From Umbilicaria muhlenbergii (Eukaryota > Ascomycota > Lecanoromycetes > Umbilicariales > Umbilicariaceae), in assembly GCA_000611775.1 (NCBI GenBank), contig KK106982.1, positions 6,070,495 to 6,134,494 of the forward strand: a stretch of DNA of 64,000 bases, given 5' to 3'. Positions 1 through 64,000 of this stretch are shown one piece after another (within the stretch, counting starts at the first letter, position 1; each line of letters starts with the position of its first letter). The notes beneath the pieces were generated by a model. It had not been told where the DNA came from. It made no database searches and saw only the letters and a list, made by a program, of their open reading frames with translations. The translations under genes were made by a program, and so were the position numbers.

Positions 1-133
1 TCACGGTTCGATCCCCGGAGCTACTGCCGCTGTCGTTTCGGCTCCACCACATTCATTTCATTCCCAAACCACTGGCGAAACAATGAATACCAGCGCGCTG
101 TTCGGTTACTCGTGACGAGTGAGGTACGCAGAG
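1..133. other. Window edge, no gene assigned
   Basis: The first 20 bases contain a B-box-like GGTTCGATCC, but the flanking stem does not pair well and the rest would lie outside the window, so no tRNA is called. The remainder is the probable 5' region of the carotenoid synthase gene. Confidence 0.4.
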
Positions 134-2137
134 ATGGGTTATGCCTATGCGCTCGTGTACGTCTCTGACCTGCCGAAAGGGTCCAGCATCTAACCCTGAC
201 CGCAGGCATCTGCAATACACCATTCCACCTGCGGTAGCCCTGACCTTCCTTTACCGCCCACTCTGTACCAGCCTCGACATCTACAAGGTGGTCTTCTTGA
301 TACTCGTAAGAGCTCGGAAACAATCTGAAGTGAATGGCGCTTACCATATTTAGATCGCGGTCCTATCCACAACGCCATGGGACTCGTACTTGATACACAA
401 GAAAGTCTGGTCATATCCCCCACACGCCGTTCTTGGGCCCACGCTCTTTCGAATCCCAGCAGAGGAGTTCTTCTTCTTTGTGATACAGACCTACAATACC
501 TCCTTGCTTTACCTGCTACTCAGTACGCCGACTTTTCACCCCATTTACCTATGTGGAAATAAACGGCTTCGTGATGGGAGGCTTTTGTGGTTGTGGGAGC
601 CACTGGGGCAAGGACTCTTGGTTGGCACTATCTTAGCAGGCTTGTCTATGATTGTGGCTAATGGGGAAGGACTGTACATGGGGTTGATATTGGCATGGGC
701 CGGTCCGTTCGTTCTGTTGCTATGGTATGTTAGGTCGCCCGCCATTTCCAGAATCGAGTCTGATCTCTGCCCGGTAGGACTCTTGCATACCAATTCATTC
801 TGGGCCTTCCGCTTTCGAATACTCTCGTCCCGATTGCGTTGCCGACATTGTATTTATGGGTAGTCGACACGTGGGCACTGAAGCGCGGTACTTGGGTTAT
901 TGAGTCTGGTACGAAGTTGGGACTGCATCTTTGGGATGGCTTGGAAATAGAGTACGGATCCTTCCTTTTAAGTCAGATACCGTACGCTGACCCTGCGCAG
1001 AGAGGCAGTCTTCTTCCTCGTCACGAACATACTGATCGTCTTTGGTCTGGTAGCATTCGACAATGCGCTAGCGATCTTGCAAGCCTTCCCAAATCTTTTC
1101 CCTACAGTCCCGGCATTGCCGTCGCCGGTTCTACTTGTCAAAGCACTATTGATGCCAACAAGCTTATACGATGATAATCGAATAGAAGGGCTGTCACAAG
1201 CCCTTGCGCGGCTGAAACAGAAGAGCCGCAGCTTCTACTTGGCAAGTGGAGTGTTTCAGGGTAGATTGAGAATCGATCTAGTCTTACTGTCAGTACTCTA
1301 GATGTCGGAATCATGACTGCAAGCTGATGTGTTTCCAGGTACTCCTTTTGCCGTGTCGCAGACGACCTGGTGGACAATGCATCGTCACCTGAGGAGGCCA
1401 AATATTGGGTCCATCGGCTCAAACGGTTCCTGAGCTTAAGCTACGACCGATCTCAGCCATCCACTAGGTCTTACATCACGTCTGTGTTTCCTGAGTCAGT
1501 ACAAGCTGCTCTCCTCTTCCTCCCGACAGCCTACCTGTCACTACCGCCTCTCTATGACCTCGTGGAGGGCTTCGTAACCGACCTGAACTTCTCCCTACCA
1601 AGCAACGTCTTTCCCATCTCCGACGAGTCTGCGCTACAGATCTACGCCTCCCGGGTCGCTGGGACCGTCGCCGAATCATGCCTTGAGCTCGTCTACCACC
1701 ACAGCAGCACGTCAACTTCGGAGACAACTCGCCAGGAAATCATCCGTGCTGGAGGACGCATGGGAGTTGCGCTCCAGTACATCAACATTGCACGCGATAT
1801 CGCAGTCGACGCCCGTATTGGACGCGTCTATCTCCCGACCAGCTGGCTCAAGGACGAAGGATTGGCACCATTCGACGTTTTGAAGTATCCAGAGAGCGCA
1901 AAGGTAGAAGCGCTGAGGCAACGATTGTTAGATGCAGCCATGAAAATCTACCACGAAGCCAAGGGAGCTATTGACCGCTTACCACTTGAAGCGAGAGGAC
2001 CCATGAGAGTCGCGGTGGAGAGCTACGTTGAGATAGGGAGAGTGCTCAGGACTCCAGGATACAAGGTTAAGGCCGGCAGGGCTACGGTGCCAAAATCTAG
2101 GAGAGTGATGGTCGCGTGGAAGGCCTTGACTGAATGA
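134..2137 (+). CDS. carRA: Bifunctional lycopene cyclase / phytoene synthase
   Basis: This enzyme joins two geranylgeranyl diphosphates into phytoene and cyclises lycopene ends, so it supplies the first and last core steps of beta-carotene-type synthesis at the endoplasmic membrane. Six exons fit: 134-156, 206-305, 354-724, 778-951, 1001-1288 and 1339-2137, all with GT-AG introns of 48-53 nt. They give an open frame of 584 residues, the usual length for fungal AL-2/CarRA. The first ~240 residues are the hydrophobic cyclase half, with PWDSYLI and [12 protein letters not shown]. The C-terminal half is a trans-isoprenyl synthase with Asp-rich motif DDLVD (about 327-331) and second motif ARDIAVD (about 470-476). 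The start is the ATG giving [16 protein letters not shown], which matches the family N-terminus. It lies 590 bp upstream of the desaturase on the same strand. No truncation is seen, and the identification is firm. Confidence 0.95.
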
Positions 2138-2302
2138 GCGACGAACTTGATACCAAGCACGATAATTATAATAACTAGTAGATACTTGGACAACCATATT
2201 GAATATCGATCCCAACTATGCAAAACCCAGAAGTCTACTTTTAATTTTCTAAGGATGGTAAGAGAATCAGACATAGGTCATGCTTACCTTAGAAAGAGAC
2301 TG

Positions 2303-2567
2303 TCAGCCCTCAGCTGAGAGGCCCCTCAACCACTCAACAATCAAGACAGAAATCTAGGACCAGTTACTGCAGTGATACTAAAGCCGTAAATCTCTTCCAC
2401 TTACCTTATAAGAACTTGGATATATCACTTTTGCTGTTGTGATATCAGGAGGGCCCTCAGCTGGAAATTGCCACTTGTAGTGATAATTAGACACTCACAA
2501 TAGCTCACTATGAGATTTGCCCGGGGGGGCTCTCCCTATGCATGACTTATGTCCGATCCTCTTACCT
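2303..2567. repeat. Dispersed repeat with inverted CAGCTGAGG-type ends, copy 1
   Basis: About 148 bp (2420-2567) match 54010-54154 in reverse orientation, sharing blocks such as AAGTGGCAAT, TCAGCTGAG and TGGTATCACAAC-like sequence. A related TCAGCTGAGAGGCCCCTC occurs inverted at 2303-2325, so the segment may be a small foldback/MITE-like element. It fills most of the spacer between the two carotenoid genes and has no coding capacity. Confidence 0.6.
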
Positions 2568-2727
2568 TATGGCTGGTGTGATTCTAAAGTAACGGAACCG
2601 TTGATTGCCATGCCTTAGTGCCACGGCTAGCTAAAGTAACGATGTAGGGCTGGCACTTCTCTTCCCTCTCACGTCACCATCGACATGTGACATCCAACAA
2701 TAACTCCGTTCGACAGGTTTGGCGGTC

Positions 2728-4531
2728 ATGGGCGAGAAAGTACCGCAGAAGACGGCAATCATTGTTGGTATGGGCCTTCGTACTGAGAACCCGCGAACTA
2801 CCAACCCAAGCTAACGGTGCCCTGTCCAGGTGCTGGCGTTGGCGGTGTTGCAACAGCTGCTCGACTCGCAAAGGCTGGATTCAAGGTCACTGTTTTCGAG
2901 AAGAACGGCTTTACTGGTGGGAGATGCTCTCTAATAAATCATGATGGCTACGTATGATACATTGAATGCCACGTGCCGAGCCGGCAGCTGATACCTATCT
3001 TCAGCGCTTCGACCAAGGACCCTCACTCCTCCTTCTCCCTCACCTGTTCCGCGAAGCCTTTTGTGATCTCGGTACATCGTTAGAGGCAGAAGGGGTTGAG
3101 CTCATGAAATGTGAGCCTAATTACAACCTCTGGTTCAGCGATGGGGAATCCTTTGAACTTTCGACGGATGTAGCCCGCATGAAGGAGGAAGTGGAGAAAT
3201 GGGAGGGTAAAGATGGCTTCGAACGATATCTGGGCTTTCTACAAGAAGCACATAGGCATTACGAGCTCAGTGTTACGCATGTCCTCAAGAAGAACTTCAC
3301 GTCGCTGTTCTCTATGGCGCGCCCAAGTTTCTTCCGACACCTCCTCGCCCTCCACCCATTTGAGAGTATATACTCTCGCGCATCCAAGTATTTCTGGACA
3401 GAGCGTCTTCGTCGTGTCTTTACCTTTGGGAGCATGTACATGGGGATGTCTCCCTTTGATGCGCCAGGGACTTATTCTCTGCTACAGTATACCGAGTTGG
3501 CAGAGGGCATCTGGTACCCTAAAGGAGGCTTTCACAAGGTAGTCTCCGCTCTGGTGTCCGTTGGCGAACGACTAGGTGTCACGTACCGCCTCTCCACACC
3601 TGTAGCACAAATATATCTTTCGCCTCGAAACTCCTCGAACAAGCGTCGTGCAACCGGAGTAACCCTCAGCTCAGGCGAAACAGTGTCTGCAGATGTGGTG
3701 GTCATCAACGCCGATCTGGTCTACGCTTATAACCACCTACTCCCGCCTTCTTCATCTGCCAAATCCCTCTCCTCACGGCCTGCAAGCTGCAGCAGTATCT
3801 CCTTTTATTGGGCCATGGACCGCCAAATACCAGAACTCGTAACCCACAACATCTTTCTCGCAGACGACTATCGCGACTCGTTCGACTCAATTTTTAAGCA
3901 TCAGCTCATTCCAGCCCAACCGTCGTTCTACGTCAATGTTCCGTCTCGTATCGATCCTACAGCTGCGCCGGCCGGGAAAGACGCTATAGTGGTACTGGTA
4001 CCGGTGGGTCATCTGCTTGACGAAAGAGAAGGCAAAGGTGTCGACATCCAGGACTGGGATGCCATGGTTGCTCAAGCGCGCACCACCGTCTTTGCCACTA
4101 TCGAAGCTCGCACCGGCGCCACTGACCTCGCCGGGTCGGTCGTCCAAGAGATTGTCAATACGCCGCAGAGCTGGAAAGAGGTCTTTAACCTCGACAAAGG
4201 CGCTATCCTGGGTTTAAGTCACAGCTTCTTCAACGTGCTGAGTTTTAGGCCCAGCACTAAGCATCCCAGTATCGAGGGTCTACATTTCGTGGGTGCGAGT
4301 ACTCATCCTGGCACCGGAGTGCCGATATGTCTTGCGGGAAGTAAGGTCACCAGCGAGCAAGTGTTGGAAGGATTTAGGATGTCAAAGCCGTGGGAAGGTA
4401 TAGCATCGGGGAGGATGAGAAAAGGGGAAGTCAAGGATATTGACAGGGTGCATGCTTTGCCGCTACTGTCAAATTTCCACATTGCTGTAATTGTTTTAAT
4501 GTTGATGCTTCTGGCGGCTGTATATTACTAG
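2728..4531 (+). CDS. carB: Phytoene desaturase
   Basis: This FAD-dependent desaturase introduces the double bonds that turn phytoene into lycopene or a further desaturated product, and acts after the phytoene synthase encoded just upstream. Three exons fit: 2728-2767, 2830-2951 and 3005-4531 (introns of 62 and 53 nt), giving 562 residues, a normal AL-1/CarB length. The N-terminus carries the dinucleotide-binding fold GAGVGGVATAARLAKAGF followed by VTVFEKN and GGRCS. RFDQGPSLLLLP follows directly after the second intron. The C-terminal FAD signature HFVGASTHPGTGVPICLAG is present, and the protein ends in one hydrophobic segment (HIAVIVLMLMLLAAVYY) that probably anchors it in a membrane. The ATG at 2728 was chosen because it places MGEKVPQKTAIIVG directly before the nucleotide-binding motif. 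Clustering with carRA and an opsin suggests light regulation, though no specific site was identified. Confidence 0.95.
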
Positions 4532-6305
4532 TTTTGATGCATTCGAGGGGCTGGGTGATGGCGTTTGGAAACGATCAAATCATCTAGGAGGCATATTGGT
4601 CATGTCGGGCTTGTATGGCGCTTCAAGAACGGCTCCAGCCACAATGAGAGCCGCAAATTGAAAATCTTTGACTCCAGTACTCCGTACCAGAAGACGTTAT
4701 TGCGGCGACGAACTCTCGATTAGCCATAGCTTGATCGACGTCGTTCTGCCGGCTGAACCGAACAACTCTCACACCCTGCGGCTCAGGACCCCTGTCCTGA
4801 CCACCCCTGTCCTGACCACCCCTGTCCTGACCACCCCTGTCCTGACCACCCCTGTCCTGACCACCCCTGTCCTGACCATCCCTGCACGTCATCACGCGCC
4901 CAAGCTTCGCATGCAGCGTGAAAACCGAAATGGATGTGATGGTGGAAATAGCACCAGTAGAAGCGGATGCTGGCGGCAGCGTGCTCAAGGCCTGCATTTT
5001 GCATCATTACAAAGACCATACAGATCTTCCCGTTTGCCCAGTTTGTTGACCAAATTGTTATGTCATGCGTATGGAGCAGTCCAAAGCACAAGCACCGGGC
5101 ATGGTCCGAGTGTTCCCGTTGCATGCAGTGTGCTGGAATCATAGGTAGAGACGACACGAATGTCAGTCCAAGTCTATTCGAGACGAGATGAAAAGCAAAC
5201 ACGGGATGAAGGGCATGTAACACAATGTCTACCAGCAAACATGGACGTTTGAAATTCGCCATGTCCGAAAATGCGATTCTCGGTCATCCATGCTGTGCTC
5301 TAATCGCCACCGTCGCCCCAAATCGATCGTGGACATGAAACACCGGACGCAGTGCCGCTAACACGGATGGAGAAGCTTCTCACAGGCGAAACAACCATCC
5401 AGAAATGATGATCTGGCCATGCACTCCAAGGCGCATTAGTGCTCGCATCCATGTGAGGAAGTTGAGAAAGTTGAGACGAAGCATCCCAAAGTTCAAAGCG
5501 GCCAAGGGCGAAACAAGCTTCCCCGGGTCGCGGTGGACCCGCCCTTGCAGCCAAGCATTTGTCCCGATGAGATCCCCCCCCCCTGTGGATGAGCTCATCA
5601 TCCACCTGATTCGGGCAGCATCCCTGTCGCCCATGCATTCTGCAGACATGGCCGCAACGGCGAGTTCCCACTCGTAGAGACCGCACTCCCTTCTTCACTC
5701 TAGCTATTTCTTTGGATCTGGTGCAGATGGGTCAAATGACATCCATGACTGGGGACTATCTCCGGCAGCTCGAGCGGATTCGACTCCGGTCGCGCTGGCC
5801 AGTGAAGATTTGCGTCGGGATGGACGGTGGGGCCACCTCCTCCAATGCTCCCGGTGTGAGTTGGCCTCGTTGTGATAGGGCTGGAGGGAGAGACCGTTGC
5901 AGGCCGCCGTTTGACCCGCCGCTTTTCCCTTTTCCCTTTTCCCGCGAGCATCCGTTTGTTTCCCGTAGCTTCTGATCTCACATACTCTAGCATGTCCAGA
6001 ATCGGGGTCGAGGCAAGAGAAAGCCTGGGGCCGATGTCTCATTGGTCGGCAGGAGCGTCCCATGCAAAGACTTGTGAATGTGTCATAACAACGCAAAGGT
6101 CCCCCGGGCACATCAACACTGCTTTGCCTTTTGCGCTAGTGTTGCCTTCTTCAAATACTCTCGTCACCCTATCCTCATCTTCGATCGCACACATCACTCT
6201 CATCGTAGCATCACATTGACATCGAAGCAGGGTTTAGCAATATCTCACTTGCTTCCGTTGCTGAGCTTCTATCGATACTGAGCATACATACGGATTGTAT
6301 TCGCA
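4532..6305. other. Intergenic region between carB and the opsin gene
   Basis: About 1.8 kb without a convincing gene. Both-strand ORFs at 4.6-5.3 kb are mostly translations of a minisatellite. A pyrimidine-rich stretch of repeated CCCTTTT at about 5926-5942 and CT-rich sequence just before 6306 fit a fungal promoter for the opsin gene. No TATA box or light-response element could be assigned with confidence. Confidence 0.55.
4788..4880. repeat. 15-bp minisatellite
   Basis: Six nearly perfect copies of the unit CCACCCCTGTCCTGA run in tandem, with decayed edge copies. The unit length is a multiple of three, so every frame across it reads as a repetitive peptide (for example GQGWS on the minus strand). 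No surrounding gene supports translation. Confidence 0.9.
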
Positions 6306-7495
6306 ATGGGGAATAACGCCCTCAACGTCAACGGTAACACCGTCAATGGTGCTAAGGCTGACATCGCCATCACCACCCATGGATCTGACTGGTACTGGGT
6401 ATGTCTCCTCATCCCTCAAGTCTCCAGATAACTCGCGGCTTACAACGGGACAGGCCGTCACTGCAGCGATGTTTGTCTCGACCTTCATCTTCTGGGGCCT
6501 CGCTTTCACCAAGCCTCGCACCGAACGTGTCTTCCACTACATCACCGCCGCCATCACCTTGGTCGCATCCATTGCCTATTTCACCATGGGCTCCAACTTG
6601 GGCTTTACACCTATCGCTGTTGAGTTTGTGCGTACGAACCGCAAGGTCCATGGCACCTACCGCGAGATCTTCTACGTGCGCTACATCGATTGGTGAGCTG
6701 TGACAACCCGATAAAACATTCAAGGCTACATCTCTAACCTTTGCCAGGTTCATCACGACTCCGCTTTTACTTCTAGATCTCCTCCTGACCGCCGGTCTCC
6801 CCTGGCCAACAATCCTCTACACCATCTTGATGGACTGGATAATGGTCATCACCGGTCTAGTCGGCGCTCTCGTAGTGTCAAATTACAAGGTACGTCACCC
6901 ACCACCCCCATCTCCACGAAAACCCCATCTCCACAAGAACACAACTAATCCATCACAGTGGGCCTACTTCACCTTCGGCTGCGTCGCCCTCCTCTTCATC
7001 TGCTACAACGTCGGCTGGGTCGCCAACAAACACGCCAAAGCCATCGGCCCCGACGTCCACCGCACCTTCCTCATCTGCGGCGTCTGGACCCTCTCCCTCT
7101 GGTTCCTCTACCCCATCGCCTGGGGTCTCTGCGAAGGCGGCAACGTCATCGCCCCGGACTCCGAGGCTGTCTTCTATGGCATCCTGGACTTACTGGCCAA
7201 GCCTGTCTTCGGTGCGCTTCTGATCTGGGGGCATCGCGGGATTGACCCGAATCGTCTTGGGTGAGTTGTTCTGGTCTACGGGCATGGGGGAGGTGGAGAG
7301 AAGAGGGGAAGGTTTGCTAATGATGATGATAGGATCCATATCCGCGACTATGATGAGATTCCATCGGTGGGCGAGAAGGGTCATCGTAATAACGGCCTCT
7401 CGGGCGGTGTCAGTAATGGGGCGGGGACCGGTGCTGCCGCGCCTGGCACCACTTACCCTACTACTGCGGCTCCGCTTGCTAGTGACAGGGTCTAG
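6306..7495 (+). CDS. carO: Microbial (type I) rhodopsin, proton-pump type
   Basis: This is a seven-helix retinal protein of the plasma membrane, resembling fungal CarO/Leptosphaeria rhodopsin. Five exons fit: 6306-6398, 6454-6692, 6748-6889, 6959-7260 and 7333-7495, giving 312 residues. Helix C reads VRYIDWFITTPLLLLD, so both the proton acceptor (D110) and the internal donor (D121) carboxylates of bacteriorhodopsin are kept, which predicts a light-driven outward proton pump rather than a slow sensor. Helix G reads LDLLAKP, with K239 as the retinal Schiff-base lysine and D235 as the counterion partner. The C-terminal tail is Gly/Thr-rich. The start is the ATG before MGNNALNVNGN. It lies on the same strand as carRA and carB, as in known fungal car clusters where carotene is cleaved to retinal for the opsin. 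The assignment is firm; pumping is inferred from residues. Confidence 0.95.
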
Positions 7496-7900
7496 ACTTC
7501 TGCAGTTGGAAGTTAGGACATGACGATCTCCATATGGTGTCACCTACCTGCCTCTGGACGACACGGCTGTTTTTCTGTAATTTTCTTCGGCTATTCAATT
7601 AGCGTGTCATAGCCTGGTGGACTCTTTGTCTTTTGTGGAGATACGAACGAATAGGGGTAGGGCTAGACATGGCTCCGTCGACGTTTGTGGTGTAATAGTC
7701 GGGTAGTTGAAAGGGGGACGGTAGAGTTATGGTAGATACCTCAAATGAATGATACGCTTGTTACTCTGATTGTGCGGTTGCTTGGGTAGTAGATAAAGTA
7801 GTGTTGGGTCGGCCGCCCAGTTGCAGTATGGACGTCTGGTTGTTGCTAGGTTTGCTATGGCGAATATAGTAAGAGAGCTAGCTATCGACTATTACAACTA
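7496..7900. other. 3' flank of the opsin gene up to the transposon end
   Basis: About 400 bp, with no gene seen. It ends at the TA dinucleotide preceding the 44-bp inverted repeat. Confidence 0.5.
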
Positions 7901-7944
7901 ACGTCCGTCCCTGCGTCGAGAGACGCACCCCGTCGCGAGACAAA
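7901..7944 (+). repeat. Left 44-bp terminal inverted repeat
   Basis: Starts immediately after TA (7899-7900) and ends at GAGACAAA. It pairs with 15669-15712 at about 42 of 44 positions; the two differences are in the CGTCGCGAG versus CGTAACGAG block. Confidence 0.9.
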
Positions 7945-8501
7945 TCTACGGTTTAAGTATCTCAAGTCTCTTCCTCACCAGTCTACAAATTTGTTATCAA
8001 TATGTTACTGTTCTTCAACTATTTCTCCCCTAGGAAACCAGTCTGCAATGAGAAAATCACTGAGGTTGATCATGCTGTCGATTGTTTCATTGACGCCATC
8101 AATCGCTGTTTCAGCTGTTCCCCCCTGCTCAATTGTGACTGTCAGAGTCTCTTCGCAGTTCAGAGCACTTAGGGAAAGGTTCTATAAAAAAAGAATATAA
8201 ACCCAAGTTTTGAAGACAATTGGAGAGGAGAATAAAGAAGTCTGAGAGTAACGCCGTGCGAGAAGAGTGTCCCAAAACGCCACATGTATTTAGTGAGCAT
8301 TAGCCTAAATTACATTGTACTGTATTACAGCCCAGACTTGCTGTATTTTATTGACCCACTATTTCAAACTTCGTTAAACGTGTGGCGTATAAATAGCATG
8401 TTTCTTGAACCTTCCATAGGCACGTGCCCGGTGGTACGCTGTTGCCTAACCGCTGCCTGCCACTCGTCTCGTTCACAACACCATCACCACGGTAGGCTAA
8501 T

Positions 8502-10244
8502 ATGGACAGAGCCAGTCAAGTGCTGGCGCAAGGCGTTCCTCATGGCGTGCCTAATTCATACTGTGCGTTAGCAGATCATGATAATGTCCCTCACTCTACC
8601 CTTCATCATCGTGCTCGCGGACGACGCTCGATAGAAGAGAAGGCTCAAAGCCAACAGTACCTCACCCCGTGAGAAGAGGATGTTGTTGTTACGTTCTTGT
8701 TACAAATGTCCGATCTTGGACAACCAATACGGATGAAGTTCATCCCTTCAATAGCTTTCATTGCCACCCGCAAGCGGCCCATAGCAGACAGACCACTCAA
8801 GCCTTCAGGGAGGAACTGGGCGAAGGCTCTAGAAAACCGCCATCCAGTACTTCAAGCGAGAAGAGTTAGCGCGTTAAACTGAAACCATCACGAGAAAAAT
8901 ATCTATTGAAAGGTTATACACTGGTTTGAGGTGATTGGAAAGATATTACAAGATCCTGCTATTCTAGCAGAGAATATCTATAACATGAATGAGACTGGGG
9001 TTATGTTATCCATGCCAGGCTCTGTTAAAGTCCTTGTAGGTAAGGATGACAAACGAAACTAAGGTATAAAGGCGCGCGTGTTAAATGAACATCAGTAACT
9101 GCGATCAAGTGCATCAGTGCTGATGGTAGGTATCTAGACCCTATGATTATTTGACCAGTCATCACTCATCAAAGCAACTGAACCACGTTCTCTACCCCCG
9201 GGTGGCAGTATGCGTACTCTGAATCTGGATATACCGACTCTAAGATTAGCTTAGAGTGGCTTAAGCGTATATTCCATCCCCAAACTCAAGAGCGAGCTAA
9301 CAAGAAGCCACGGGTGCTGATATGTGACGGCTTCAGAACGCATGAGACACTCGAAATCTTGGAGTTTTGTTTCAAAAACAATATCATCCTCTGTCGTCTC
9401 CCCTCTCACACCTCCCACAAGCTCCAGCCTTGTGATGTTGCAGTGTTTGCCTCATTGAAGGTAGCCTATCGCGAACAGGTTGATCGACTAGAGCGAGGAG
9501 GTGTGAATACAATTGGCAAGCAGCACTTTACCTCTCTTCAGCCCGGCAAGGGAAAAAGCATTTACGCTAAAGAATATTAAGGCCGGTTTCGCTGCGAGTG
9601 GTTTATTCCCGTTCAATCCAGACAGAGTACTCAGACCTATGCCAAAGCCCCCCGCTGACCTAAATGTTCCAAAAGCCAATGAGGTAAAGGTGGGGTCTTG
9701 TCCGCAAGATGTAGTACTACAAACGCCTGTGACGTCAGTGTCAGCAGAGGGTTTCATGTCGCTGCAAAATCTAATCATCAAGCAGGATGCTTATGCGCTT
9801 GATAACATGAGCAAACAGAAGTTAGAGAGGCACGTACTGAAGCTCACTAAAGCTGGCCAAATGTTCCTTGTCAAGGATGCTCTCCAGGAGGACCAAATTC
9901 AATTCTTGAACACAATCAACAATGAAGCCAAAGTTCGATGATCAACTAAGTCGTTGGTACTAGGGAAGGCGAAGGTCATGAGCTATGAGGACCTTGAGGA
10001 AGCACGAGCGAAGCGTGCTGACAAAGAGGCTGCCAAAGAAGCCAAAGGCAAGGGCAAGCGTGGTCGGAAGCGCAAGAGTGCTGCGCTAGAGGCAGATACG
10101 CCAGAGCCAAATGCGAAGGTGGTGCGAATGAGCGAAGCGCCAGCGCCAACGAGAGCCTCAGTAGTGCAGATGAGCGGAACACCGGTTGCGGAAGATGAGA
10201 TTGTGCCAGAACCATGGAGAGCCCCAGTGGCGCGGATGTATTAG
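8502..10244 (+). pseudogene. Fot1/pogo-family transposase, decayed
   Basis: A DDE transposase of the pogo/Fot1 group. Recognisable parts in order: N-terminal HTH/CENP-B-like region (FLLQMSDLGQP, NRHPVLQARR), the first catalytic block (NMNETGVMLSM), the central DDE region (LICDGFRTHETLEILEF and PSHTSHKLQPCDVAVF) and the basic C-terminus (MSYEDLEEARAKRADKEAAK, KGKRGRKRKS). The reading frame is broken: an in-frame TGA follows 56 codons, more stops lie at about 8880-9110, and a frame change falls near 9530. The first catalytic aspartate of the usual MDETG is an asparagine here. Some stops fall where the family has tryptophan, as expected from C-to-T mutation of the opposite strand. The gene cannot make active transposase, so any recent movement would need an enzyme supplied from elsewhere. 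Confidence 0.88.
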
Positions 10245-10339
10245 CGGAAGATGCGAAAGATGCCGTACGAGGGATAGAGAATTAATGGACTGATCCTCAG
10301 CTTAGATCGGTTTGAGGCAGGCTCACGCTGGCTTCACGA

Positions 10340-10770
10340 CCTGTTGCTGTACAGTAGAGTTGGTCTTCATCGCCCTTGTGGCGCAATAATAGTAATGGTC
10401 GTGCAGACAGGCAAAATAGAGATAGAGGCCAGCCTTTGGTGTCCCTCTGCCGTGCATGCCCGTGTTTTGATATGCCCTGCGATGGCCGTTGCCGCCATAG
10501 TTGTGCCCGCTGTTGTGCTCGCTATCGTTGTGCCCGCTGTTATGCTCGTCATTGTTATGCCCACTATTATGCCTTGTTATATGTTCTGGTAGCCGTTCCC
10601 TCCATCGTCTTGTATCGTCTTGTATCGTCTTGTATCGTCTTGTATCGTCTTGTATCGTCGTATATCGTCGTGCACACCGCCGTGCTCACAGTCGTTTCCA
10701 CGTTGTCACCGTCTGAACCGCCATTAAGGTCTTCGCCAGGTTATCGCAGTCTCACTACGCAGCTCTAACA
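10340..10770. repeat. Degenerate short tandem repeats downstream of the transposase
   Basis: A 10-bp unit TGTATCGTCT is repeated about six times around 10609-10670. Before it lies a degenerate array of GTGCCCGCTGTTGTGCTC-like units (10500-10575). Both belong to the transposon interior and no protein is supported. Confidence 0.75.
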
Positions 10771-11485
10771 CTACCCTGAAATATCTTCACACTTTAGCCG
10801 GGTATTCTATTCGCGCTTCGCGCGGCATAACTGAAAACTTGAGGACGGTCATCTCGTCGAAGGAGGCAACGTAGGAATTCAGGGTGGCGGCGGCGGCAAT
10901 AAAGGAGCGAATTCCCTATGGATACCAGGGCTAACAACTGTAGAGGTTTATCGTTCTGTAAAAGTTCATTGCGACAGAGGGGTATCTCTCAACTGAAAGA
11001 GAAAACAGCTGATTTTGGCAAAACATCAGCCACTTCTTGCTCCCGTTTGAGAGGGTACAGTACAACTCAGAGTATATCAGGAAAACAGAATTTTTCGGTA
11101 CAGTCACTTGCAAAATCAGTTTCCTCCTATTACACTTAAAAAAATTCTGAGCACAGACCATGTCAGCTAATTTTGACCCTTCTTAATCTGACTAATATGG
11201 TTGATACAAAATATGGATCTATAAAACCTGTTCTGCCCTAGCTAACTAGCTTTGGTGGTTTCAAAGCATTGAATGTTCAATTGTATCAGTGGCTAAAGAA
11301 GAGACATAGATCTTGGAAATGAACTGATCATGTTACTGTAACACGTGAACAGTTGAATATTCTTGGCGTAGTTTCTAGAACATTCGGTGACAACATTCAG
11401 TGGCAACATTCAATAGTATATAAACATCAGCTCCCCTAGGACCGTCTCTATCAAAGTTATTATAATAAAATATATATAATAGAAT
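10771..11485. other. Non-coding segment between transposase and NLR gene
   Basis: No gene is seen. A TATATAAAC sequence at about 11418 followed by an AT-rich run may be the remnant of another repeat or its promoter, but no terminal structure could be confirmed. The right part probably contains the NLR gene's 3' UTR. Confidence 0.35.
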
Positions 11486-14400
11486 TTAAGAAGAGCAGTT
11501 CAGAGGAGACTTGTTGAACGAGAAGTTGATTGTTAAGACCCGACCTGACGGGCAGCCAATGATGATAGTGTTTGACGCGATGGCTGAACATGATGGCTGG
11601 TACTCCAATGGTAGCCAAAGTACATTCTGACCATTCCATGTGATCCACGCCTGATCGGCATTTAAACCATAGCCGTGATGCTGAGGCTCTTCTAAAGCAG
11701 TTGCAACCAGCGCTGTATTTGAATTCGACGATATATCCCATAAGGTAGTGCCTGTGTCAGTTAGAATATATGAACTGGTAGTATCGAACGCTACATTATA
11801 GACTATCCGGTCAATGTTGAGTGTCTTGAGGCAGGCGCCGCTGCCAGCATCCCAGATCTTGACCGTCTTATCATGTGATCCCGATACTACCTGGGTGCCG
11901 TCATGCGAGAAGGCCACCGACCTGACCCAACCGCTGTGACCGTAGAGCGTTTGTATGCAAGCACCCCAGTCGGCTTCCATGGCCGGCTTCGTAGTGATCC
12001 AGTCTAGCTCTTCGTCCTGGAAAAGCTCTCGCGTCAAACTATGGACGGGGCTGAACAGAAGGGCTGACGAATATGCTTGCAGAGGAGTATTCTCAATGAC
12101 GTTTCTACTAGACAAAATAAATCGATGTGCATCTTGAACCAGACGGAAAAGTTGAGATTCAGACGAAATTTTCTAGATCAATTAATATTCGCAAGTATAC
12201 TACTTTGGTTAAGTAATAACTAACCGTAAGCAAATCGATAAGCTTGGCTATTGCTAGAACGCCGTCTGAGATGCCTTTTATAAGGCTTAGAGCTTCTAGC
12301 CAGTGAAGAAAGTGCTTCCTCAGAAAGACATCAATCGTACCGTTATCATAGAGGCCCACTTCATCGTGGCTGCTTTTGATCTTGCAAAGATGGTCAACCC
12401 AGTAGACACAAGCGTATCGAATCGGAGCGAGTGGATCTGGATCGGGGTGTTCGACTTTGTTAATAGAACAACCTGGATGCAGCAAGTTATAGACATCCCT
12501 TTGCAGTGCCTTATCCATGGCCTCAATCAACCGTAACACTATTCGTTGCTGCTCTTCTGTGCGCCCATTAGGGAAGATCTCAGTGCTTGCCTGCTCCACA
12601 AGGTAGTCCTGCGCTGATTGGTGAACGAATGAGATGGTGCGTTCTCGAAGTGTCAGAAAAGAGCCACAAAGCCCTATGATCTCCGCCAGAGCTTCATAAT
12701 CACTGGAGACACCGTCAGGTATGTCGACAAAGGACGCCAGTTCTTCCAACGTAATAGGCCGGTACACGACTGAGACGACGGCCAGTATACTTTTGCAGAG
12801 CTCAGCATCGTCTGAGATGCAGATCTGGTCCATCATCCGCCTATAGAAAGCATCAAGTCCAGGCGGAAACGCCGTCAACTTCTTTTGAGCCTTCCATCCA
12901 GGGATATTGGCGAGTTCTTGGCAGACCAAGGCCACCCAGAGGAAGGTGCCGTTTGCGTTCAACGACAAGTAGCGCTGGACAGCGTCCCGCGTATCATTGT
13001 TGTATCTATTTCGTTCCCCTAACCAATCAACCTTAAACTGGACGTATGTGGTAACAGCTGCAGAGACGGATTTTTCATTCAGCTCAAGACACAGCCTTCC
13101 TTTCTGCGTTGCAGTGTAGAGATCCTTCTCGATGCTCAGCCAGTTGCGACTAGAGACGATCCATTTGACGCGTGAGTATGCGGGCGACTTCTGAACGACA
13201 AGGTCAAGAAGCAGGCTCCGGTCTGTGGTACACTCGTCAAGCGCGTCGATGATCAGGTAGGTGCTCTGCAGGATTGGATCGTCCAAAATGCTCGTGAAAA
13301 TCTCGGACAAGGCCACCCAGGCATTTGCGTCCTCGAAGACCTGTTTCCCCGCAGGATCGTACTTCTCCCGTACGTGTGAGATGAGCGATGGCTGCCTGTT
13401 GATGAGCAAGTAGATCAGGCCGCGTAGGACAGCGGTGGCACTGTTGATACGCGCGTCGATGGCCTGGCAGAAGAAGAAAGAAAGGGTCTCAGTATCAGTA
13501 ATTGACTTCTCTAACTCATTAATGATACCGCAGAGCAGCATTGTCTTGCCCTTGCCAGGATCTCCCTTGATCCAGAGCAGAGGGCTCTGTCCATCGTCGC
13601 GCCATCGTTGGAAATCGTCGTTGTAGAGAACCCAGCGGTACAAGTCCGCTAGTAGGCCACCTTTCGTTTCCTCGATGCGCTTCTTGTCATGGCGGGGATC
13701 GGTCGTCCGCAGGTCCTTTAGGCACGTTTGTGTCTGGGGATCTGTAATATGCTGGTCGATCTTCTGCAAAACGCCTAGCTGATCTCGAGAGACCTTGATA
13801 TGCTCTTGCATCTTAATGACCAAACTGTTGAGAGCTCTGCGTGAGGCCTCTGCTTCCCGATCAAGCTTCCTTAACGCCTGAAGACTACTTCCAGACATAG
13901 CCGTCTCAAACTTCAAAATAAGCGCAGCGTCACTATTCTTCACGTCCTGGAGCTTCTCGTCCCAGCCGTCGTAGTTGATGGCCCCTCTGAAGAAGTTCTT
14001 GGTTCGGCTGCGATAGAACCGTATAACGCTCTGCGCCTGAAACTCAATGATGAGTTTAAACAGATCCACAAGACGCTCTGTAAGATCAGCCTTCAGGTCG
14101 GGCTCCATATCTTCAGGTAACAGCAGCGACTCCATTGCGACGTAGTATCGCATCTGGGAGGTGACGTATGTCAACCCATCCTGGTTTGCAGCTTCGACGG
14201 CGGTCGGGTTCTTCAAGAGTGGAAGGACAAGAGAGACACCTGCCATAATGATGGACGCGTATGGTAGGTCTTTGACAGCATCCTTGATGTAGTCTTCAGC
14301 CCATTTGACAGCCCCGGCGACGTTTGCCATGACATCTTGCAGGATGATCTCATGTCCCAACAGCGTCGTGCTGACCTTCTTGTCTTCCATATGCTTCAAA

Positions 14401-15159
14401 CCAAGTTCCGTTATCTCTTTCAGCTTCTCTCGTCGTGCGATCGCATCGTACTGAGGGATTTGATTCGTGACCTCGCCGACGTCTTCTGTCTCGTTCGGGG
14501 CTGGTGGTGCCTTCATCTGGGCTATATTGCCTCGGGTCAGCTTTTGGGGAAAGCTGTCTAAGCCCGGGCGGACGCTTACCTCTGATGAGCACCCTAGACA
14601 AAATATCTTCATACACGGCAATTAGATTGGGACTCTTATCCTTTTCGTTCTTAAGAATATCATATGCTCTATCCCAGAGGGAACAGTCTGTGGTCAAATC
14701 CTCTATGATGTCTGTCACTTGGTCGCTTGACGCTCTCTGGGATATCTCTGTTGCAGCCTTGGCGCCAGTGTTGTTTGGAGAGCTGTGCAATGCCGTGTCG
14801 GATGTGGTAGAAGGCACCGCCGCAGAAAGCGAAGCGGAGGCATCTATAGTCAATCGCTGGATGGCTGGGATTGCCGTGGTTGATGGAGCGGCTTGCTTAG
14901 AAGGGTGGAGGACATTTGCTAGAGCTTGTTAGGACGAGAAAGCAGAGCTTCATCACTGTGTAATACTTTGCGACGAGTTCGCTGAGGAGACGGCGCCATC
15001 CTCCTTCTTTGACTTCGCCGAATCCCTTCCACCATGTCTGATGAGTCGTTTTAACCACTCCTTAACAGGTGAATTGTCAGCCATGGCTACCGCGAGCACT
15101 TTCGACGACGAACAGACTCGTTCGCAGTGGCGAGAATGATTGTGCGGTGAAGTTGACAT
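11486..15159 (-). CDS. NACHT-WD40 NLR-like protein (HET-E/NWD type)
   Basis: Fungal NLR-like proteins of this layout include heterokaryon-incompatibility factors such as HET-E. Exons on the minus strand are 15159-14967, 14918-14580, 14521-12225 and 12172-11486, with introns of 48, 58 and 52 nt (the first with a CTAAC branch site). They keep one frame of 1171 residues. An internal ATG at 15084 (MADNSPVKEWLKRL) would give 1146 residues and may be the true start. Counting from that ATG: a NACHT_N-type helical region (SLWDRAYDILKN) near 120-330, Walker A GDPGKGKT at about 472-479, Walker B LIIDALDE at about 575-582, then the NACHT helical region (FVHQSAQDYL). One canonical WD40 repeat (GHSGWVRSVAFSHDGTQVVS...KIWD) and the usual post-WD C-terminal segment follow. 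No break is seen. It lies in opposite orientation inside the 7.9-15.7 kb transposon. Function in self/non-self or microbe recognition is inferred from the family. Confidence 0.88.
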
Positions 15160-15668
15160 CCGATTTTGCAAACGCACACGTCACGTGTCAGCCACACGCT
15201 TAGTAGCCACAGGCTTTATTATGTAAGATAAAATATGCTGTAATTACTGTAACCACTATCCCCCTCTACTGTATTACCAAGTGACCAGGGACCCTTGATC
15301 GCTTGATTGGAGCCTTTGGAGGTACCAACCCATGTGGCGATGACGCATGACACAGCACTCCTTGGTTACCACAGGGCTGACAAAAACTTCTCAGCATCGT
15401 GGCGAGACTTGGAAATCCAGATCCAACCGTTCTATGAGTTTGAAAGGCGGAAAGAGCTCAATGGTGGTGCTGTGGGTTGAGGGGTCCTATTACACCATGA
15501 AAAAAGGCTCTTCGCAAATCATAGGGGCGGCGACGACGTGATCGTAATTTTCGGAGTAAGCGGGCTAGGAGTGTTCAGGAGGGGGCACACAACATAACTG
15601 ACATAAAACTACAAGAAATTTTGATGCGTTCACAGAATCAGAGCCGCTTAAATTTAAAGTACCTATAT

Positions 15669-15712
15669 TTTGTCTCGTTACGGGGTGCGTCTCTCGACGC
15701 AGGGACGGACGT
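15669..15712 (-). repeat. Right 44-bp terminal inverted repeat
   Basis: The reverse complement of the left end, immediately followed by TA (15713-15714). The 15160-15668 stretch between the NLR gene and this repeat holds no visible gene. Confidence 0.9.
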
Positions 15713-15937
15713 TATCATCAAGTAATCAAAGAGCCGCCCTTTGATATGCAGGGACAACCCTAGCTGAATATTGTTCGGGAGGGCTTCAGGCGGGAATATA
15801 CGGATAGTTGCAAGGGACTTTCAAGAACGCAGTGTTGTTTTCTGTATAATCCCAGACAAAAGAATTATGTGCATTGACGCAGAAAGATAGCATCTAGATT
15901 ATTCATACTATTAAAAACACTGAACTTACTTTTCATC

Positions 15938-16112
15938 ATGGATCCCTGGATGGGGACCCTCAGAAGTCTGTACAATGCCTCATCTGAGGAGCTCACTGAT
16001 GTTACAACACTGGTGAGGATCTCCTTGGCTATTTCCACAGAGATATCTGATTGTGGTTTGTCGCTTGCAGGGAGCCCCTCAGCACACTTTCTTCTCTCAG
16101 TCTGTTGTCTAA
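15938..16112 (+). CDS. Short hypothetical gene fragment
   Basis: An ATG opens MDPWMGTLRSLYNASSEELT. A GTGAGG donor at about 16013 and a TTGCAG acceptor at 16070 would splice it to a 13-codon tail reading GAPQHTFFSQSVV. The tail resembles 18108-18148, which continues much further, so this copy looks like the truncated remnant of a paralogous gene. Function is unknown, and it may be only a fragment. Confidence 0.25.
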
Positions 16113-16321
16113 TTATACCGCATGGAGAATGGATCGTGGAGCAAAAGATGGGAATGTACCGCGAATCAGCCCCATACTTCTATCATCTTGCGCATGGGCA
16201 ATCCGAAAACCAGGACGCACTATTCTTTCAATCAGACAAAGCGTGGCATTTCTTCTGGACTCAGGACGTCGAGCAGAAGAAGGCATATTTCATTGCTCGT
16301 AGTCAAATCCCACAACACTAG

Positions 16322-17084
16322 ATGCATAACAGCCAGGAGGATGAGCTAGAAGCAACCCTCTCTGCTTTACGGCCCTTCCGTCTTCAACTGGACGATGCTG
16401 GGACATGGGTGGGAGACATGTACAAGATCATTCTTCAGGACCCTACGACTGAATGGCCTAGTATTGTATTCGCAGCTGAAGGTGTTGAGCAAGATGAAGG
16501 AGTCGCTCCTGATGCCCCGGAAAAGGAACTCGCTGGGGGTGATAGAACACTCGACTATCTACTCAATGCATACTGAGTCTACGAACACATTCTGAGGATT
16601 TGCGCCCTTGAGTAAGTCCCCTCAGGTCTATCTACAAAATAAATTCTAACATTTATCCAGAGGATCCGGCATGATATTGCCGCTTTTCCGAAAACATCCG
16701 CTAGGGAACTATGCTTTCTTTGATTGGGATTGGTCCCCTCGAGATAAACAGCGCTATCATGACGATGGTAGAGTTCCGGTTGAACTACATCAGCTAAGTT
16801 CATGGCAAAATGTCATCTTTTTGCTCGGCCAAAGAGTCTACAATCGAGCAATACCCCGGATGCCTCAGTTTGGAGCCTTTGGCCATCTTCAACGCCCTCT
16901 GCCGTATGTCCTTCTCGCAGATACTTGTGAACGCGATAGTGAAGACCAGGGCCATCCATATCTGCTAATACCAAGTGAGGAACTGGATCTTGATATGGCG
17001 CCTCCAGCTGCACAGATCGCGGTCAATTCTGTTGTCAAAAGGAAGGATTACCGGTTCAAAGCCTTCATTGTACATCATCATTGA
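16322..17084 (+). pseudogene. Unknown protein with a DWDWSP motif, one in-frame stop
   Basis: Exon 16322-16611, a 49-nt GTAAGT...CCAG intron and exon 16661-17084 keep a single frame, except for a TGA at codon 85 (16574-16576), just before VYEHILRICALE. The stop is at a place where TGG would be the simplest ancestor. The downstream part (GNYAFFDWDWSPRDKQRY) shares DWDWSP with the neighbouring gene at 17139, suggesting a tandemly duplicated family of unknown function. No signal peptide or membrane segment is visible. Either the gene has just died, or translation starts at a downstream ATG such as the one opening MILPLFRKHPLG. Confidence 0.5.
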
Positions 17085-17138
17085 CAAGAGAGCACCAACC
17101 CTAGGACATCAACCCGCAATCCAAACCCCCCTTCCGCA

Positions 17139-17935
17139 ATGGCCACCGAATCTCACATCGAAGACCTCCCCCCCTCCTTCCGCTTCCACAACCCCTCGCA
17201 AGCCGGCTCAATACAACTAGAATCTCGCATCAAAGCCGGCACCAACGCCCCCATCTTCCCCTCGGAACTCATCGCCCTAACCCTCAACGAAGTCGCCGCG
17301 ACCCGTGGCCTCGGCAAGATCTTCTGGCTTCCGCCCACGGACTCACTCGCTGAGCAGGGAGGAGGAGGCTCGTACGACCCGCTGCCGTATCTGGTCTATG
17401 TGGATTGGGACTGGTCGCCGCATGAGCGGGTGGCTTATTTCCAGAAACCTCAGACGCAACGGCTGAGGGAGTGTGAGTTTGAGTGGAATTGGCTGGGTCC
17501 GGTACATCCGGTTATGTCTATTCGACTGGTGGTGCAGCCGGACGGGGCAGCAGCAGTAGCTAAGAGCGCGATGCTGCCGTTGGGGGGTCTGGCGTCGGTT
17601 GTGCTGTGCTGTGCTATAGAGAGGGGGCCGTGTTTTTGGGGTGGATGGAGGATTGGCTTGTTGTTGCGGGGCGGACTGGGGATGAGAACGTTCGTGAGTT
17701 GTTTGTTCTGCAAGTGTGGATGTGTTGAAGAGGGAATACTAATTCGCAAGAAGGTTCAGTCGATCTAGATCCGGCGCATGACTACAGCGTTACCGCGTCT
17801 GACTTTCTGAGATCGCAGAGGAAAGCCGATAATGAGGAGGTGATGAAGGAACTTGAGATGATGGCGGACCGGAATCGGGACGAGGATTTTGTGTTGCATG
17901 GAGATGTTATGAGGCGGTTTATTGCGAATACGTGA
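17139..17935 (+). pseudogene. Family paralogue of the 28.0-kb gene, frameshifted
   Basis: The first ~145 residues read MATESHIEDLPPSFRFHNP... with SELIALTLNEVAATRGLGKI and VYVDWDWSP, clearly paralogous to the protein at 28020 (SELLALTLNEVCMEKGWGKV). Near 17600 the frame is lost at a three-fold GTGCT run; with two units the frame would read on as CYREGAVFLGWMEDWLVV, which matches FLGWMKDWLI in the intact paralogue. The conserved C-terminal exon (SDFLRSQRKADNEEVMKELE) is still recognisable from about 17800 to the TGA at 17933-17935. So this is a relatively young pseudogene, or an allele damaged by a 5-bp slippage event. No known domain was recognised. Confidence 0.6.
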
Positions 17936-18790
17936 GGGCCAGCTAGTGTAGGAGCAAAACAAGTGGCAGTGATTGCCGGGGGCTGTCCTTGACTGCTCAA
18001 TAACTGAGCACGATTTTCAGGAGAGTTTCGTGTAGGGATGATAGACGAAAATGTATATCTGTCCTTGATTTAGCAGTACACATGTCGCTATTAATTGTCA
18101 GTTACACGGAGCCCCTCAGAACACTTTCTTCCTCGGTCTATTGCCCAGCAACACCGCAGAGACTTGCCGCAATTCAAACCCTTTTCAACGTTTATTATTT
18201 ACAGAATTCGCTCCTCCAGACGTGTTCAGTGCAGAGCTATCGCAGTTGATTGCCATGGACTCCTTCACCGCCGCGTGTGCTGATGTTGCGGAGAGGTGTC
18301 ACCTTGTGTGGTGTCTGGCATGCGTGTGCGGAGTAGGACCAAGGTCTCTCGGTTGGGCCAAGGTAGGAGGAGATGGTTATCTTTGGGAGGGCTGCCACAA
18401 TCGCTCCTGTGGGAGGTACTGAATGTGCTTTCCACTGTCAATTGGCCGCTGAGGATCCCCTGGAAGTCTTTTCTTAAGGCTGTTGTACTATATGAAGTGC
18501 TTGCCTTACGAGGGCCCCTCGGCACCAAAGCGTTGCTGAGGATCACCTTGACTGTTTTGACAGACTACACGGGTATAGACTAAATAATGAAAACACAAGG
18601 CTCCTCAAAGTAGTTGTTGTAGAGTATGTTCCAATCCGCCAAGCCTGCCACTCCTGCTAAACCTCGCTAAGTATAGCTAGTGATGTAAGCGTCCCCACCA
18701 ACGCAGCTTTTTGATTTCCTTTATATAATCAAGTAGTCGACCATTTTCCACATCAGAACAGCAGTTCTACTGGGTTTTCAGCCCCGCCTC
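17936..18790. other. Region with a partial ORF resembling 16071
   Basis: At 18108-18148 a sequence GGAGCCCCTCAGAACACTTT is shared with 16071-16112. It opens an ORF to 18422 (AETCRNSNPFQRLLFTEF...) that lacks a plausible start, so it looks like a paralogous gene fragment. Nothing else is recognised. Confidence 0.35.
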
Positions 18791-18993
18791 GGGTCTTATG
18801 GTCTAGAAAGTACCCTATGAGAAACGAGCTTAGGAACTCTGAAACTAACAGTATCACAGGTGGTATGATTCTGTAAGCTCATCCGACAACCAATGATCCA
18901 CAAAAAAAACCAGTGACTAATAGTTCCTAGCGCTTAGGGTTCACCCTGATGCTTGTTTGCGAGAGGCCCCGCGTTCGAATCGCGGTAAGACCC
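18791..18993 (+). tRNA. Possible tRNA gene split by an insertion
   Basis: GGGTCTTATGGTCTAG at 18791-18806 looks like a 5' acceptor stem plus A box. At 18970-18988 there is a good T arm (CCGCG, TTCGAAT, CGCGG), followed by TAAGACCCA, which pairs with GGGTCTTA across the gap. Between the halves lie about 123 bp, bounded by CTAG and containing a short AGGAACT/AGTTCCT inverted repeat. Without the insert the length would be about 80 nt. The anticodon arm does not fold cleanly, so identity is not assigned. It may be a broken tRNA or a tRNA-derived repeat. Confidence 0.35.
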
Positions 18994-19805
18994 ATTCTTT
19001 TTGCGTCTTTTTTGCATTGTGAAGTAGGCACGGCAGGATTGGCTTTTGCTAAGCGAGCTGAGATGGCAGGGAAAGTGTGCTGAGGAACTGAGGGGAAGAA
19101 AGACAATGGCTACAGGCAAGAATGTGCATTTTGACCTTAAGGGAGTAAGTGAAATGCACTTGTTCTACAAGCTGTTCTGATCCTATATAGGAGAGCGGGG
19201 GATATCACAATCTTCAAGTGCAGATTGTGAACAGGGCTGAGGCAGGCAGCCTCAAGAACATCACTTAACTGAACGGGATAAGCAAGCCAACAGTGACATG
19301 CGTGCTTGTGTCCACTGAGTGAGAGGGGAACGCCGTCCATATAAGGTACGCTCTAAGGAGGAGCAACTATTTGGGGAAGAAAAAGGCTCTGGACTATGAG
19401 ATGGTTCAAATCAACAAGGACGGCAAATTGGAATTGTTTAGAATGAAGGACTGCAAGAAGCCAGACGCAGAGATGAGACACCGGCGCTAAGGCACAGGGG
19501 ATCCCCGTCGGGGGATCCATAAAGGAAAGCAAATTCGGTACTTTTAACAGTATGAATAATCCAGCTGCTATCTTTTTGCGTTGATGCACATCATCCTTCT
19601 GAAAATCGGTCGAGGGAATCCCAGGAGCTAAATAACCTGCGCAAACCACTTAACAGTGAAGATGATGGTGGAGCGCATTATTTGCAACATACAAGTGTGC
19701 CCATAGGTCTTCACGTATGATTGAAGGTCTGCACACAAGGAATACAGGTCTGTTGGTGTACGCACTCATGTTCTCATTCGTATTTGCTAGCTACAGCACT
19801 AATGA
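18994..19805. other. No gene recognised
   Basis: Only weak ORFs occur on either strand. A small palindrome GGGGATCCCCGTCGGGGGATCC-like sequence lies at about 19498-19519. Nothing else can be supported. Confidence 0.4.
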
Positions 19806-20669
19806 CTATCTGTGATAGCGATCGACATTCTGCTCCTCCTTCGAATCGGCGTCTGCAGGACGATCAGACTCCGAGACAGAAGCTTCAGGGGAACGTTCGC
19901 TTTGCCCAGCTTGATAGTACGGAATGATCTTGAGATCGCTGAAGCCGACCTCGACGTACTCACTTCCGCCAGTACCAGTAGCCCACGCCGGATTGCTCTG
20001 AAGCCCGGATATATTGGTCATGAACCGGACATTCGCCCCTTCTTGCGTGGGCGGTGTCCAGAATTGCGCCGGTTGCTGCGGTTGCTCGGGCCACTGAGGC
20101 TGCTCGTGCTGTCGGGGCGGCGGGGGCTGCTCTTCCCACGTCAGCGTCGTTTCCGATTGCTGAGTCGGTACCGGCACCTCTAGTCGCTCAATCAGCACAC
20201 ACAGCAAAACAAAGCTCCGCACGAAAGACCCACCAGCGCGTCTACTCAGCCCCTCCACCAACGCTCTCTCCACCCCCTGCTCCTCCACCGACCCCGCTCC
20301 CCGATCTAGTACTATTCAACCGTGCACATTCCCCTCCACAACCCGTCTCGCCGCCTGTTGTTCGGCGCTGAGGCGGAGTGCCGGCGCAGGAGGGTGCGGA
20401 CGCAGATGAAGCGTCCCCTGCATCACTTGCTCGATCTTCTGGTTCGGGTGTGCGGGCATGTTTCGGGGTTCTCGCAGCTCCCAGATGACGGCGCGGGCGA
20501 TGCCGAAGAAGGACTGTGAGTGCGTTGTCAACGCAATGAATCGGCTGATTTGCTCCTCACTGCCTTGACCTCCACGTACAGCTTCGACGAAGAAGTTCCG
20601 GCAGAAATCGGAGAACTTATCCATTGATGCAGCGTCTGGGGTGTAGCTAGTGGGTTCGAATGGATCCAT
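19806..20669 (-). CDS. Hypothetical protein, Pro/Gln-rich
   Basis: Two open minus-strand segments probably belong together. The first starts at the ATG at 20669 (MDPFEPTSYTPDAASMDKF) and runs to 20316. The second runs 20288-19806 and contains a Pro/Gln-rich stretch (PPPPRQHEQPQWPEQPQQPA) before an acidic end. A small intron near 20260-20350 would join them, but no unambiguous donor/acceptor pair was found there, so the junction is open. The N-terminal part (FFVEAVRGGQGSEEQISRFI) looks like a folded domain, not one recognised. No signal peptide is seen. Alternatively, only the first segment is coding. Confidence 0.45.
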
Positions 20670-20750
20670 GGTGAGGAAGGGGCTCGGGCCTTGTATGATC
20701 AAGATGTTCTGTTCCTGTGAGTAGATAGCTTGTGGGGGTGAGATGAGCAA

Positions 20751-21583
20751 TGAGACTGCTAGGTGAGCCGGTTTTTCACTTTGTAGTGTGGCGTGGGATC
20801 ATTCACTTGCAAATGCCTCAATGTCTAAGGTACTATAATCCAAAGCAGGGATCTATCGTCCAACTATGTGCAACTCATTATGACTTACTCTAGGCCCATC
20901 AGAGCCACGACGCTGCATAGGGTCGAAGATTGCAGCTTATGGTATATTCGCCACTGAAGCTGTCACTCAACTGCATGCCACCGGGGCTCATTCCCCACGC
21001 ATATCTTACAAGAGCGGCTCCGTTGCCACAATATTAGCTATCGTAGTGTAGTGGTCATATCGTAACTTGACTCTTTTCGTACATTCGCCACTGAAGTCCT
21101 GCTCGTCGTGGCATTCTGCTGGGGCGCTTCCTCCAGGTTAATGGGCGGCTCCTCTAGTATTTGATGGTAGTTCTAGTAGTCGGCAGCTGGCTCTCTTACC
21201 GCATTTACCACTAAGGCCCTCGTCACACCTCAATCCAGCCCTAACGACCCCAAAGCCACCTAGCAACAACCACGCGTCCATGCTGCAACTGGGCCGGCCC
21301 CATCCCACAACATATTAACAGTCACCACCTACATCCACCACCCAAGCAATCACTCAAGATGTTGCTATCCCACCCTTTCTCGTCTTCCGCATATGATGTC
21401 GTTGCGTCAAGGACTTCTACCCTTTCACAAAGGCTTTCATTGTGCTCGTCTCACTCGTGGCGGACCCCAGTCACTAGACATGTCTAGCTCATTATCAGTA
21501 TGGCTACAAGATGTCGACCATTCTATCCTCTACTTCATCCTGCTTCTATTTCCATTTCCTCTCCCCATCCCCTCCCTTCCCAC
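20751..21583. other. Intergenic region with a recurrent 15-nt motif
   Basis: ATTCGCCACTGAAG occurs at about 20944 and 21084, and a diverged CATTTACCACTAAGG at about 21203, spaced roughly 120-140 bp apart. No gene is supported. Confidence 0.4.
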
Positions 21584-22258
21584 CTACCCCACCGTCCCCA
21601 CCCCGACCCAATTCTCCCCATCCCAAATCCGAAACCTCGCCGCACACCACCCATTCTTCGCCATAAAATTATCCAACGCCCACACCGCCTCGCCCAACAC
21701 CCCAAACGTCAACTGGTGATTATTCGCATTCGTCGAATGCATTTGCAGCCCGTCCGTCGTCCAGTCGAACACTCCGCCCCAAATCACCTCATCCCCGTAC
21801 TCGCGGATGTAGTTTTGGGTTATGGTGTATACTTCGGAGAGGAGGGCCGTTACGGCGGCCGGGGAGAGGATATGGAGGGGGGTGAGGGTTAGGTACGTGC
21901 GGGTGTTGGGGGCGCACCAGACGATGCTGGTGGGGGTGCGGCGGGGGGAGAGGGCGGGAGAGGGGTGGTGGGGAGAGGTGGAGGTAAGGAGAGGGGAGCG
22001 TGGGTGGAGGGGGTTTCTGGCGGTGGGATCGTTGAAGGTCCTGTTGTTTGAGAGATGGTTAGTTGGTTTGGAGGGCGGGGAACGGGGAAAGACAACGCAC
22101 GTTCCAGCTATTGTGTTAGGACTGTTCGCGCAGGTCGGTTGGCCGCGGCGGGAGTGCTGGAGGAAGGGAGTCAGGCTTTCGTCGGAGACGGGGATCGCTA
22201 GCACTAGGGCAGCAAGATAGAAGAAAGGGACTAGGACTCGCAGGTTGAAAGCTTGCAT
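21584..22258 (-). CDS. Secreted hypothetical protein
   Basis: Two exons (22258-22101 and 22040-21584, 60-nt GTGCGT...CAG intron) give 204 residues. The start MQAFNLRVLVPFFYLAALVLAIP is a convincing signal peptide. Five upstream codons could extend the start to MPTSN without changing this. The mature part has a Pro/Ser/Thr-rich stretch followed by a conserved-looking domain (YTITQNYIREYGDEVIWGG, FGVLGEAVWALDNFM) ending FRIWDGENWVGVGTVG. Exon 2 has strong third-position GC bias, which supports coding. The family is not recognised. A secreted, possibly wall-associated or effector-like role is only a guess from the signal peptide. Confidence 0.7.
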   Translation of the reverse strand: MQAFNLRVLVPFFYLAALVLAIPVSDESLTPFLQHSRRGQPTCANSPNTIAGTCVVFPRSPPSKPTNHLSNNRTFNDPTARNPLHPRSPLLTSTSPHHPSPALSPRRTPTSIVWCAPNTRTYLTLTPLHILSPAAVTALLSEVYTITQNYIREYGDEVIWGGVFDWTTDGLQMHSTNANNHQLTFGVLGEAVWALDNFMAKNGWCAARFRIWDGENWVGVGTVG

Positions 22259-23005
22259 GTTGCTCGTGGGCATGAAAGTATCCTCTGGGGTATGAAAGCT
22301 AAATGAAGCGACTTGAATAAGAAAGACTAACAGCATGATTCGCGTGGAAAGGTGCAGCATATATCGCAGACACGGGACATTTCTGTCACATAAAACATGG
22401 TAAGAGATCAGCAAAACGGCTCCGATGCGTCGGTTGAGCTTCAGCTAAGACCGTCAAATAATTGGCCTGAAGCACTACTGATGCATTCGCTAGGTTCATC
22501 AGGCCATACATTGCTAGCACTCAGGGTGGGCGATGGACATGCCGCCTGTTGTAAAGAAGTCCTGCCAGTCGTCGCTAATCGCCAGTGTTTCAGGGAGGAT
22601 TTGTGAGGGGTGACTCAAAGTCCCTGCATGCGTGGACATTATCGAAGCCAGGCGACTTATACTGAACAAGTCAATGGAGCCGCGAACGTGGCTTAGACGG
22701 TAATCGGAAGTTGTGTCGAAATTATCGTGCTCGTGCCTTTTCAGTTGAAGTCGGCGCAATTTCGAGTGAGAACATCTAGGACCCTCAGCAGCAGGTTAAT
22801 AACGGCTTGTAAAGCGCGTCTCTGCAGATCCGGTGTGTGTTGGGCGCCCAGTTGGGTTTGACTCGAGTTGAATGTTATCAGTTGCACTAAGAAGTTTCCT
22901 CGCACTGGCCGCGATTGCCTTTTGCCTGGATAGCTCAGTTGTGCAAGGTGACGTTCAACTGGCCGTGTGTGGTCCCATCAGCTCCTCCTTTGTTTTCTGT
23001 GTGTT

Positions 23006-23087
23006 GTTGGAGGTCGTATAAAACACAATAGGTTCAATTCCTATTAGCGCTACTTTTGTGGTCTAAGTGTGTTTTTACGACCTTTCT
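23006..23087. repeat. 82-bp direct repeat with inverted ends, copy 1
   Basis: Identical to 23226-23307 apart from one base. Each copy ends in AGGTCGTA...TACGACCT inverted repeats and contains a T-arm-like ATAGGTTCAATTCCTAT followed by GCGCTAC. A nearby GTAGCGCC could pair with the last motif. Confidence 0.8.
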
Positions 23088-23225
23088 GGTAGCGCCAATA
23101 GGCCAGTTCGGGTTAGCTCGACGACCTGTTGAGAGGTCCAGGGTTCGAATCCCAGTGGTACCTGTGATCCAGGAAGTGGGGGCACTTCTCAGTCGTCGGG
23201 GCGCCGACTGGTTTGTGTGGGTCGT

Positions 23226-23307
23226 GTTGGAGGTCGTATAAAACACAATAGGTTCAATTCCTATTGGCGCTACTTTTGTGGTCTAAGTGTGTTTTTACGA
23301 CCTTTCT
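23226..23307. repeat. 82-bp direct repeat with inverted ends, copy 2
   Basis: Second copy of the module at 23006. It carries GGCGCTAC where copy 1 has AGCGCTAC, restoring an 8-bp complement to the GTAGCGCC at about 23090. Confidence 0.8.
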
Positions 23308-24053
23308 TGTGTAGGAATTAGTCAGTTGTTAGTAAGCAGTTCGCGTATATATACGGCTGCTCGGCTAGAATTGAACTTCAGTCCCTTTGTGACCCTCCGG
23401 AATCTACAGATGTCGTTGTTCGATGGTCTGTACTACATACAACTTCACTCTGGACAATCTTAATGGGGAGCATTTCCCGGTCTCCACGAAACTGATTGTG
23501 CCATGATCCCTTGGCCTTGAAGAGGTTCACTAATATCCTTAGTGCCGGAAAAGCAAAAGCATCGGCGCTCACCCCTCCGCTCTGCTTGGGTGCGCCATCC
23601 CGTAGTAACACCTGAACCGCAATCAGCAAGTAACAGCAGTGCTCGACGAGTCGGGATTTGGGCGAGGATCCACTACCATGTGGCTTCTTGTTGACAACTT
23701 CCAATCCATAGGCTCACCCAGTCTTATTCGCCAAACTGCCACATGGTGGAACTCCACTGGCGTGCGAAAGGCATTCCCTTACGCTTGTCAGTTAAGCTAC
23801 CTTAGGCAGTCTCAGCAGTCTATTGGGAGCACCGCCGCACCAGCGCATTGAAGCCTCGGTGGCTTGCATAAACGGCCCCCAAATCATGCCCCGCCAGAAA
23901 CGCGTCGAGCTGACCGCCAGAGCTGAAAGACTTCCCGCGCTGGAGGTGTAGACTTTTCTCATTAATATTGTCATCGCTCATCTATAGAGTACTAGGCCGT
24001 GGATTGCGCAACCGTCAATTGAGTAATTCTCATCACCATCTCGCGATCCAATC

Positions 24054-26292
24054 ATGCTCTCCGTCAACGACTCTCGTTCGCGGGGTCGCTCAAAATCCCC
24101 TGGCCGCGAGCGATCTAGATCTCGCGACGCTCGAGCTCCCTCACCTGCTCCAGTCCTCGTATCCAAAAAGTCATCCAAGAAGTATTACGATGACGACGAC
24201 GATGAGAGCGAAGACGAAGTGACGTCCGTAAAGTACAAGCACGCGGCCCCAAAGTATGAGACTGCTGAACCGCATTATCGGCGTGCTTCTTCGCCAGACG
24301 CACACTCATCTGGATTGACTCGCAGTGCGCGCGAGTATGCACCAACCTCGGAGGCACAATACGAGCGCGATCGCCATGATAGTAGACACGCCAGCTACGC
24401 ATCGCCGGACCGAGACGAGCATAACCGATATGAACATGCCCGACCCGCCGAGTACGCTCGACAGTCGAGCTATAGCAAGACGGAGTACGCTTCATCCGAT
24501 AAACCGGGGCATAGTCTACCGGGTCAATACAAATGGGAGTACGACGAGGTCGAAAGAGATGAGCGAAGTGCTCGTCCGCCGCCTTCGCCCAGACCAGAGA
24601 ATGCCAGGCATCTATCGTTGAACACCTCCGGAAGTTTCAACGTTAGCCTAGCTGGCGGTCACTCAATGCAACCACAATATGCTCAACCGCTTTCCCCCCA
24701 ATATGCCCAAACAATGTCTCCGCAGTACGAGCACCGACCTTCGTATGGTTATGCCCAGCCTCAGGTCTCACCTCGACCGGAGGGTCACAGAACCCATTCC
24801 GGATCCATCACTTCGTCGAATACCAGGACGGAGTATGCCTATCCAGAGCGTTACCAATACGCAGAGCCACCACAGCAAATTACATACACTACGAAGAGCG
24901 AGGCCAGGCATCCTTCCTATACTCAGACCGCTCATGCCCAGTTCGTCGAGGTCGCTCCTGGCGGCGGTGCAATACATGCTCCTCCATCCCCAGGGCTAGG
25001 CTCGCGCATGCACAGTCTCTCGGTCTCGGGCGGCTTATCACTTGCGGCACCTGGTCAAAGCCATGGTCATAACAGTCATGGCGGTCTACCACCTGGCAGT
25101 CCTCTCCTCGAAGCTTATCATGGTACCTACCAATCAATTTCACCTATGCCATCGCCATTGATGCTGGCGGCACAACCTCTCGATGATCTCTCCGACCTCG
25201 AAACCCTTTCCCCTCAACACTCTTCAGACGATGCACACCACCGCCGTCATAGTTCGACAAAGGTGGTCATCCCGAAGAAGCGCGTTTCGATCTATGACCC
25301 TGAGCCTGATGCGATTGCTCTGAAAGACTCTAAACTCGGATCCTCGGATCTTACACAAATCCTCCCGCACCTTACCAATGAGCATATCCTACAGCTCCGG
25401 ACCGAATACAAGAAACACGTCAAAGTCAATGGCAAAGGTATCAACATCGCTAAACACATCAAGCTAAGAGTGCCCGGGAATCTTGGGAAGATAGCTTACG
25501 CCACTGCGTTGGGACGCTGGGAGAGCGAAGCGCACTGGGCGAACTTCTGGTACCAAAGCAACTCGAGTAGAAGGGAACTGTTGATCGAGAGTCTGATGGG
25601 TAGGACAAATTCGGAGATTCGGTGTATCAAAGACGGATTCAGTGACAAGAGGTACAACGACAGCCTGGAGAAATGTATGCAAACGGAATTGAAGAAAGAC
25701 AAATTCCGAAATGCGGTGCTACTGGCGTTGGAGGAGAAGAGAATGGAAGAGAGTCGGGGAGTGGACATTGACCTCGTGAAGCGAGATGCCCACGAGCTGT
25801 ATAAAGCATTGACGGCCAAGGAAGGTGGCGAAACGGCTATGATACAGATCATTGTCGTGAGGAGTGACAGCCATCTCCGGGAGACCCTTAGGGTATTCGA
25901 GCAAACCTACCGTAAGAACTTTGGGCGGGAAATGATCAAGAAGAGCCAAAACCTCGTCGTAAGTCTCGCATCACCTCTGGTATATCTAGAAAATCGGACT
26001 GACATCAAAACAGGGCGAAACTCTGGCACACATCATCAATGGCGTCCTCAATCGGCCTGTTCGTGATGCCCTTCTCCTGCACCAAGCGCTCGCAGAGACA
26101 TCCAAAGACCGCACCGAACTCCTGATCAGCCGGTTGGTACGCTTCCATTGGGAGCCTAGGCACTTGGCGCGCGTCAAGGTCGAGTACAAAAACAAGTATG
26201 GCCATAGGCTCGAGAAGGATATAGCGGATGGAACCAAGGGGGAGTTTAGCGAGTTTTGTGTGGAGTTGTGTGCGACTGAGGAGATGAAATGA
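24054..26292 (+). CDS. Annexin with long disordered N-terminus (fungal type C)
   Basis: Annexins bind acidic membranes in a calcium-dependent way; the fungal C group has a long disordered head whose function is poorly known. Exon 24054-25958, a 55-nt GTAAGT...CAG intron and exon 26014-26292 give 727 residues. Residues 1-400 are low complexity: an Arg/Ser start (SRSRGRSKSPGRERSRSRD), an acidic DDDDDESEDE run, then Tyr/Ser/Pro/Gln-rich sequence with repeated QYAQP/SPQY motifs. The C-terminal ~300 residues are the annexin core, starting near DSKLGSSDLTQILPHLTNEH. They include IAKHIKLRVPGNLGKIAYATALGRWESEAHWANFWYQ and HELYKALTAKEGGETAMIQI repeat segments, ending LARVKVEYKNKYGHRLEKDI. Canonical calcium loops (GxGT-D/E) are not obvious, as in other fungal C-type annexins. 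It has no operon-like partner. Confidence 0.88.
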
Positions 26293-28019
26293 GGGCGGCG
26301 AGGGCGGCGAGGGCGGCTACGGGGTGTACAGAGGGTGTGGATTCCGTGAGGTGGCTTCAAGTCTGTGTTGCTCCGGGCGGACCACGTCATGGGTGGCGAT
26401 GCAGTTGGGGGATTTTCTCATTAGATACAACGGTCAAATGACCCTACTGAAATGGGAATTGTTTATGATACCTCGAAGGGCCCTCAGTAACCGACTCAGC
26501 ACACCCGATGACAAGACCGTATAGTGTAACATTGTATTTATTTCTAAACGCGGTTAGATCCACACTCTTATCGTCACTGTCCTCGGAAGCATTCCGCTCT
26601 TTCCTCCACCCACCACTGCTGCCATCTACCCTGAAGGACTAAGGACACGCCGAAGCCACCTCCGTGTCACTCTAACAGAGTGTCAGCTACCTTTACTGGC
26701 GAGAACAGAGGCCTCAATGCTCCGACGAGATGACTTCCTCATCGCTACCTAATGGCGCGATTTTACAAAGCTGTGACAAAGCTGTGACAAAGCTGAAGAA
26801 CTCGGACAAATCTAATGGATATAAAACAAGACAACCCAGATATTTCATTCAAAGACGTATCCATGTCAACACCGATTTGTACATTAGATATACAAAACAT
26901 CTTGTCTCCTATATCGCGCAATTACGCAAAACCACATAAACCGGCCGACCCACCCCCTAACAAATACCCATCGCCTCACCGTAGAACCTTCCTCATCACA
27001 AGCACACAACTACCTTAATCATCTCCAGCGCAAAACCCCTGGACAGCAGAACCTACCTCAACCCCTGCCCCAACGGAAGTCCCTAGCACCTCATACCATC
27101 CCCTCCCCCACCCCATCCATCAGCAACGACGAAAGAGTAGGTTTCGATTCGACGTCCACATCTCCTGTTTCCCGTATACATACCTATCCAGACACTCTCC
27201 CGCAGCCCTAACGCACCCAAGGGCACCTGCCCACTTTTGGGTGTTGTCGGTCTGACTCTTCCCTAGGCTCCGCACTGACGGACCGGTGGGACGGAATAGG
27301 GGGGGGGNNNNNNNGGGGGGTGGTTGGAGAGGAGGTTTTGGTGCTGGTGTGGTTTGGCGAGGGGGAGGGGGGACGGGGTTGAGGTGGGGCGGGAGGCGGG
27401 GGGTTTGTCGTGCTAGGTGGCATGAGGAGGGGGCCCTGTAGGTTGCCTCAATGGGTGAGGCTGAGGGTGAGGTGGGCTTTACTGAAGTCTATTGTAGCAG
27501 CGGGCCACGTAGATGAGGCTGAGATGAAGCAGGGGACGTGTTTGTGATAGGTGACAATCGTTACGAGGGAGGGCTCTCGGATGTCCAGCCGGCGAAGAAA
27601 GGATCGAGGGGAATTCGCTGCGCAGTTGATCAAAGCAGGACTTGTTGAGTTATATCACTGGCGCTTTTTGATCCCACTATAATTATGTGCATTGTTCTCG
27701 ATTTGCTGATGAGGGGTTCCAGGAAATCTCTCTGCTTGACAAATGTCACTTGTCCTGGTGACGCGCCTGGTGGCGGGTCTCGTGGAGGCATGAGATGAAA
27801 CAACGACCAGTCGTGATCACGTCATCTCTCCGAACCGGCGTGGCCAGCGTTAAGCCGTGGTGAATGTGTCCGCGGTAACGTGTGGTATGGATGGATTTGT
27901 AAAGGTTCAAAAAGTGAATGTTTCAGTGAAAAAGAACTTTTTGTATTTTGCTCGCACATTGACCATGGACACTGCAAGAAATTACATCTACCGCCAGAAA
28001 CATCACCAACATCACCAAC
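26293..28019. other. Intergenic region with an assembly gap
   Basis: No gene is supported. GGCGGCGAGG repeats directly follow the annexin stop. Seven undetermined bases (27308-27314) sit in a poly-G run flanked by G-rich DNA to about 27410, which is probably a sequencing-difficult tract. ORFs across the gap are artefacts. Confidence 0.6.
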
Positions 28020-28758
28020 ATGGCCTTCCTCTTCCACGCCGTCCTCGCCGACCTACAAGAAGACTTCCAATTCCACAAGCCCCTCCACGAAGGCACCATC
28101 GTCCTCGAAACCGGTATCCGCCGCTACCGCGACGAAGACACCCGTCTCTCCCACTCGGAACTCCTGGCGCTGACTTTGAACGAGGTGTGCATGGAGAAAG
28201 GTTGGGGCAAGGTGTATTGGATCCCGGACGAAGGACAGGTCGTCGAGAGCGGGAACAAGGTTTCGAACCTCAGGCTGGCACCGAATCTCATCTATGAAGA
28301 CCGGGCTTGGACTGAGGATGATATCGCCGAGTATAGAGAGATGGATCATAGTGAGCGCTGGGTGGCTTCCGCGCCGGGACGACGCAATGGATTGTTTCCT
28401 GAGGCATTGATTCTTCCGATTCGACTGATTGTGCATGAGAGTGAAGGCACGACGTCGTTGCCGGCGGGGGATGTTTCTTCTGTTATGCTGTACTATCGGA
28501 AGGGCGAAGCGTTCTTGGGGTGGATGAAGGATTGGCTGATCAAGGGGTCTTCTAGTACGTCGTTCTGCGTTGAGTAGGTGGCAGCAGCGATTGGTTAGAG
28601 CTAACGTGGAATGCGCAGAAGACTTTTTGAAAGATCATAGACAGAACGACAATGAAGCAGTTGTGGATCAACTTCGAGTGATGGCGGGCCGTAAAGCTGA
28701 AAGGGATCTGCTGGTGTGGGATGATGTCGCGGCCATGATGATTGAAAAGAAGGATTAG
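28020..28758 (+). CDS. Conserved hypothetical protein, intact member of the 16-18 kb family
   Basis: Exon 28020-28554, a 64-nt GTACGT...GCAG intron with CTAAC branch site and exon 28619-28758 give 224 residues. Conserved blocks shared with the decayed paralogue at 17139 are SELLALTLNEVCMEKGWGKV, LIYEDRAWTEDD, ILPIRLIVHE, SVMLYYRKGEAFLGWMKDW and the helical C-terminal exon (EDFLKDHRQNDNEAVVDQL). No signal peptide, membrane segment or catalytic motif stands out. The protein looks cytosolic and alpha/beta. The family is unknown to me. The ATG at 28020 is preferred because the paralogue's similarity begins soon after it. Three family members within 12 kb suggest local duplication, with only this copy intact. 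Confidence 0.75.
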
Positions 28759-30422
28759 TACTGCTGATGGTGCGGGCAGGCGTTCTTCGACGTTGCCAAG
28801 GGTGTTTGGAATGCTGGCCCGGCGATTGGGACTGCGACGACGTGGAGCTGGTTCTTTCTTTCCTCGTGGGATGTTAGCTTAAGGTGATGATACTTTTTGA
28901 CGTGCTCAATCGATACTTCAAACACTCAAACGGTCGTCAACTTTCTGCTGCAGGCGGTGGAGTAATCGTCCCTCGCCACCAAATATTCTTTACCAATCAA
29001 CTCGAGACCTATTTGAGGGCCCTCTGTCATCTCTGCCAGTTGAATGAAATGTTCCAATCATGTTGCCGAATTGGAACCGGTGTAGTTGTTTTGTGCGTTT
29101 CTCCGGGGAGCGGCCTATGGACAAACAAGTGACAGTCTTTGGCTGGGCCACTCTCGACAACACAACGGGGAAAGCGATGTAGCTGGGTCCTTGGAGTGTA
29201 TGTACAGGATCAACAATTTCTATCTCTACATGAGAACTTCTTCAAGATCGGCGGTGAAGGTCGAGTCGTCGACAGGAGCCTCAACTGAGACCTGCCACTT
29301 GGCACTTATTTTTCCAACGCCCATAACCCGAGCTTGGCTAGTGACTAGCTCACCGCCGTTGTATCCTACAGACACGACCAAGGTCCCATGAATCATGCCC
29401 GCTCGTCGCAGCCAATCTTGCCGTGTCAGCCTGATGACATAGCGTGCCATCGCTTCGGCCTGTTTTCGCATCCGTCTCAAGTGGAAAAAGTCAGAAGGCA
29501 AAGATCACGAGAAGTCCATGCCGCCCACGTTGATGATTGTGTCCCTACGTGGTTAGCCCAGGCACTGGCACAGGCCTTGCAATTTCCCCCTATTGCTAAT
29601 TGACCAATCAGCAATACATCTCGGAGGCGGCCACACGCGACTGCCAATGAACTCTAAGTTCCTAACACGGGCTTGAGTTGCCGCGGTACCTAGGTAAGCT
29701 TAAGGCGAGCATCTGAAACAGGGTCCAATCACCACGCCTGCACCATCCGATCGACCTTTTCGTACCACTCCGACCACGACCTTCATTCAAGCGCCCAATA
29801 GCAAGCCGTCTCAAGCATGCTAAGGCCGGAGATGCAGGTACACCCGCATGACCCGGCGGCACTCAAGGTTTCTCCACAGAAGATACGCATCCTTCGGTGC
29901 ATAGCGCCAACGTCCGCCCCCCAAATGGGACTGCTACTCTACGCCAGCTTGGGGCTCTCTGGCGGGCCACCGAGGGCTTGGCTTTGGGACCCTTCGGACA
30001 CAGATCCTGGGTGAGGATTCGCTCTACAAGGATGACAGCAAATTGCAATTGAGCGCCAGCTGCAGCCCACGACCACGCTTACCGGGATGGCTCGATTACT
30101 CCGCCTGCCCTGAGGACCCCCCGACTACTCTGCTCTAGGCACTAAGGTACTGACAGGGCACGGAGTTAGACGATGCCGCTCCCCTCCTGCAAGATGGACT
30201 TCTACATCTTGCCTTCCTTCCTTTTCTTTGTTCCCCGTTCACCTCTGTCGCTGTCTCAGTCTCTCTCTCGCTGCCTGTTTTTCTGCAAACATTAGTTTGC
30301 GTCCGGTCGTTTGACACCATCATTCACAGTCACTCTTTTGGGCCCTTGCCCTCACGGTCTTTCCAGACATCCCAGCATTTTCCCAATACTGTAATTCTTG
30401 AGATACCTTCGTTACCGACATA
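28759..30422. other. Intergenic region upstream of the chitinase gene
   Basis: Apart from a weak minus-strand ORF at 29226-29501 no gene is seen. A pyrimidine-rich tract with CTCTCTC runs (about 30235-30280) lies 150-190 bp before the chitinase ATG and fits a fungal promoter or 5' UTR. Confidence 0.5.
29226..29501 (-). CDS. Weak hypothetical small protein
   Basis: A 91-residue ORF beginning MPSDFFHLRRMRKQAEAMAR and ending EAPVDDSTFTADLEEVLM. Composition is protein-like, with a basic helical start and acidic end, but no intron, homologue or neighbour supports it. It could be a C-terminal exon of a decayed gene. Confidence 0.25.
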   Translation of the reverse strand: MPSDFFHLRRMRKQAEAMARYVIRLTRQDWLRRAGMIHGTLVVSVGYNGGELVTSQARVMGVGKISAKWQVSVEAPVDDSTFTADLEEVLM

Positions 30423-33400
30423 ATGAGTCCCGTACTTGTGAAAGCTGCCACTGCAGCGCTCGCGGCCTTCAATCCGCTTTCCAACTCGAACTTGGCCGTC
30501 TTCTATGTAAGACCCTTCCGTCCCATGGAAGGCCAAGCGGTCTCGGAAATGAATGCTAGCTAACCTGTGTCTTAGGGTCAAGGACCAAATCAGCCTCGCC
30601 TGGCACATTTCTGCGCGGATACGGACATCGATATCATCCCAATTGGCTTCGTCAATGTTTTCCCAGATCAAGCTGGTGGAGGCTATCCTGGTACCAACTT
30701 CGGCGACCAATGTGGAAATGCGACATACACCAACAAAGATGGATCCCCTAGCCCGTTGCTTTCCGACTGCCCTTTCCTTGGAGAGGATATTAAAACATGC
30801 CAATCAATGGGCAAGAAGATTCTACTGTCGCTTGGTGGCGCCAGCCCGTCGAATCAACAGATCGAGGATAAACAACATGCGGAGAGTTTCGCGACTCAAT
30901 TGTGGGAAATCTTTGGCCCAGAAGACAAGTCCACGGGGGCTCCCAGGCCATTCGGGGATGCAGCTGTGGATGGCTTCGACTTCGATATTGAATCCTTGAT
31001 CACGCCGGCACCAGACTCTTCGTACCAATACCGAGGGTATGCTGATATGATCAACAAACTTCGATCATTGTACAAAACCGACTCACAGACCATACGCTAC
31101 ATCTCCGGCGCGCCTCAGTGCATTGTGCCAGATGCTCACCTTGCGGACGCAATCGAGAAATCTTGGTTCGATTTTCTCTTTGTGCAATTCTACAATACCG
31201 CACAATGCTCCGCTCGAGCCTTCTTCGACCACACATATGGTGCCTACGGAGGCCCTGCGACGGACATCTCCTTCGACCAATGGGTGGAATTTGTGCAGAC
31301 CAAGTCGCAGAACCCGGCCGCCAAGGTTTATCTTGGTCTCCCGGCTTCAACCACTGTCGTCTACGATGCGCCCATGTATCTTCAGCCCAACGAAGCCGAG
31401 AAGATCATTAAATACTACAAGTGCAAGTATCCAGAGCAGTTTGGTGGTGTCATGGTCTATGAGGCTACGGAATCGGAAAACAATTCGATCAATGGAACTT
31501 CGTACGCTGATCTCATGAAGGAATATTTGGAGGAATGTGATTGTAATAATTCTACCCTGCCGACTCCTTTGCCAATTTCGACAACTACCTCTAGCGTTTC
31601 ATCGGTATCAAGCTCTTCGTCAAAATCCAGCACTTCATCAACTTCCAGCACTTTGTCAACATCAAGCGCTTCGCCAACATCCAGTACTCTGTCGACATCC
31701 AGCACTTTGTCGAGCTCAAGCACCTCATCGTCTAGCTCTAGTACCGGGACTTCCACTTCTACCACTGCTAGCAGCTCCTCCACCAGCGCTTCGACCTCTG
31801 CCTCTACCAGCTCCACCGTTTCCGTTTCCAGCTCAACTGCTACAACGAGCAGCTCCTCCATCTCGAGCTCCACTGGATACCTGACTTTGGCAACCAGCAG
31901 CTCTGTGTCTACGGCAAACGGGTCTTCTCATACTACCACCGCCGTAACCTCGGCTACCACTCTGGACTGCCAACCCGGTATGTGTAGTTCGTCCTCTATC
32001 CTCGATTACCCTAACTTGTGAATAGATAACTGTCTCCGTGCTTTCCAAGGTGCCATTCGCACACCGGGACTTTACGATGCTGCTCAAGCATTTTGCACTA
32101 GCTACAACGCAGGTAGTGCCGTAGCCACACCGGCGTTTGTCTCGCTGTGCAGCGGCCTTGCGAGCAGGGTTTCGAGTGCTTGTAGCTGCTTCGTCACTCC
32201 TACCTCTTCAGCCACTTCCACCAGCTATGCCAACCGAACTATGACCTCGACGACAAGCAGCGTTTCGTCTAGATCAAGCATTGTATCGACGTCAACTGCG
32301 ACTTCGACTGCGACTTCGACTTTCACATTTAGCAATAGCTCCTCGACCTCGACTTTGACTACTGTCACATCGACTGCCAATTCTAGCACCTCCGCTAGTA
32401 CCACTGCCAGCACGTCTGCCAGCTCGTCTGCCAGCATGGCTGCTAGCAACAGCACGTCTGCAACCATCACAGCTGGACCAAAGACAACCATAACTTCGTC
32501 TGCATCGCAGACTACATATGAAGTCGTCACTACCGTGATGTAAGCCTTTTCTTTCTCCACGATCGTTCGAGTCCTGCTGACATATCTAGTGTCTATGAAA
32601 CCACCACCGAATGCCCGATTACGAACACTGTAACATCCGGTAGTCGCACCCTGACCCAGACTTCTTCAACCGTCTCTACCGTGACAGTCACCAGCGTATC
32701 GACAATCTGTACCAAGTGCGCCATCCCGCCGACTTCGATCTCTAGTCAAGCCGCTCCACACAGCACTGCGTCGGCATCAACCAGCACTGCGTCAGCATTA
32801 ACCAGCACTGCGTCGGCATTAACCAGCACTGCGTTGGCATCAACCAGCACTGTGTCCGCATCAACCAGCAGTGCATCGTCATTAACCAGCACTGCGTCGC
32901 CATTAACTCAAGAAGTGGTTACCACTGAGATGTATGTTTTCAACCATTTCCTTGTGCTGGCTCCCATGCTGACAACTTGAGTAGTATCTACGAGACCACC
33001 ACCGTCTGCCCGGTCACTGCTACTATAACATCTGGAGCCCAAACGATTACCCAGACATCGTCGACTATCTCTACTGTGACTATCACTACAGTCTCGACGA
33101 TCTGCACCAAGTGCGTGGCACCAACGACTTTGTCTACGTCCTCGTCTGCACCTCCTTCAAGCCCGCCCGCCGGACCGCAGTCCACTCACGAGATACTGAC
33201 CACTGAGATGTATGGTTTATTGCTCTCTTCTCCACCCTTCACATGTGCTGATATATCATTTAGTGTCTACGAGACGACTACGATCTGTCCAGTCACCGCT
33301 ACAGTGACATCGTCCGGCAAGGCGATCGTTCAAACGACAACCTCTGTGTCAACTATCACGGTGACTAGTATCTCGACCATCTGCACACACTGCGTGGCGC

Positions 33401-34422
33401 CAACGGCATCCAGCAGCCCGGCAGCCCCTCTGACGTCCAGCTCCACCCCGGCCGCACCTCAATCCCAGAGCTCTTCTCCAGTGACCTCGTCTCAGGCAGC
33501 AAGCTCCAGCTCCGCCGCTCCTCAACAGCAGAGCTCTTCCCTAGTGACTTCATCTCAGGCACCCAGCTCAAGCCCGGCTGCACCTCAATCCCAGAGCTCT
33601 TTCCCGGTGACCTCATCTCAGGCGCCAAGCTCGAGCTCCGCCGCTCCTCAACAACAAAGCTCTTCCCCGGTAGTCTCGTCTCAGGCGCCAAGCTCGAGCT
33701 CCGCCGCTCCTCAACAGCAAACCTCGTCCCCAGCGGCCGCATATCAGACATCCAGCTCGAGCTCCGCTTCACCTCAACAGCAAAGCTCTTCCCCAGCCGC
33801 ACCTGCCAAAGTCACCATCACCTCGACCGAAACCATCGGAGTCATGACCATGACCATCGTGCCCGTTCCCGTCAGCCAAAGCAGCCAAGCGGCACAGCAG
33901 GTTAGCACGGCGCAGCAAGTCAGCACCGCCATCGTTGTGCCTGTACCCATGAGTCAGGTCGAGCACCAAATGAGCAGTGCCTCCGTCGTCGTGTCTGCAC
34001 CTGCTAGCCAAAGCCAGGTCGCAGCGCAGCAGGTGAGCAGTGTCACTGTTGTATCTGCACCGGCCAGCCAGAGCCAGGCCGCGGCGCAGCTGGCGAGCAC
34101 TGTGTCTGCATCCGTTGTGGCCACACCGGCCAGCCAAAGCCAGGCCGCGGCGCAACAAGTGAGCAGTGCCACCGTGGTGTCTGCACCCGCCAGTCAAAGC
34201 CAGGCAGCCGCGCAGCAAGTAAGCAGTGCCCCCGTCGCCTCAGTTGCCCCGTACGCATCTTCCAACGCGACGGTGCCGGCGGGTACCGGGTCGCAAGCTA
34301 AAGCAACGGGAACGGCGGCGTCCTCACCTACGGTGTCGACGTTCCAAGGCGCGGCGTCGAAGGTTGGGAGCGGGATGGTGGGTGTTGTGGTTGCGCTGGC
34401 GGCGGGGGTGGTGGTTTTGTAG
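30423..34422 (+). CDS. GH18 (class III) chitinase with long Ser/Thr-rich modular tail
   Basis: Secreted endochitinase acting on cell-wall chitin. Six exons (30423-30506, 30576-31977, 32026-32539, 32590-32931, 32985-33209, 33264-34422) give 1241 residues. The short N-terminus (VLVKAATAALAAF) is a probable signal peptide. The catalytic domain covers about residues 25-355. ILLSLGGAS is the substrate-binding strand and DGFDFDIE (about 160-167) carries the DxDxE motif, with E167 as the acid. A Ser/Thr-rich tail follows, interrupted by a Cys-containing segment (NCLRAFQGAIRTPGLYDAAQ). Then come three copies of a ~60-residue module (YETTT-CP-T-TVTSG...STICTKC), each entered through an intron of the same phase within the codon after Glu or Val (AT-intron-T). 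Later repeats are SSPAAPQ- and ASQSQAAAQQVSS-like. The end (SKVGSGMVGVVVALAAGVVVL) fits a GPI signal. The tail is long for the family and may act as a wall spacer or adhesin. Confidence 0.9.
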
Positions 34423-35457
34423 ATGGAAATGGGTTTTGTGGGTGGGATTTGGGAATTGTGTTTATGTGACGGACGGTGGGATGTGTGTACAGAGGAAGGG
34501 TTTGATGGGTTAATGAAGTGGGGATTTGACATGGTATTTACTGTTTGATTCTTGTAGATATTGTGATGACATAGCTCTTGCTCTAGGAAGAAGAGATTTT
34601 ACTTTTATGGATTTGAGCTGGGGTTGTGATGATTCTGTGAGTCATTGTGCGGTTGCGGTCGGTGAGAAAGGAGATAGAGGTTGTGAATGATACTTGTGCC
34701 GGCCGGCCGTATGATTAAAGTGCTGAGGAGGGCGCTGTGCTGTGATGAGTATTTGTTGGCTACTGGTATGTCATTCACTTGTGAGATGAGTGCGTTAATC
34801 ATTTCTTGTGCAGACTTACCTCTTTGCCTCACATCTCCCTACCTCATACATTTGTGGAGACTGGAGTTTTGCAGAAGCCACCGCGGATACCATGCTGACT
34901 TAAGAAAGAAAGGGGGTCTGTAAGTCTTTCAGCCATTTCTTCTGTGCTTGTAATTGCGTTGATGATTTTCGAGAGGCTTAAGAAGGTGTGAATGATGACC
35001 GGCTGGGATTGAAGTTCAAAGTTGTTGACTGACGCCTACAAAAACAGAGCTATCACCAGGATTCCAAACCGTCTACGAAGGCTGTGACAAACACTTCGTT
35101 CATCCGGCATTATCCATTTTTCTCGAAAGCCACCGCGGATAGCAGTCCGATATTCCTCAAAAAATACCCTGTAAGTCTATGGCTTATTTACTTAGTGCTT
35201 GCTTGTATATGTATTAATAGCTTTCAAGAGGTTGAAGAAGTTGTGAATATTACCGGCCATTTGAGGAGAGAGCAACATTTTTGCCGGCCACTGTCTCAAC
35301 GAAAGGAGAATTTTCTTTGCTGATGCAAATAAACACAGAGCGATCAACGGGACTTGAGATCGCCGACGGAGGCTATAGCACCATTTTCATTCATCCGTCA
35401 AGTTCAATTTGCGAGGAGAATTCCATTCCAGAACGGCCGCCTGTCGGTCAAGTCAAG
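34423..35457. other. Intergenic region with a degenerate ~260-bp duplication
   Basis: GAAGCCACCGCGGATA recurs at about 34872 and 35128. Each is followed by CTGTAAGTCT, a T-rich intron-like stretch, a GAGGCTTAAGAAGGTG / GAGGTTGAAGAAGTTG block and then CAGAGC. The 3' parts read LSPGFQTVYEG...FVHP and RSTGLEIADGG...FIHP, so they look like a duplicated exon-intron unit. They may be upstream exons of the gene at 35458. Confidence 0.5.
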
Positions 35458-37290
35458 ATGGTTGGCAAATTCTGGGCTACGACAACACTGCCTTTTATGC
35501 AAAAAGCACCACAACCAACCACCATCGAGCTTGATGATTCGATCGTCAAGACTGTGAATGAGTTGACTGTCAAAGACCTTCGAGACGTCGTAGATCTCGC
35601 GAGCAGCACTTTGCGCCCCAGCGGTACTAGATTAATCAACTTCTCAAAGTGTCCAAAACACTCACTTGCCAAACTCCTGTGGGATGAAAGAGCAAATGCA
35701 ACGGCAGCTGAGATGATTGAGCTGATTCCACCAGTGCGTTTAAAGCACCTTCCAGAAGCAGCATATTATGAAGGCGTACCTTGCGAGACCTGGACACGAG
35801 CTCACTGGGTACGCTATTTCTGGGATCATGGCAAACAGCTCACCAGATGGGCCTCAACTGTTACTGCTGTTGACGCCACCCCGCTGCCGGCCAGTTTCCC
35901 AGTCAGTGGGTTGTACGCTGCCCGACGGCACTACAAGACTCAGCACCCGCCATTCGCGGTCAAGACGAGGAAGACTGCTTTGGGCGCACGGAAGATCGTT
36001 GAGCTTACCGATAGTAATGGTCAAGTTAGACATGACGCAGCTACGGCTGAACTCGTGTTCCGTCCGTGGGACAAAAAGACGGCATTTTGGACGCTGGATC
36101 TGGACGGCAAGCGGTGGATTGTCAAAGCTCACGGCGGGGGTCCAAATGGAGGCGTGTCTTACAAGAGATGGGTAGGCCCAAAGGCACATGAGGGATTTCA
36201 AGCTTCGGTGGCATTTTCAATGAGGCCAACATCGACTGCCCAAACGGAAATGACACAAGGCAAAAACGAGACCGGTGCTGGCACTGAATATGATGATGAG
36301 ACAATCCAAGTCCAGACTGCTGACAACTCATCTGGGCGCGCCGAGCCTAACAATGCCGGTAACGAAAATGATTCAGATATGGAGTCGATACCGGTAGTAG
36401 TTCGTCAGTTTTTCGAAACAAGTGGACCCCAGCAGCCAAACAGTGACGAACCGTCTTCCAGACGCCAGCCGGCCCCCGCTTCGTCAAGCCTACCCTCTCG
36501 TCGCAAACGAAGCCCCGACCGGGAATCCAGTCATGGCAGCCTCTACGAAGCCCGCGTGAGCCCGCCGCCTAGCCAGCGGCGAAAAATCACCCTCCGTTCC
36601 GCAACCGGAACATCCACTACTCATGTGATGCTCGACCATTTCACAGGCCGTGGCCGAGCTGCATCGAACTACCAACCCCCAACAGTGGCGGACGCCGCCG
36701 ACTCTGACATGTCCGTCGGAACAGTTCTCGATCTCCCGCAATTCCTAACATCAGCGACTGTAGCAGGCGTGGAAGATGAAAAGATACCTGCAGAAGGATC
36801 CCCAGTCCTAGTCGTCAACCCTGTCCAACATCCCCCGCGGTTCCAGGCGGCCGCGACTATGCCAGGTACGGAGGAAATGCACGCGCCTACAGGAGTATCT
36901 GCAGCTAGGAACGTGACTCAAGAAGCGGCTGCCACCGGTGAGGCAACCGTTCACCCTAGAGAGGTAATTGACCCTTACAAGGCGGCGAATACGACACTTT
37001 ACATATCACTATCGACAAGTGAGTACGGCGCAATACCGGTGTACTTACAATCCTGCCCGACCGTCGAGTCATTCTTCCGGGCCGCATTAGGTTTCTGGGG
37101 TTTAGAGAAACAGCGAGATCAGATCGGGGCGGTGACAGTCAATGTTGACAAGTCAGGTCATGAAACCTTTGTCGTGCGTGAGAAAGTCAAGGATAGTTGG
37201 CTCAAGGTGCTTGAACTTGTCGATGAGGCGCCGGTCTGGGATGGTGGGAGGGGGAAATGTGATGTGAGGGTTCGGATTATCATGAGGTGA
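35458..37290 (+). CDS. Conserved hypothetical protein, ~610 aa
   Basis: An uninterrupted ORF. I start it at MVGKFWATTTLPFMQ (35458); an in-frame ATG at 35323 would add 45 residues and may be used if upstream exons exist. The N-terminal ~270 residues look folded, with SRLINFSKCPKHSLAK-like and RWASTVTAV blocks and VSGLYAARRHYKTQHPPF. The centre (about 290-500) is low complexity and basic (PSRRKRSPDRESSHG). The last ~95 residues form a second folded block (TTLYISLSTSEYGAIPVYLQ, FRAALGFWGLEKQRDQIGAV, VRVRIIMR). That layout is common in fungal proteins of unknown function. No signal peptide or catalytic motif was recognised. A nuclear role is possible from the basic linker but is a guess. Confidence 0.7.
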   Translation: MVGKFWATTTLPFMQKAPQPTTIELDDSIVKTVNELTVKDLRDVVDLASSTLRPSGTRLINFSKCPKHSLAKLLWDERANATAAEMIELIPPVRLKHLPEAAYYEGVPCETWTRAHWVRYFWDHGKQLTRWASTVTAVDATPLPASFPVSGLYAARRHYKTQHPPFAVKTRKTALGARKIVELTDSNGQVRHDAATAELVFRPWDKKTAFWTLDLDGKRWIVKAHGGGPNGGVSYKRWVGPKAHEGFQASVAFSMRPTSTAQTEMTQGKNETGAGTEYDDETIQVQTADNSSGRAEPNNAGNENDSDMESIPVVVRQFFETSGPQQPNSDEPSSRRQPAPASSSLPSRRKRSPDRESSHGSLYEARVSPPPSQRRKITLRSATGTSTTHVMLDHFTGRGRAASNYQPPTVADAADSDMSVGTVLDLPQFLTSATVAGVEDEKIPAEGSPVLVVNPVQHPPRFQAAATMPGTEEMHAPTGVSAARNVTQEAAATGEATVHPREVIDPYKAANTTLYISLSTSEYGAIPVYLQSCPTVESFFRAALGFWGLEKQRDQIGAVTVNVDKSGHETFVVREKVKDSWLKVLELVDEAPVWDGGRGKCDVRVRIIMR

Positions 37291-38006
37291 TTTTCTGTTG
37301 GGGAGCCTGGGTGGTGAAGGATGGCGTGGTAGGGCTTGTTCGCTAGACGCACTAGGAGACTTTGGTGACGGTCTAGAGGATATGAAACTGAGGGGACACC
37401 TGGGGGGGATAAATCTGTATGCAAGTGCATAGGTTAAAGACTTGTGCCTTTGATGCTCTTTAGAACGTCTTGTCAACTTTTGGATATCAAGGGGCTTCCT
37501 CCTAGTTGAAAAGATTATGAGGGCCGAGAGTTAGTGGGTTCGGTGACTTCACTCTGGCGAAGCATGGTTTGGCCGTTAGTTAATCTGATTCCTGGCAGGC
37601 GACCCGCGGTGATGATTTGAAGAAATTGAATATTCTTAGGTAAATAAAGATCAAAACACTTACACGCTGAAGATCCTCATACATCTCTTTGACCGTTGAT
37701 GCGAAGCGCCGTAGTGTTCTGTGCAGTTTCCGTACTCTCCGACTAAACCACTGTGAAATTCCGAATAAACGACCGTACTTTCTCAAGACAATCGGGCGCC
37801 CATGGTCTGGAGAGTCCGCCAATGTTGATATTGCAAGGCCGCCGGATGAGATCAATAGAATGACTTGACAGAGCTTTGATAACCTTAGCATAACTAGCTT
37901 GCTATAACAGATCCCAGCGTTCCGCGGTAAACATGAAATTTCACCCAGCCGGCCAACAGCACATGCGTATCTACATCCCCGCCCCCACAAAGCCGCCAGA
38001 CGACCC
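37291..38006. other. No gene recognised
   Basis: A minus-strand ORF over 37580-38164 overlaps the GPI-protein gene in another frame and lacks protein-like composition. Nothing is called. Confidence 0.45.
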
Positions 38007-38519
38007 TCACAACAACGCTGCCAACCCCAACACTCCCACCGCCGCCGCCGCCGCTGCCCCCACAACCCCCGTCGGCTGCGCCGCGCCACCCTTCGACATG
38101 ATACTCTGCTCGGCCTTAATAACGCTCGAGATATACTTCTTATCATCCGACGGCAGCGCCGCATACCACGACTCGGTAGTAATGGCGGGATCGAAGGGCG
38201 TGACGGAGGCGGTGCGCTCGCTGGTGGGGCGGGCGGTGGCGAGCACGCTGGCGACGGAGGTGTATTCTTTTTGCGCGGTTAGGGACGCGATGTAGGAGTG
38301 TAGGGCGGAGTCAATTTTGGAGGACTGTGGGGTGGTTAGTTGGGGGTTGGTGGGAGATGGGGGAAGGGGAGGCGGAGGGGGAAGATGACGGACCTGCGAG
38401 GGGGACATGGGGACAGTGGTGGTGATGGTTTGGGTGACGGTTTGGGAGGTGGTTTGGGAGGCGGTGGCTACGGATGCGGCGGAGAGGAGGGCGAGGGCAA
38501 GGATGGATTTGGTCTGCAT
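38007..38519 (-). CDS. Small GPI-anchored cell-wall protein
   Basis: Exons 38519-38394 and 38324-38007, joined by a 69-nt intron (GTCCGT donor, CCACAG acceptor), give 147 residues. The protein has the classic three-part layout. First comes a signal peptide (MQTKSILALALLSAASVATA) and a Thr-rich start (TTSQTVTQTITTTVPMSPSQ). Next is a ~75-residue helical domain (SALHSYIASLTAQKEYTSVA, WYAALPSDDKKYISSVIKAE). The end is a hydrophobic GPI-type tail (GVVGAAAAAAVGVLGLAALL) after a small-residue cleavage region. The ATG at 38519 was chosen because it begins the signal peptide. The exact role in the wall is unknown. Confidence 0.75.
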   Translation of the reverse strand: MQTKSILALALLSAASVATASQTTSQTVTQTITTTVPMSPSQVRHLPPPPPLPPSPTNPQLTTPQSSKIDSALHSYIASLTAQKEYTSVASVLATARPTSERTASVTPFDPAITTESWYAALPSDDKKYISSVIKAEQSIMSKGGAAQPTGVVGAAAAAAVGVLGLAALL

Positions 38520-39752
38520 GGTGGGTGGTGGATGGGTGGGTGTGGGATTGGGTGGATGTCTGGTGTGGGTTATATGGAAGACCAAGAATGGAGATATGCG
38601 TGCGGGCTGGTCTGATTCTTCGGGGGGTAGATGCTGGATAACGAAAACGAACTCAACGCGAGAAATGGGACAGTCTTATAAAGAAAGCACACTGCCACAA
38701 ATGAGGCATTCAAGCAACACGGAATCTGACTCAAGAAAGCTTGATCCAGTGACCCTCAGATCGTCCGCAGCACTACAGTTGTAGAGCTTGACATTGTGCC
38801 GCAGTCAGCTCTCGAACACGCCGACCAATACTGACGATGAAAGTTGTCTGTTCAAGCTTCCAACAGCTTGTACCCTTCCCCGAGCATGTTTGAGGCGAAG
38901 CAATACTGGGTGACTTGAAACACCACGCTTGAGTGCATCAGACCACGTTTGAGAACGACAAGCTTTTTCACACCCGCTTTGCGCATGTCGTGAAACGGGA
39001 AGGGCAAATCACAGCAGCTTTGATTGTGGCTTTGGGACTGCGGTCGAACAGCGCTTGGATGGGTGGATGTTTGAAATCTTCCGACTTGCACCCGCGTGCC
39101 TGGCTTTATGGTAGGCTAGCAAGGATGCCGGCTGTCGCCTGCCAAGACTTGCGACACATCGCCACCAGATCACCCACGGTGTCAACTTCCTGTAAGAAGG
39201 GTTTCTTGCGTTCCGTAGAGGGTTTATGCCAACGCGGAAGCGTCAGACCTAGAAAATGTCCAGATCATGGAGCGATTTAACGACAGCTCGACCAACCTTG
39301 TAGCCTGCTCGCATGACTTGGGGCAGCACAGGAGGTTGAATCAAGCACTTTACTAGCTGAAATAGAGTATGGTTACAGAAGGATTGTTTCGGGTCTAAAG
39401 TCATTCAACAAGGCTAAGGCACTCCGGGAGTTGAATCGCCCATTTGCTAGCATTTGCATTCTGTATGCACGTTCACCAGCTATCGTACTTTCGCGGACTT
39501 CACTCCTAGATATTACCCCAGCTTTTCTGGTTTCTTGTTAGGTTCAGGGCCTCCATTACCTCACATATGAACGAAATTTAACTCTGCAATTTTTCGAGTA
39601 CAGAGCATCGGTGCTTTCCAAGGTCTTCTCAGTTCAGTTGTCTTGAAAAATTTCAGTGCACGTGGCAGGAGAGAGCTGAGACTATCCTTCACAACCAAAG
39701 GATGCACTATCAACACGAATAGCGAGAGACTCGCTGACAAGCTCTGACACTC
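38520..39752. other. No gene recognised
   Basis: Unique-looking host sequence with weak ORFs on both strands. No repeat boundary or RNA gene could be supported. Confidence 0.4.
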
Positions 39753-39917
39753 ATGTTGTCTCTCCACGTCCCTCATACTTTAGCAAGCCTTCAAGAAGAC
39801 CTCCACAGCTACAGAGCACTTTCCTCCATCTGCCACCGAGTCCCAACACGGTGCCTGATCAATGGTCTCCAGGAACTCCACAAAACTGTCTGTTATCTTC
39901 TTTTTGACGACCATAAC
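39753..39917 (+). pseudogene. Host ORF, 5' part, interrupted by a copia insertion
   Basis: An ATG opens MLSLHVPHTLASLQEDLHSY and the frame reaches the target site ATAAC at 39913-39917, where the copia element begins. The same frame resumes after the duplicated ATAAC at 51877-51881 and continues to 52049. The protein is of unknown function. The clean in-frame continuation indicates the element landed in a coding exon. Confidence 0.6.
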
Positions 39918-40172
39918 TGTTGTAATGGGACGATATAGAGACCAAATAAATGTATTGTATCTGCCTAAATATCACCCAAATGATATAAATGAACGTAAGG
40001 AAGAAAGCAGAAACTTGAGGCTTTCGAGCCGTTAATATACATGTTAAGGAGCTTTTCGCTAAGCCAAAACATATGTACACTCATGACGTGACTGCTTCTC
40101 TTGCTAGGAACCCCTGCTCTAAACCCCTGCCTCAATGACGTCTGCTCAGCGGTGAATCAGTGAAATTCAACA
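39918..40172 (-). repeat. Copia 3' LTR
   Basis: 255 bp, TGTTG...CAACA. Carries the sequence TTAAGGAGCTTTTCGCTAAG shared with the LTRs at 51622 and 52742. Confidence 0.92.
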
Positions 40173-43100
40173 CTCCCTCTTCGGCTTCGCTGCCAGCGGC
40201 TTTCAGGGGTAACTCTGAAACATAAAATGAATAAAATAATGTTTAATGAGCGTTAGATTTGGCCTCTGTTAGTGGTAGGTAAAATGGCGGCCAAAATGAC
40301 TCAACTAGAACTGAAATAAAAACATGAGTCGACAACCACGTGCTCTGAAGACCTAGGGAGTTCATCAGAAGGGGATTTCAGTACGCTCTTTCAAATGATC
40401 ATACTGACTAAGCTTGAAAAAGCAGTCCTGAAGAACCCTAAGCGTCGATGAGACCAAGTAGGGAAAGTTCAGTCTGGAATTTCTCCCTCATAAGTGGCTT
40501 CATCAAGCAGTCAGCAGGCATATCAGCAGTAGGAATGTAGATGAGTATAATAAGGCCGTCTTTTAAGGCTTCCTTTACATAATGGTACTGCACCTTGATA
40601 TGCTTGGTCCTGGCGTGGAATTCAGGATTTTTGGTGAGCTTCATGCTCAACTGGTTGTCCTCATATAATTGGGCTGATTCAGCCTCAGTGATTGATGTGG
40701 CAGTGGTCTTTTGCTTTCAGCTAGATCATGATATTGCTCCCTCAGCAAGGGTAAACACATATTCATATGTGAACTTCCTGTCTGTGACGTCTTCAGTGTA
40801 GTCTGAGTCTGAATAGCCCTTTATACTCATAGAGGTAGCTCTTGAAAATGTAATTTTCAAGTCTTTCATGCCTTGCAGGTAATGAAACACACGCTGTAAG
40901 CCTGCTTAATTTCAGACAGACAGGGCGTGGCAAAATTGACTGAATTTACTCACAGTGAAGGTCAAGTTCAGGTGAGTGACAGTCATGATGTACATCAGGC
41001 TTCTGACCGCCTTTTGATATTTCAATTGATCCGCCATTGGCTCATCATCTAGGGCTGGTTTTATGTATTCATAGCCGTCTATTGGTGTAGAAACAGCCTT
41101 TGAATGATTCATAGAGAACTCCTTAAGAACCTTGTTAACATAAGCATATTGATCAATCATAAGGGTTCAATTTTTTTGATTTCAGCATATTTGAATTCTG
41201 AGGCAGACATTTGACTCACTCAAATTCTTCATATTGTACGCCTTTTGAAGCTTCATTTTAACTTTCATAATTGCTTTCATTTCCTTTGAGAAAATGAGCA
41301 AATCATTAACATAGAGGGCAATAATTACCTCTGAATTCTCATTTAGAAAAATGAAATTGTCTTCAGACAGTCTGACAAACCCTAGGTCATGTAGGGTGAC
41401 TCAGAAGGTGTTGTTTTAAACTCATTTAAACTGCTTTAAATCATATAACCTCTTGATTAAGTGACAGGTCATTTTCTTAAATCTCTTATATGACAACCTC
41501 TCTGAGAGTTTCATATATATTTCCTCTTTGAGCTCACCGGTGAGGTATGCGCTAATGATGTTCATTTGATGTATATGCATGTCTTCATACGCTGCAATAG
41601 CCAGAAGCATGTGTAGTGAGTTGAAACATAAGATTGAGGCAAAGGTTTCTTCATAGTTGATCTCATATTGTTGAGAAAATCCTCTGGTGACTAGCCTGGC
41701 TTTGAAGCGCTTGATAAGGTCACTGAAAGTGTATTTAACCTTGAATACTCATTTAGAAGTGATTGGTTGGCGCCCTTTAAGCAGTTTGATCAATTCTCAT
41801 GTCTCATTTGCTGTCAAAGAATTTAACTCTTCTTCTATGGCTTGTAATCATTGATGCTGATAAGTAGGGCTCTGGACAGCCTCCTTGTACATAGAAGGCT
41901 CATGTATATGCCTCTGCACTGTCATATTAACATAGTGAGGGTTTGGTTTCATTATTCAGTCAGATTGAGTAGTGTATGGCACTGAGGCCTGCTGCTGCGG
42001 CCTTAAATTCTGCTTCAGAATTTCAGCAGCTGGTTCAGGGGTCAAGTGTATGATTTCAGAGGCTTCTTCAGAGTCAGAAGAACCTTCCTCATTATCCTCA
42101 GCTTGTTTCAGTTGCATATCATTGTTTGAATTTTCTTCAAAATTTTCAGTTTGATTTTCAGGCCCCTGAGTTGATGTCAGAGGCTCTGATAAATTCATCA
42201 CTGCTTCAGGGCCTTCAGAGCTTGAAGACATTGCTTTCTCACTTTCAGTGCACCTCTGAGCAAGTTCCTGTGGCGTTAAAACCACTGAGTAATCATCATC
42301 ATTCATATATGAGTTCATGAAGTCCTCATTTGCTTTGAAACATTCTGAATTTTTCAGTAAGCTTCCACCTTTCTCTCCCTTGAGGAACAAAACATGTGTA
42401 TGTATTTTCACCTGCTTTTTCACTTGGTTTCAGACCTGAAATTGCTGGTTGCTCTTACAATAACTCATGAAAACCCCTTTATAAGACGTGTTTTCAAGTT
42501 TCACCTGTTTTTCCTTCAGTATATGGCAATGAACAACACACCTGAATGGGTGTAGGTGTTCAATGAAGGGTTTAAACTCTTTATATAATTCATATGAAGT
42601 CCTTCCTTCATGGTCATCTCCTAAAGGAAGGTGATTCTTTAGGTAACAGGCGGTTTTGATGACTTCACCTTAAAATTTAATTGACAATTAAGTGTTGTAA
42701 AGCATGCATCTAGTTGCTTTCATAATCATATGATTTAAGTGTTCAGAGACGCTGTTCTGCTCAGGTGTGTAAATGATGATAAATTCAAATTTCACCCCCT
42801 TTGACCCTCATATGCTTGCCAATTTCATATATTCTCCGTCATTGTCAGCCTGTACAACCTTCAATTTCTCACTGGTTTCTTTCTCAGCTTTCATCTTTCA
42901 AGTCTTGAATATTTCATAGATATACATCTTCTTTGCCATTAAGAAAATATCAGAATATCAGGCAAATTCATAAATAAAAATAACAAAATACTGGTTTTCA
43001 CCTAAAGTATTAACAAAATAGGCTCCTCAAATGTCTGAATAAACTCATTACAGATGTTTTATAATCATTGACTTTAACTACTTGACCTGTACCTGTATCA

Positions 43101-44484
43101 TCTTGTTATGCAAGCATGTAAAGCAGGCTTTCTACACCTCATTAGGGAGTAATTCAAGAGTTATACCCTTCACACACGGCTTGAGGCGTTGCATACAGCT
43201 TGCCTCAGCATGATTAAACCTCTGATGTCACTTCCAGTAGTCAGATTGAGCCTGTGTGAAAAAATTGAAATTTTCAGAGGTTTCAGGGGTAATGTGCCCT
43301 AAACTCATTTTTGAATAAAGGGTGATGAAACTGGCAATCATGCTGCCTGATACTGCTCTCATTAGCTTTGAAGTGAGCTCTGATGTAGGTGATCCTCCCT
43401 CTGCTGTCACTGAGGCTGTCAGGCTGCTCATCAATTTTTGATAAGCTTGAACCTTAAAGACCACTTTTGCGCTTGTTGACTTGACAACATAAACTGAATC
43501 ATGTTGGTTTGCTGTGGTCATGATGCTTTCATTATGCTTAAAAACAACATTTTTAAGCTCAAATTTGACTGTTATTCCGTGCTTGCTTGCTGCCTCAATC
43601 AACAGCAAATTTTCATCCAATTTGAGGACATAGAGGACGTCATTTAGAGTGAGTTTTCTCCCTTCAAAATTGACTTCCACCTTGCTCATATCAGCTGCTT
43701 TTATTGAGTGCTCATTGGCTAAGCAGACTTCCGTGTAATAGTTCTGAATTTCAACAAAAATTGCTTGATTTGAAGTCATGTGATGGCTTGCTCTGAAGTT
43801 CACAATTCAGCAGTCAGGGGTTAGTTTTAAGTTGATTAAAGCTTTCATAATCACTGCTTTTCATGCTTACTCATCTGAGTTGAACTCATTGTCCTGGCTA
43901 GTCAGATCTTTTGAATTTTTCAAATCTTTCACCAGCCCTGAATTTTTGTTGACTTGCCGTGCATTTGCCTTGAACTTTGATGATGATTTAACTCTGTTAG
44001 AAGGTAGTTCTTCCCCGTCTTTCATCTTCAAAGCATAATAATCAGAGGTGAAATGCTCTCTTTTCTGACATTGAAAACATGTTTTTTCTGTCTTATCATC
44101 TTTGCCTTTGCTTCCTGCTTGAGCTGCGTTTGCAGTGGCATTATTAGTTGATTTATTATTCAACACTTCTTTCATTTCTCACTCCTTCAATTGGCGTAGA
44201 ACAGTCTTGATTTCAGGGTTCATGATTTCATTGTTTATTCAAAATACAACTGAGCTGTAAGGCTTCTTCTTTAAAGAGTCAAGGAACACTTCCTGAACCA
44301 TGTCATCATTGATGAGTGTCTTTGATTTAAGCATCATAATCTCTGCTTGAATTTTCTTCAAGGTGTGATAAGCCTGCTTCATCATCTCCTTCAGTTCTTG
44401 CTTGTAATTGATGAATGCTTTAAGTTGTGATCAGTAGTACAACTTGCCCTTAAGCTTCTTGATGTTCTCAAGGCGGTCTCAAAG

Positions 44485-44834
44485 TGTTACACCTCTCACT
44501 AAAGGGTACCTGTTGGGTACACATAGCAAGCGTACATGTGGTACTGCTCATGATGCTCAGGGCATGAGCACCTTGAGCACTCAACTGCTCATGATGCTCA
44601 GGGCATGAGCACCCTGAGCAGTAAGATTACACATGCAGAGCAATACAGTCACACATGAGTCTTCTAAAGTATTATATAATCACAGGTAGATTCATAGTTA
44701 GGAGCTCATGCTCAACTCATGTATTAAATGCAATCTCATAAATCTACTACCTTTTAGCTTATTCAAGTCTACATGTGATCAATAGTTCATTGAATGATTG
44801 TATTATCCTCATCACTATGACATCACCTGTTACA
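44485..44834 (+). repeat. Gypsy 5' LTR
   Basis: 350 bp, TGTTACACC...CCTGTTACA. Contains two copies of a ~40-bp unit built on CTCATGATGCTCAGGGCATG. Confidence 0.9.
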
Positions 44835-47800
44835 CTTTGAGCATCATCACTGAGATATCAGTCATGAAATGAACTGTGACTCATGAGTCCCTCAGAAGGA
44901 TGGCAGCTTTCAGTCATGACTTATCAGTCATTGAGAGTCTGATGTCATCAGGGATGAAGATCAAGATCTCATCATCAGATAAGTTCTTAAGAGAACATAA
45001 GATGTTGAGTTCATTCCTCACTCAGCTTGATACTTATATTCACCTCAATCATATCATGTTCAAGAAGAAGTCTGACAAAGTGTTGTATACATCTTTTTAC
45101 CTGAGGTCTGATGCTCTTAATTGATTTGAGCTGACTCTCTGAGATTATATGAAAAATGAGAAGAAGGATCATGATGATGAGATAAACAAGATCTTCTTCA
45201 GTCTGAAGGAATTCAAGAAGCAGATAAGAATTGTGTTTGAGATCATTAATCAGAAAAGAACCGTGAAGTGAGAAATCTGCAATATTGTGCAGAAAGAAGC
45301 TGTCATGATGTATGCAGTTAACTTTCAGAGACATGTCATGTACATGAATTGAGATGACACTGCCTTGATCACGCAGTACTACAAAGGCCTGAAGGACTTC
45401 ATCAAGAATGAGATCTCTTAATCAGAGTGATCAAGTACCTTGATCAAGATGATTGAAAAGTCAGTCATCATCAACAACCGCGCATATGAAAGATCTATGG
45501 AGAAAAGCCAGAAGAATTACATATCATCAAAGGCAAACAAGCCTCATGAAAGCACTCAGTATAACAATCAACCCTATTACAGCCCTCAGTCAATGAAAAT
45601 CAATGCAACTTTATGAAGAAATCAATTCCAGAGAGGAATCAAGCAATTATCAAAGAGTATCAAGGTTAAAGGGAATTGCTATAACTGTGAAAAGTCAAGA
45701 CATTTCACATGCAATTATCAAGTCTCAATGAAAGCCTTTTCATCAAAGAAGAAGACATATGCTGCTGTGCTAAAAGAGTCAGCCCTGAAACAATCAGTTC
45801 AGCACAATGCTATGTCTTGAACAGCTTGCTATGATGACAGCTGTACAGTTCATCAAAGTGACAAAAATGACTCTGAATGATTTTCACATCAATCAAAGAA
45901 GGCAAAAGAGTATGTCATGACCTCTCACAGGAACTCTGTCACAGACATAGAGAAACATCAAGTCAGATGTGAGCAGTTCAGCTTGAAAGACAACTATGTT
46001 AACAGTGATGATATGATACCCTCATTCAGTGAGGAGGAAGACTTCATGAAAGTAACATCTTCAGAAGATTCAAGAGAACTTATGAAAGAAGACAATAATG
46101 AGTGATTAACTACTCATGAAGAAAGGTGAATTCAAATGTACACTGAAATACTTGATGCCCTCAGCAAGAAAGAGGAGTACGTGAAGTGAATAAAAGAGAT
46201 AAAAAATCAGATTCTTTACATTATTCAAGATGCATTTACACAGAAGCAAAATCATGAGGAAATCAATTATCAAGATATAATTAAGGAGACACTCTCAAAA
46301 GGTTCTCAGTTCATCATCAGAGGAGAATATGTTACCTCTGATGAAGCACACATCTCATGAGAACTTCATATGAAAGTATGAGAACTTCAAAGTGAATACT
46401 TGAAGAGAGATCTGAACAAGCATTCAGCTCAGAGAGTGAATTCAGGAGACTTTGAGTATGTAGAGAAGAACTTAAGTTTCTTCCCTTTTAATTCAAAAAA
46501 CTAGGAGGCCCTTCAGGTCAGAGGTCTCTGAAGATGTTTACTTTGAAGTCTTCAAGTAATGAATGACAATGAGAGTTCATCACTGCAGCACAGAAAGACA
46601 TGAGTAACTTTCATGTCTGAATCAAAGTTAATGATCAGCCAGCCTGACTGTTAATAGACAGTGACTGCACAGAGAACTTCATGAACTCTGAGTTTATTGT
46701 GAAACATGCAATTCAGACACAGGTGAAGCAGAATCCCTTCAGACTTCAAGGATTCAATGAGACCTTTATGAAACATAATGATGAATGAGTAAACTGAGAG
46801 ATGGTTCTCACGCTTATGTGTTTAGGTCAACATTGAGAAAAAATTCAATTCAACATAATGAAGCAATCAGGAAGTGATATAGTCCTGAGAATATCATGAC
46901 TTCAAGTGATCAATCTGATGATCAATTGAGCTGAAAATGAGATATACTTCATTAAGAGTGATAATCTTAACAAGTTATATTCAGTCCTGAACTCACTCAA
47001 AGGTGTGAAGATCTTCACTATGTCAACAGAAGAGATGCATGAGGAATTGAAGAATCCTGACACAAAGATATTATGAAGCAGGTGAGTCAAAGATGATTAA
47101 GACTCTGTTATCAAGCTATTTATCTCTAAAGAATATAAAGACTTCAAGAAATTGTTTACAGCTGTAAAGGATCAAGACGCCTTGCTGAAACATCAAGAAT
47201 GAGATCATGAAATTAAGATCATGAAAGGATGCATGTCAATGAAGCAGCTTATCTACTCATTGTCACCTCAGAAGTTAAATGCTTTGTGAGAATATTTAGA
47301 GGAGAACTTATGAAAAGGATTCATATAAGAATCATAATCTTCAGCTGAATATTCAATACTGTTCATGCCAAAATTGAACAGCTCACTCAGGTTATGTGTT
47401 GATTATTGAGCACTGAATAATATTATCATCAAGAACAGTTATCCTTTGCTGCTCATTTCAGAACTGCAGGATTAGTTTCAGAGAGTGCAATGATTCATCA
47501 AGTTCAATATTTCAGGAGCCTTCAATCAGATTCATATCAAAGAAGGAGATGAATGAAAAACTGTGTTCTGAACAAGATCAGGACTTTATGAGTACCTGGT
47601 AATGCTTTTCAGATTAACAAATGCATCAGCAATGTTTCAGGCTTTTATCAACAACATATTACAGGAATATATGAATCAGTTCATGATTATGTACCTTGAT
47701 GATATACTGATCTATTTCAAGACAAAGGAGCAGCATGTTCAGCATGTTCACAAAATCCTGCAAGCACTTCAAGATGCAGGTTTGCAGATAAAGTCTGAGA

Positions 47801-49978
47801 AGAGCCTTTTTCATTTCAAGGAAGTACACTTCCTAAGCTTCATCATAACATCAGAAGAGTTACAGATGAACTTAAAAAAGATATGATCTGTGATTAAATG
47901 ATCAGTATTGAAGAACATCAAGGAAGTACAGTTCTTTCTTGAGTTCATGAACTTTTATAAAAAGTTCATCAAAAAGTATTCAAAAATCACATCACCTTTA
48001 ACAGAGTTGATTAAGAAGAATCAGAAATTCAAATGATCACCTGAAGCACAGAAAGTCTTCAATGAGTTGAAGAAGAGGTTCACTTCTCAATCAATTCTCA
48101 TGAGTTTTAACCCTGAGAAACTTATTACACTTGAGACAGACGCGTCAGATGAAGCTATAAAAGCATGCATCAATCAGTCAGATGATAAGAGATGTTTACA
48201 GTCAGTAGCTTTCTATTTGAGAAAGTTTTCAAGCGCTGAAATGAGTTATAAGATACATGACAAGGAGCTGTTAATTATTGTTGATGCATTTAAGCAATGA
48301 CATGTGTATCTGAAAGGACCTAAACATGAGGTTCAGGTATACTCAGATCATAAAAATCTGTTGTACTTCATGACAATAAAAGTCTTAAATTGAAGACAAG
48401 TGCGTTGGTTGAAAGAGTTGTCACAATACAACTTTAAGATTCATTATCAGAAAGGATCAGAGAATGTTAAAGTGAACACTCTCAGTCAACAAGCTGATTA
48501 TTTGCAAGATAAATCAGTCATCAGTCATGTTATCCTCTGAGAGAATGAGCAAGAAGACATGTCTTTCAATAAACAGTTCAACCTTATCATACAGGTAGAG
48601 GACAACATTTTTAAAAATGAAATTCAGAAAGCATTGAAGAATGATAAGTTAACACAGCAGGTTCTTCAAAATATTAAAGATCATGAAAGCTTCAAAAAGG
48701 AGAAAAGCTTATTACTTTTTCAAGGCTTGATCTATGTTCCTATTAGTCTTCAACGGAAGCTAATAGAGGAAAGTCATTTCAACAAGATGCACAGTCATCA
48801 AGGAATTAACAAGATGATAAAACAACTCACAAGGACATATTACTTCTCACATATAAGAAAGAAAGTTGAAAAGATCATTCAGAAATATGACATCTGCTGA
48901 AGAAGTAAAGCAGATCAACATAAATCATACAGTTTACTTAAGTCATCAAGAACATCATCAAGATCATGAGTGAGCATCACACTAAACTTTGTAATTAAGT
49001 TACCAAAGTCAAAAGAACCCCTGATGAAAGCAGTTTATGATTTGATACTAATTATCATCAACAGACTTACAAAGTACAGATACTTTATACCTTATAATGA
49101 AGCATCATCAGCAGAAGAACTCACATATATGTTCTTAAAAATTATAACAATCAATCATGAGCTGTTGAAAGAGATAATCTCTGATAAGAATAAACTCTTT
49201 ACCTTCAAGTTCTGAAAGTCATTAGTGAATCAGTTGAGGATTCATCACAAGTTGTCAACATCATATCATCCTCAGACAGATGAACAAACTGAATGACTTA
49301 ATCAAATTATGAAACAGTACCTACAGTGTTACATTAATTATCAGCAAACTAATTGAGTAAAACTCTTATCAGTAGCTCAGTTAACATATAACTCAGCAGC
49401 AACAGAAACAACTGAAGTATCATCATTTTACATCAATTACAGTTTCAACCCGGCTACAAATGAGGTCAGGGGGCTAGTAATGATAGCACAGAAAACAAGG
49501 ATACAAGTGAATCACCTCAAGAACTTGCACAAAATGTTGCAGAGGAATATTAAGTTCACCTCAGAAAGATCAGCAGTATATCACAACAAAAAGAGAGTTA
49601 AAGGACCTACTCTCAAAGAGGAGGATAAAGTATATCTCTTATGTCACAATATCAAGACAAAGTGACTTAACAACAAATTAAACCACATGAAGTTGAGACC
49701 TTTTCAAATTGCAAGAACTAAGGGAAGCATTAACTATGAGCTTGAGCTTTCACTCACTATGTGAATACACTCAGTATTTCATGTATCACTACTCAAACCA
49801 GCAGACCTGAAAACATCATTACAAGAAAGATCATCAGAGATCAACCTGAAAAGTCAAGATGCTGAATTCAAGGTAGAAGAAATCCTAGATCAGCAAGACA
49901 TAAATGATGAGTCACACTACTTGATTAAATGAAAAGGATACAACAGTGAAGGAAACACATGAGAATCAGAAGAGAATC

Positions 49979-50553
49979 TTACTCATTGTGCAGTGAAACT
50001 GCATCAGTTTCAGCAAAGAAATTCACTGAAAGCCAGTCTGTGCTGTTGAGGTCAGAAGCCTCAAGTGCAAGGAAGTCAAAAGAAGGTCTGTTAAAAAGAT
50101 CAGCAGCTACAGCAGCTGCATGCTCATTCATCTTTAGCTCTTCAATGTTTTGAAGTTCAGTACAAATCAAGTCTGACTGCTTCTTCTGCAGGAAAGTGAT
50201 TTGTTTGTGAAGTCTCTCTTTCTTCACTCTCATCTCTCACTTTTGTGTTATGATGACATCCTTTTCCTTTTTCAGGTGATGAATCTTCACACTCACCTTA
50301 TTGATCTCCTCCAGGGATATGAACAAGTCGCAAGAGATGCTCAGCCTGATGCAGGCATCACACTTGTCACAATCATCTGACATCTTACACTCCTTGTCAT
50401 CAGTTAAGCAATGACTACACGTTCACATGGCAATCCTCCCGTTTTCAGTGATTGAATCAGTCAAATGAGAATGATGAGAAGTAGATGACTTCTTCTTTCT
50501 GATACCAGATGAAGGCATGAGGAAGGTTGAGTTTTCAAGGATGAAAATGTTGA
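49979..50553 (-). pseudogene. Antisense accessory ORF of the gypsy element
   Basis: Reading opposite to gag-pol, this region encodes a Ser/Lys-rich start, a Cys/His cluster (CSHC...C...CDKCDAC) of zinc-knuckle type and a coiled coil (KKERLHKQITFLQKKQSDL), ending SVNFFAETDAVSLHNE. It is part of the fossil element and is broken. Its protein-like composition and position suggest a former accessory gene; the function is unknown. Confidence 0.5.
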
Positions 50554-50565
50554 GGGGGGAGCTAA

Positions 50566-50956
50566 TGTTACACCTCTCACTAAAGGGTACCTGTTGAGTA
50601 CACATAGCAGGCGTACATGTGGTACTGCTCATGATGCTCAGGGCATGAGCACCTCAAGCACTCAACTGCTCATGATGCTCAGGGCATGAGCACCTTGAGC
50701 ACTCAACCACTCATGATGCTCAGAGCATGAGCACCCTGAGCAGTAAGATTACACATGCAGAGCAGTATGATCACACATGAGTCTTCTAGAGTACTATATA
50801 ATCACAGGTAGATCCATAGTTAGGAGCTCATGCTCAACTCATGTATCAAATGCAATCTCATAGGTCTACTACCTTCTAGCTTATTCAAGTCTACATGTGA
50901 TCAGTAGTTCATTGAATGATTGTACTATCCCCGTCACTATGACATCACCTGTTACA
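50566..50956 (+). repeat. Gypsy 3' LTR
   Basis: 391 bp, longer than the 5' LTR because it holds three rather than two copies of the ~40-bp CTCATGATGCTCAGGGCATG unit. Confidence 0.9.
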
Positions 50957-51621
50957 CAAAGCTCCTTTGCTGTCTTCAGTTTGTAGAATGTTCCGTCCTC
51001 CTGAGAGCAAAGTGACAATATATTGTTTCAGGCCTTCCTATCAGTCCTTCTCCACTTCTTATACTCCTTAATGAGAGGCTTCAATGTCTTCTCATTCAAA
51101 CCCTTCTTCCCCTCTGACACAGCGTCAGTCCCGTCTATGACGTCTCAGTAGCCTCATGCTTTCAAATAACCCCTTGTTCTCCCTGCTCATTGAGTGTAGT
51201 TCATCTCATTGAGTTTAACTAGGCCTGAGGTCTTCAGAGACTTGTATTTCATGCTCTTTTAAGGCCGTGTGACTGCCTTCTGCGTACGCGGCGGCGTGAA
51301 TAATGACTCAGGGGTGTGAGTATTTATTTAAAGTTCTATTGATCAAGCCTTCATATATATATAGACGTTTCTATTCATTTGATTTTTGAAGTGGAATTCA
51401 TATGAAGAATTGACGTCTTTTTCAGTCAGTTTTTCGACTTTATAACTGGCTGATATCAAAGGTTTATATCAAAGCAAACTTTGGTTGCTCGACTTGCTCA
51501 ACGGCGGCGGGGGTGGCGACGGCGGGGTTGACGGCGGCGGGGGTTAAAGCAGTGAGGGTTAGAGTGAAGGTGATAGGCAACAGCAACAGGTGATAGTTAA
51601 ACACTGACTGAGCTCATAACC

Positions 51622-51876
51622 TGTTGTAATGAGATGATATAGAGACCAAATAAATGTATTGTATCTGCCTAAATATCACCCAAATGATATAAATGAACGT
51701 AAGGAAGAAAGCAGAAACTCAAGGCTTTTGAGCTGTTAATATACATGTTAAGGAGCTTTTCGCTAAGCCAAAACATATGTACACCCATGACGTGACTGCT
51801 TCTCTTGCTAGGAACCCCTGCCCTAAACCCCTGCCCCAATGACGTCTGCTCGGCGGCGAATCGGCGAAATTCAACA
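51622..51876 (-). repeat. Copia 5' LTR
   Basis: 255 bp. The inner side abuts CTCATAACC, the complement of a primer-binding site matching the initiator-Met tRNA anticodon arm; the outer side abuts the ATAAC target duplication. Confidence 0.92.
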
Positions 51877-52049
51877 ATAACGTCCTCATCCAACAGCCAA
51901 TCAAACCATACTGCTACACCGGCGACGCTCTCTTCCTGCCCCTCCAGGTCACAAGCTGCAAGAAGTGTTGCGAAAAAAGTAGAGATTGTCATACAGGACC
52001 GGAGTTTAACAGGGACGAAGCGTGTGTTAGGTTCGAGAGTGACTCGTAG
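51877..52049 (+). pseudogene. Host ORF, 3' part, displaced by the copia insertion
   Basis: After the second ATAAC the frame begun at 39753 continues as VLIQQPIKPYCYTGDALFLP and a Cys-rich end (CKKCCEKSRDCHTG...ACVRF) to the TAG at 52047-52049. The Cys spacing suggests a small metal-binding or disulfide-rich domain. The family is not recognised. Confidence 0.55.
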
Positions 52050-52193
52050 AGTGGTGTGCGTTTGTTTGTATATGCTAATCGTCGGGGCTGCCAGAGGGGT
52101 ATCGAGTAAATGCGTCGCACCGTCAGCTCCGGAGGTTTCGACGGGTTGTATTGATGGGATGACTGCGACGCCTTGTTGCAGCCGAGTGACAGG

Positions 52194-53313
52194 TTACTCC
52201 ACTTGCAACGGAGGGAGAGCTGGAGACGAGCGAGAAGTGGCGGCATACAGGCTGCTACGATTGACGTCTATCGACGGACTACGTTCTCGTTTAGTAGGGA
52301 AAGTGCCATTGAGGGCAGTCATTATCTCGTCGGCATACTCGATCGATAGCAATCTGTTCGTGCTTGGCGAGGCTTTAACAGTAAGAGGGGGATCCGGTTC
52401 GGTGGGCGAATGCACAGCGAGCCATCCAGGAAGATGCGAAGAACGACATTTATCTACTAAATCAGTATCAACGCAACCGAAGCCGACACTGGGCCGTACG
52501 AGATTGGCATTGCTTGCTCAACTCATAGAAGGTACAATTCCCACAAGCCCCACCATTTCTCCCCGGTAGAGAAATACAGCCCACGAATGGTCCTAGCTTA
52601 AGCAAGCAGTGCTGGCATTCATCACTCACAGGTTGTCGGACGGTACCACGGGACTGTCATAGCCAATGTCAGTGCAGAACTCACAAAGGTGCAATGACAT
52701 TACCTGGATCAGTAGGCTATTGATGGTTGTATGATCCCCTGTGTTGTAATGGAACGATATAGAGACCAAATAAATGTATTGTATCTGCCTAAATATCGCC
52801 CAAATGATATAAATGAACGTGAGGAAGAAAGCAGAAACTTGAGGCTTTCAAGCCGTTAATATACATGTTAAGGAGCTTTTCGCTAAGCCAAAACATATGT
52901 ACACCCATGATGTGACTGCTTCTCTTGCTAGGAACCCCTGCCCTAAACCCCTGCCCCAATGACGTCTGCTCGGCGGCGAATCGGCGAAATTCAACACCCT
53001 GCAGCAACCATCCAAGGGTCTACAGCCTCCGGTGATCGCAGAATAACATCCTGAGACGGAAGATCAAGAAGAGCGTAGTACTCAGGTGCGCGGACAATTG
53101 GACGGAGCTGCTATGCCTCAGTATTTGTATGGTCGCTGGACAATGTCACGACGTAAGAAAAAAAGGTCAGCTCACCAAGTCAGCTGAGCACAGAATGGTC
53201 GTGCCAGCAAGGTCGTACAACTTGGACCGGATCCTAGTACCATCAACAGTGAAGGGCGCTATGGCGGAGTCAGTCTCTGAAGGCTTGGGGGGACTGCCAT
53301 GCGTCGTACTCAT
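52194..53313 (-). pseudogene. DUF3716-like Cys-rich protein gene, interrupted by a solo LTR
   Basis: The ATG at 53313 opens MSTTHGSPPKPSETDSAIAP. A GTGAGC donor (53175) and CATAG acceptor (about 53111) lead to LRPIVRAPEYYALLDLPSQD and DPWMVAAG, where a 255-bp solo LTR (52742-52996) with CCCTG duplication sits in the exon. After it the frame continues as DHTTINSLLIQ and CEFCTDIGY. Then come GPFVGCISLPGRNGGACGNC and, across a 44-nt GTACGG...TTTAG intron, LDKCRSSHLPGW to a stop at 52194. The GPF..C...GGACGNC pattern resembles fungal Cys-rich DUF3716-type proteins of unknown, probably nuclear, function. One junction (near 52640) does not keep frame in my reading. With the LTR in place a normal product is unlikely. 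Confidence 0.55.
52742..52996 (-). repeat. Solo LTR of the 39918-51876 copia family
   Basis: 255 bp, TGTTG...CAACA, flanked by CCCTG on both sides (52737-52741 and 52997-53001). It is the product of LTR-LTR recombination after a full insertion into the host gene, and is close in sequence to the 51622 LTR. Confidence 0.92.
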
Positions 53314-53747
53314 GTTGTTGGCGGACAAGCTAACGTGATGGGTTCGCGGCAGCAAAAAGTAGGTGAGAGAATCCTAGCGACTATAGCGCCAATGCTTGGA
53401 ATCCGATGCACTGCCAATTGCTGATGTGGGTGTGCCAATTGAGAAGAGTGTTAACTCCGTTCATAAGAAAAGCAAAGATCTAGGACAACCATTCACTGTA
53501 GGCGTTCTATCGTCTCAAGCGGAAGGATTTGTAAGTGAAGTAAACAAGATCAGGCGGCCCTCACAATCAATTCAGTGTCATCAAGGAACAATTCCACTAT
53601 GCTTGTTAGCGTGTAATCATCGAATCCTTTGCGGCTAACTGATGTTCCCGGTCTTGTAAGAGTATCGGAAATAGGCCATGAACAGGGAAAGTGCGCGACG
53701 TGGCGAAAATCAACTGGCAGGCGTGCGGATAAAATAAGTGGCAATCG

Positions 53748-53912
53748 TCAGCTGGGGATCCCATCAACCCAATAAAGTTGAAAGACGGATTCTTGAAAGT
53801 CGTTCAGAGAGATGGTGACGCGGCAGTTGGGGCAGATATTGTTCTCATCTTCGATGGACGCGCAGAGGCAAGGCGGGTGGGAGACGTGTCCGCATTCCAC
53901 TACTTCGACCAT
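53748..53912 (-). CDS. RING-like zinc-binding mini-ORF
   Basis: A 54-residue ORF starts at ATG 53912. It contains CGHVSHPPCLCASIEDENNI followed by CPNC, i.e. the C-H-C-C...C-x2-C second half of a RING/FYVE-type finger, then VTISLNDFQESVFQLYWVDG. The first cysteine pair of a full RING is missing, so it is probably the last exon of a larger gene. The stop lies inside AAGTGGCAATCGTCAGCTG, which matches the end of the dispersed repeat at 54010, so a repeat insertion may have set the present stop. Confidence 0.35.
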   Translation of the reverse strand: MVEVVECGHVSHPPCLCASIEDENNICPNCRVTISLNDFQESVFQLYWVDGIPS

Positions 53913-54009
53913 TAAACATCATACATAGCTGGTGAGGAGAAGCCTTGCTACATAAAGTGAGAGGGATTTTTGCTACAAAGAGTGAAGCATACACTGAGAG
54001 CGACTATAT

Positions 54010-54154
54010 GTAAGACAATCAGACATAAATCATGCATATAGAGGGAGACCCTCAGGCAACTCTCCTAGCGAGCTGTTGTGAATTTCTAAGTACCGCTATA
54101 AGTGGCAATCTTCAGCTGAGGCCCCTCCTGGTATCACAACGGTGAAAACGATAC
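54010..54154. repeat. Dispersed repeat, copy 2
   Basis: About 145 bp, matching 2420-2567 in inverted orientation over its full length with scattered transitions. Shared blocks include CAGACATAA, CATGCATA, AAGTGGCAAT and TCAGCTGAGG. Confidence 0.7.
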
Positions 54155-54181
54155 AATTAAGTCTTTGAAGGTAAGTGAAAG

Positions 54182-55091
54182 AGATCCGCCGCTTCTACTA
54201 TCACTGCATTAACAGTGACAGCTCAGAAATTAGCCATCACTGATCAAGCACCTGCTGTGACGAGCCGGGAAGCAGCCATGACAGATTGAGAGACCGCGAT
54301 GACGACTTGGGAACTGAGGTTTGATACAACGGTCGGCCAACACATGGCGCTCGTCAAAGCTAGCAAAGAGCAGCATGCAATCAATCACGAGATGATCAGA
54401 AAAGCCTTGAGAGACCTTGCAGAGAAGAAGGCTTTGAAGGCAAAATTTGCGCCGTCACTGTTGATGAATGCTGATTTGATGGAACGAATGACGGAACGGA
54501 CAAAGGAAAACAAGGGTAGGTTTAAACAATTAATGAAGACAGCGCAAGGAGTACGTTCCAGGGTGTTGTATTTATTCAACGGATTGACTAGAGTTCGATT
54601 GCTACGAAAAGTGGTGCAAATATATAGAGGGGGGATGCCAAGCCACTAAGCAGGTGACAGTGAAAACTCAACACAGGGCAGATGCATACTTCAATGACAT
54701 GAGACGCAAGGCAGACGAGTATTAGGCAGACGAGTATTGTGCAAATCAGGCATCTCAGATGCGGGCTAGCAGGCAGAAGTTTCACCACGTTCAAGGAGAT
54801 CTTATGCACGACTTGAGTAGTAGCTTAAACAGCTATAAAGCAAAGATGGTGAAGCACACAGTGTTGATCAGAGAAGAAACAGCTCTACTTGAGTGAAGAG
54901 AGGAGGATATTCTGGCAAGGTCGTCATTAGCAGAGGAATTGTCTGAGGCTGGGAGCGCTGAGAAGCATACCATCGTCAATGATACCGTCAAGAACTTAAA
55001 GGGGGCGCTGGACAAAACCCTTGCCATCTTTGGAAAAGCACGGGACTCTGCTACTGAGGAGCAACCCGTCCTCTGCAGAAGAGACCCTTGA
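54182..55091 (+). pseudogene. Coiled-coil protein gene, decayed
   Basis: Open stretches in the + frames encode a charged, helical protein: VTAQKLAITDQAPAVTSREA, then TTWELRFDTTVGQHMALVKA and IRKALRDLAEKKALKAKF (54299-54649). Further on come QMRASRQKFHHVQGDLMHDL, EEDILARSSLAEELSEAG and NDTVKNLKGALDKTLAIFGK to about 55091. Two TGA codons (54289 and about 54896) interrupt it at places where Trp would fit; a frame change or intron lies near 54600, and a 16-bp tandem duplication (GCAGACGAGTATT) brings another stop at about 54723. Heptad-like spacing indicates a long coiled coil. The family is not recognised. It lies between two repeat clusters and looks like a host gene decayed by the same C-to-T process. 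Confidence 0.45.
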
Positions 55092-55495
55092 ACTTGCAAT
55101 CCTCACCGCTGAAACTACCAGCAGCAAAGTGAAGCTAGTCAGCGCTCCAGAAGGCCTTCGCTCCCGTCTTTACAGCGGATGATGAGAACGGAGACTCTCA
55201 GGCGAATGAACAGCCATCAAAGGGGAGAGATGATGCATCACTGACCGCTGCAACAAGCAGAAACAAATCGATGAGCTCAAAAGGAAAGAACACTCAGCAG
55301 CACAGAGGGTCTGTCGCAGCGGTCTGCACATACCACACTCCCTCCGCAGTCCACGAAAAGTGGAGACAATCCCTGAAATATACAATGCCATCAAGCTACC
55401 AAACGGATTGGATTGCAGAAGAGGATGTCTGGCTGAGAGCTGCTCTTTCCCTCAATGAACTTCATTTGCTGATCTTCTGAGACAGGGTTCAAGAT

Positions 55496-55815
55496 TCAAG
55501 TACCCTTCTGATCCCGCAGGCCCCTTGGGTCATGCACGCCATTAACGTACTCCACATATGCGCAGGTGCTCCCCTCTTTATGACATCTATCACAAGCGTA
55601 TGTTGTGCCGTCCTCAATTATGCTGAATTTGGATTGACGTTTGCCCATGGCTTCATGAAGACAGTTCCAGGTAAGAAGTTGACGGCTTGAATGACCACTA
55701 GCCATTGTGTCAAGCAGGGTGTAGGGTCGCTGCCGAAAATCTCAATCATCTTTGCATCTTTCCAGGGCAGTATGTGATAAACTCTGATAAGATGATAAGG
55801 ATCGGCTTTCTGCAC
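55496..55815 (-). CDS. Hypothetical protein with a CxxC...C motif
   Basis: Two overlapping minus-strand ORFs (55815-55618 and 55705-55496) are both protein-like. The first reads MQKADPYHLIRVYHILPWKD and CLTQWLVVIQAVNFL. The second contains YACDRCHKEGSTCAYVEYVN, a small Cys cluster. A splice or frameshift between them was not resolved. It may be a decayed gene; no function is assigned. Confidence 0.3.
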
Positions 55816-56227
55816 GCTCTTAGAAGAGATCTTAGGAAATAGTAGAGAATAAGCTCAGGAAAGTGCTTTAGATATGATGAGGTAGCGGATGTGGAAAGTT
55901 CAGTGGAGTCTTTCTGCACGCTCTTTTCAGAGACCTTAGGAATTAGTTAAGAACAGGTTCGTGAATGTACTTTAATTGCGATGAGGTAGCTGACGTAGGA
56001 AGTGTGGTGAGGTCTTCCTGTACGCTCTTGAATGGACCTTGGGAAATAGAGAATAAGCGTATGAAATTGCTTTGAAGGCGATAAGGTAGCTGACGTGAGA
56101 AGGCTAATGAAGTCTTTCTACACGCTCTCTGCCCGCTCTGTGAAAAGACTTTAGGAAATAGTCAAGAACAGGCTCTTGAAGGAGCTTCAATGCCAAGAGT
56201 AGCGGACGTGGAAAGTTCAGTGGAGTC
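55806..56227. repeat. ~105-bp tandem repeat, four units
   Basis: Four diverged units start near 55806, 55910, 56010 and 56112. Each begins TTTCTGCACGCTCTT-like, passes through AGGAAATAG...GAATAAGC and ends GATGAGGTAGCGGATG / GGAAAGTTCAGTGGAGTC. The array directly abuts the 5' end of the minus-strand ORF at 55496-55815. Confidence 0.8.
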
Positions 56228-56786
56228 TCGCGAATATTGCTTGACAGGTTCTGATAGGATGAAAGTTCTACACGGTTCCTGAAGGTATCGAGGACAACTG
56301 GTGACCAAGGGCTTAGAAAAATCTTCTGAAAGTAATCGGTGACAATGTGCAAAGTTAAGTACAGCAGTGCGTGGAAGCTGTGGTATAAATAGTGAAAGAT
56401 GAGGTGGGACTATGTGAATACACAGTTAAGCGATCACATGTGAGCTCGCGTTTTGGCGGAACCCGAGCCCACGCCTTTTCTCATGTGACGTAGTGCTTGT
56501 GTACCCGTTTTTTACAAATGGACTGCATAAGGTTTATGAAGAAAATAAACTTTATGCCTCGCCGGGTACACTTTGCCCTGCATTTACGAACCACAAATCT
56601 GCTCTGCATCCTTCCAACAGGTTCTAATTCTGGGTCCGTAGTAACAGGTTTTATTCTCGAGACTTGCACGGAACAATCACCATTATCAAAAGCCGATTTA
56701 AATTTTCCGCAACCAGGAGGCGGAGAATTTCATGCAGAGAATCCCTCAGTCCCCAGAACACCCATTCTACGAGCTCGATTCATATC
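56228..56786. other. No gene recognised
   Basis: Short ORFs only. A TATAAATAG at about 56382 is isolated. The stretch ends at the AGGTT target duplication of the second copia element. Confidence 0.4.
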
Positions 56787-56791
56787 AGGTT

Positions 56792-57058
56792 TGTTGCATG
56801 TGGAAAATCGTTCGTCCGCCCCGCCCTGCAGCAGCCAATATATGCCCGTAGCAGGCATCATGCCTACATGCGCTCGGCCCGACTATAGGCGCTCGGTCAA
56901 TGTAGGCGAGCACCGAGAAAGCCGATATGGGGGGTTATTTAATGTGCCCTGATTTCTACGAAGACTGCTTGCTTCTACACGTTCATTTATATCAATTGGA
57001 GCGGTATTTAGCTAGATATAATACATCTATATGGCCTCTATATCGCCCCATTGCAACA
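56792..57058 (+). repeat. Copia-2 LTR, left
   Basis: 267 bp, TGTTGCATG...CATTGCAACA. Nearly identical to the other two copies. Confidence 0.9.
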
Positions 57059-60000
57059 AGACCGACTCAAACGATCTTGCTATACTTCATGTGAGCATCA
57101 TGTATGGCCAGTGTTCGGGTATGGAATGGGCAGTGAAGGGGTTCCCATGCGTTCGTTAGGAAGGCTGTAGCTACGCTGGGAGATCGACGAAGGCCTTTGG
57201 GGTCTCGGCCATAGTTGTGTAGTGGACGAGTAATGAATACACCAAGGAAGGCCACGGCGACTTGAGCTAACAAGAGATCGTACAGTCTGTCTATTATTCT
57301 TCCGTATAGAATCCTTTCCAGTAATAGACATGGACTTGCTATTGAAGATAACCGGGGTACACCTTCGAACCGTTATCCACGCCGCCGCAGACGCAGGAGC
57401 AGTCATACGGACTTGAAAGAGCATGAAATACGATGGACCGAAGGGCACGACGGCCCTAAAGCTCAAAGAGAGCAATTATATGGCATGGGCCGAGTCCGTG
57501 CAGGCATATTTGGTGGCACGAGACCACTGGGACGTCGTTGAAGGGGCGTACGCCAAGCCAGAAAAGGTGTTAGTGGACGAGAAAGAGACGCAGGGATCAC
57601 AAGAGGAGACCAAGAAGTGAGTAAGGGCGGACAGGAAAGCCTGGTATGATATAAAATCATTTTGCAACCAGGCCGACGCAACCTTCTATAAACAGGAGAC
57701 TGCCAAGGAGCTTTGGGACCGCCTAAAGGAAATGAAGAAGCCTATAGGAACCACCTACTACCTGTCCCAAATCAGAGCTTTCTCCAATTATAAGCAAGGA
57801 CCGAAGGAGACGGCGGAGCAAGTTTTATACACCTTGCGGAAAATACAAGCCGAAATTCAGGTTTTAAGTCCTGATACTCCTATATAAGATAACATGCTTC
57901 GAGAAGTCTTCCTTGGATCTTTAAGAGAGGACCCATACGGCCCAATGATCTTTCAAATTCAAAATGAGGTGGTAGAGTCATCTATTGCCAATGTCCTACG
58001 CCAACTAAAGGAGAAGGAAATGGAAGACGCCTAAAATAAGGCGGCCAAGAACGCCACCGCCAATGCCGCCAAGGCAGGAAGCCAGACAGGGAGCCAGCAG
58101 TCATCCAGCAAGGACGACAAGGACAGCAAACGGGGGAAAACCTGCTTTCAGTGCCAGAAAAAGGGACATTTCGCCGCGAACTGCTACGCTACCCATACGA
58201 AAGACGGGGAAGAATTACCCCCGAACGGTGTTAAACCACCCCCGAAATCGAAGGCCAATGCAAGGCAAGCCTCCGAAAGTTCAGGGGGGTCGGAAACTTC
58301 AAAAAATTTGAAAAAATCAAACAACCAGGACCACGAAGCCAGCGATGATGGCAGGGCGTGAAGAGCGACGGCCTTGGAAGTCATAGCCAGCCTGGAATTA
58401 CCTCCCGGCTGCTGGATAGTCGACTCCGGAGCAAGTCATCATATGACCCCGGATAGGAGCTTTTTCACCGAAATTCAGGATTACTCTACGGACGTTTGCT
58501 TGGCCAATGGAAAGTCGATAAAGGCGACGGGAATTGGCAAGGCGGAAGTTTCTTTTGGGGGCAAAATACTCACCCTAAAGGACGTCCTTTATGTCCCAGA
58601 ATTGGACGGGAATTTGCTGTCGATCGGAGCAGCCAGTAAGAATGGGATAACCGTGGAATTTGGACTCGAACGAGTGCTTTTTAAGCGCCAAGGAAACGTC
58701 ATTGCCACGGCAAGCCAGCACGGTTCAGTTTATATACTGAAATCGACAAACGGGAAAGTGGCCTTTAAGGTCCAGACCTACCAAAAATCGACGAACGGCC
58801 TGGCCGCTCCAGCGACAGCAGGGGGAGCACCGCCTATATTAGGGCTCACTCCGGAGCCAGTGGGAGCAGGTCCAGAGCAGGCGGGTGGCTCATATGGAGC
58901 CCCTGCCCCGGGGGAGGTTTTGGGGCCAATTACCCCGGAAACTTCCAAAATTTCGAACCAGTCACAAACCGAGTACTGGAAGTGGCATCGGAGGTTCGGC
59001 CATGCAGGGGCATATCGCCTGCAACGCCTAAAATCATGTGTGAAGGGTATAACCCGCGATTTACGCCCTACCGAAGCGGAAAAGGACTGCTCGGCATGTC
59101 TACACAGTAAAATGATACAGGTACAGAACAAGGCTTCAATATCAAGAGCTCAAAAGCCTTTGGAACGAGTCTTTTCAGACATTTGAGGACCATACCAGAT
59201 TGATAGTCTAGGTGGAAACCGATATTTCGCTACATTTTCAGACGAATATTCCCGTTATGGTGATGTTTACCTACTCCAGGCGAGGACGGATCTTTATGCA
59301 ACGTTTGAAATATGGAAGCTAAAGGCAGAGAAAGAAACCGGAAAGAAGCTCCTGGTCTTTCGATGTGATAATGGCGGAGAATATGGCAAATTGGCCAGCA
59401 TTTGGACGCCTAAGGGGGTAGAATTCGAATTTACCACCCCATATACACCGGAACAAAACGGTTACGCTGAACGCCTAAACCGTACGATTACAGAGGCCAT
59501 TCGGAGCATGCTTTATGACTCCCAATTGCCACCAGAATTTTGGGGTGAAGCCGCCAAAACCGCCGCCTACCTACGAAATCAACTCCCATTGGGGGGTAAC
59601 CATGGGGCAAAGACCCCATACGAATTATATACAGGGTCTAAACCCTCCGTTGAACATCTATGACCATTTGGGTGCGTCGTCCATTGCCACATACCAAAGG
59701 AAAAACGGGCGAAATTGGAAGACACCTCTTATAAGGGGGTTTTCGTTGGTTATTGCAAGAGCAACCAGCAATTTCGGGTCTGGAATCCTTCGAAAAACCT
59801 GGTAGAAATCCATACCCATGTTCTCTTCCTTGAGAAAGAGAAAGGAGGAAGTTTGTTGGCAAATCCAAGCCTTTATAAGGATGGCTGGGAAAACCCTATC
59901 GACCCCGACACCATTGACGACGACGACACACTGGTCTTGACGCCTCAGGAGCTTGCTCGGAGGCGCAATGAAAGTGGGGGAGCATTACCTCCAGGCCCTG

Positions 60001-61167
60001 AGCCCACTGGAGCAGTGGGAGATTTATCGGAGCTTCCGACGTTGTTTCAGGGGCCCGAAAATCAAACCGGAAATTTCAAAGAAAATTCAAACGATAACGA
60101 TACACATTCAGACCAAGCTGAAGAAAATGAGGAAGATTCTTCTGGCTCTGAAGAAGCCTCCGGAACCATACATTTGGCACCTGGACCAGCTGCTGAAAAT
60201 CCGGAGGAGCAAGAAAGAATTCCAGGCCGGCCACTGAGTTTGACGCCATTATATACTCAAAGTGGTCGATTATCGAAGCCGAATACACGATATATGTCCA
60301 ATATGGCTATTCAGGAGCAGGTCCACGAGCCTTCCACCTACAAGGAAGCAGTCCGAAGCCCTACTCACCGCCGTCAATGGACCCAAGCCATAGACGAAGA
60401 ATTAAATTCGCTGGCGGCCAACGGCACATGGGAACTGGTTGAACTGCCTAAGGGGCGTCAACCAATCAGTTCTAAATGGGTATTTAAGGTAAAGTACACT
60501 CCGAGCGGCCTAATTGAGCGTTTCAAAGCCCGCCTGGTTGCTAGAGGATTTTCCCAGCAATATGGGGTGGACTACGAAGAAACCTTTGCCCCAACCCTAC
60601 GTTTCGACTCGCTCCGCATGCTCCTGGCTATTGCAGCGTACGAAGACCTGCATATACACCAAATGGACGTCGTCAGCGCATACCTCGCCGGCGAGCTCGA
60701 AGAAGAAATCTATATGGAGCCCCCAGAGGGTTTGCCCTACGACCGGTCTAAAAGAATGGCCTGTCGACTAATCAAGGGCTTATACGGCTTAAAGCAGTCT
60801 GGACGGGTTTGGGACTCGGCCCATGCCATATAATTGCTCTCGTTGAGCTTTAGGGCCGTCGTGCCCTTCAGTCCATTGTATTCCATGCTCTTTCAAGTCC
60901 GTATGACTGCTCCTGCGTCTGCGGCGGCGTGGATAACGGTTCGAAGGTGGGGGGGGTGGATTTTCGAAGTTTTTCGACCTCTTTGGTTCGAGCGATAAAC
61001 CGATGTTTTATCGTCTGGAAATGGACGTTTATATCGTCCGCTTGCGTGGTAGGCTTTCGATTGCCTAATCGGGTCGAGGGTTCGTCGGCGAGGGTTAGGG
61101 CAGAGTAGGGTAGTAGGGCAAAGCAACGACAACAGGCGGTAGTTATGCACTGACCGGGCTCATAACC

Positions 61168-61434
61168 TGTTGCAATGGGGCGATATAGAGGCCAAATAGA
61201 TGTATTATATCTAGCTAAATACCGCTCCAATTGATATAAATGAACGTGTAGAAGCAAGCAGTCTTCGTAGAAATCAGGGCACATTAAATAACCCCCCATA
61301 TCGGCTTTCTCGGTGCTCGCCTACATTGACCGAGCGCCTATAGTCGGGCCGAGCGCATGTAGGCATGATGCCTGCTACGGGCATATATTGGCTGCTGCAG
61401 GGCGGGGCGGACGAACGATTTTCCACATGCAACA
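61168..61434 (-). repeat. Copia-2 LTR, internal inverted copy
   Basis: 267 bp in reverse orientation. Its outer edge adjoins GGGCTCATAACC, i.e. an inverted primer-binding site matching the initiator-Met tRNA anticodon arm. Confidence 0.9.
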
Positions 61435-62163
61435 TCTAGGAGTGCTGTGAGCTAAATGAGCGAGTAGAAGTGGGAATATATGTGCTTACGAGGAATGTTG
61501 TCTCTGTGTATACTTGTGCGGTAAATGCCTAAAATGACCCCCCCCAACTTGTAAATTCCCGGAATAACCCCCAAACCTTCATAATTCCTCGTTTGACCCC
61601 CTAAAAATATTGAAGAATAAAAATGTCTGCACTGTTCTTTCCTCAATCAAATTAATATTAGGGGATAAATTGATTCAAAGGTGGGTGTAGAAAACATTTG
61701 TGTTGTCGCATACTTATGATGTTCATTGTTAAGTAATCGTGTGAACGATTATTAGTAAGCAAAGCACGATTAAAAGTTTAGTTAAGATTATAATTGAAAA
61801 CTCAACCGGAGAGTGCTGAATTCTAGTTGGCGAGGCACGATTACATGAACCTATCAAGAGCTTCACAAAGAAAAGAAGCAGGCGAGTTAATGATGAGTAG
61901 ACTGTAGATCAGAGTGAGTTCAGACCCGTTTTAAACAACCTGAGTCATACAAATAAATGCATGAAAGTCAGCCTGAAAGCACCTCTATAGAAGGCTGAGG
62001 GTCAAACGAGGAATTATGAAGTTTTGGGGGTTATTCCGGGAATTTACAAGTTGGGGGGGGTCATTTTAGGCATTTACCGCACAAGTATACACAGAGACAA
62101 CATTCCTCGTAAGCACATATATTCCCACTTCTACTCGCTCATTTAGCTCACAGCACTCCTAGA

Positions 62164-62430
62164 TGTTGCATGTGGAAAATCGTTCGTCCGCCCCGCCCTG
62201 CAGCAGCCAATATATGCCCGTAGCAGGCATCATGCCTACATGCGCTCGGCCCGACTATAGGCGCTCGGTCAATGTAGGCGAGCACCGAGAAAGCCGATAT
62301 GGGGGGTTATTTAATGTGCCCTGATTTCTACGAAGACTGCTTGCTTCTACACGTTCATTTATATCAATTGGAGCGGTATTTAGATAGATATAATACATCT
62401 ATTTGGCCTCTATATCGCCCCATTGCAACA
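62164..62430 (+). repeat. Copia-2 LTR, right
   Basis: 267 bp, followed by the AGGTT target duplication. Confidence 0.9.
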
Positions 62431-62435
62431 AGGTT

Positions 62436-63590
62436 CAGCTTTGGAGGGAAAGATCGCAGTCATGAAAGAATCTGCTCATAGCTTGCTGTAGCCTTAGATC
62501 TGCAAGTTGTGCACCCGACAGCCTCAATAGTGTTCGGGCAGAAGACCCCCTTTCCCACCCAAAATGGACTTTACGACAGGAAGTTCCCCGGCCATAGGGA
62601 GATTAAAGAGAGTGTGTATTTATGACAACAGCTGTTTGTAGCATTCAGTAGTGTTGAAAGTGCTACTAGTCTCGCCCGTGGCCAAAACCCCTCAGAATCT
62701 AGTGGAATGTTTGAAATCCATCATAATATCATTATACTCTCCGCGAGATACTTGACACAACTTGGAACTACAGATCTGCGGAATCTGGCAGAATGTTTAA
62801 GATCTGTTTTTGTACTCTCCGCGGGATTCCTATGCCATTGACTTAAGCCCCCGTTTTGAAATTCCCACCCCTGAGTGGAGTGAAAAGATGATCAACAAGG
62901 CAACTTGAAACTACAGACCTGCGGAATCTGCCAGAATATTTAGAATTCATCATTATACTCTCAGCGTAACTCCTAATACAATTGGGCATGGTCTTGTACT
63001 TTGAGGGTTTGAGGGGCAAGGCCAGATATATATGAGCGGCTGCAGAGGGACCTTGGTAGAAAACCTCATTATGCCTGATAATACTCAAAACGTGTTTCAC
63101 TGCCTTCAGCACATCATGAAGAGATCAAAGTCTTAAAATGTAAGAGGCTGGGTATACGACGGTCGTCGTATAGGTGTTGAACGGGGTGTCGTAGGCAATA
63201 TAGTCACGATAGGGCCAATGCAATAGTTATATGTCTTCTATTAGGTGGCAAAACTGATCGCTGAGGAAGCAGGTTTCTGAACCTCCTTGCGAAGAGTTTT
63301 CACTTGATGCCAAGGCACTACTCGCTGAGTCATCATATATAAGCGAGCTATAGTGACGTACTGTCGTACTGTCGTACCACTATATGGTGGCCCTGACATA
63401 AAACAAGCTATCTGCAGCATTTCATAGTACTAGTGTTGAAAGTGCTAGTAGTCCCGCCCGCAGTAATAAAACCCCTCAGCAGAGAACCCCCTTTTTCCTG
63501 GTAAAGATTGTGAAAAAGGGTCTCGCGGCCTTCAGCACATTACAGAGAGATCAGAGTTGTAGAACAAGCTCTCTGCAGCTTTCTGCAGCG
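62436..63590. other. Repeat-rich region without genes
   Basis: Two repeat types are visible. A GAATCT-G-AGAATGTTT...TACTCTC-GCG unit occurs three times (about 62695, 62777, 62925). A block built on GTGTTGAAAGTGCTA-TAGT and AAAACCCCTCAG occurs at about 62651 and 63433, with a third diverged copy at about 63590-63655. CTTCAGCACAT...GAGATCA occurs at about 63103 and 63532. No coding sequence is supported. Confidence 0.6.
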
Positions 63591-64000
63591 TTAAATACTA
63601 TTAGTGATGGTGTCATTGATAAAACCTCCTTGGCGGAGAACCCCCTTCTCTGTTGGAACGGCTAAGCTGGCCATTTGCATCCTGAATCCGATACCGATAC
63701 CCTCCAGGACTTGGTATCCAATCCATTGCGCACGACTGGCCGTCATCGGAATGGTAGTGAAAAGGCCGGCACCAACAGACATGAGGACAGAAGAGAGGAT
63801 TGCGAAAGGCGTGTAGTATCCGATCGCCATGACGCCAAACATAACCAGTATGCTGGAGACAATGAGAGCAATCAGAAGCGGAAGATTTCGAATACCTGAC
63901 TCGATCGGACTCACACCCTGGACAACCTGAAACCACAGCGGTAGATAGTAGATGAGCACCATCATTGAGCCAGAGATACACATTGTGAGCCAAAATCCGG
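63591..64000 (-). pseudogene. MFS drug-efflux transporter (DHA2-like), partial
   Basis: Membrane transporter fragment entering from beyond the right edge. The visible ~110 residues contain typical helices: MVLIYYLPLWFQVVQGVSP, ESGIRNLPLLIALIVSSIL, FGVMAIGYYTPFAILSSVLM, and WIGYQVLEGIGIGFRMQMAS, the conserved GxGxG-like motif of the toxin/drug efflux group. Similarity stops at about 63655, where the sequence changes into the AACCCCCTT repeat also seen at 63480, so the last helices are missing. It is probably a 3'-truncated gene, damaged by the repeat. Its 5' end cannot be judged from this window. Confidence 0.7.

Follow-up and report, generated by a model that had tools for sequence, protein, structure and literature searches.

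A Fot1/pogo-type transposon of Umbilicaria muhlenbergii with a NACHT-WD40 gene as cargo and a related element with a different NLR-type gene

The window, a stretch of 64,000 nucleotides from contig KK106982.1 of Umbilicaria muhlenbergii, contains an element at positions 7899-15714 (7,816 bp with both TAs counted). The left terminal inverted repeat (TIR) of 44 bp plus the target TA lies at 7899-7944 on the forward strand and is 96% complementary to its counterpart, the right TIR with TA at 15669-15714 on the reverse strand. The two 46-nt ends are alike at 44 of 46 positions, which bears out the first-pass annotation in its claim of 44-bp inverted repeats with TA bracketing 7.8 kb; within the same 10 kb the second-longest inverted pair reported has 27 nt at 70%. 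The search of the genome for the 44-bp end that had been proposed used a 62-base query from the left end and gave at least two matches, namely the two ends of this element. These counts are lower bounds, and the strongly mutated end on contig C4 described below was missed. Between the ends lie a left subterminal non-coding region (7945-8502), a transposase pseudogene (8503-10244, forward strand), a non-coding middle (10245-11485) with short tandem repeats of a 10-bp unit (10604-10663) and a 27-bp unit (10493-10573), an NLR gene (11486-15084, reverse strand) and a right subterminal region (15085-15668), which reaches from the NLR start to the right end and is the presumed promoter side.

The pseudogene is of the Fot1/pogo type and has premature stops at 8670, 8880, 8907 and 9939 as well as a frame lesion near 9531 that is private to the window. 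One of its fragments matched DDE_1 (PF03184) at 1e-23, and a remnant of the catalytic domain was placed at 9095-9487 on the forward strand (profile positions 5-136 of 177, 3e-28). An HTH was not detected in the two frames scanned. A relative on contig C1 possesses HTH_Tnp_Tc5 and DDE_1, and this relative or a Lasallia protein reads on where the transposases of the window and of its copy on contig C4 have the four stops. The DDE_1 match, the stops and the frame lesion agree with the earlier description of a decayed pogo transposase.

The gene model of the NLR starts with an ATG at 15084, ends with a stop at 11486 and has four exons (15084-14967, 14918-14580, 14521-12225 and 12172-11486) separated by introns at 14966-14919, 14579-14522 and 12224-12173. 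Its domains, all on the reverse strand, are NACHT_N (PF17100), the N-terminal domain of NWD NACHT-NTPases, at 13920-14486 (2.4e-41; one of three places with NACHT_N found in the genome), a NACHT/NPHP3_N NTPase domain at 13146-13637 (PF24883 at 1.7e-34, PF05729 at 5.6e-13) with the Walker A motif GDPGKGKT, a winged-helix domain GPIID_WHD at 12591-12809 (1.6e-6) and a single canonical WD40 repeat at 11849-11965 (3.6e-14), where the copy on C4 holds six 126-bp units. Scans of three NLR reading frames at E 0.01 gave no HET domain, and the assignment to the HET-E type fails at the N-terminus, which is NACHT_N. The gene had also been called apparently intact. This is correct for the reading frame of 1,146 amino acids, but not for the WD array, of which only one stretch passes as WD40. 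Judged from the sequence, with one canonical repeat versus six in the C4 copy, the WD40 sensor is probably not working. HNWD proteins of Podospora need at least ten WD repeats for incompatibility according to the available part of PMC2873952. Because the window gene has one canonical repeat, the idea that the present copy spreads a working incompatibility gene is unsupported.

A second copy was found on contig C4 (C4:1246631-1252493 and 1268431-1269856), comprising the left end, the transposase and the NLR in the order seen in the window. It is split by a 16-kb insertion flanked by 434-bp LTRs that are 91% alike; the fetched C4 stretch is rich in repeats. Its boundary coincides exactly with the left-end TA, and the site is unrelated to the one in the window. 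Recoded as purines and pyrimidines, the ten 20-base blocks to the left of the TA agreed at 5 to 13 of their 20 positions each, and the six blocks running rightward from the TA agreed at all 20. Apart from C>T/G>A changes in the C4 copy, the two differ at 32 of 6,595 aligned bases. Similarity stops at element base 6863, and no right end was found by mismatch and purine/pyrimidine scans of C4:1238001-1310000 outside 1278001-1280000. The complete unit with both ends was thus seen once for the NACHT-WD40 cargo, which counts against our reading. Nevertheless, the start of the C4 copy at the left-end TA of an unrelated site supports one transposable unit with the NLR as cargo, and sequence comparison demonstrates the unit, its boundaries and its second copy elsewhere. 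All four premature stops of the transposase are present in both copies. It follows that the element was copied after its transposase had broken, which supports movement in trans, as had been proposed. The C4 NLR carries 41 stops created by C>T/G>A changes. Fourteen amino-acid-changing differences of other types separate the copies; six of them affect residues 988-1026, which form the 39-residue WD40 match, and eight lie in residues 975-1041, where the single unit of the window was compared with whichever of the six C4 units it aligned to.

Two alternative accounts of these data concern the unit itself. Two separate short pogo elements, one represented by the old transposase and one by a solo end, might flank a resident NLR gene, a possibility already raised by the first-pass annotation. 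Adjacency alone indeed proves little, since at C2:2223894 (L039) a HeLo gene lies between outward-facing Fot-type ends and is not cargo. Yet no inner copy of the end was found in the element at up to 12 mismatches of 35, its ends are alike as given above, and the block of transposase and NLR recurs at another site. The C4 copy already contradicts this account, and we consider it highly improbable. The second copy could also have arisen by segmental duplication or ectopic recombination instead of transposition, for which the lack of a right end and the many repeats in the C4 stretch may be cited. On the other hand, similarity starts exactly at the left-end TA, and the pair of copies of a related element (see below) is bounded by TA-flanked ends, as transposition predicts. 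Such an origin is very unlikely.

Searches with the transposase fragment yielded 39 matches, six with 59-100% identity and the others with at most 42%. The six loci of this subfamily are the window, the C4 copy, two loci termed C4a and C4b, a C1 member and a C2 member. C4a and C4b represent one element of about 7 kb, element 2, in two copies with differing flanks; similarity between them ceases at a TA-flanked end on either side. As in the C4 copy, the change in similarity falls exactly at the TA, which is present at both ends of the window element. In purine/pyrimidine code the right ends of C4a and C4b share 39 of 46 positions with the window end. The fetched regions of C4, C1 and C2 contain 16,328 TA-starting 46-mers, of which these two and the end of the C4 copy (46) alone reached 39; the next best scored 37. 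The left ends agree at 35 of 46, a score shared by eleven of the 16,328 46-mers with both left ends included, and this counts against the relationship. The part of the left subterminal region at 7950-8217 recurs in C4a and C4b with about 70% identity. The right subterminal region aligns over its full length with the corresponding right flank in element 2. When it was compared with 1,283 stretches, the right flanks of element 2 came first with 200, 184.5 and 153, followed by a score of 140, while the mean was 110 (sd 19); the reverse search from element 2 gave 208.5 for the window and 159.5 for the next. The middle region of element 2 matched that of the window no better than chance.

The cargo of element 2 is encoded on the strand opposite to the transposase. 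SesA and DUF7779 were found in both copies and TPR in C4b, in which it was scanned; DUF7779 did not reach its cut-off, and the SesA match of C4b was borderline. Both genes contain stops, and domain scans detected no NTPase domain in element 2, which counts against the assignment. Within these limits, comparison of the copies establishes element 2 as a carrier of a decayed NLR-type gene. Window element and element 2 thus have a common layout: left end, transposase on the forward strand, NLR-type gene on the reverse strand and right end. The hunt for other NLR loci bracketed by the same ends was in this way successful, with ends that are related, not identical, and another NLR-type gene. The GC content was 48% in the window copy, which is unmutated, and about 35% in the C4 copy, C4a and C4b, which are full of transitions. 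In the C1 member no cargo domain was found in 6618001-6629300 on the one strand scanned, which counts against our reading. The C2 member adjoins a HET-S-like HeLo gene. This gene as cargo stays a suggestion, as the scan for a right end gave at best 34-37 of 46 in purine/pyrimidine code, which is chance level. A HET-s prion motif is not claimed for it, since a PDB search with the 73 residues that follow HeLo had no match at E 1.

Taken together, we are confident that the window contains one non-autonomous transposon of the Fot1/pogo class whose sole cargo is an NLR and which belongs to a small lineage in which two elements with related ends and layout carry different NLR or cell-death genes. 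Since Starships are known to carry NLRs (PMC12506042 and PMC9815663, in the parts available), the locus might instead be a fragment of a larger NLR-carrying Starship into which pogo parts were inserted later. We regard this as extremely improbable: what moved starts with a TIR and its TA, and the combination of ends, transposase and cargo arrangement is found more than once. A tyrosine-recombinase (DUF3435) captain was absent from the domain matches of the five element reading frames scanned.

In a genome-wide count that used every DDE_1 and NLR-type domain row obtained (83 for NACHT, NB-ARC and NACHT_N), an NLR-type domain was located within 8 kb of a DDE_1 match at four of six subfamily places versus two of 37 others. 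All six such cases among the 43 DDE_1 places are the window, C4a, C4b, the C2 member and two others; the count misses the C4 copy because of its 16-kb insertion. Two loci were rejected as NLR carriers: L039, for the arrangement given above, and C2:687250, an ordinary Fot-type element of another family (C2:686536-688522; 1,987 bp, 52-bp perfect TIRs) with an NB-ARC gene outside. A NACHT_N remnant at C4:1375836 had no pogo similarity in its 10 kb. NACHT was found at no fewer than 64 places and NB-ARC at no fewer than 16, together equal to about 1% of the gene number given for U. muehlenbergii (8,294).

The transposon with NLR cargo may have been a passive vehicle, i.e. the NLRs were caught by chance, moved without effect on host or element and decayed like the transposase. 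The C4 NLR and both cargoes of element 2 are dead by stops, WD repeats are fewer in the window gene than in the C4 copy, and the C1 member has no detected cargo. However, two different elements of one lineage carry the same broad gene class in the same place and orientation. Because the NACHT and NB-ARC places, which are lower bounds, make up about 1% of genes, two such cargoes by chance look unlikely (rough estimate of the order of 1e-4), and the window gene keeps an open frame of 1,146 codons. We give the passive account a substantial probability that stays short of even.

Fot1 elements are normally 2-3 kb long, carry only a transposase and have TIRs of about 44 bp. The window element resembles the Fot1/pogo group (Tc1/mariner superfamily, filamentous ascomycetes) in its DDE_1 transposase, 44-bp TIRs, TA at both ends and the HTH_Tnp_Tc5 of its C1 relative. 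It differs in its size of 7.8 kb, in carrying an NLR and in being non-autonomous, its own transposase having died before copying. Starships, reportedly treated by Gluck-Thaler in 2022, likewise are mobile elements that carry NLRs; the elements described here have a DDE transposase, TIRs and a size of 7-8 kb. The available parts of the Starship papers describe fungal mobile elements with NLRs among recurrent cargo (PMC12506042, PMC9594970), a tyrosine-recombinase captain and sizes up to about 700 kb (PMC12134995). ToxhAT of wheat pathogens, in the portion of PMC6737239 at hand, is a hAT-type TIR element of 14.3 kb with 74-bp TIRs and eight genes, among them a Patatin-TPR protein counted by its authors in the NLR family; they found no target-site duplication, and the element is RIP-mutated and interrupted in some species. 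ToxhAT and the window element are both TIR DNA elements that carry an NLR-family gene besides a transposase, but the window element is pogo-type with TA and a single cargo gene. A central NACHT links the cargo to HNWD/HET-E of Podospora anserina, as far as PMC2873952 was available; its WD40 units are likewise 126 bp long, their number differs between the copies (one in the window, six in C4), and several of the amino-acid changes between the copies lie in the WD40 match, as given above. The cargo differs in its N-terminus (NACHT_N, not HET) and in its single canonical repeat versus the ten said to be needed.

NLRs carried by TIR elements (ToxhAT) and by Starships are already known. Two features are unusual here: an NLR is the sole cargo of a pogo element, and related ends enclose different genes. 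No pogo/Fot1 element with an NLR appeared in the literature searched by titles and abstract openings; most subscription papers were beyond reach, and this is no proof of absence. In our model a related transposase would have acted in trans, cutting at the 44-bp ends, and the 7.8-kb unit would have been pasted into a TA. The NLR may be expressed from the right-hand flank, and its product would be a STAND switch with WD40 sensor, NACHT oligomerisation and N-terminal signalling, whose sensor has probably been put out of action by loss of WD repeats. More tentatively, and with appreciably less than even probability, one pogo lineage might repeatedly carry and exchange allorecognition genes (NACHT-WD40, SesA-TPR, perhaps HeLo), move between Umbilicariaceae species and act as a shuttle. 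There was no hint of a foreign contig holding both NLR and transposase-fragment matches among the 120 plus 120 matches listed, and viral contigs contained no related loci.

That a related transposon holds another receptor-like gene in the corresponding position suggests that mobile DNA of this kind can spread such genes. This addresses the source of the strong differences in NLR repertoires between fungal strains. Starships and ToxhAT are large NLR carriers, the window element a small and simple TIR carrier with a sister element, and spread of NLRs by a small TIR element can be tested with ordinary tools. Spread by transposition is set against the repeat-mutating process of the host: one of the four NLR-bearing copies, that of the window, is unmutated.

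The element lay at window 7899-15714, TA included, in a host genome of 34,788,950 bases on 7 contigs. The first-pass annotation had described 44-bp TA-flanked inverted repeats bracketing a transposase and an NLR-type gene. This was confirmed: the ends were 46-nt inverted repeats, each beginning with TA, with an identity of 44/46, and they enclosed a decayed transposase with DDE_1 and, on the opposite strand, a four-exon cargo gene that encodes 1,146 aa in our gene model. The cargo protein had domain matches to NACHT_N, NACHT/NPHP3_N, a winged helix and one WD40 stretch. As a DNA query against its own genome the left end retrieved at least two places, i.e. the element's own two ends.

The whole element, used as DNA query, retrieved a second copy from contig C4 (C4:1246631-1269856, compared with window 7899-14761), the mutated end of which was recovered only by this query together with a mismatch scan. 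Its main pieces, element bases 13-1155, 1400-5441 and 5438-6863, had kept their order. A 16-kb LTR-flanked insertion (C4:1252493-1268429; LTRs 1252493-1252926 and 1267996-1268429, 91% alike) split this dead NLR copy. At 963/1,002 positions substituted relative to the window, the C4 copy carried a C>T or G>A change, and only 32/6,595 aligned bases of the trimmed alignment differed otherwise. The C4 copy is thus a duplicate, altered by mutation, of an element almost identical to that in the window. The mutations had changed 54% of CpC and 48% of CpG, but 13% of CpA and 17% of CpT; classical RIP is CpA-biased, unlike this pattern. Flanks were compared in a purine/pyrimidine code, which is unaffected by C>T/G>A mutation. 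Ten 20-base blocks to the left of the left-end TA had 5-13 identities each, and all six blocks that start with the TA had 20. This jump shows that the C4 copy resides at a different site and starts exactly at the expected transposon start. Thus the notion of an NLR-carrying transposon as a unit held for the second site and the start at TA, but the right end of the C4 copy was not found in the fetched C4 sequence by mismatch and purine/pyrimidine scans.

A 132-aa transposase piece, searched as protein against the genome, had 39 matches, of which six reached 59-100% identity and the others 42% or less. The six were the window, the C4 copy, one locus each on contigs C1 and C2, and C4a and C4b, two copies of a related element 2. 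The genome search revealed no intact member of this subfamily, and at 6/6 loci stops interrupted the DDE_1 match. Stops at window 8670, 8880, 8907 and 9939 were common to the C4 copy; a frame lesion near 9531 was present in the window only and a 241-bp deletion in the C4 copy only. The four common stops indicate that the transposase was already dead when the copies arose, so that movement needed a transposase in trans. This supports the mobilisation in trans proposed earlier.

C4a (C4:1295746-1302795, 7,050 bp) and C4b (C4:1404476-1396589, 7,888 bp), both with a GC of about 35%, were 85-91% alike in their main pieces, and 760/791 differences were transitions. Outside the ends purine/pyrimidine identity fell from 20/20 to 9-13/20. 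In the same code the element-2 ends matched those of the window at 39/46 (right) and 35/46 (left), and each other, left versus right, at 40/46. The fetched C4, C1 and C2 regions contain 16,328 46-mers that start with TA. Among these a score of 46 was reached by the C4 copy's end only and 39 by the two element-2 right ends only, followed by 37 in one, 36 in two and 35 in eleven, so the element-2 left end by itself would not stand out. On the other strand from the transposase, element 2 showed SesA (PF17107; 1.6e-9 in C4a, 7.6e-5 and below cut-off in C4b), DUF7779 (under its cut-off, at 2.3e-4 and 4.3e-3) and TPR_10 repeats (1.1e-59, scanned in C4b only). An NTPase part was not detected by domain searches; apart from this, the predicted architecture of the cargo is NLR-type. 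An array of ~126-bp units in the dead cargo at C4:1298842-1300031 (TPR in C4b) was 79-83% alike in self-comparison despite mutation.

The right flank, from end to cargo start, aligned over its entire length between element 2 and the window. Scores of the window flank against element-2 stretches were 200, 184.5 and 153 (mean 110, sd 19, next best 140; 1,283 stretches), and the reverse search gave 208.5 for the window with 159.5 as next best. In a first test the value was reached by 1/300 random controls from a pool that included the element-2 loci. The middle regions had no match beyond chance. Related ends and right flanks with unlike cargo indicate that both outer parts are related, while the cargo differs. 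The first-pass annotation had called for other loci where the same ends bracket NLR genes; at C4a and C4b related ends bracket an NLR-type gene.

At C2 a left end at 6594120 matched the C1 end at 41/46 (next best 38 among 22,482 46-mers), with a spacing to the transposase like that at the other loci (578 bp here, 586-628 bp there). On the opposite strand this transposase was adjoined by a gene with a HeLo domain (5.2e-37) that resembles the HET-s structure 2wvn (3.2e-33) and is possibly the cargo of a third element; a purine/pyrimidine scan did not find a right end at C2. At C1 an end and a transposase were present, and the one strand scanned over 6618001-6629300 had no cargo domain. Hence the same layout with an NLR-type gene was present at four of six loci, as two copies of each of two elements; one further locus adjoined a HeLo gene, and at the last no cargo was detected. 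NACHT, NB-ARC, NACHT_N, HeLo or SesA matched within 8 kb of DDE_1 at 6/43 DDE_1 places, 4/6 in the subfamily and 2/37 in the others; in both others the gene lay outside the element. At one of these two, an uninterrupted 641-aa HeLo frame (L039:3348-5851) lay between two outward-facing Fot-type ends yet outside the element, a warning that adjacency does not equal cargo. The other was a Fot-type element of another family (C2:686536-688522, L037:2536-4522; 1,987 bp, perfect 52-bp TIRs) and had no NLR inside.

The window copy showed no sign of C-to-T mutation (GC 48%). Its cargo had been considered an apparently intact NACHT-WD40 gene; the reading frame was indeed open, but there was one canonical WD40 repeat versus six 126-bp units in the C4 copy. 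PMC2873952 states that incompatibility needs at least 10 repeats and that a propeller is unlikely to form from fewer than 6-7. Leaving C>T/G>A aside, 14 differences between the copies changed an amino acid; 6 of them fell within residues 988-1026, the WD40 match, and 8 within 975-1041. Such clustering recalls the diversifying Podospora repeats, but here one unit was compared with one of six. The best protein match (58 member sequences, source ENA, longest contig 7,927 bp) was 97% identical (24/817 differ) and shared three residues with the C4 copy against the window. Matches to NACHT_N numbered three genome-wide, in the window, in the C4 copy and in a remnant.

For a unit with these ends and TA at two sites, copied after the death of its transposase and accompanied by a related element with other cargo, we envisage that an ancestor captured cargo between transposase and right end and that the coding part was later exchanged. 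The cargo would be expressed from the right flank, its product would signal STAND-type, and a transposase acting in trans would move the element. Passive carriage of the cargo is a serious rival with a somewhat less than even chance; it concerns the cargo's role and is compatible with the unit being real. Among known systems, ToxhAT is a TIR element with a gene for a Patatin-TPR protein classed as an NLR (PMC6737239), and Starships carry NLRs (PMC12506042, PMC9594970 and PMC9815663). Titles and abstract openings, with subscription papers mostly not covered, yielded no pogo/Fot1 element with an NLR.

Finally, Lasallia pustulata LPUS_05564 (201 aa) represents the C-terminal transposase part without interruption. 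This part differed at 3/200 residues (stop left out), the phytoene desaturase at 37/507 (Fisher p 0.0017). The dead transposase thus appears unexpectedly close to that of L. pustulata, which in this single comparison of two genes for unlike proteins hints at recent exchange. The desaturase-like ORF (2966-4531; 470/507 identical to its L. pustulata counterpart) is located in a left flank, 1328-7264, that resembles a carotenoid cluster, with an ORF phytoene synthase-like by eye (1328-2137) and a bacteriorhodopsin-like gene (6704-7264); the element begins ~635 bp past the opsin ORF. Window 40001-52000 was AT-rich, at a GC of 34-44%, and its CA+TG ratio was high, as in the mutated repeats, and ORFs at 58362-60833 were Ty1/copia polyprotein-like by eye.
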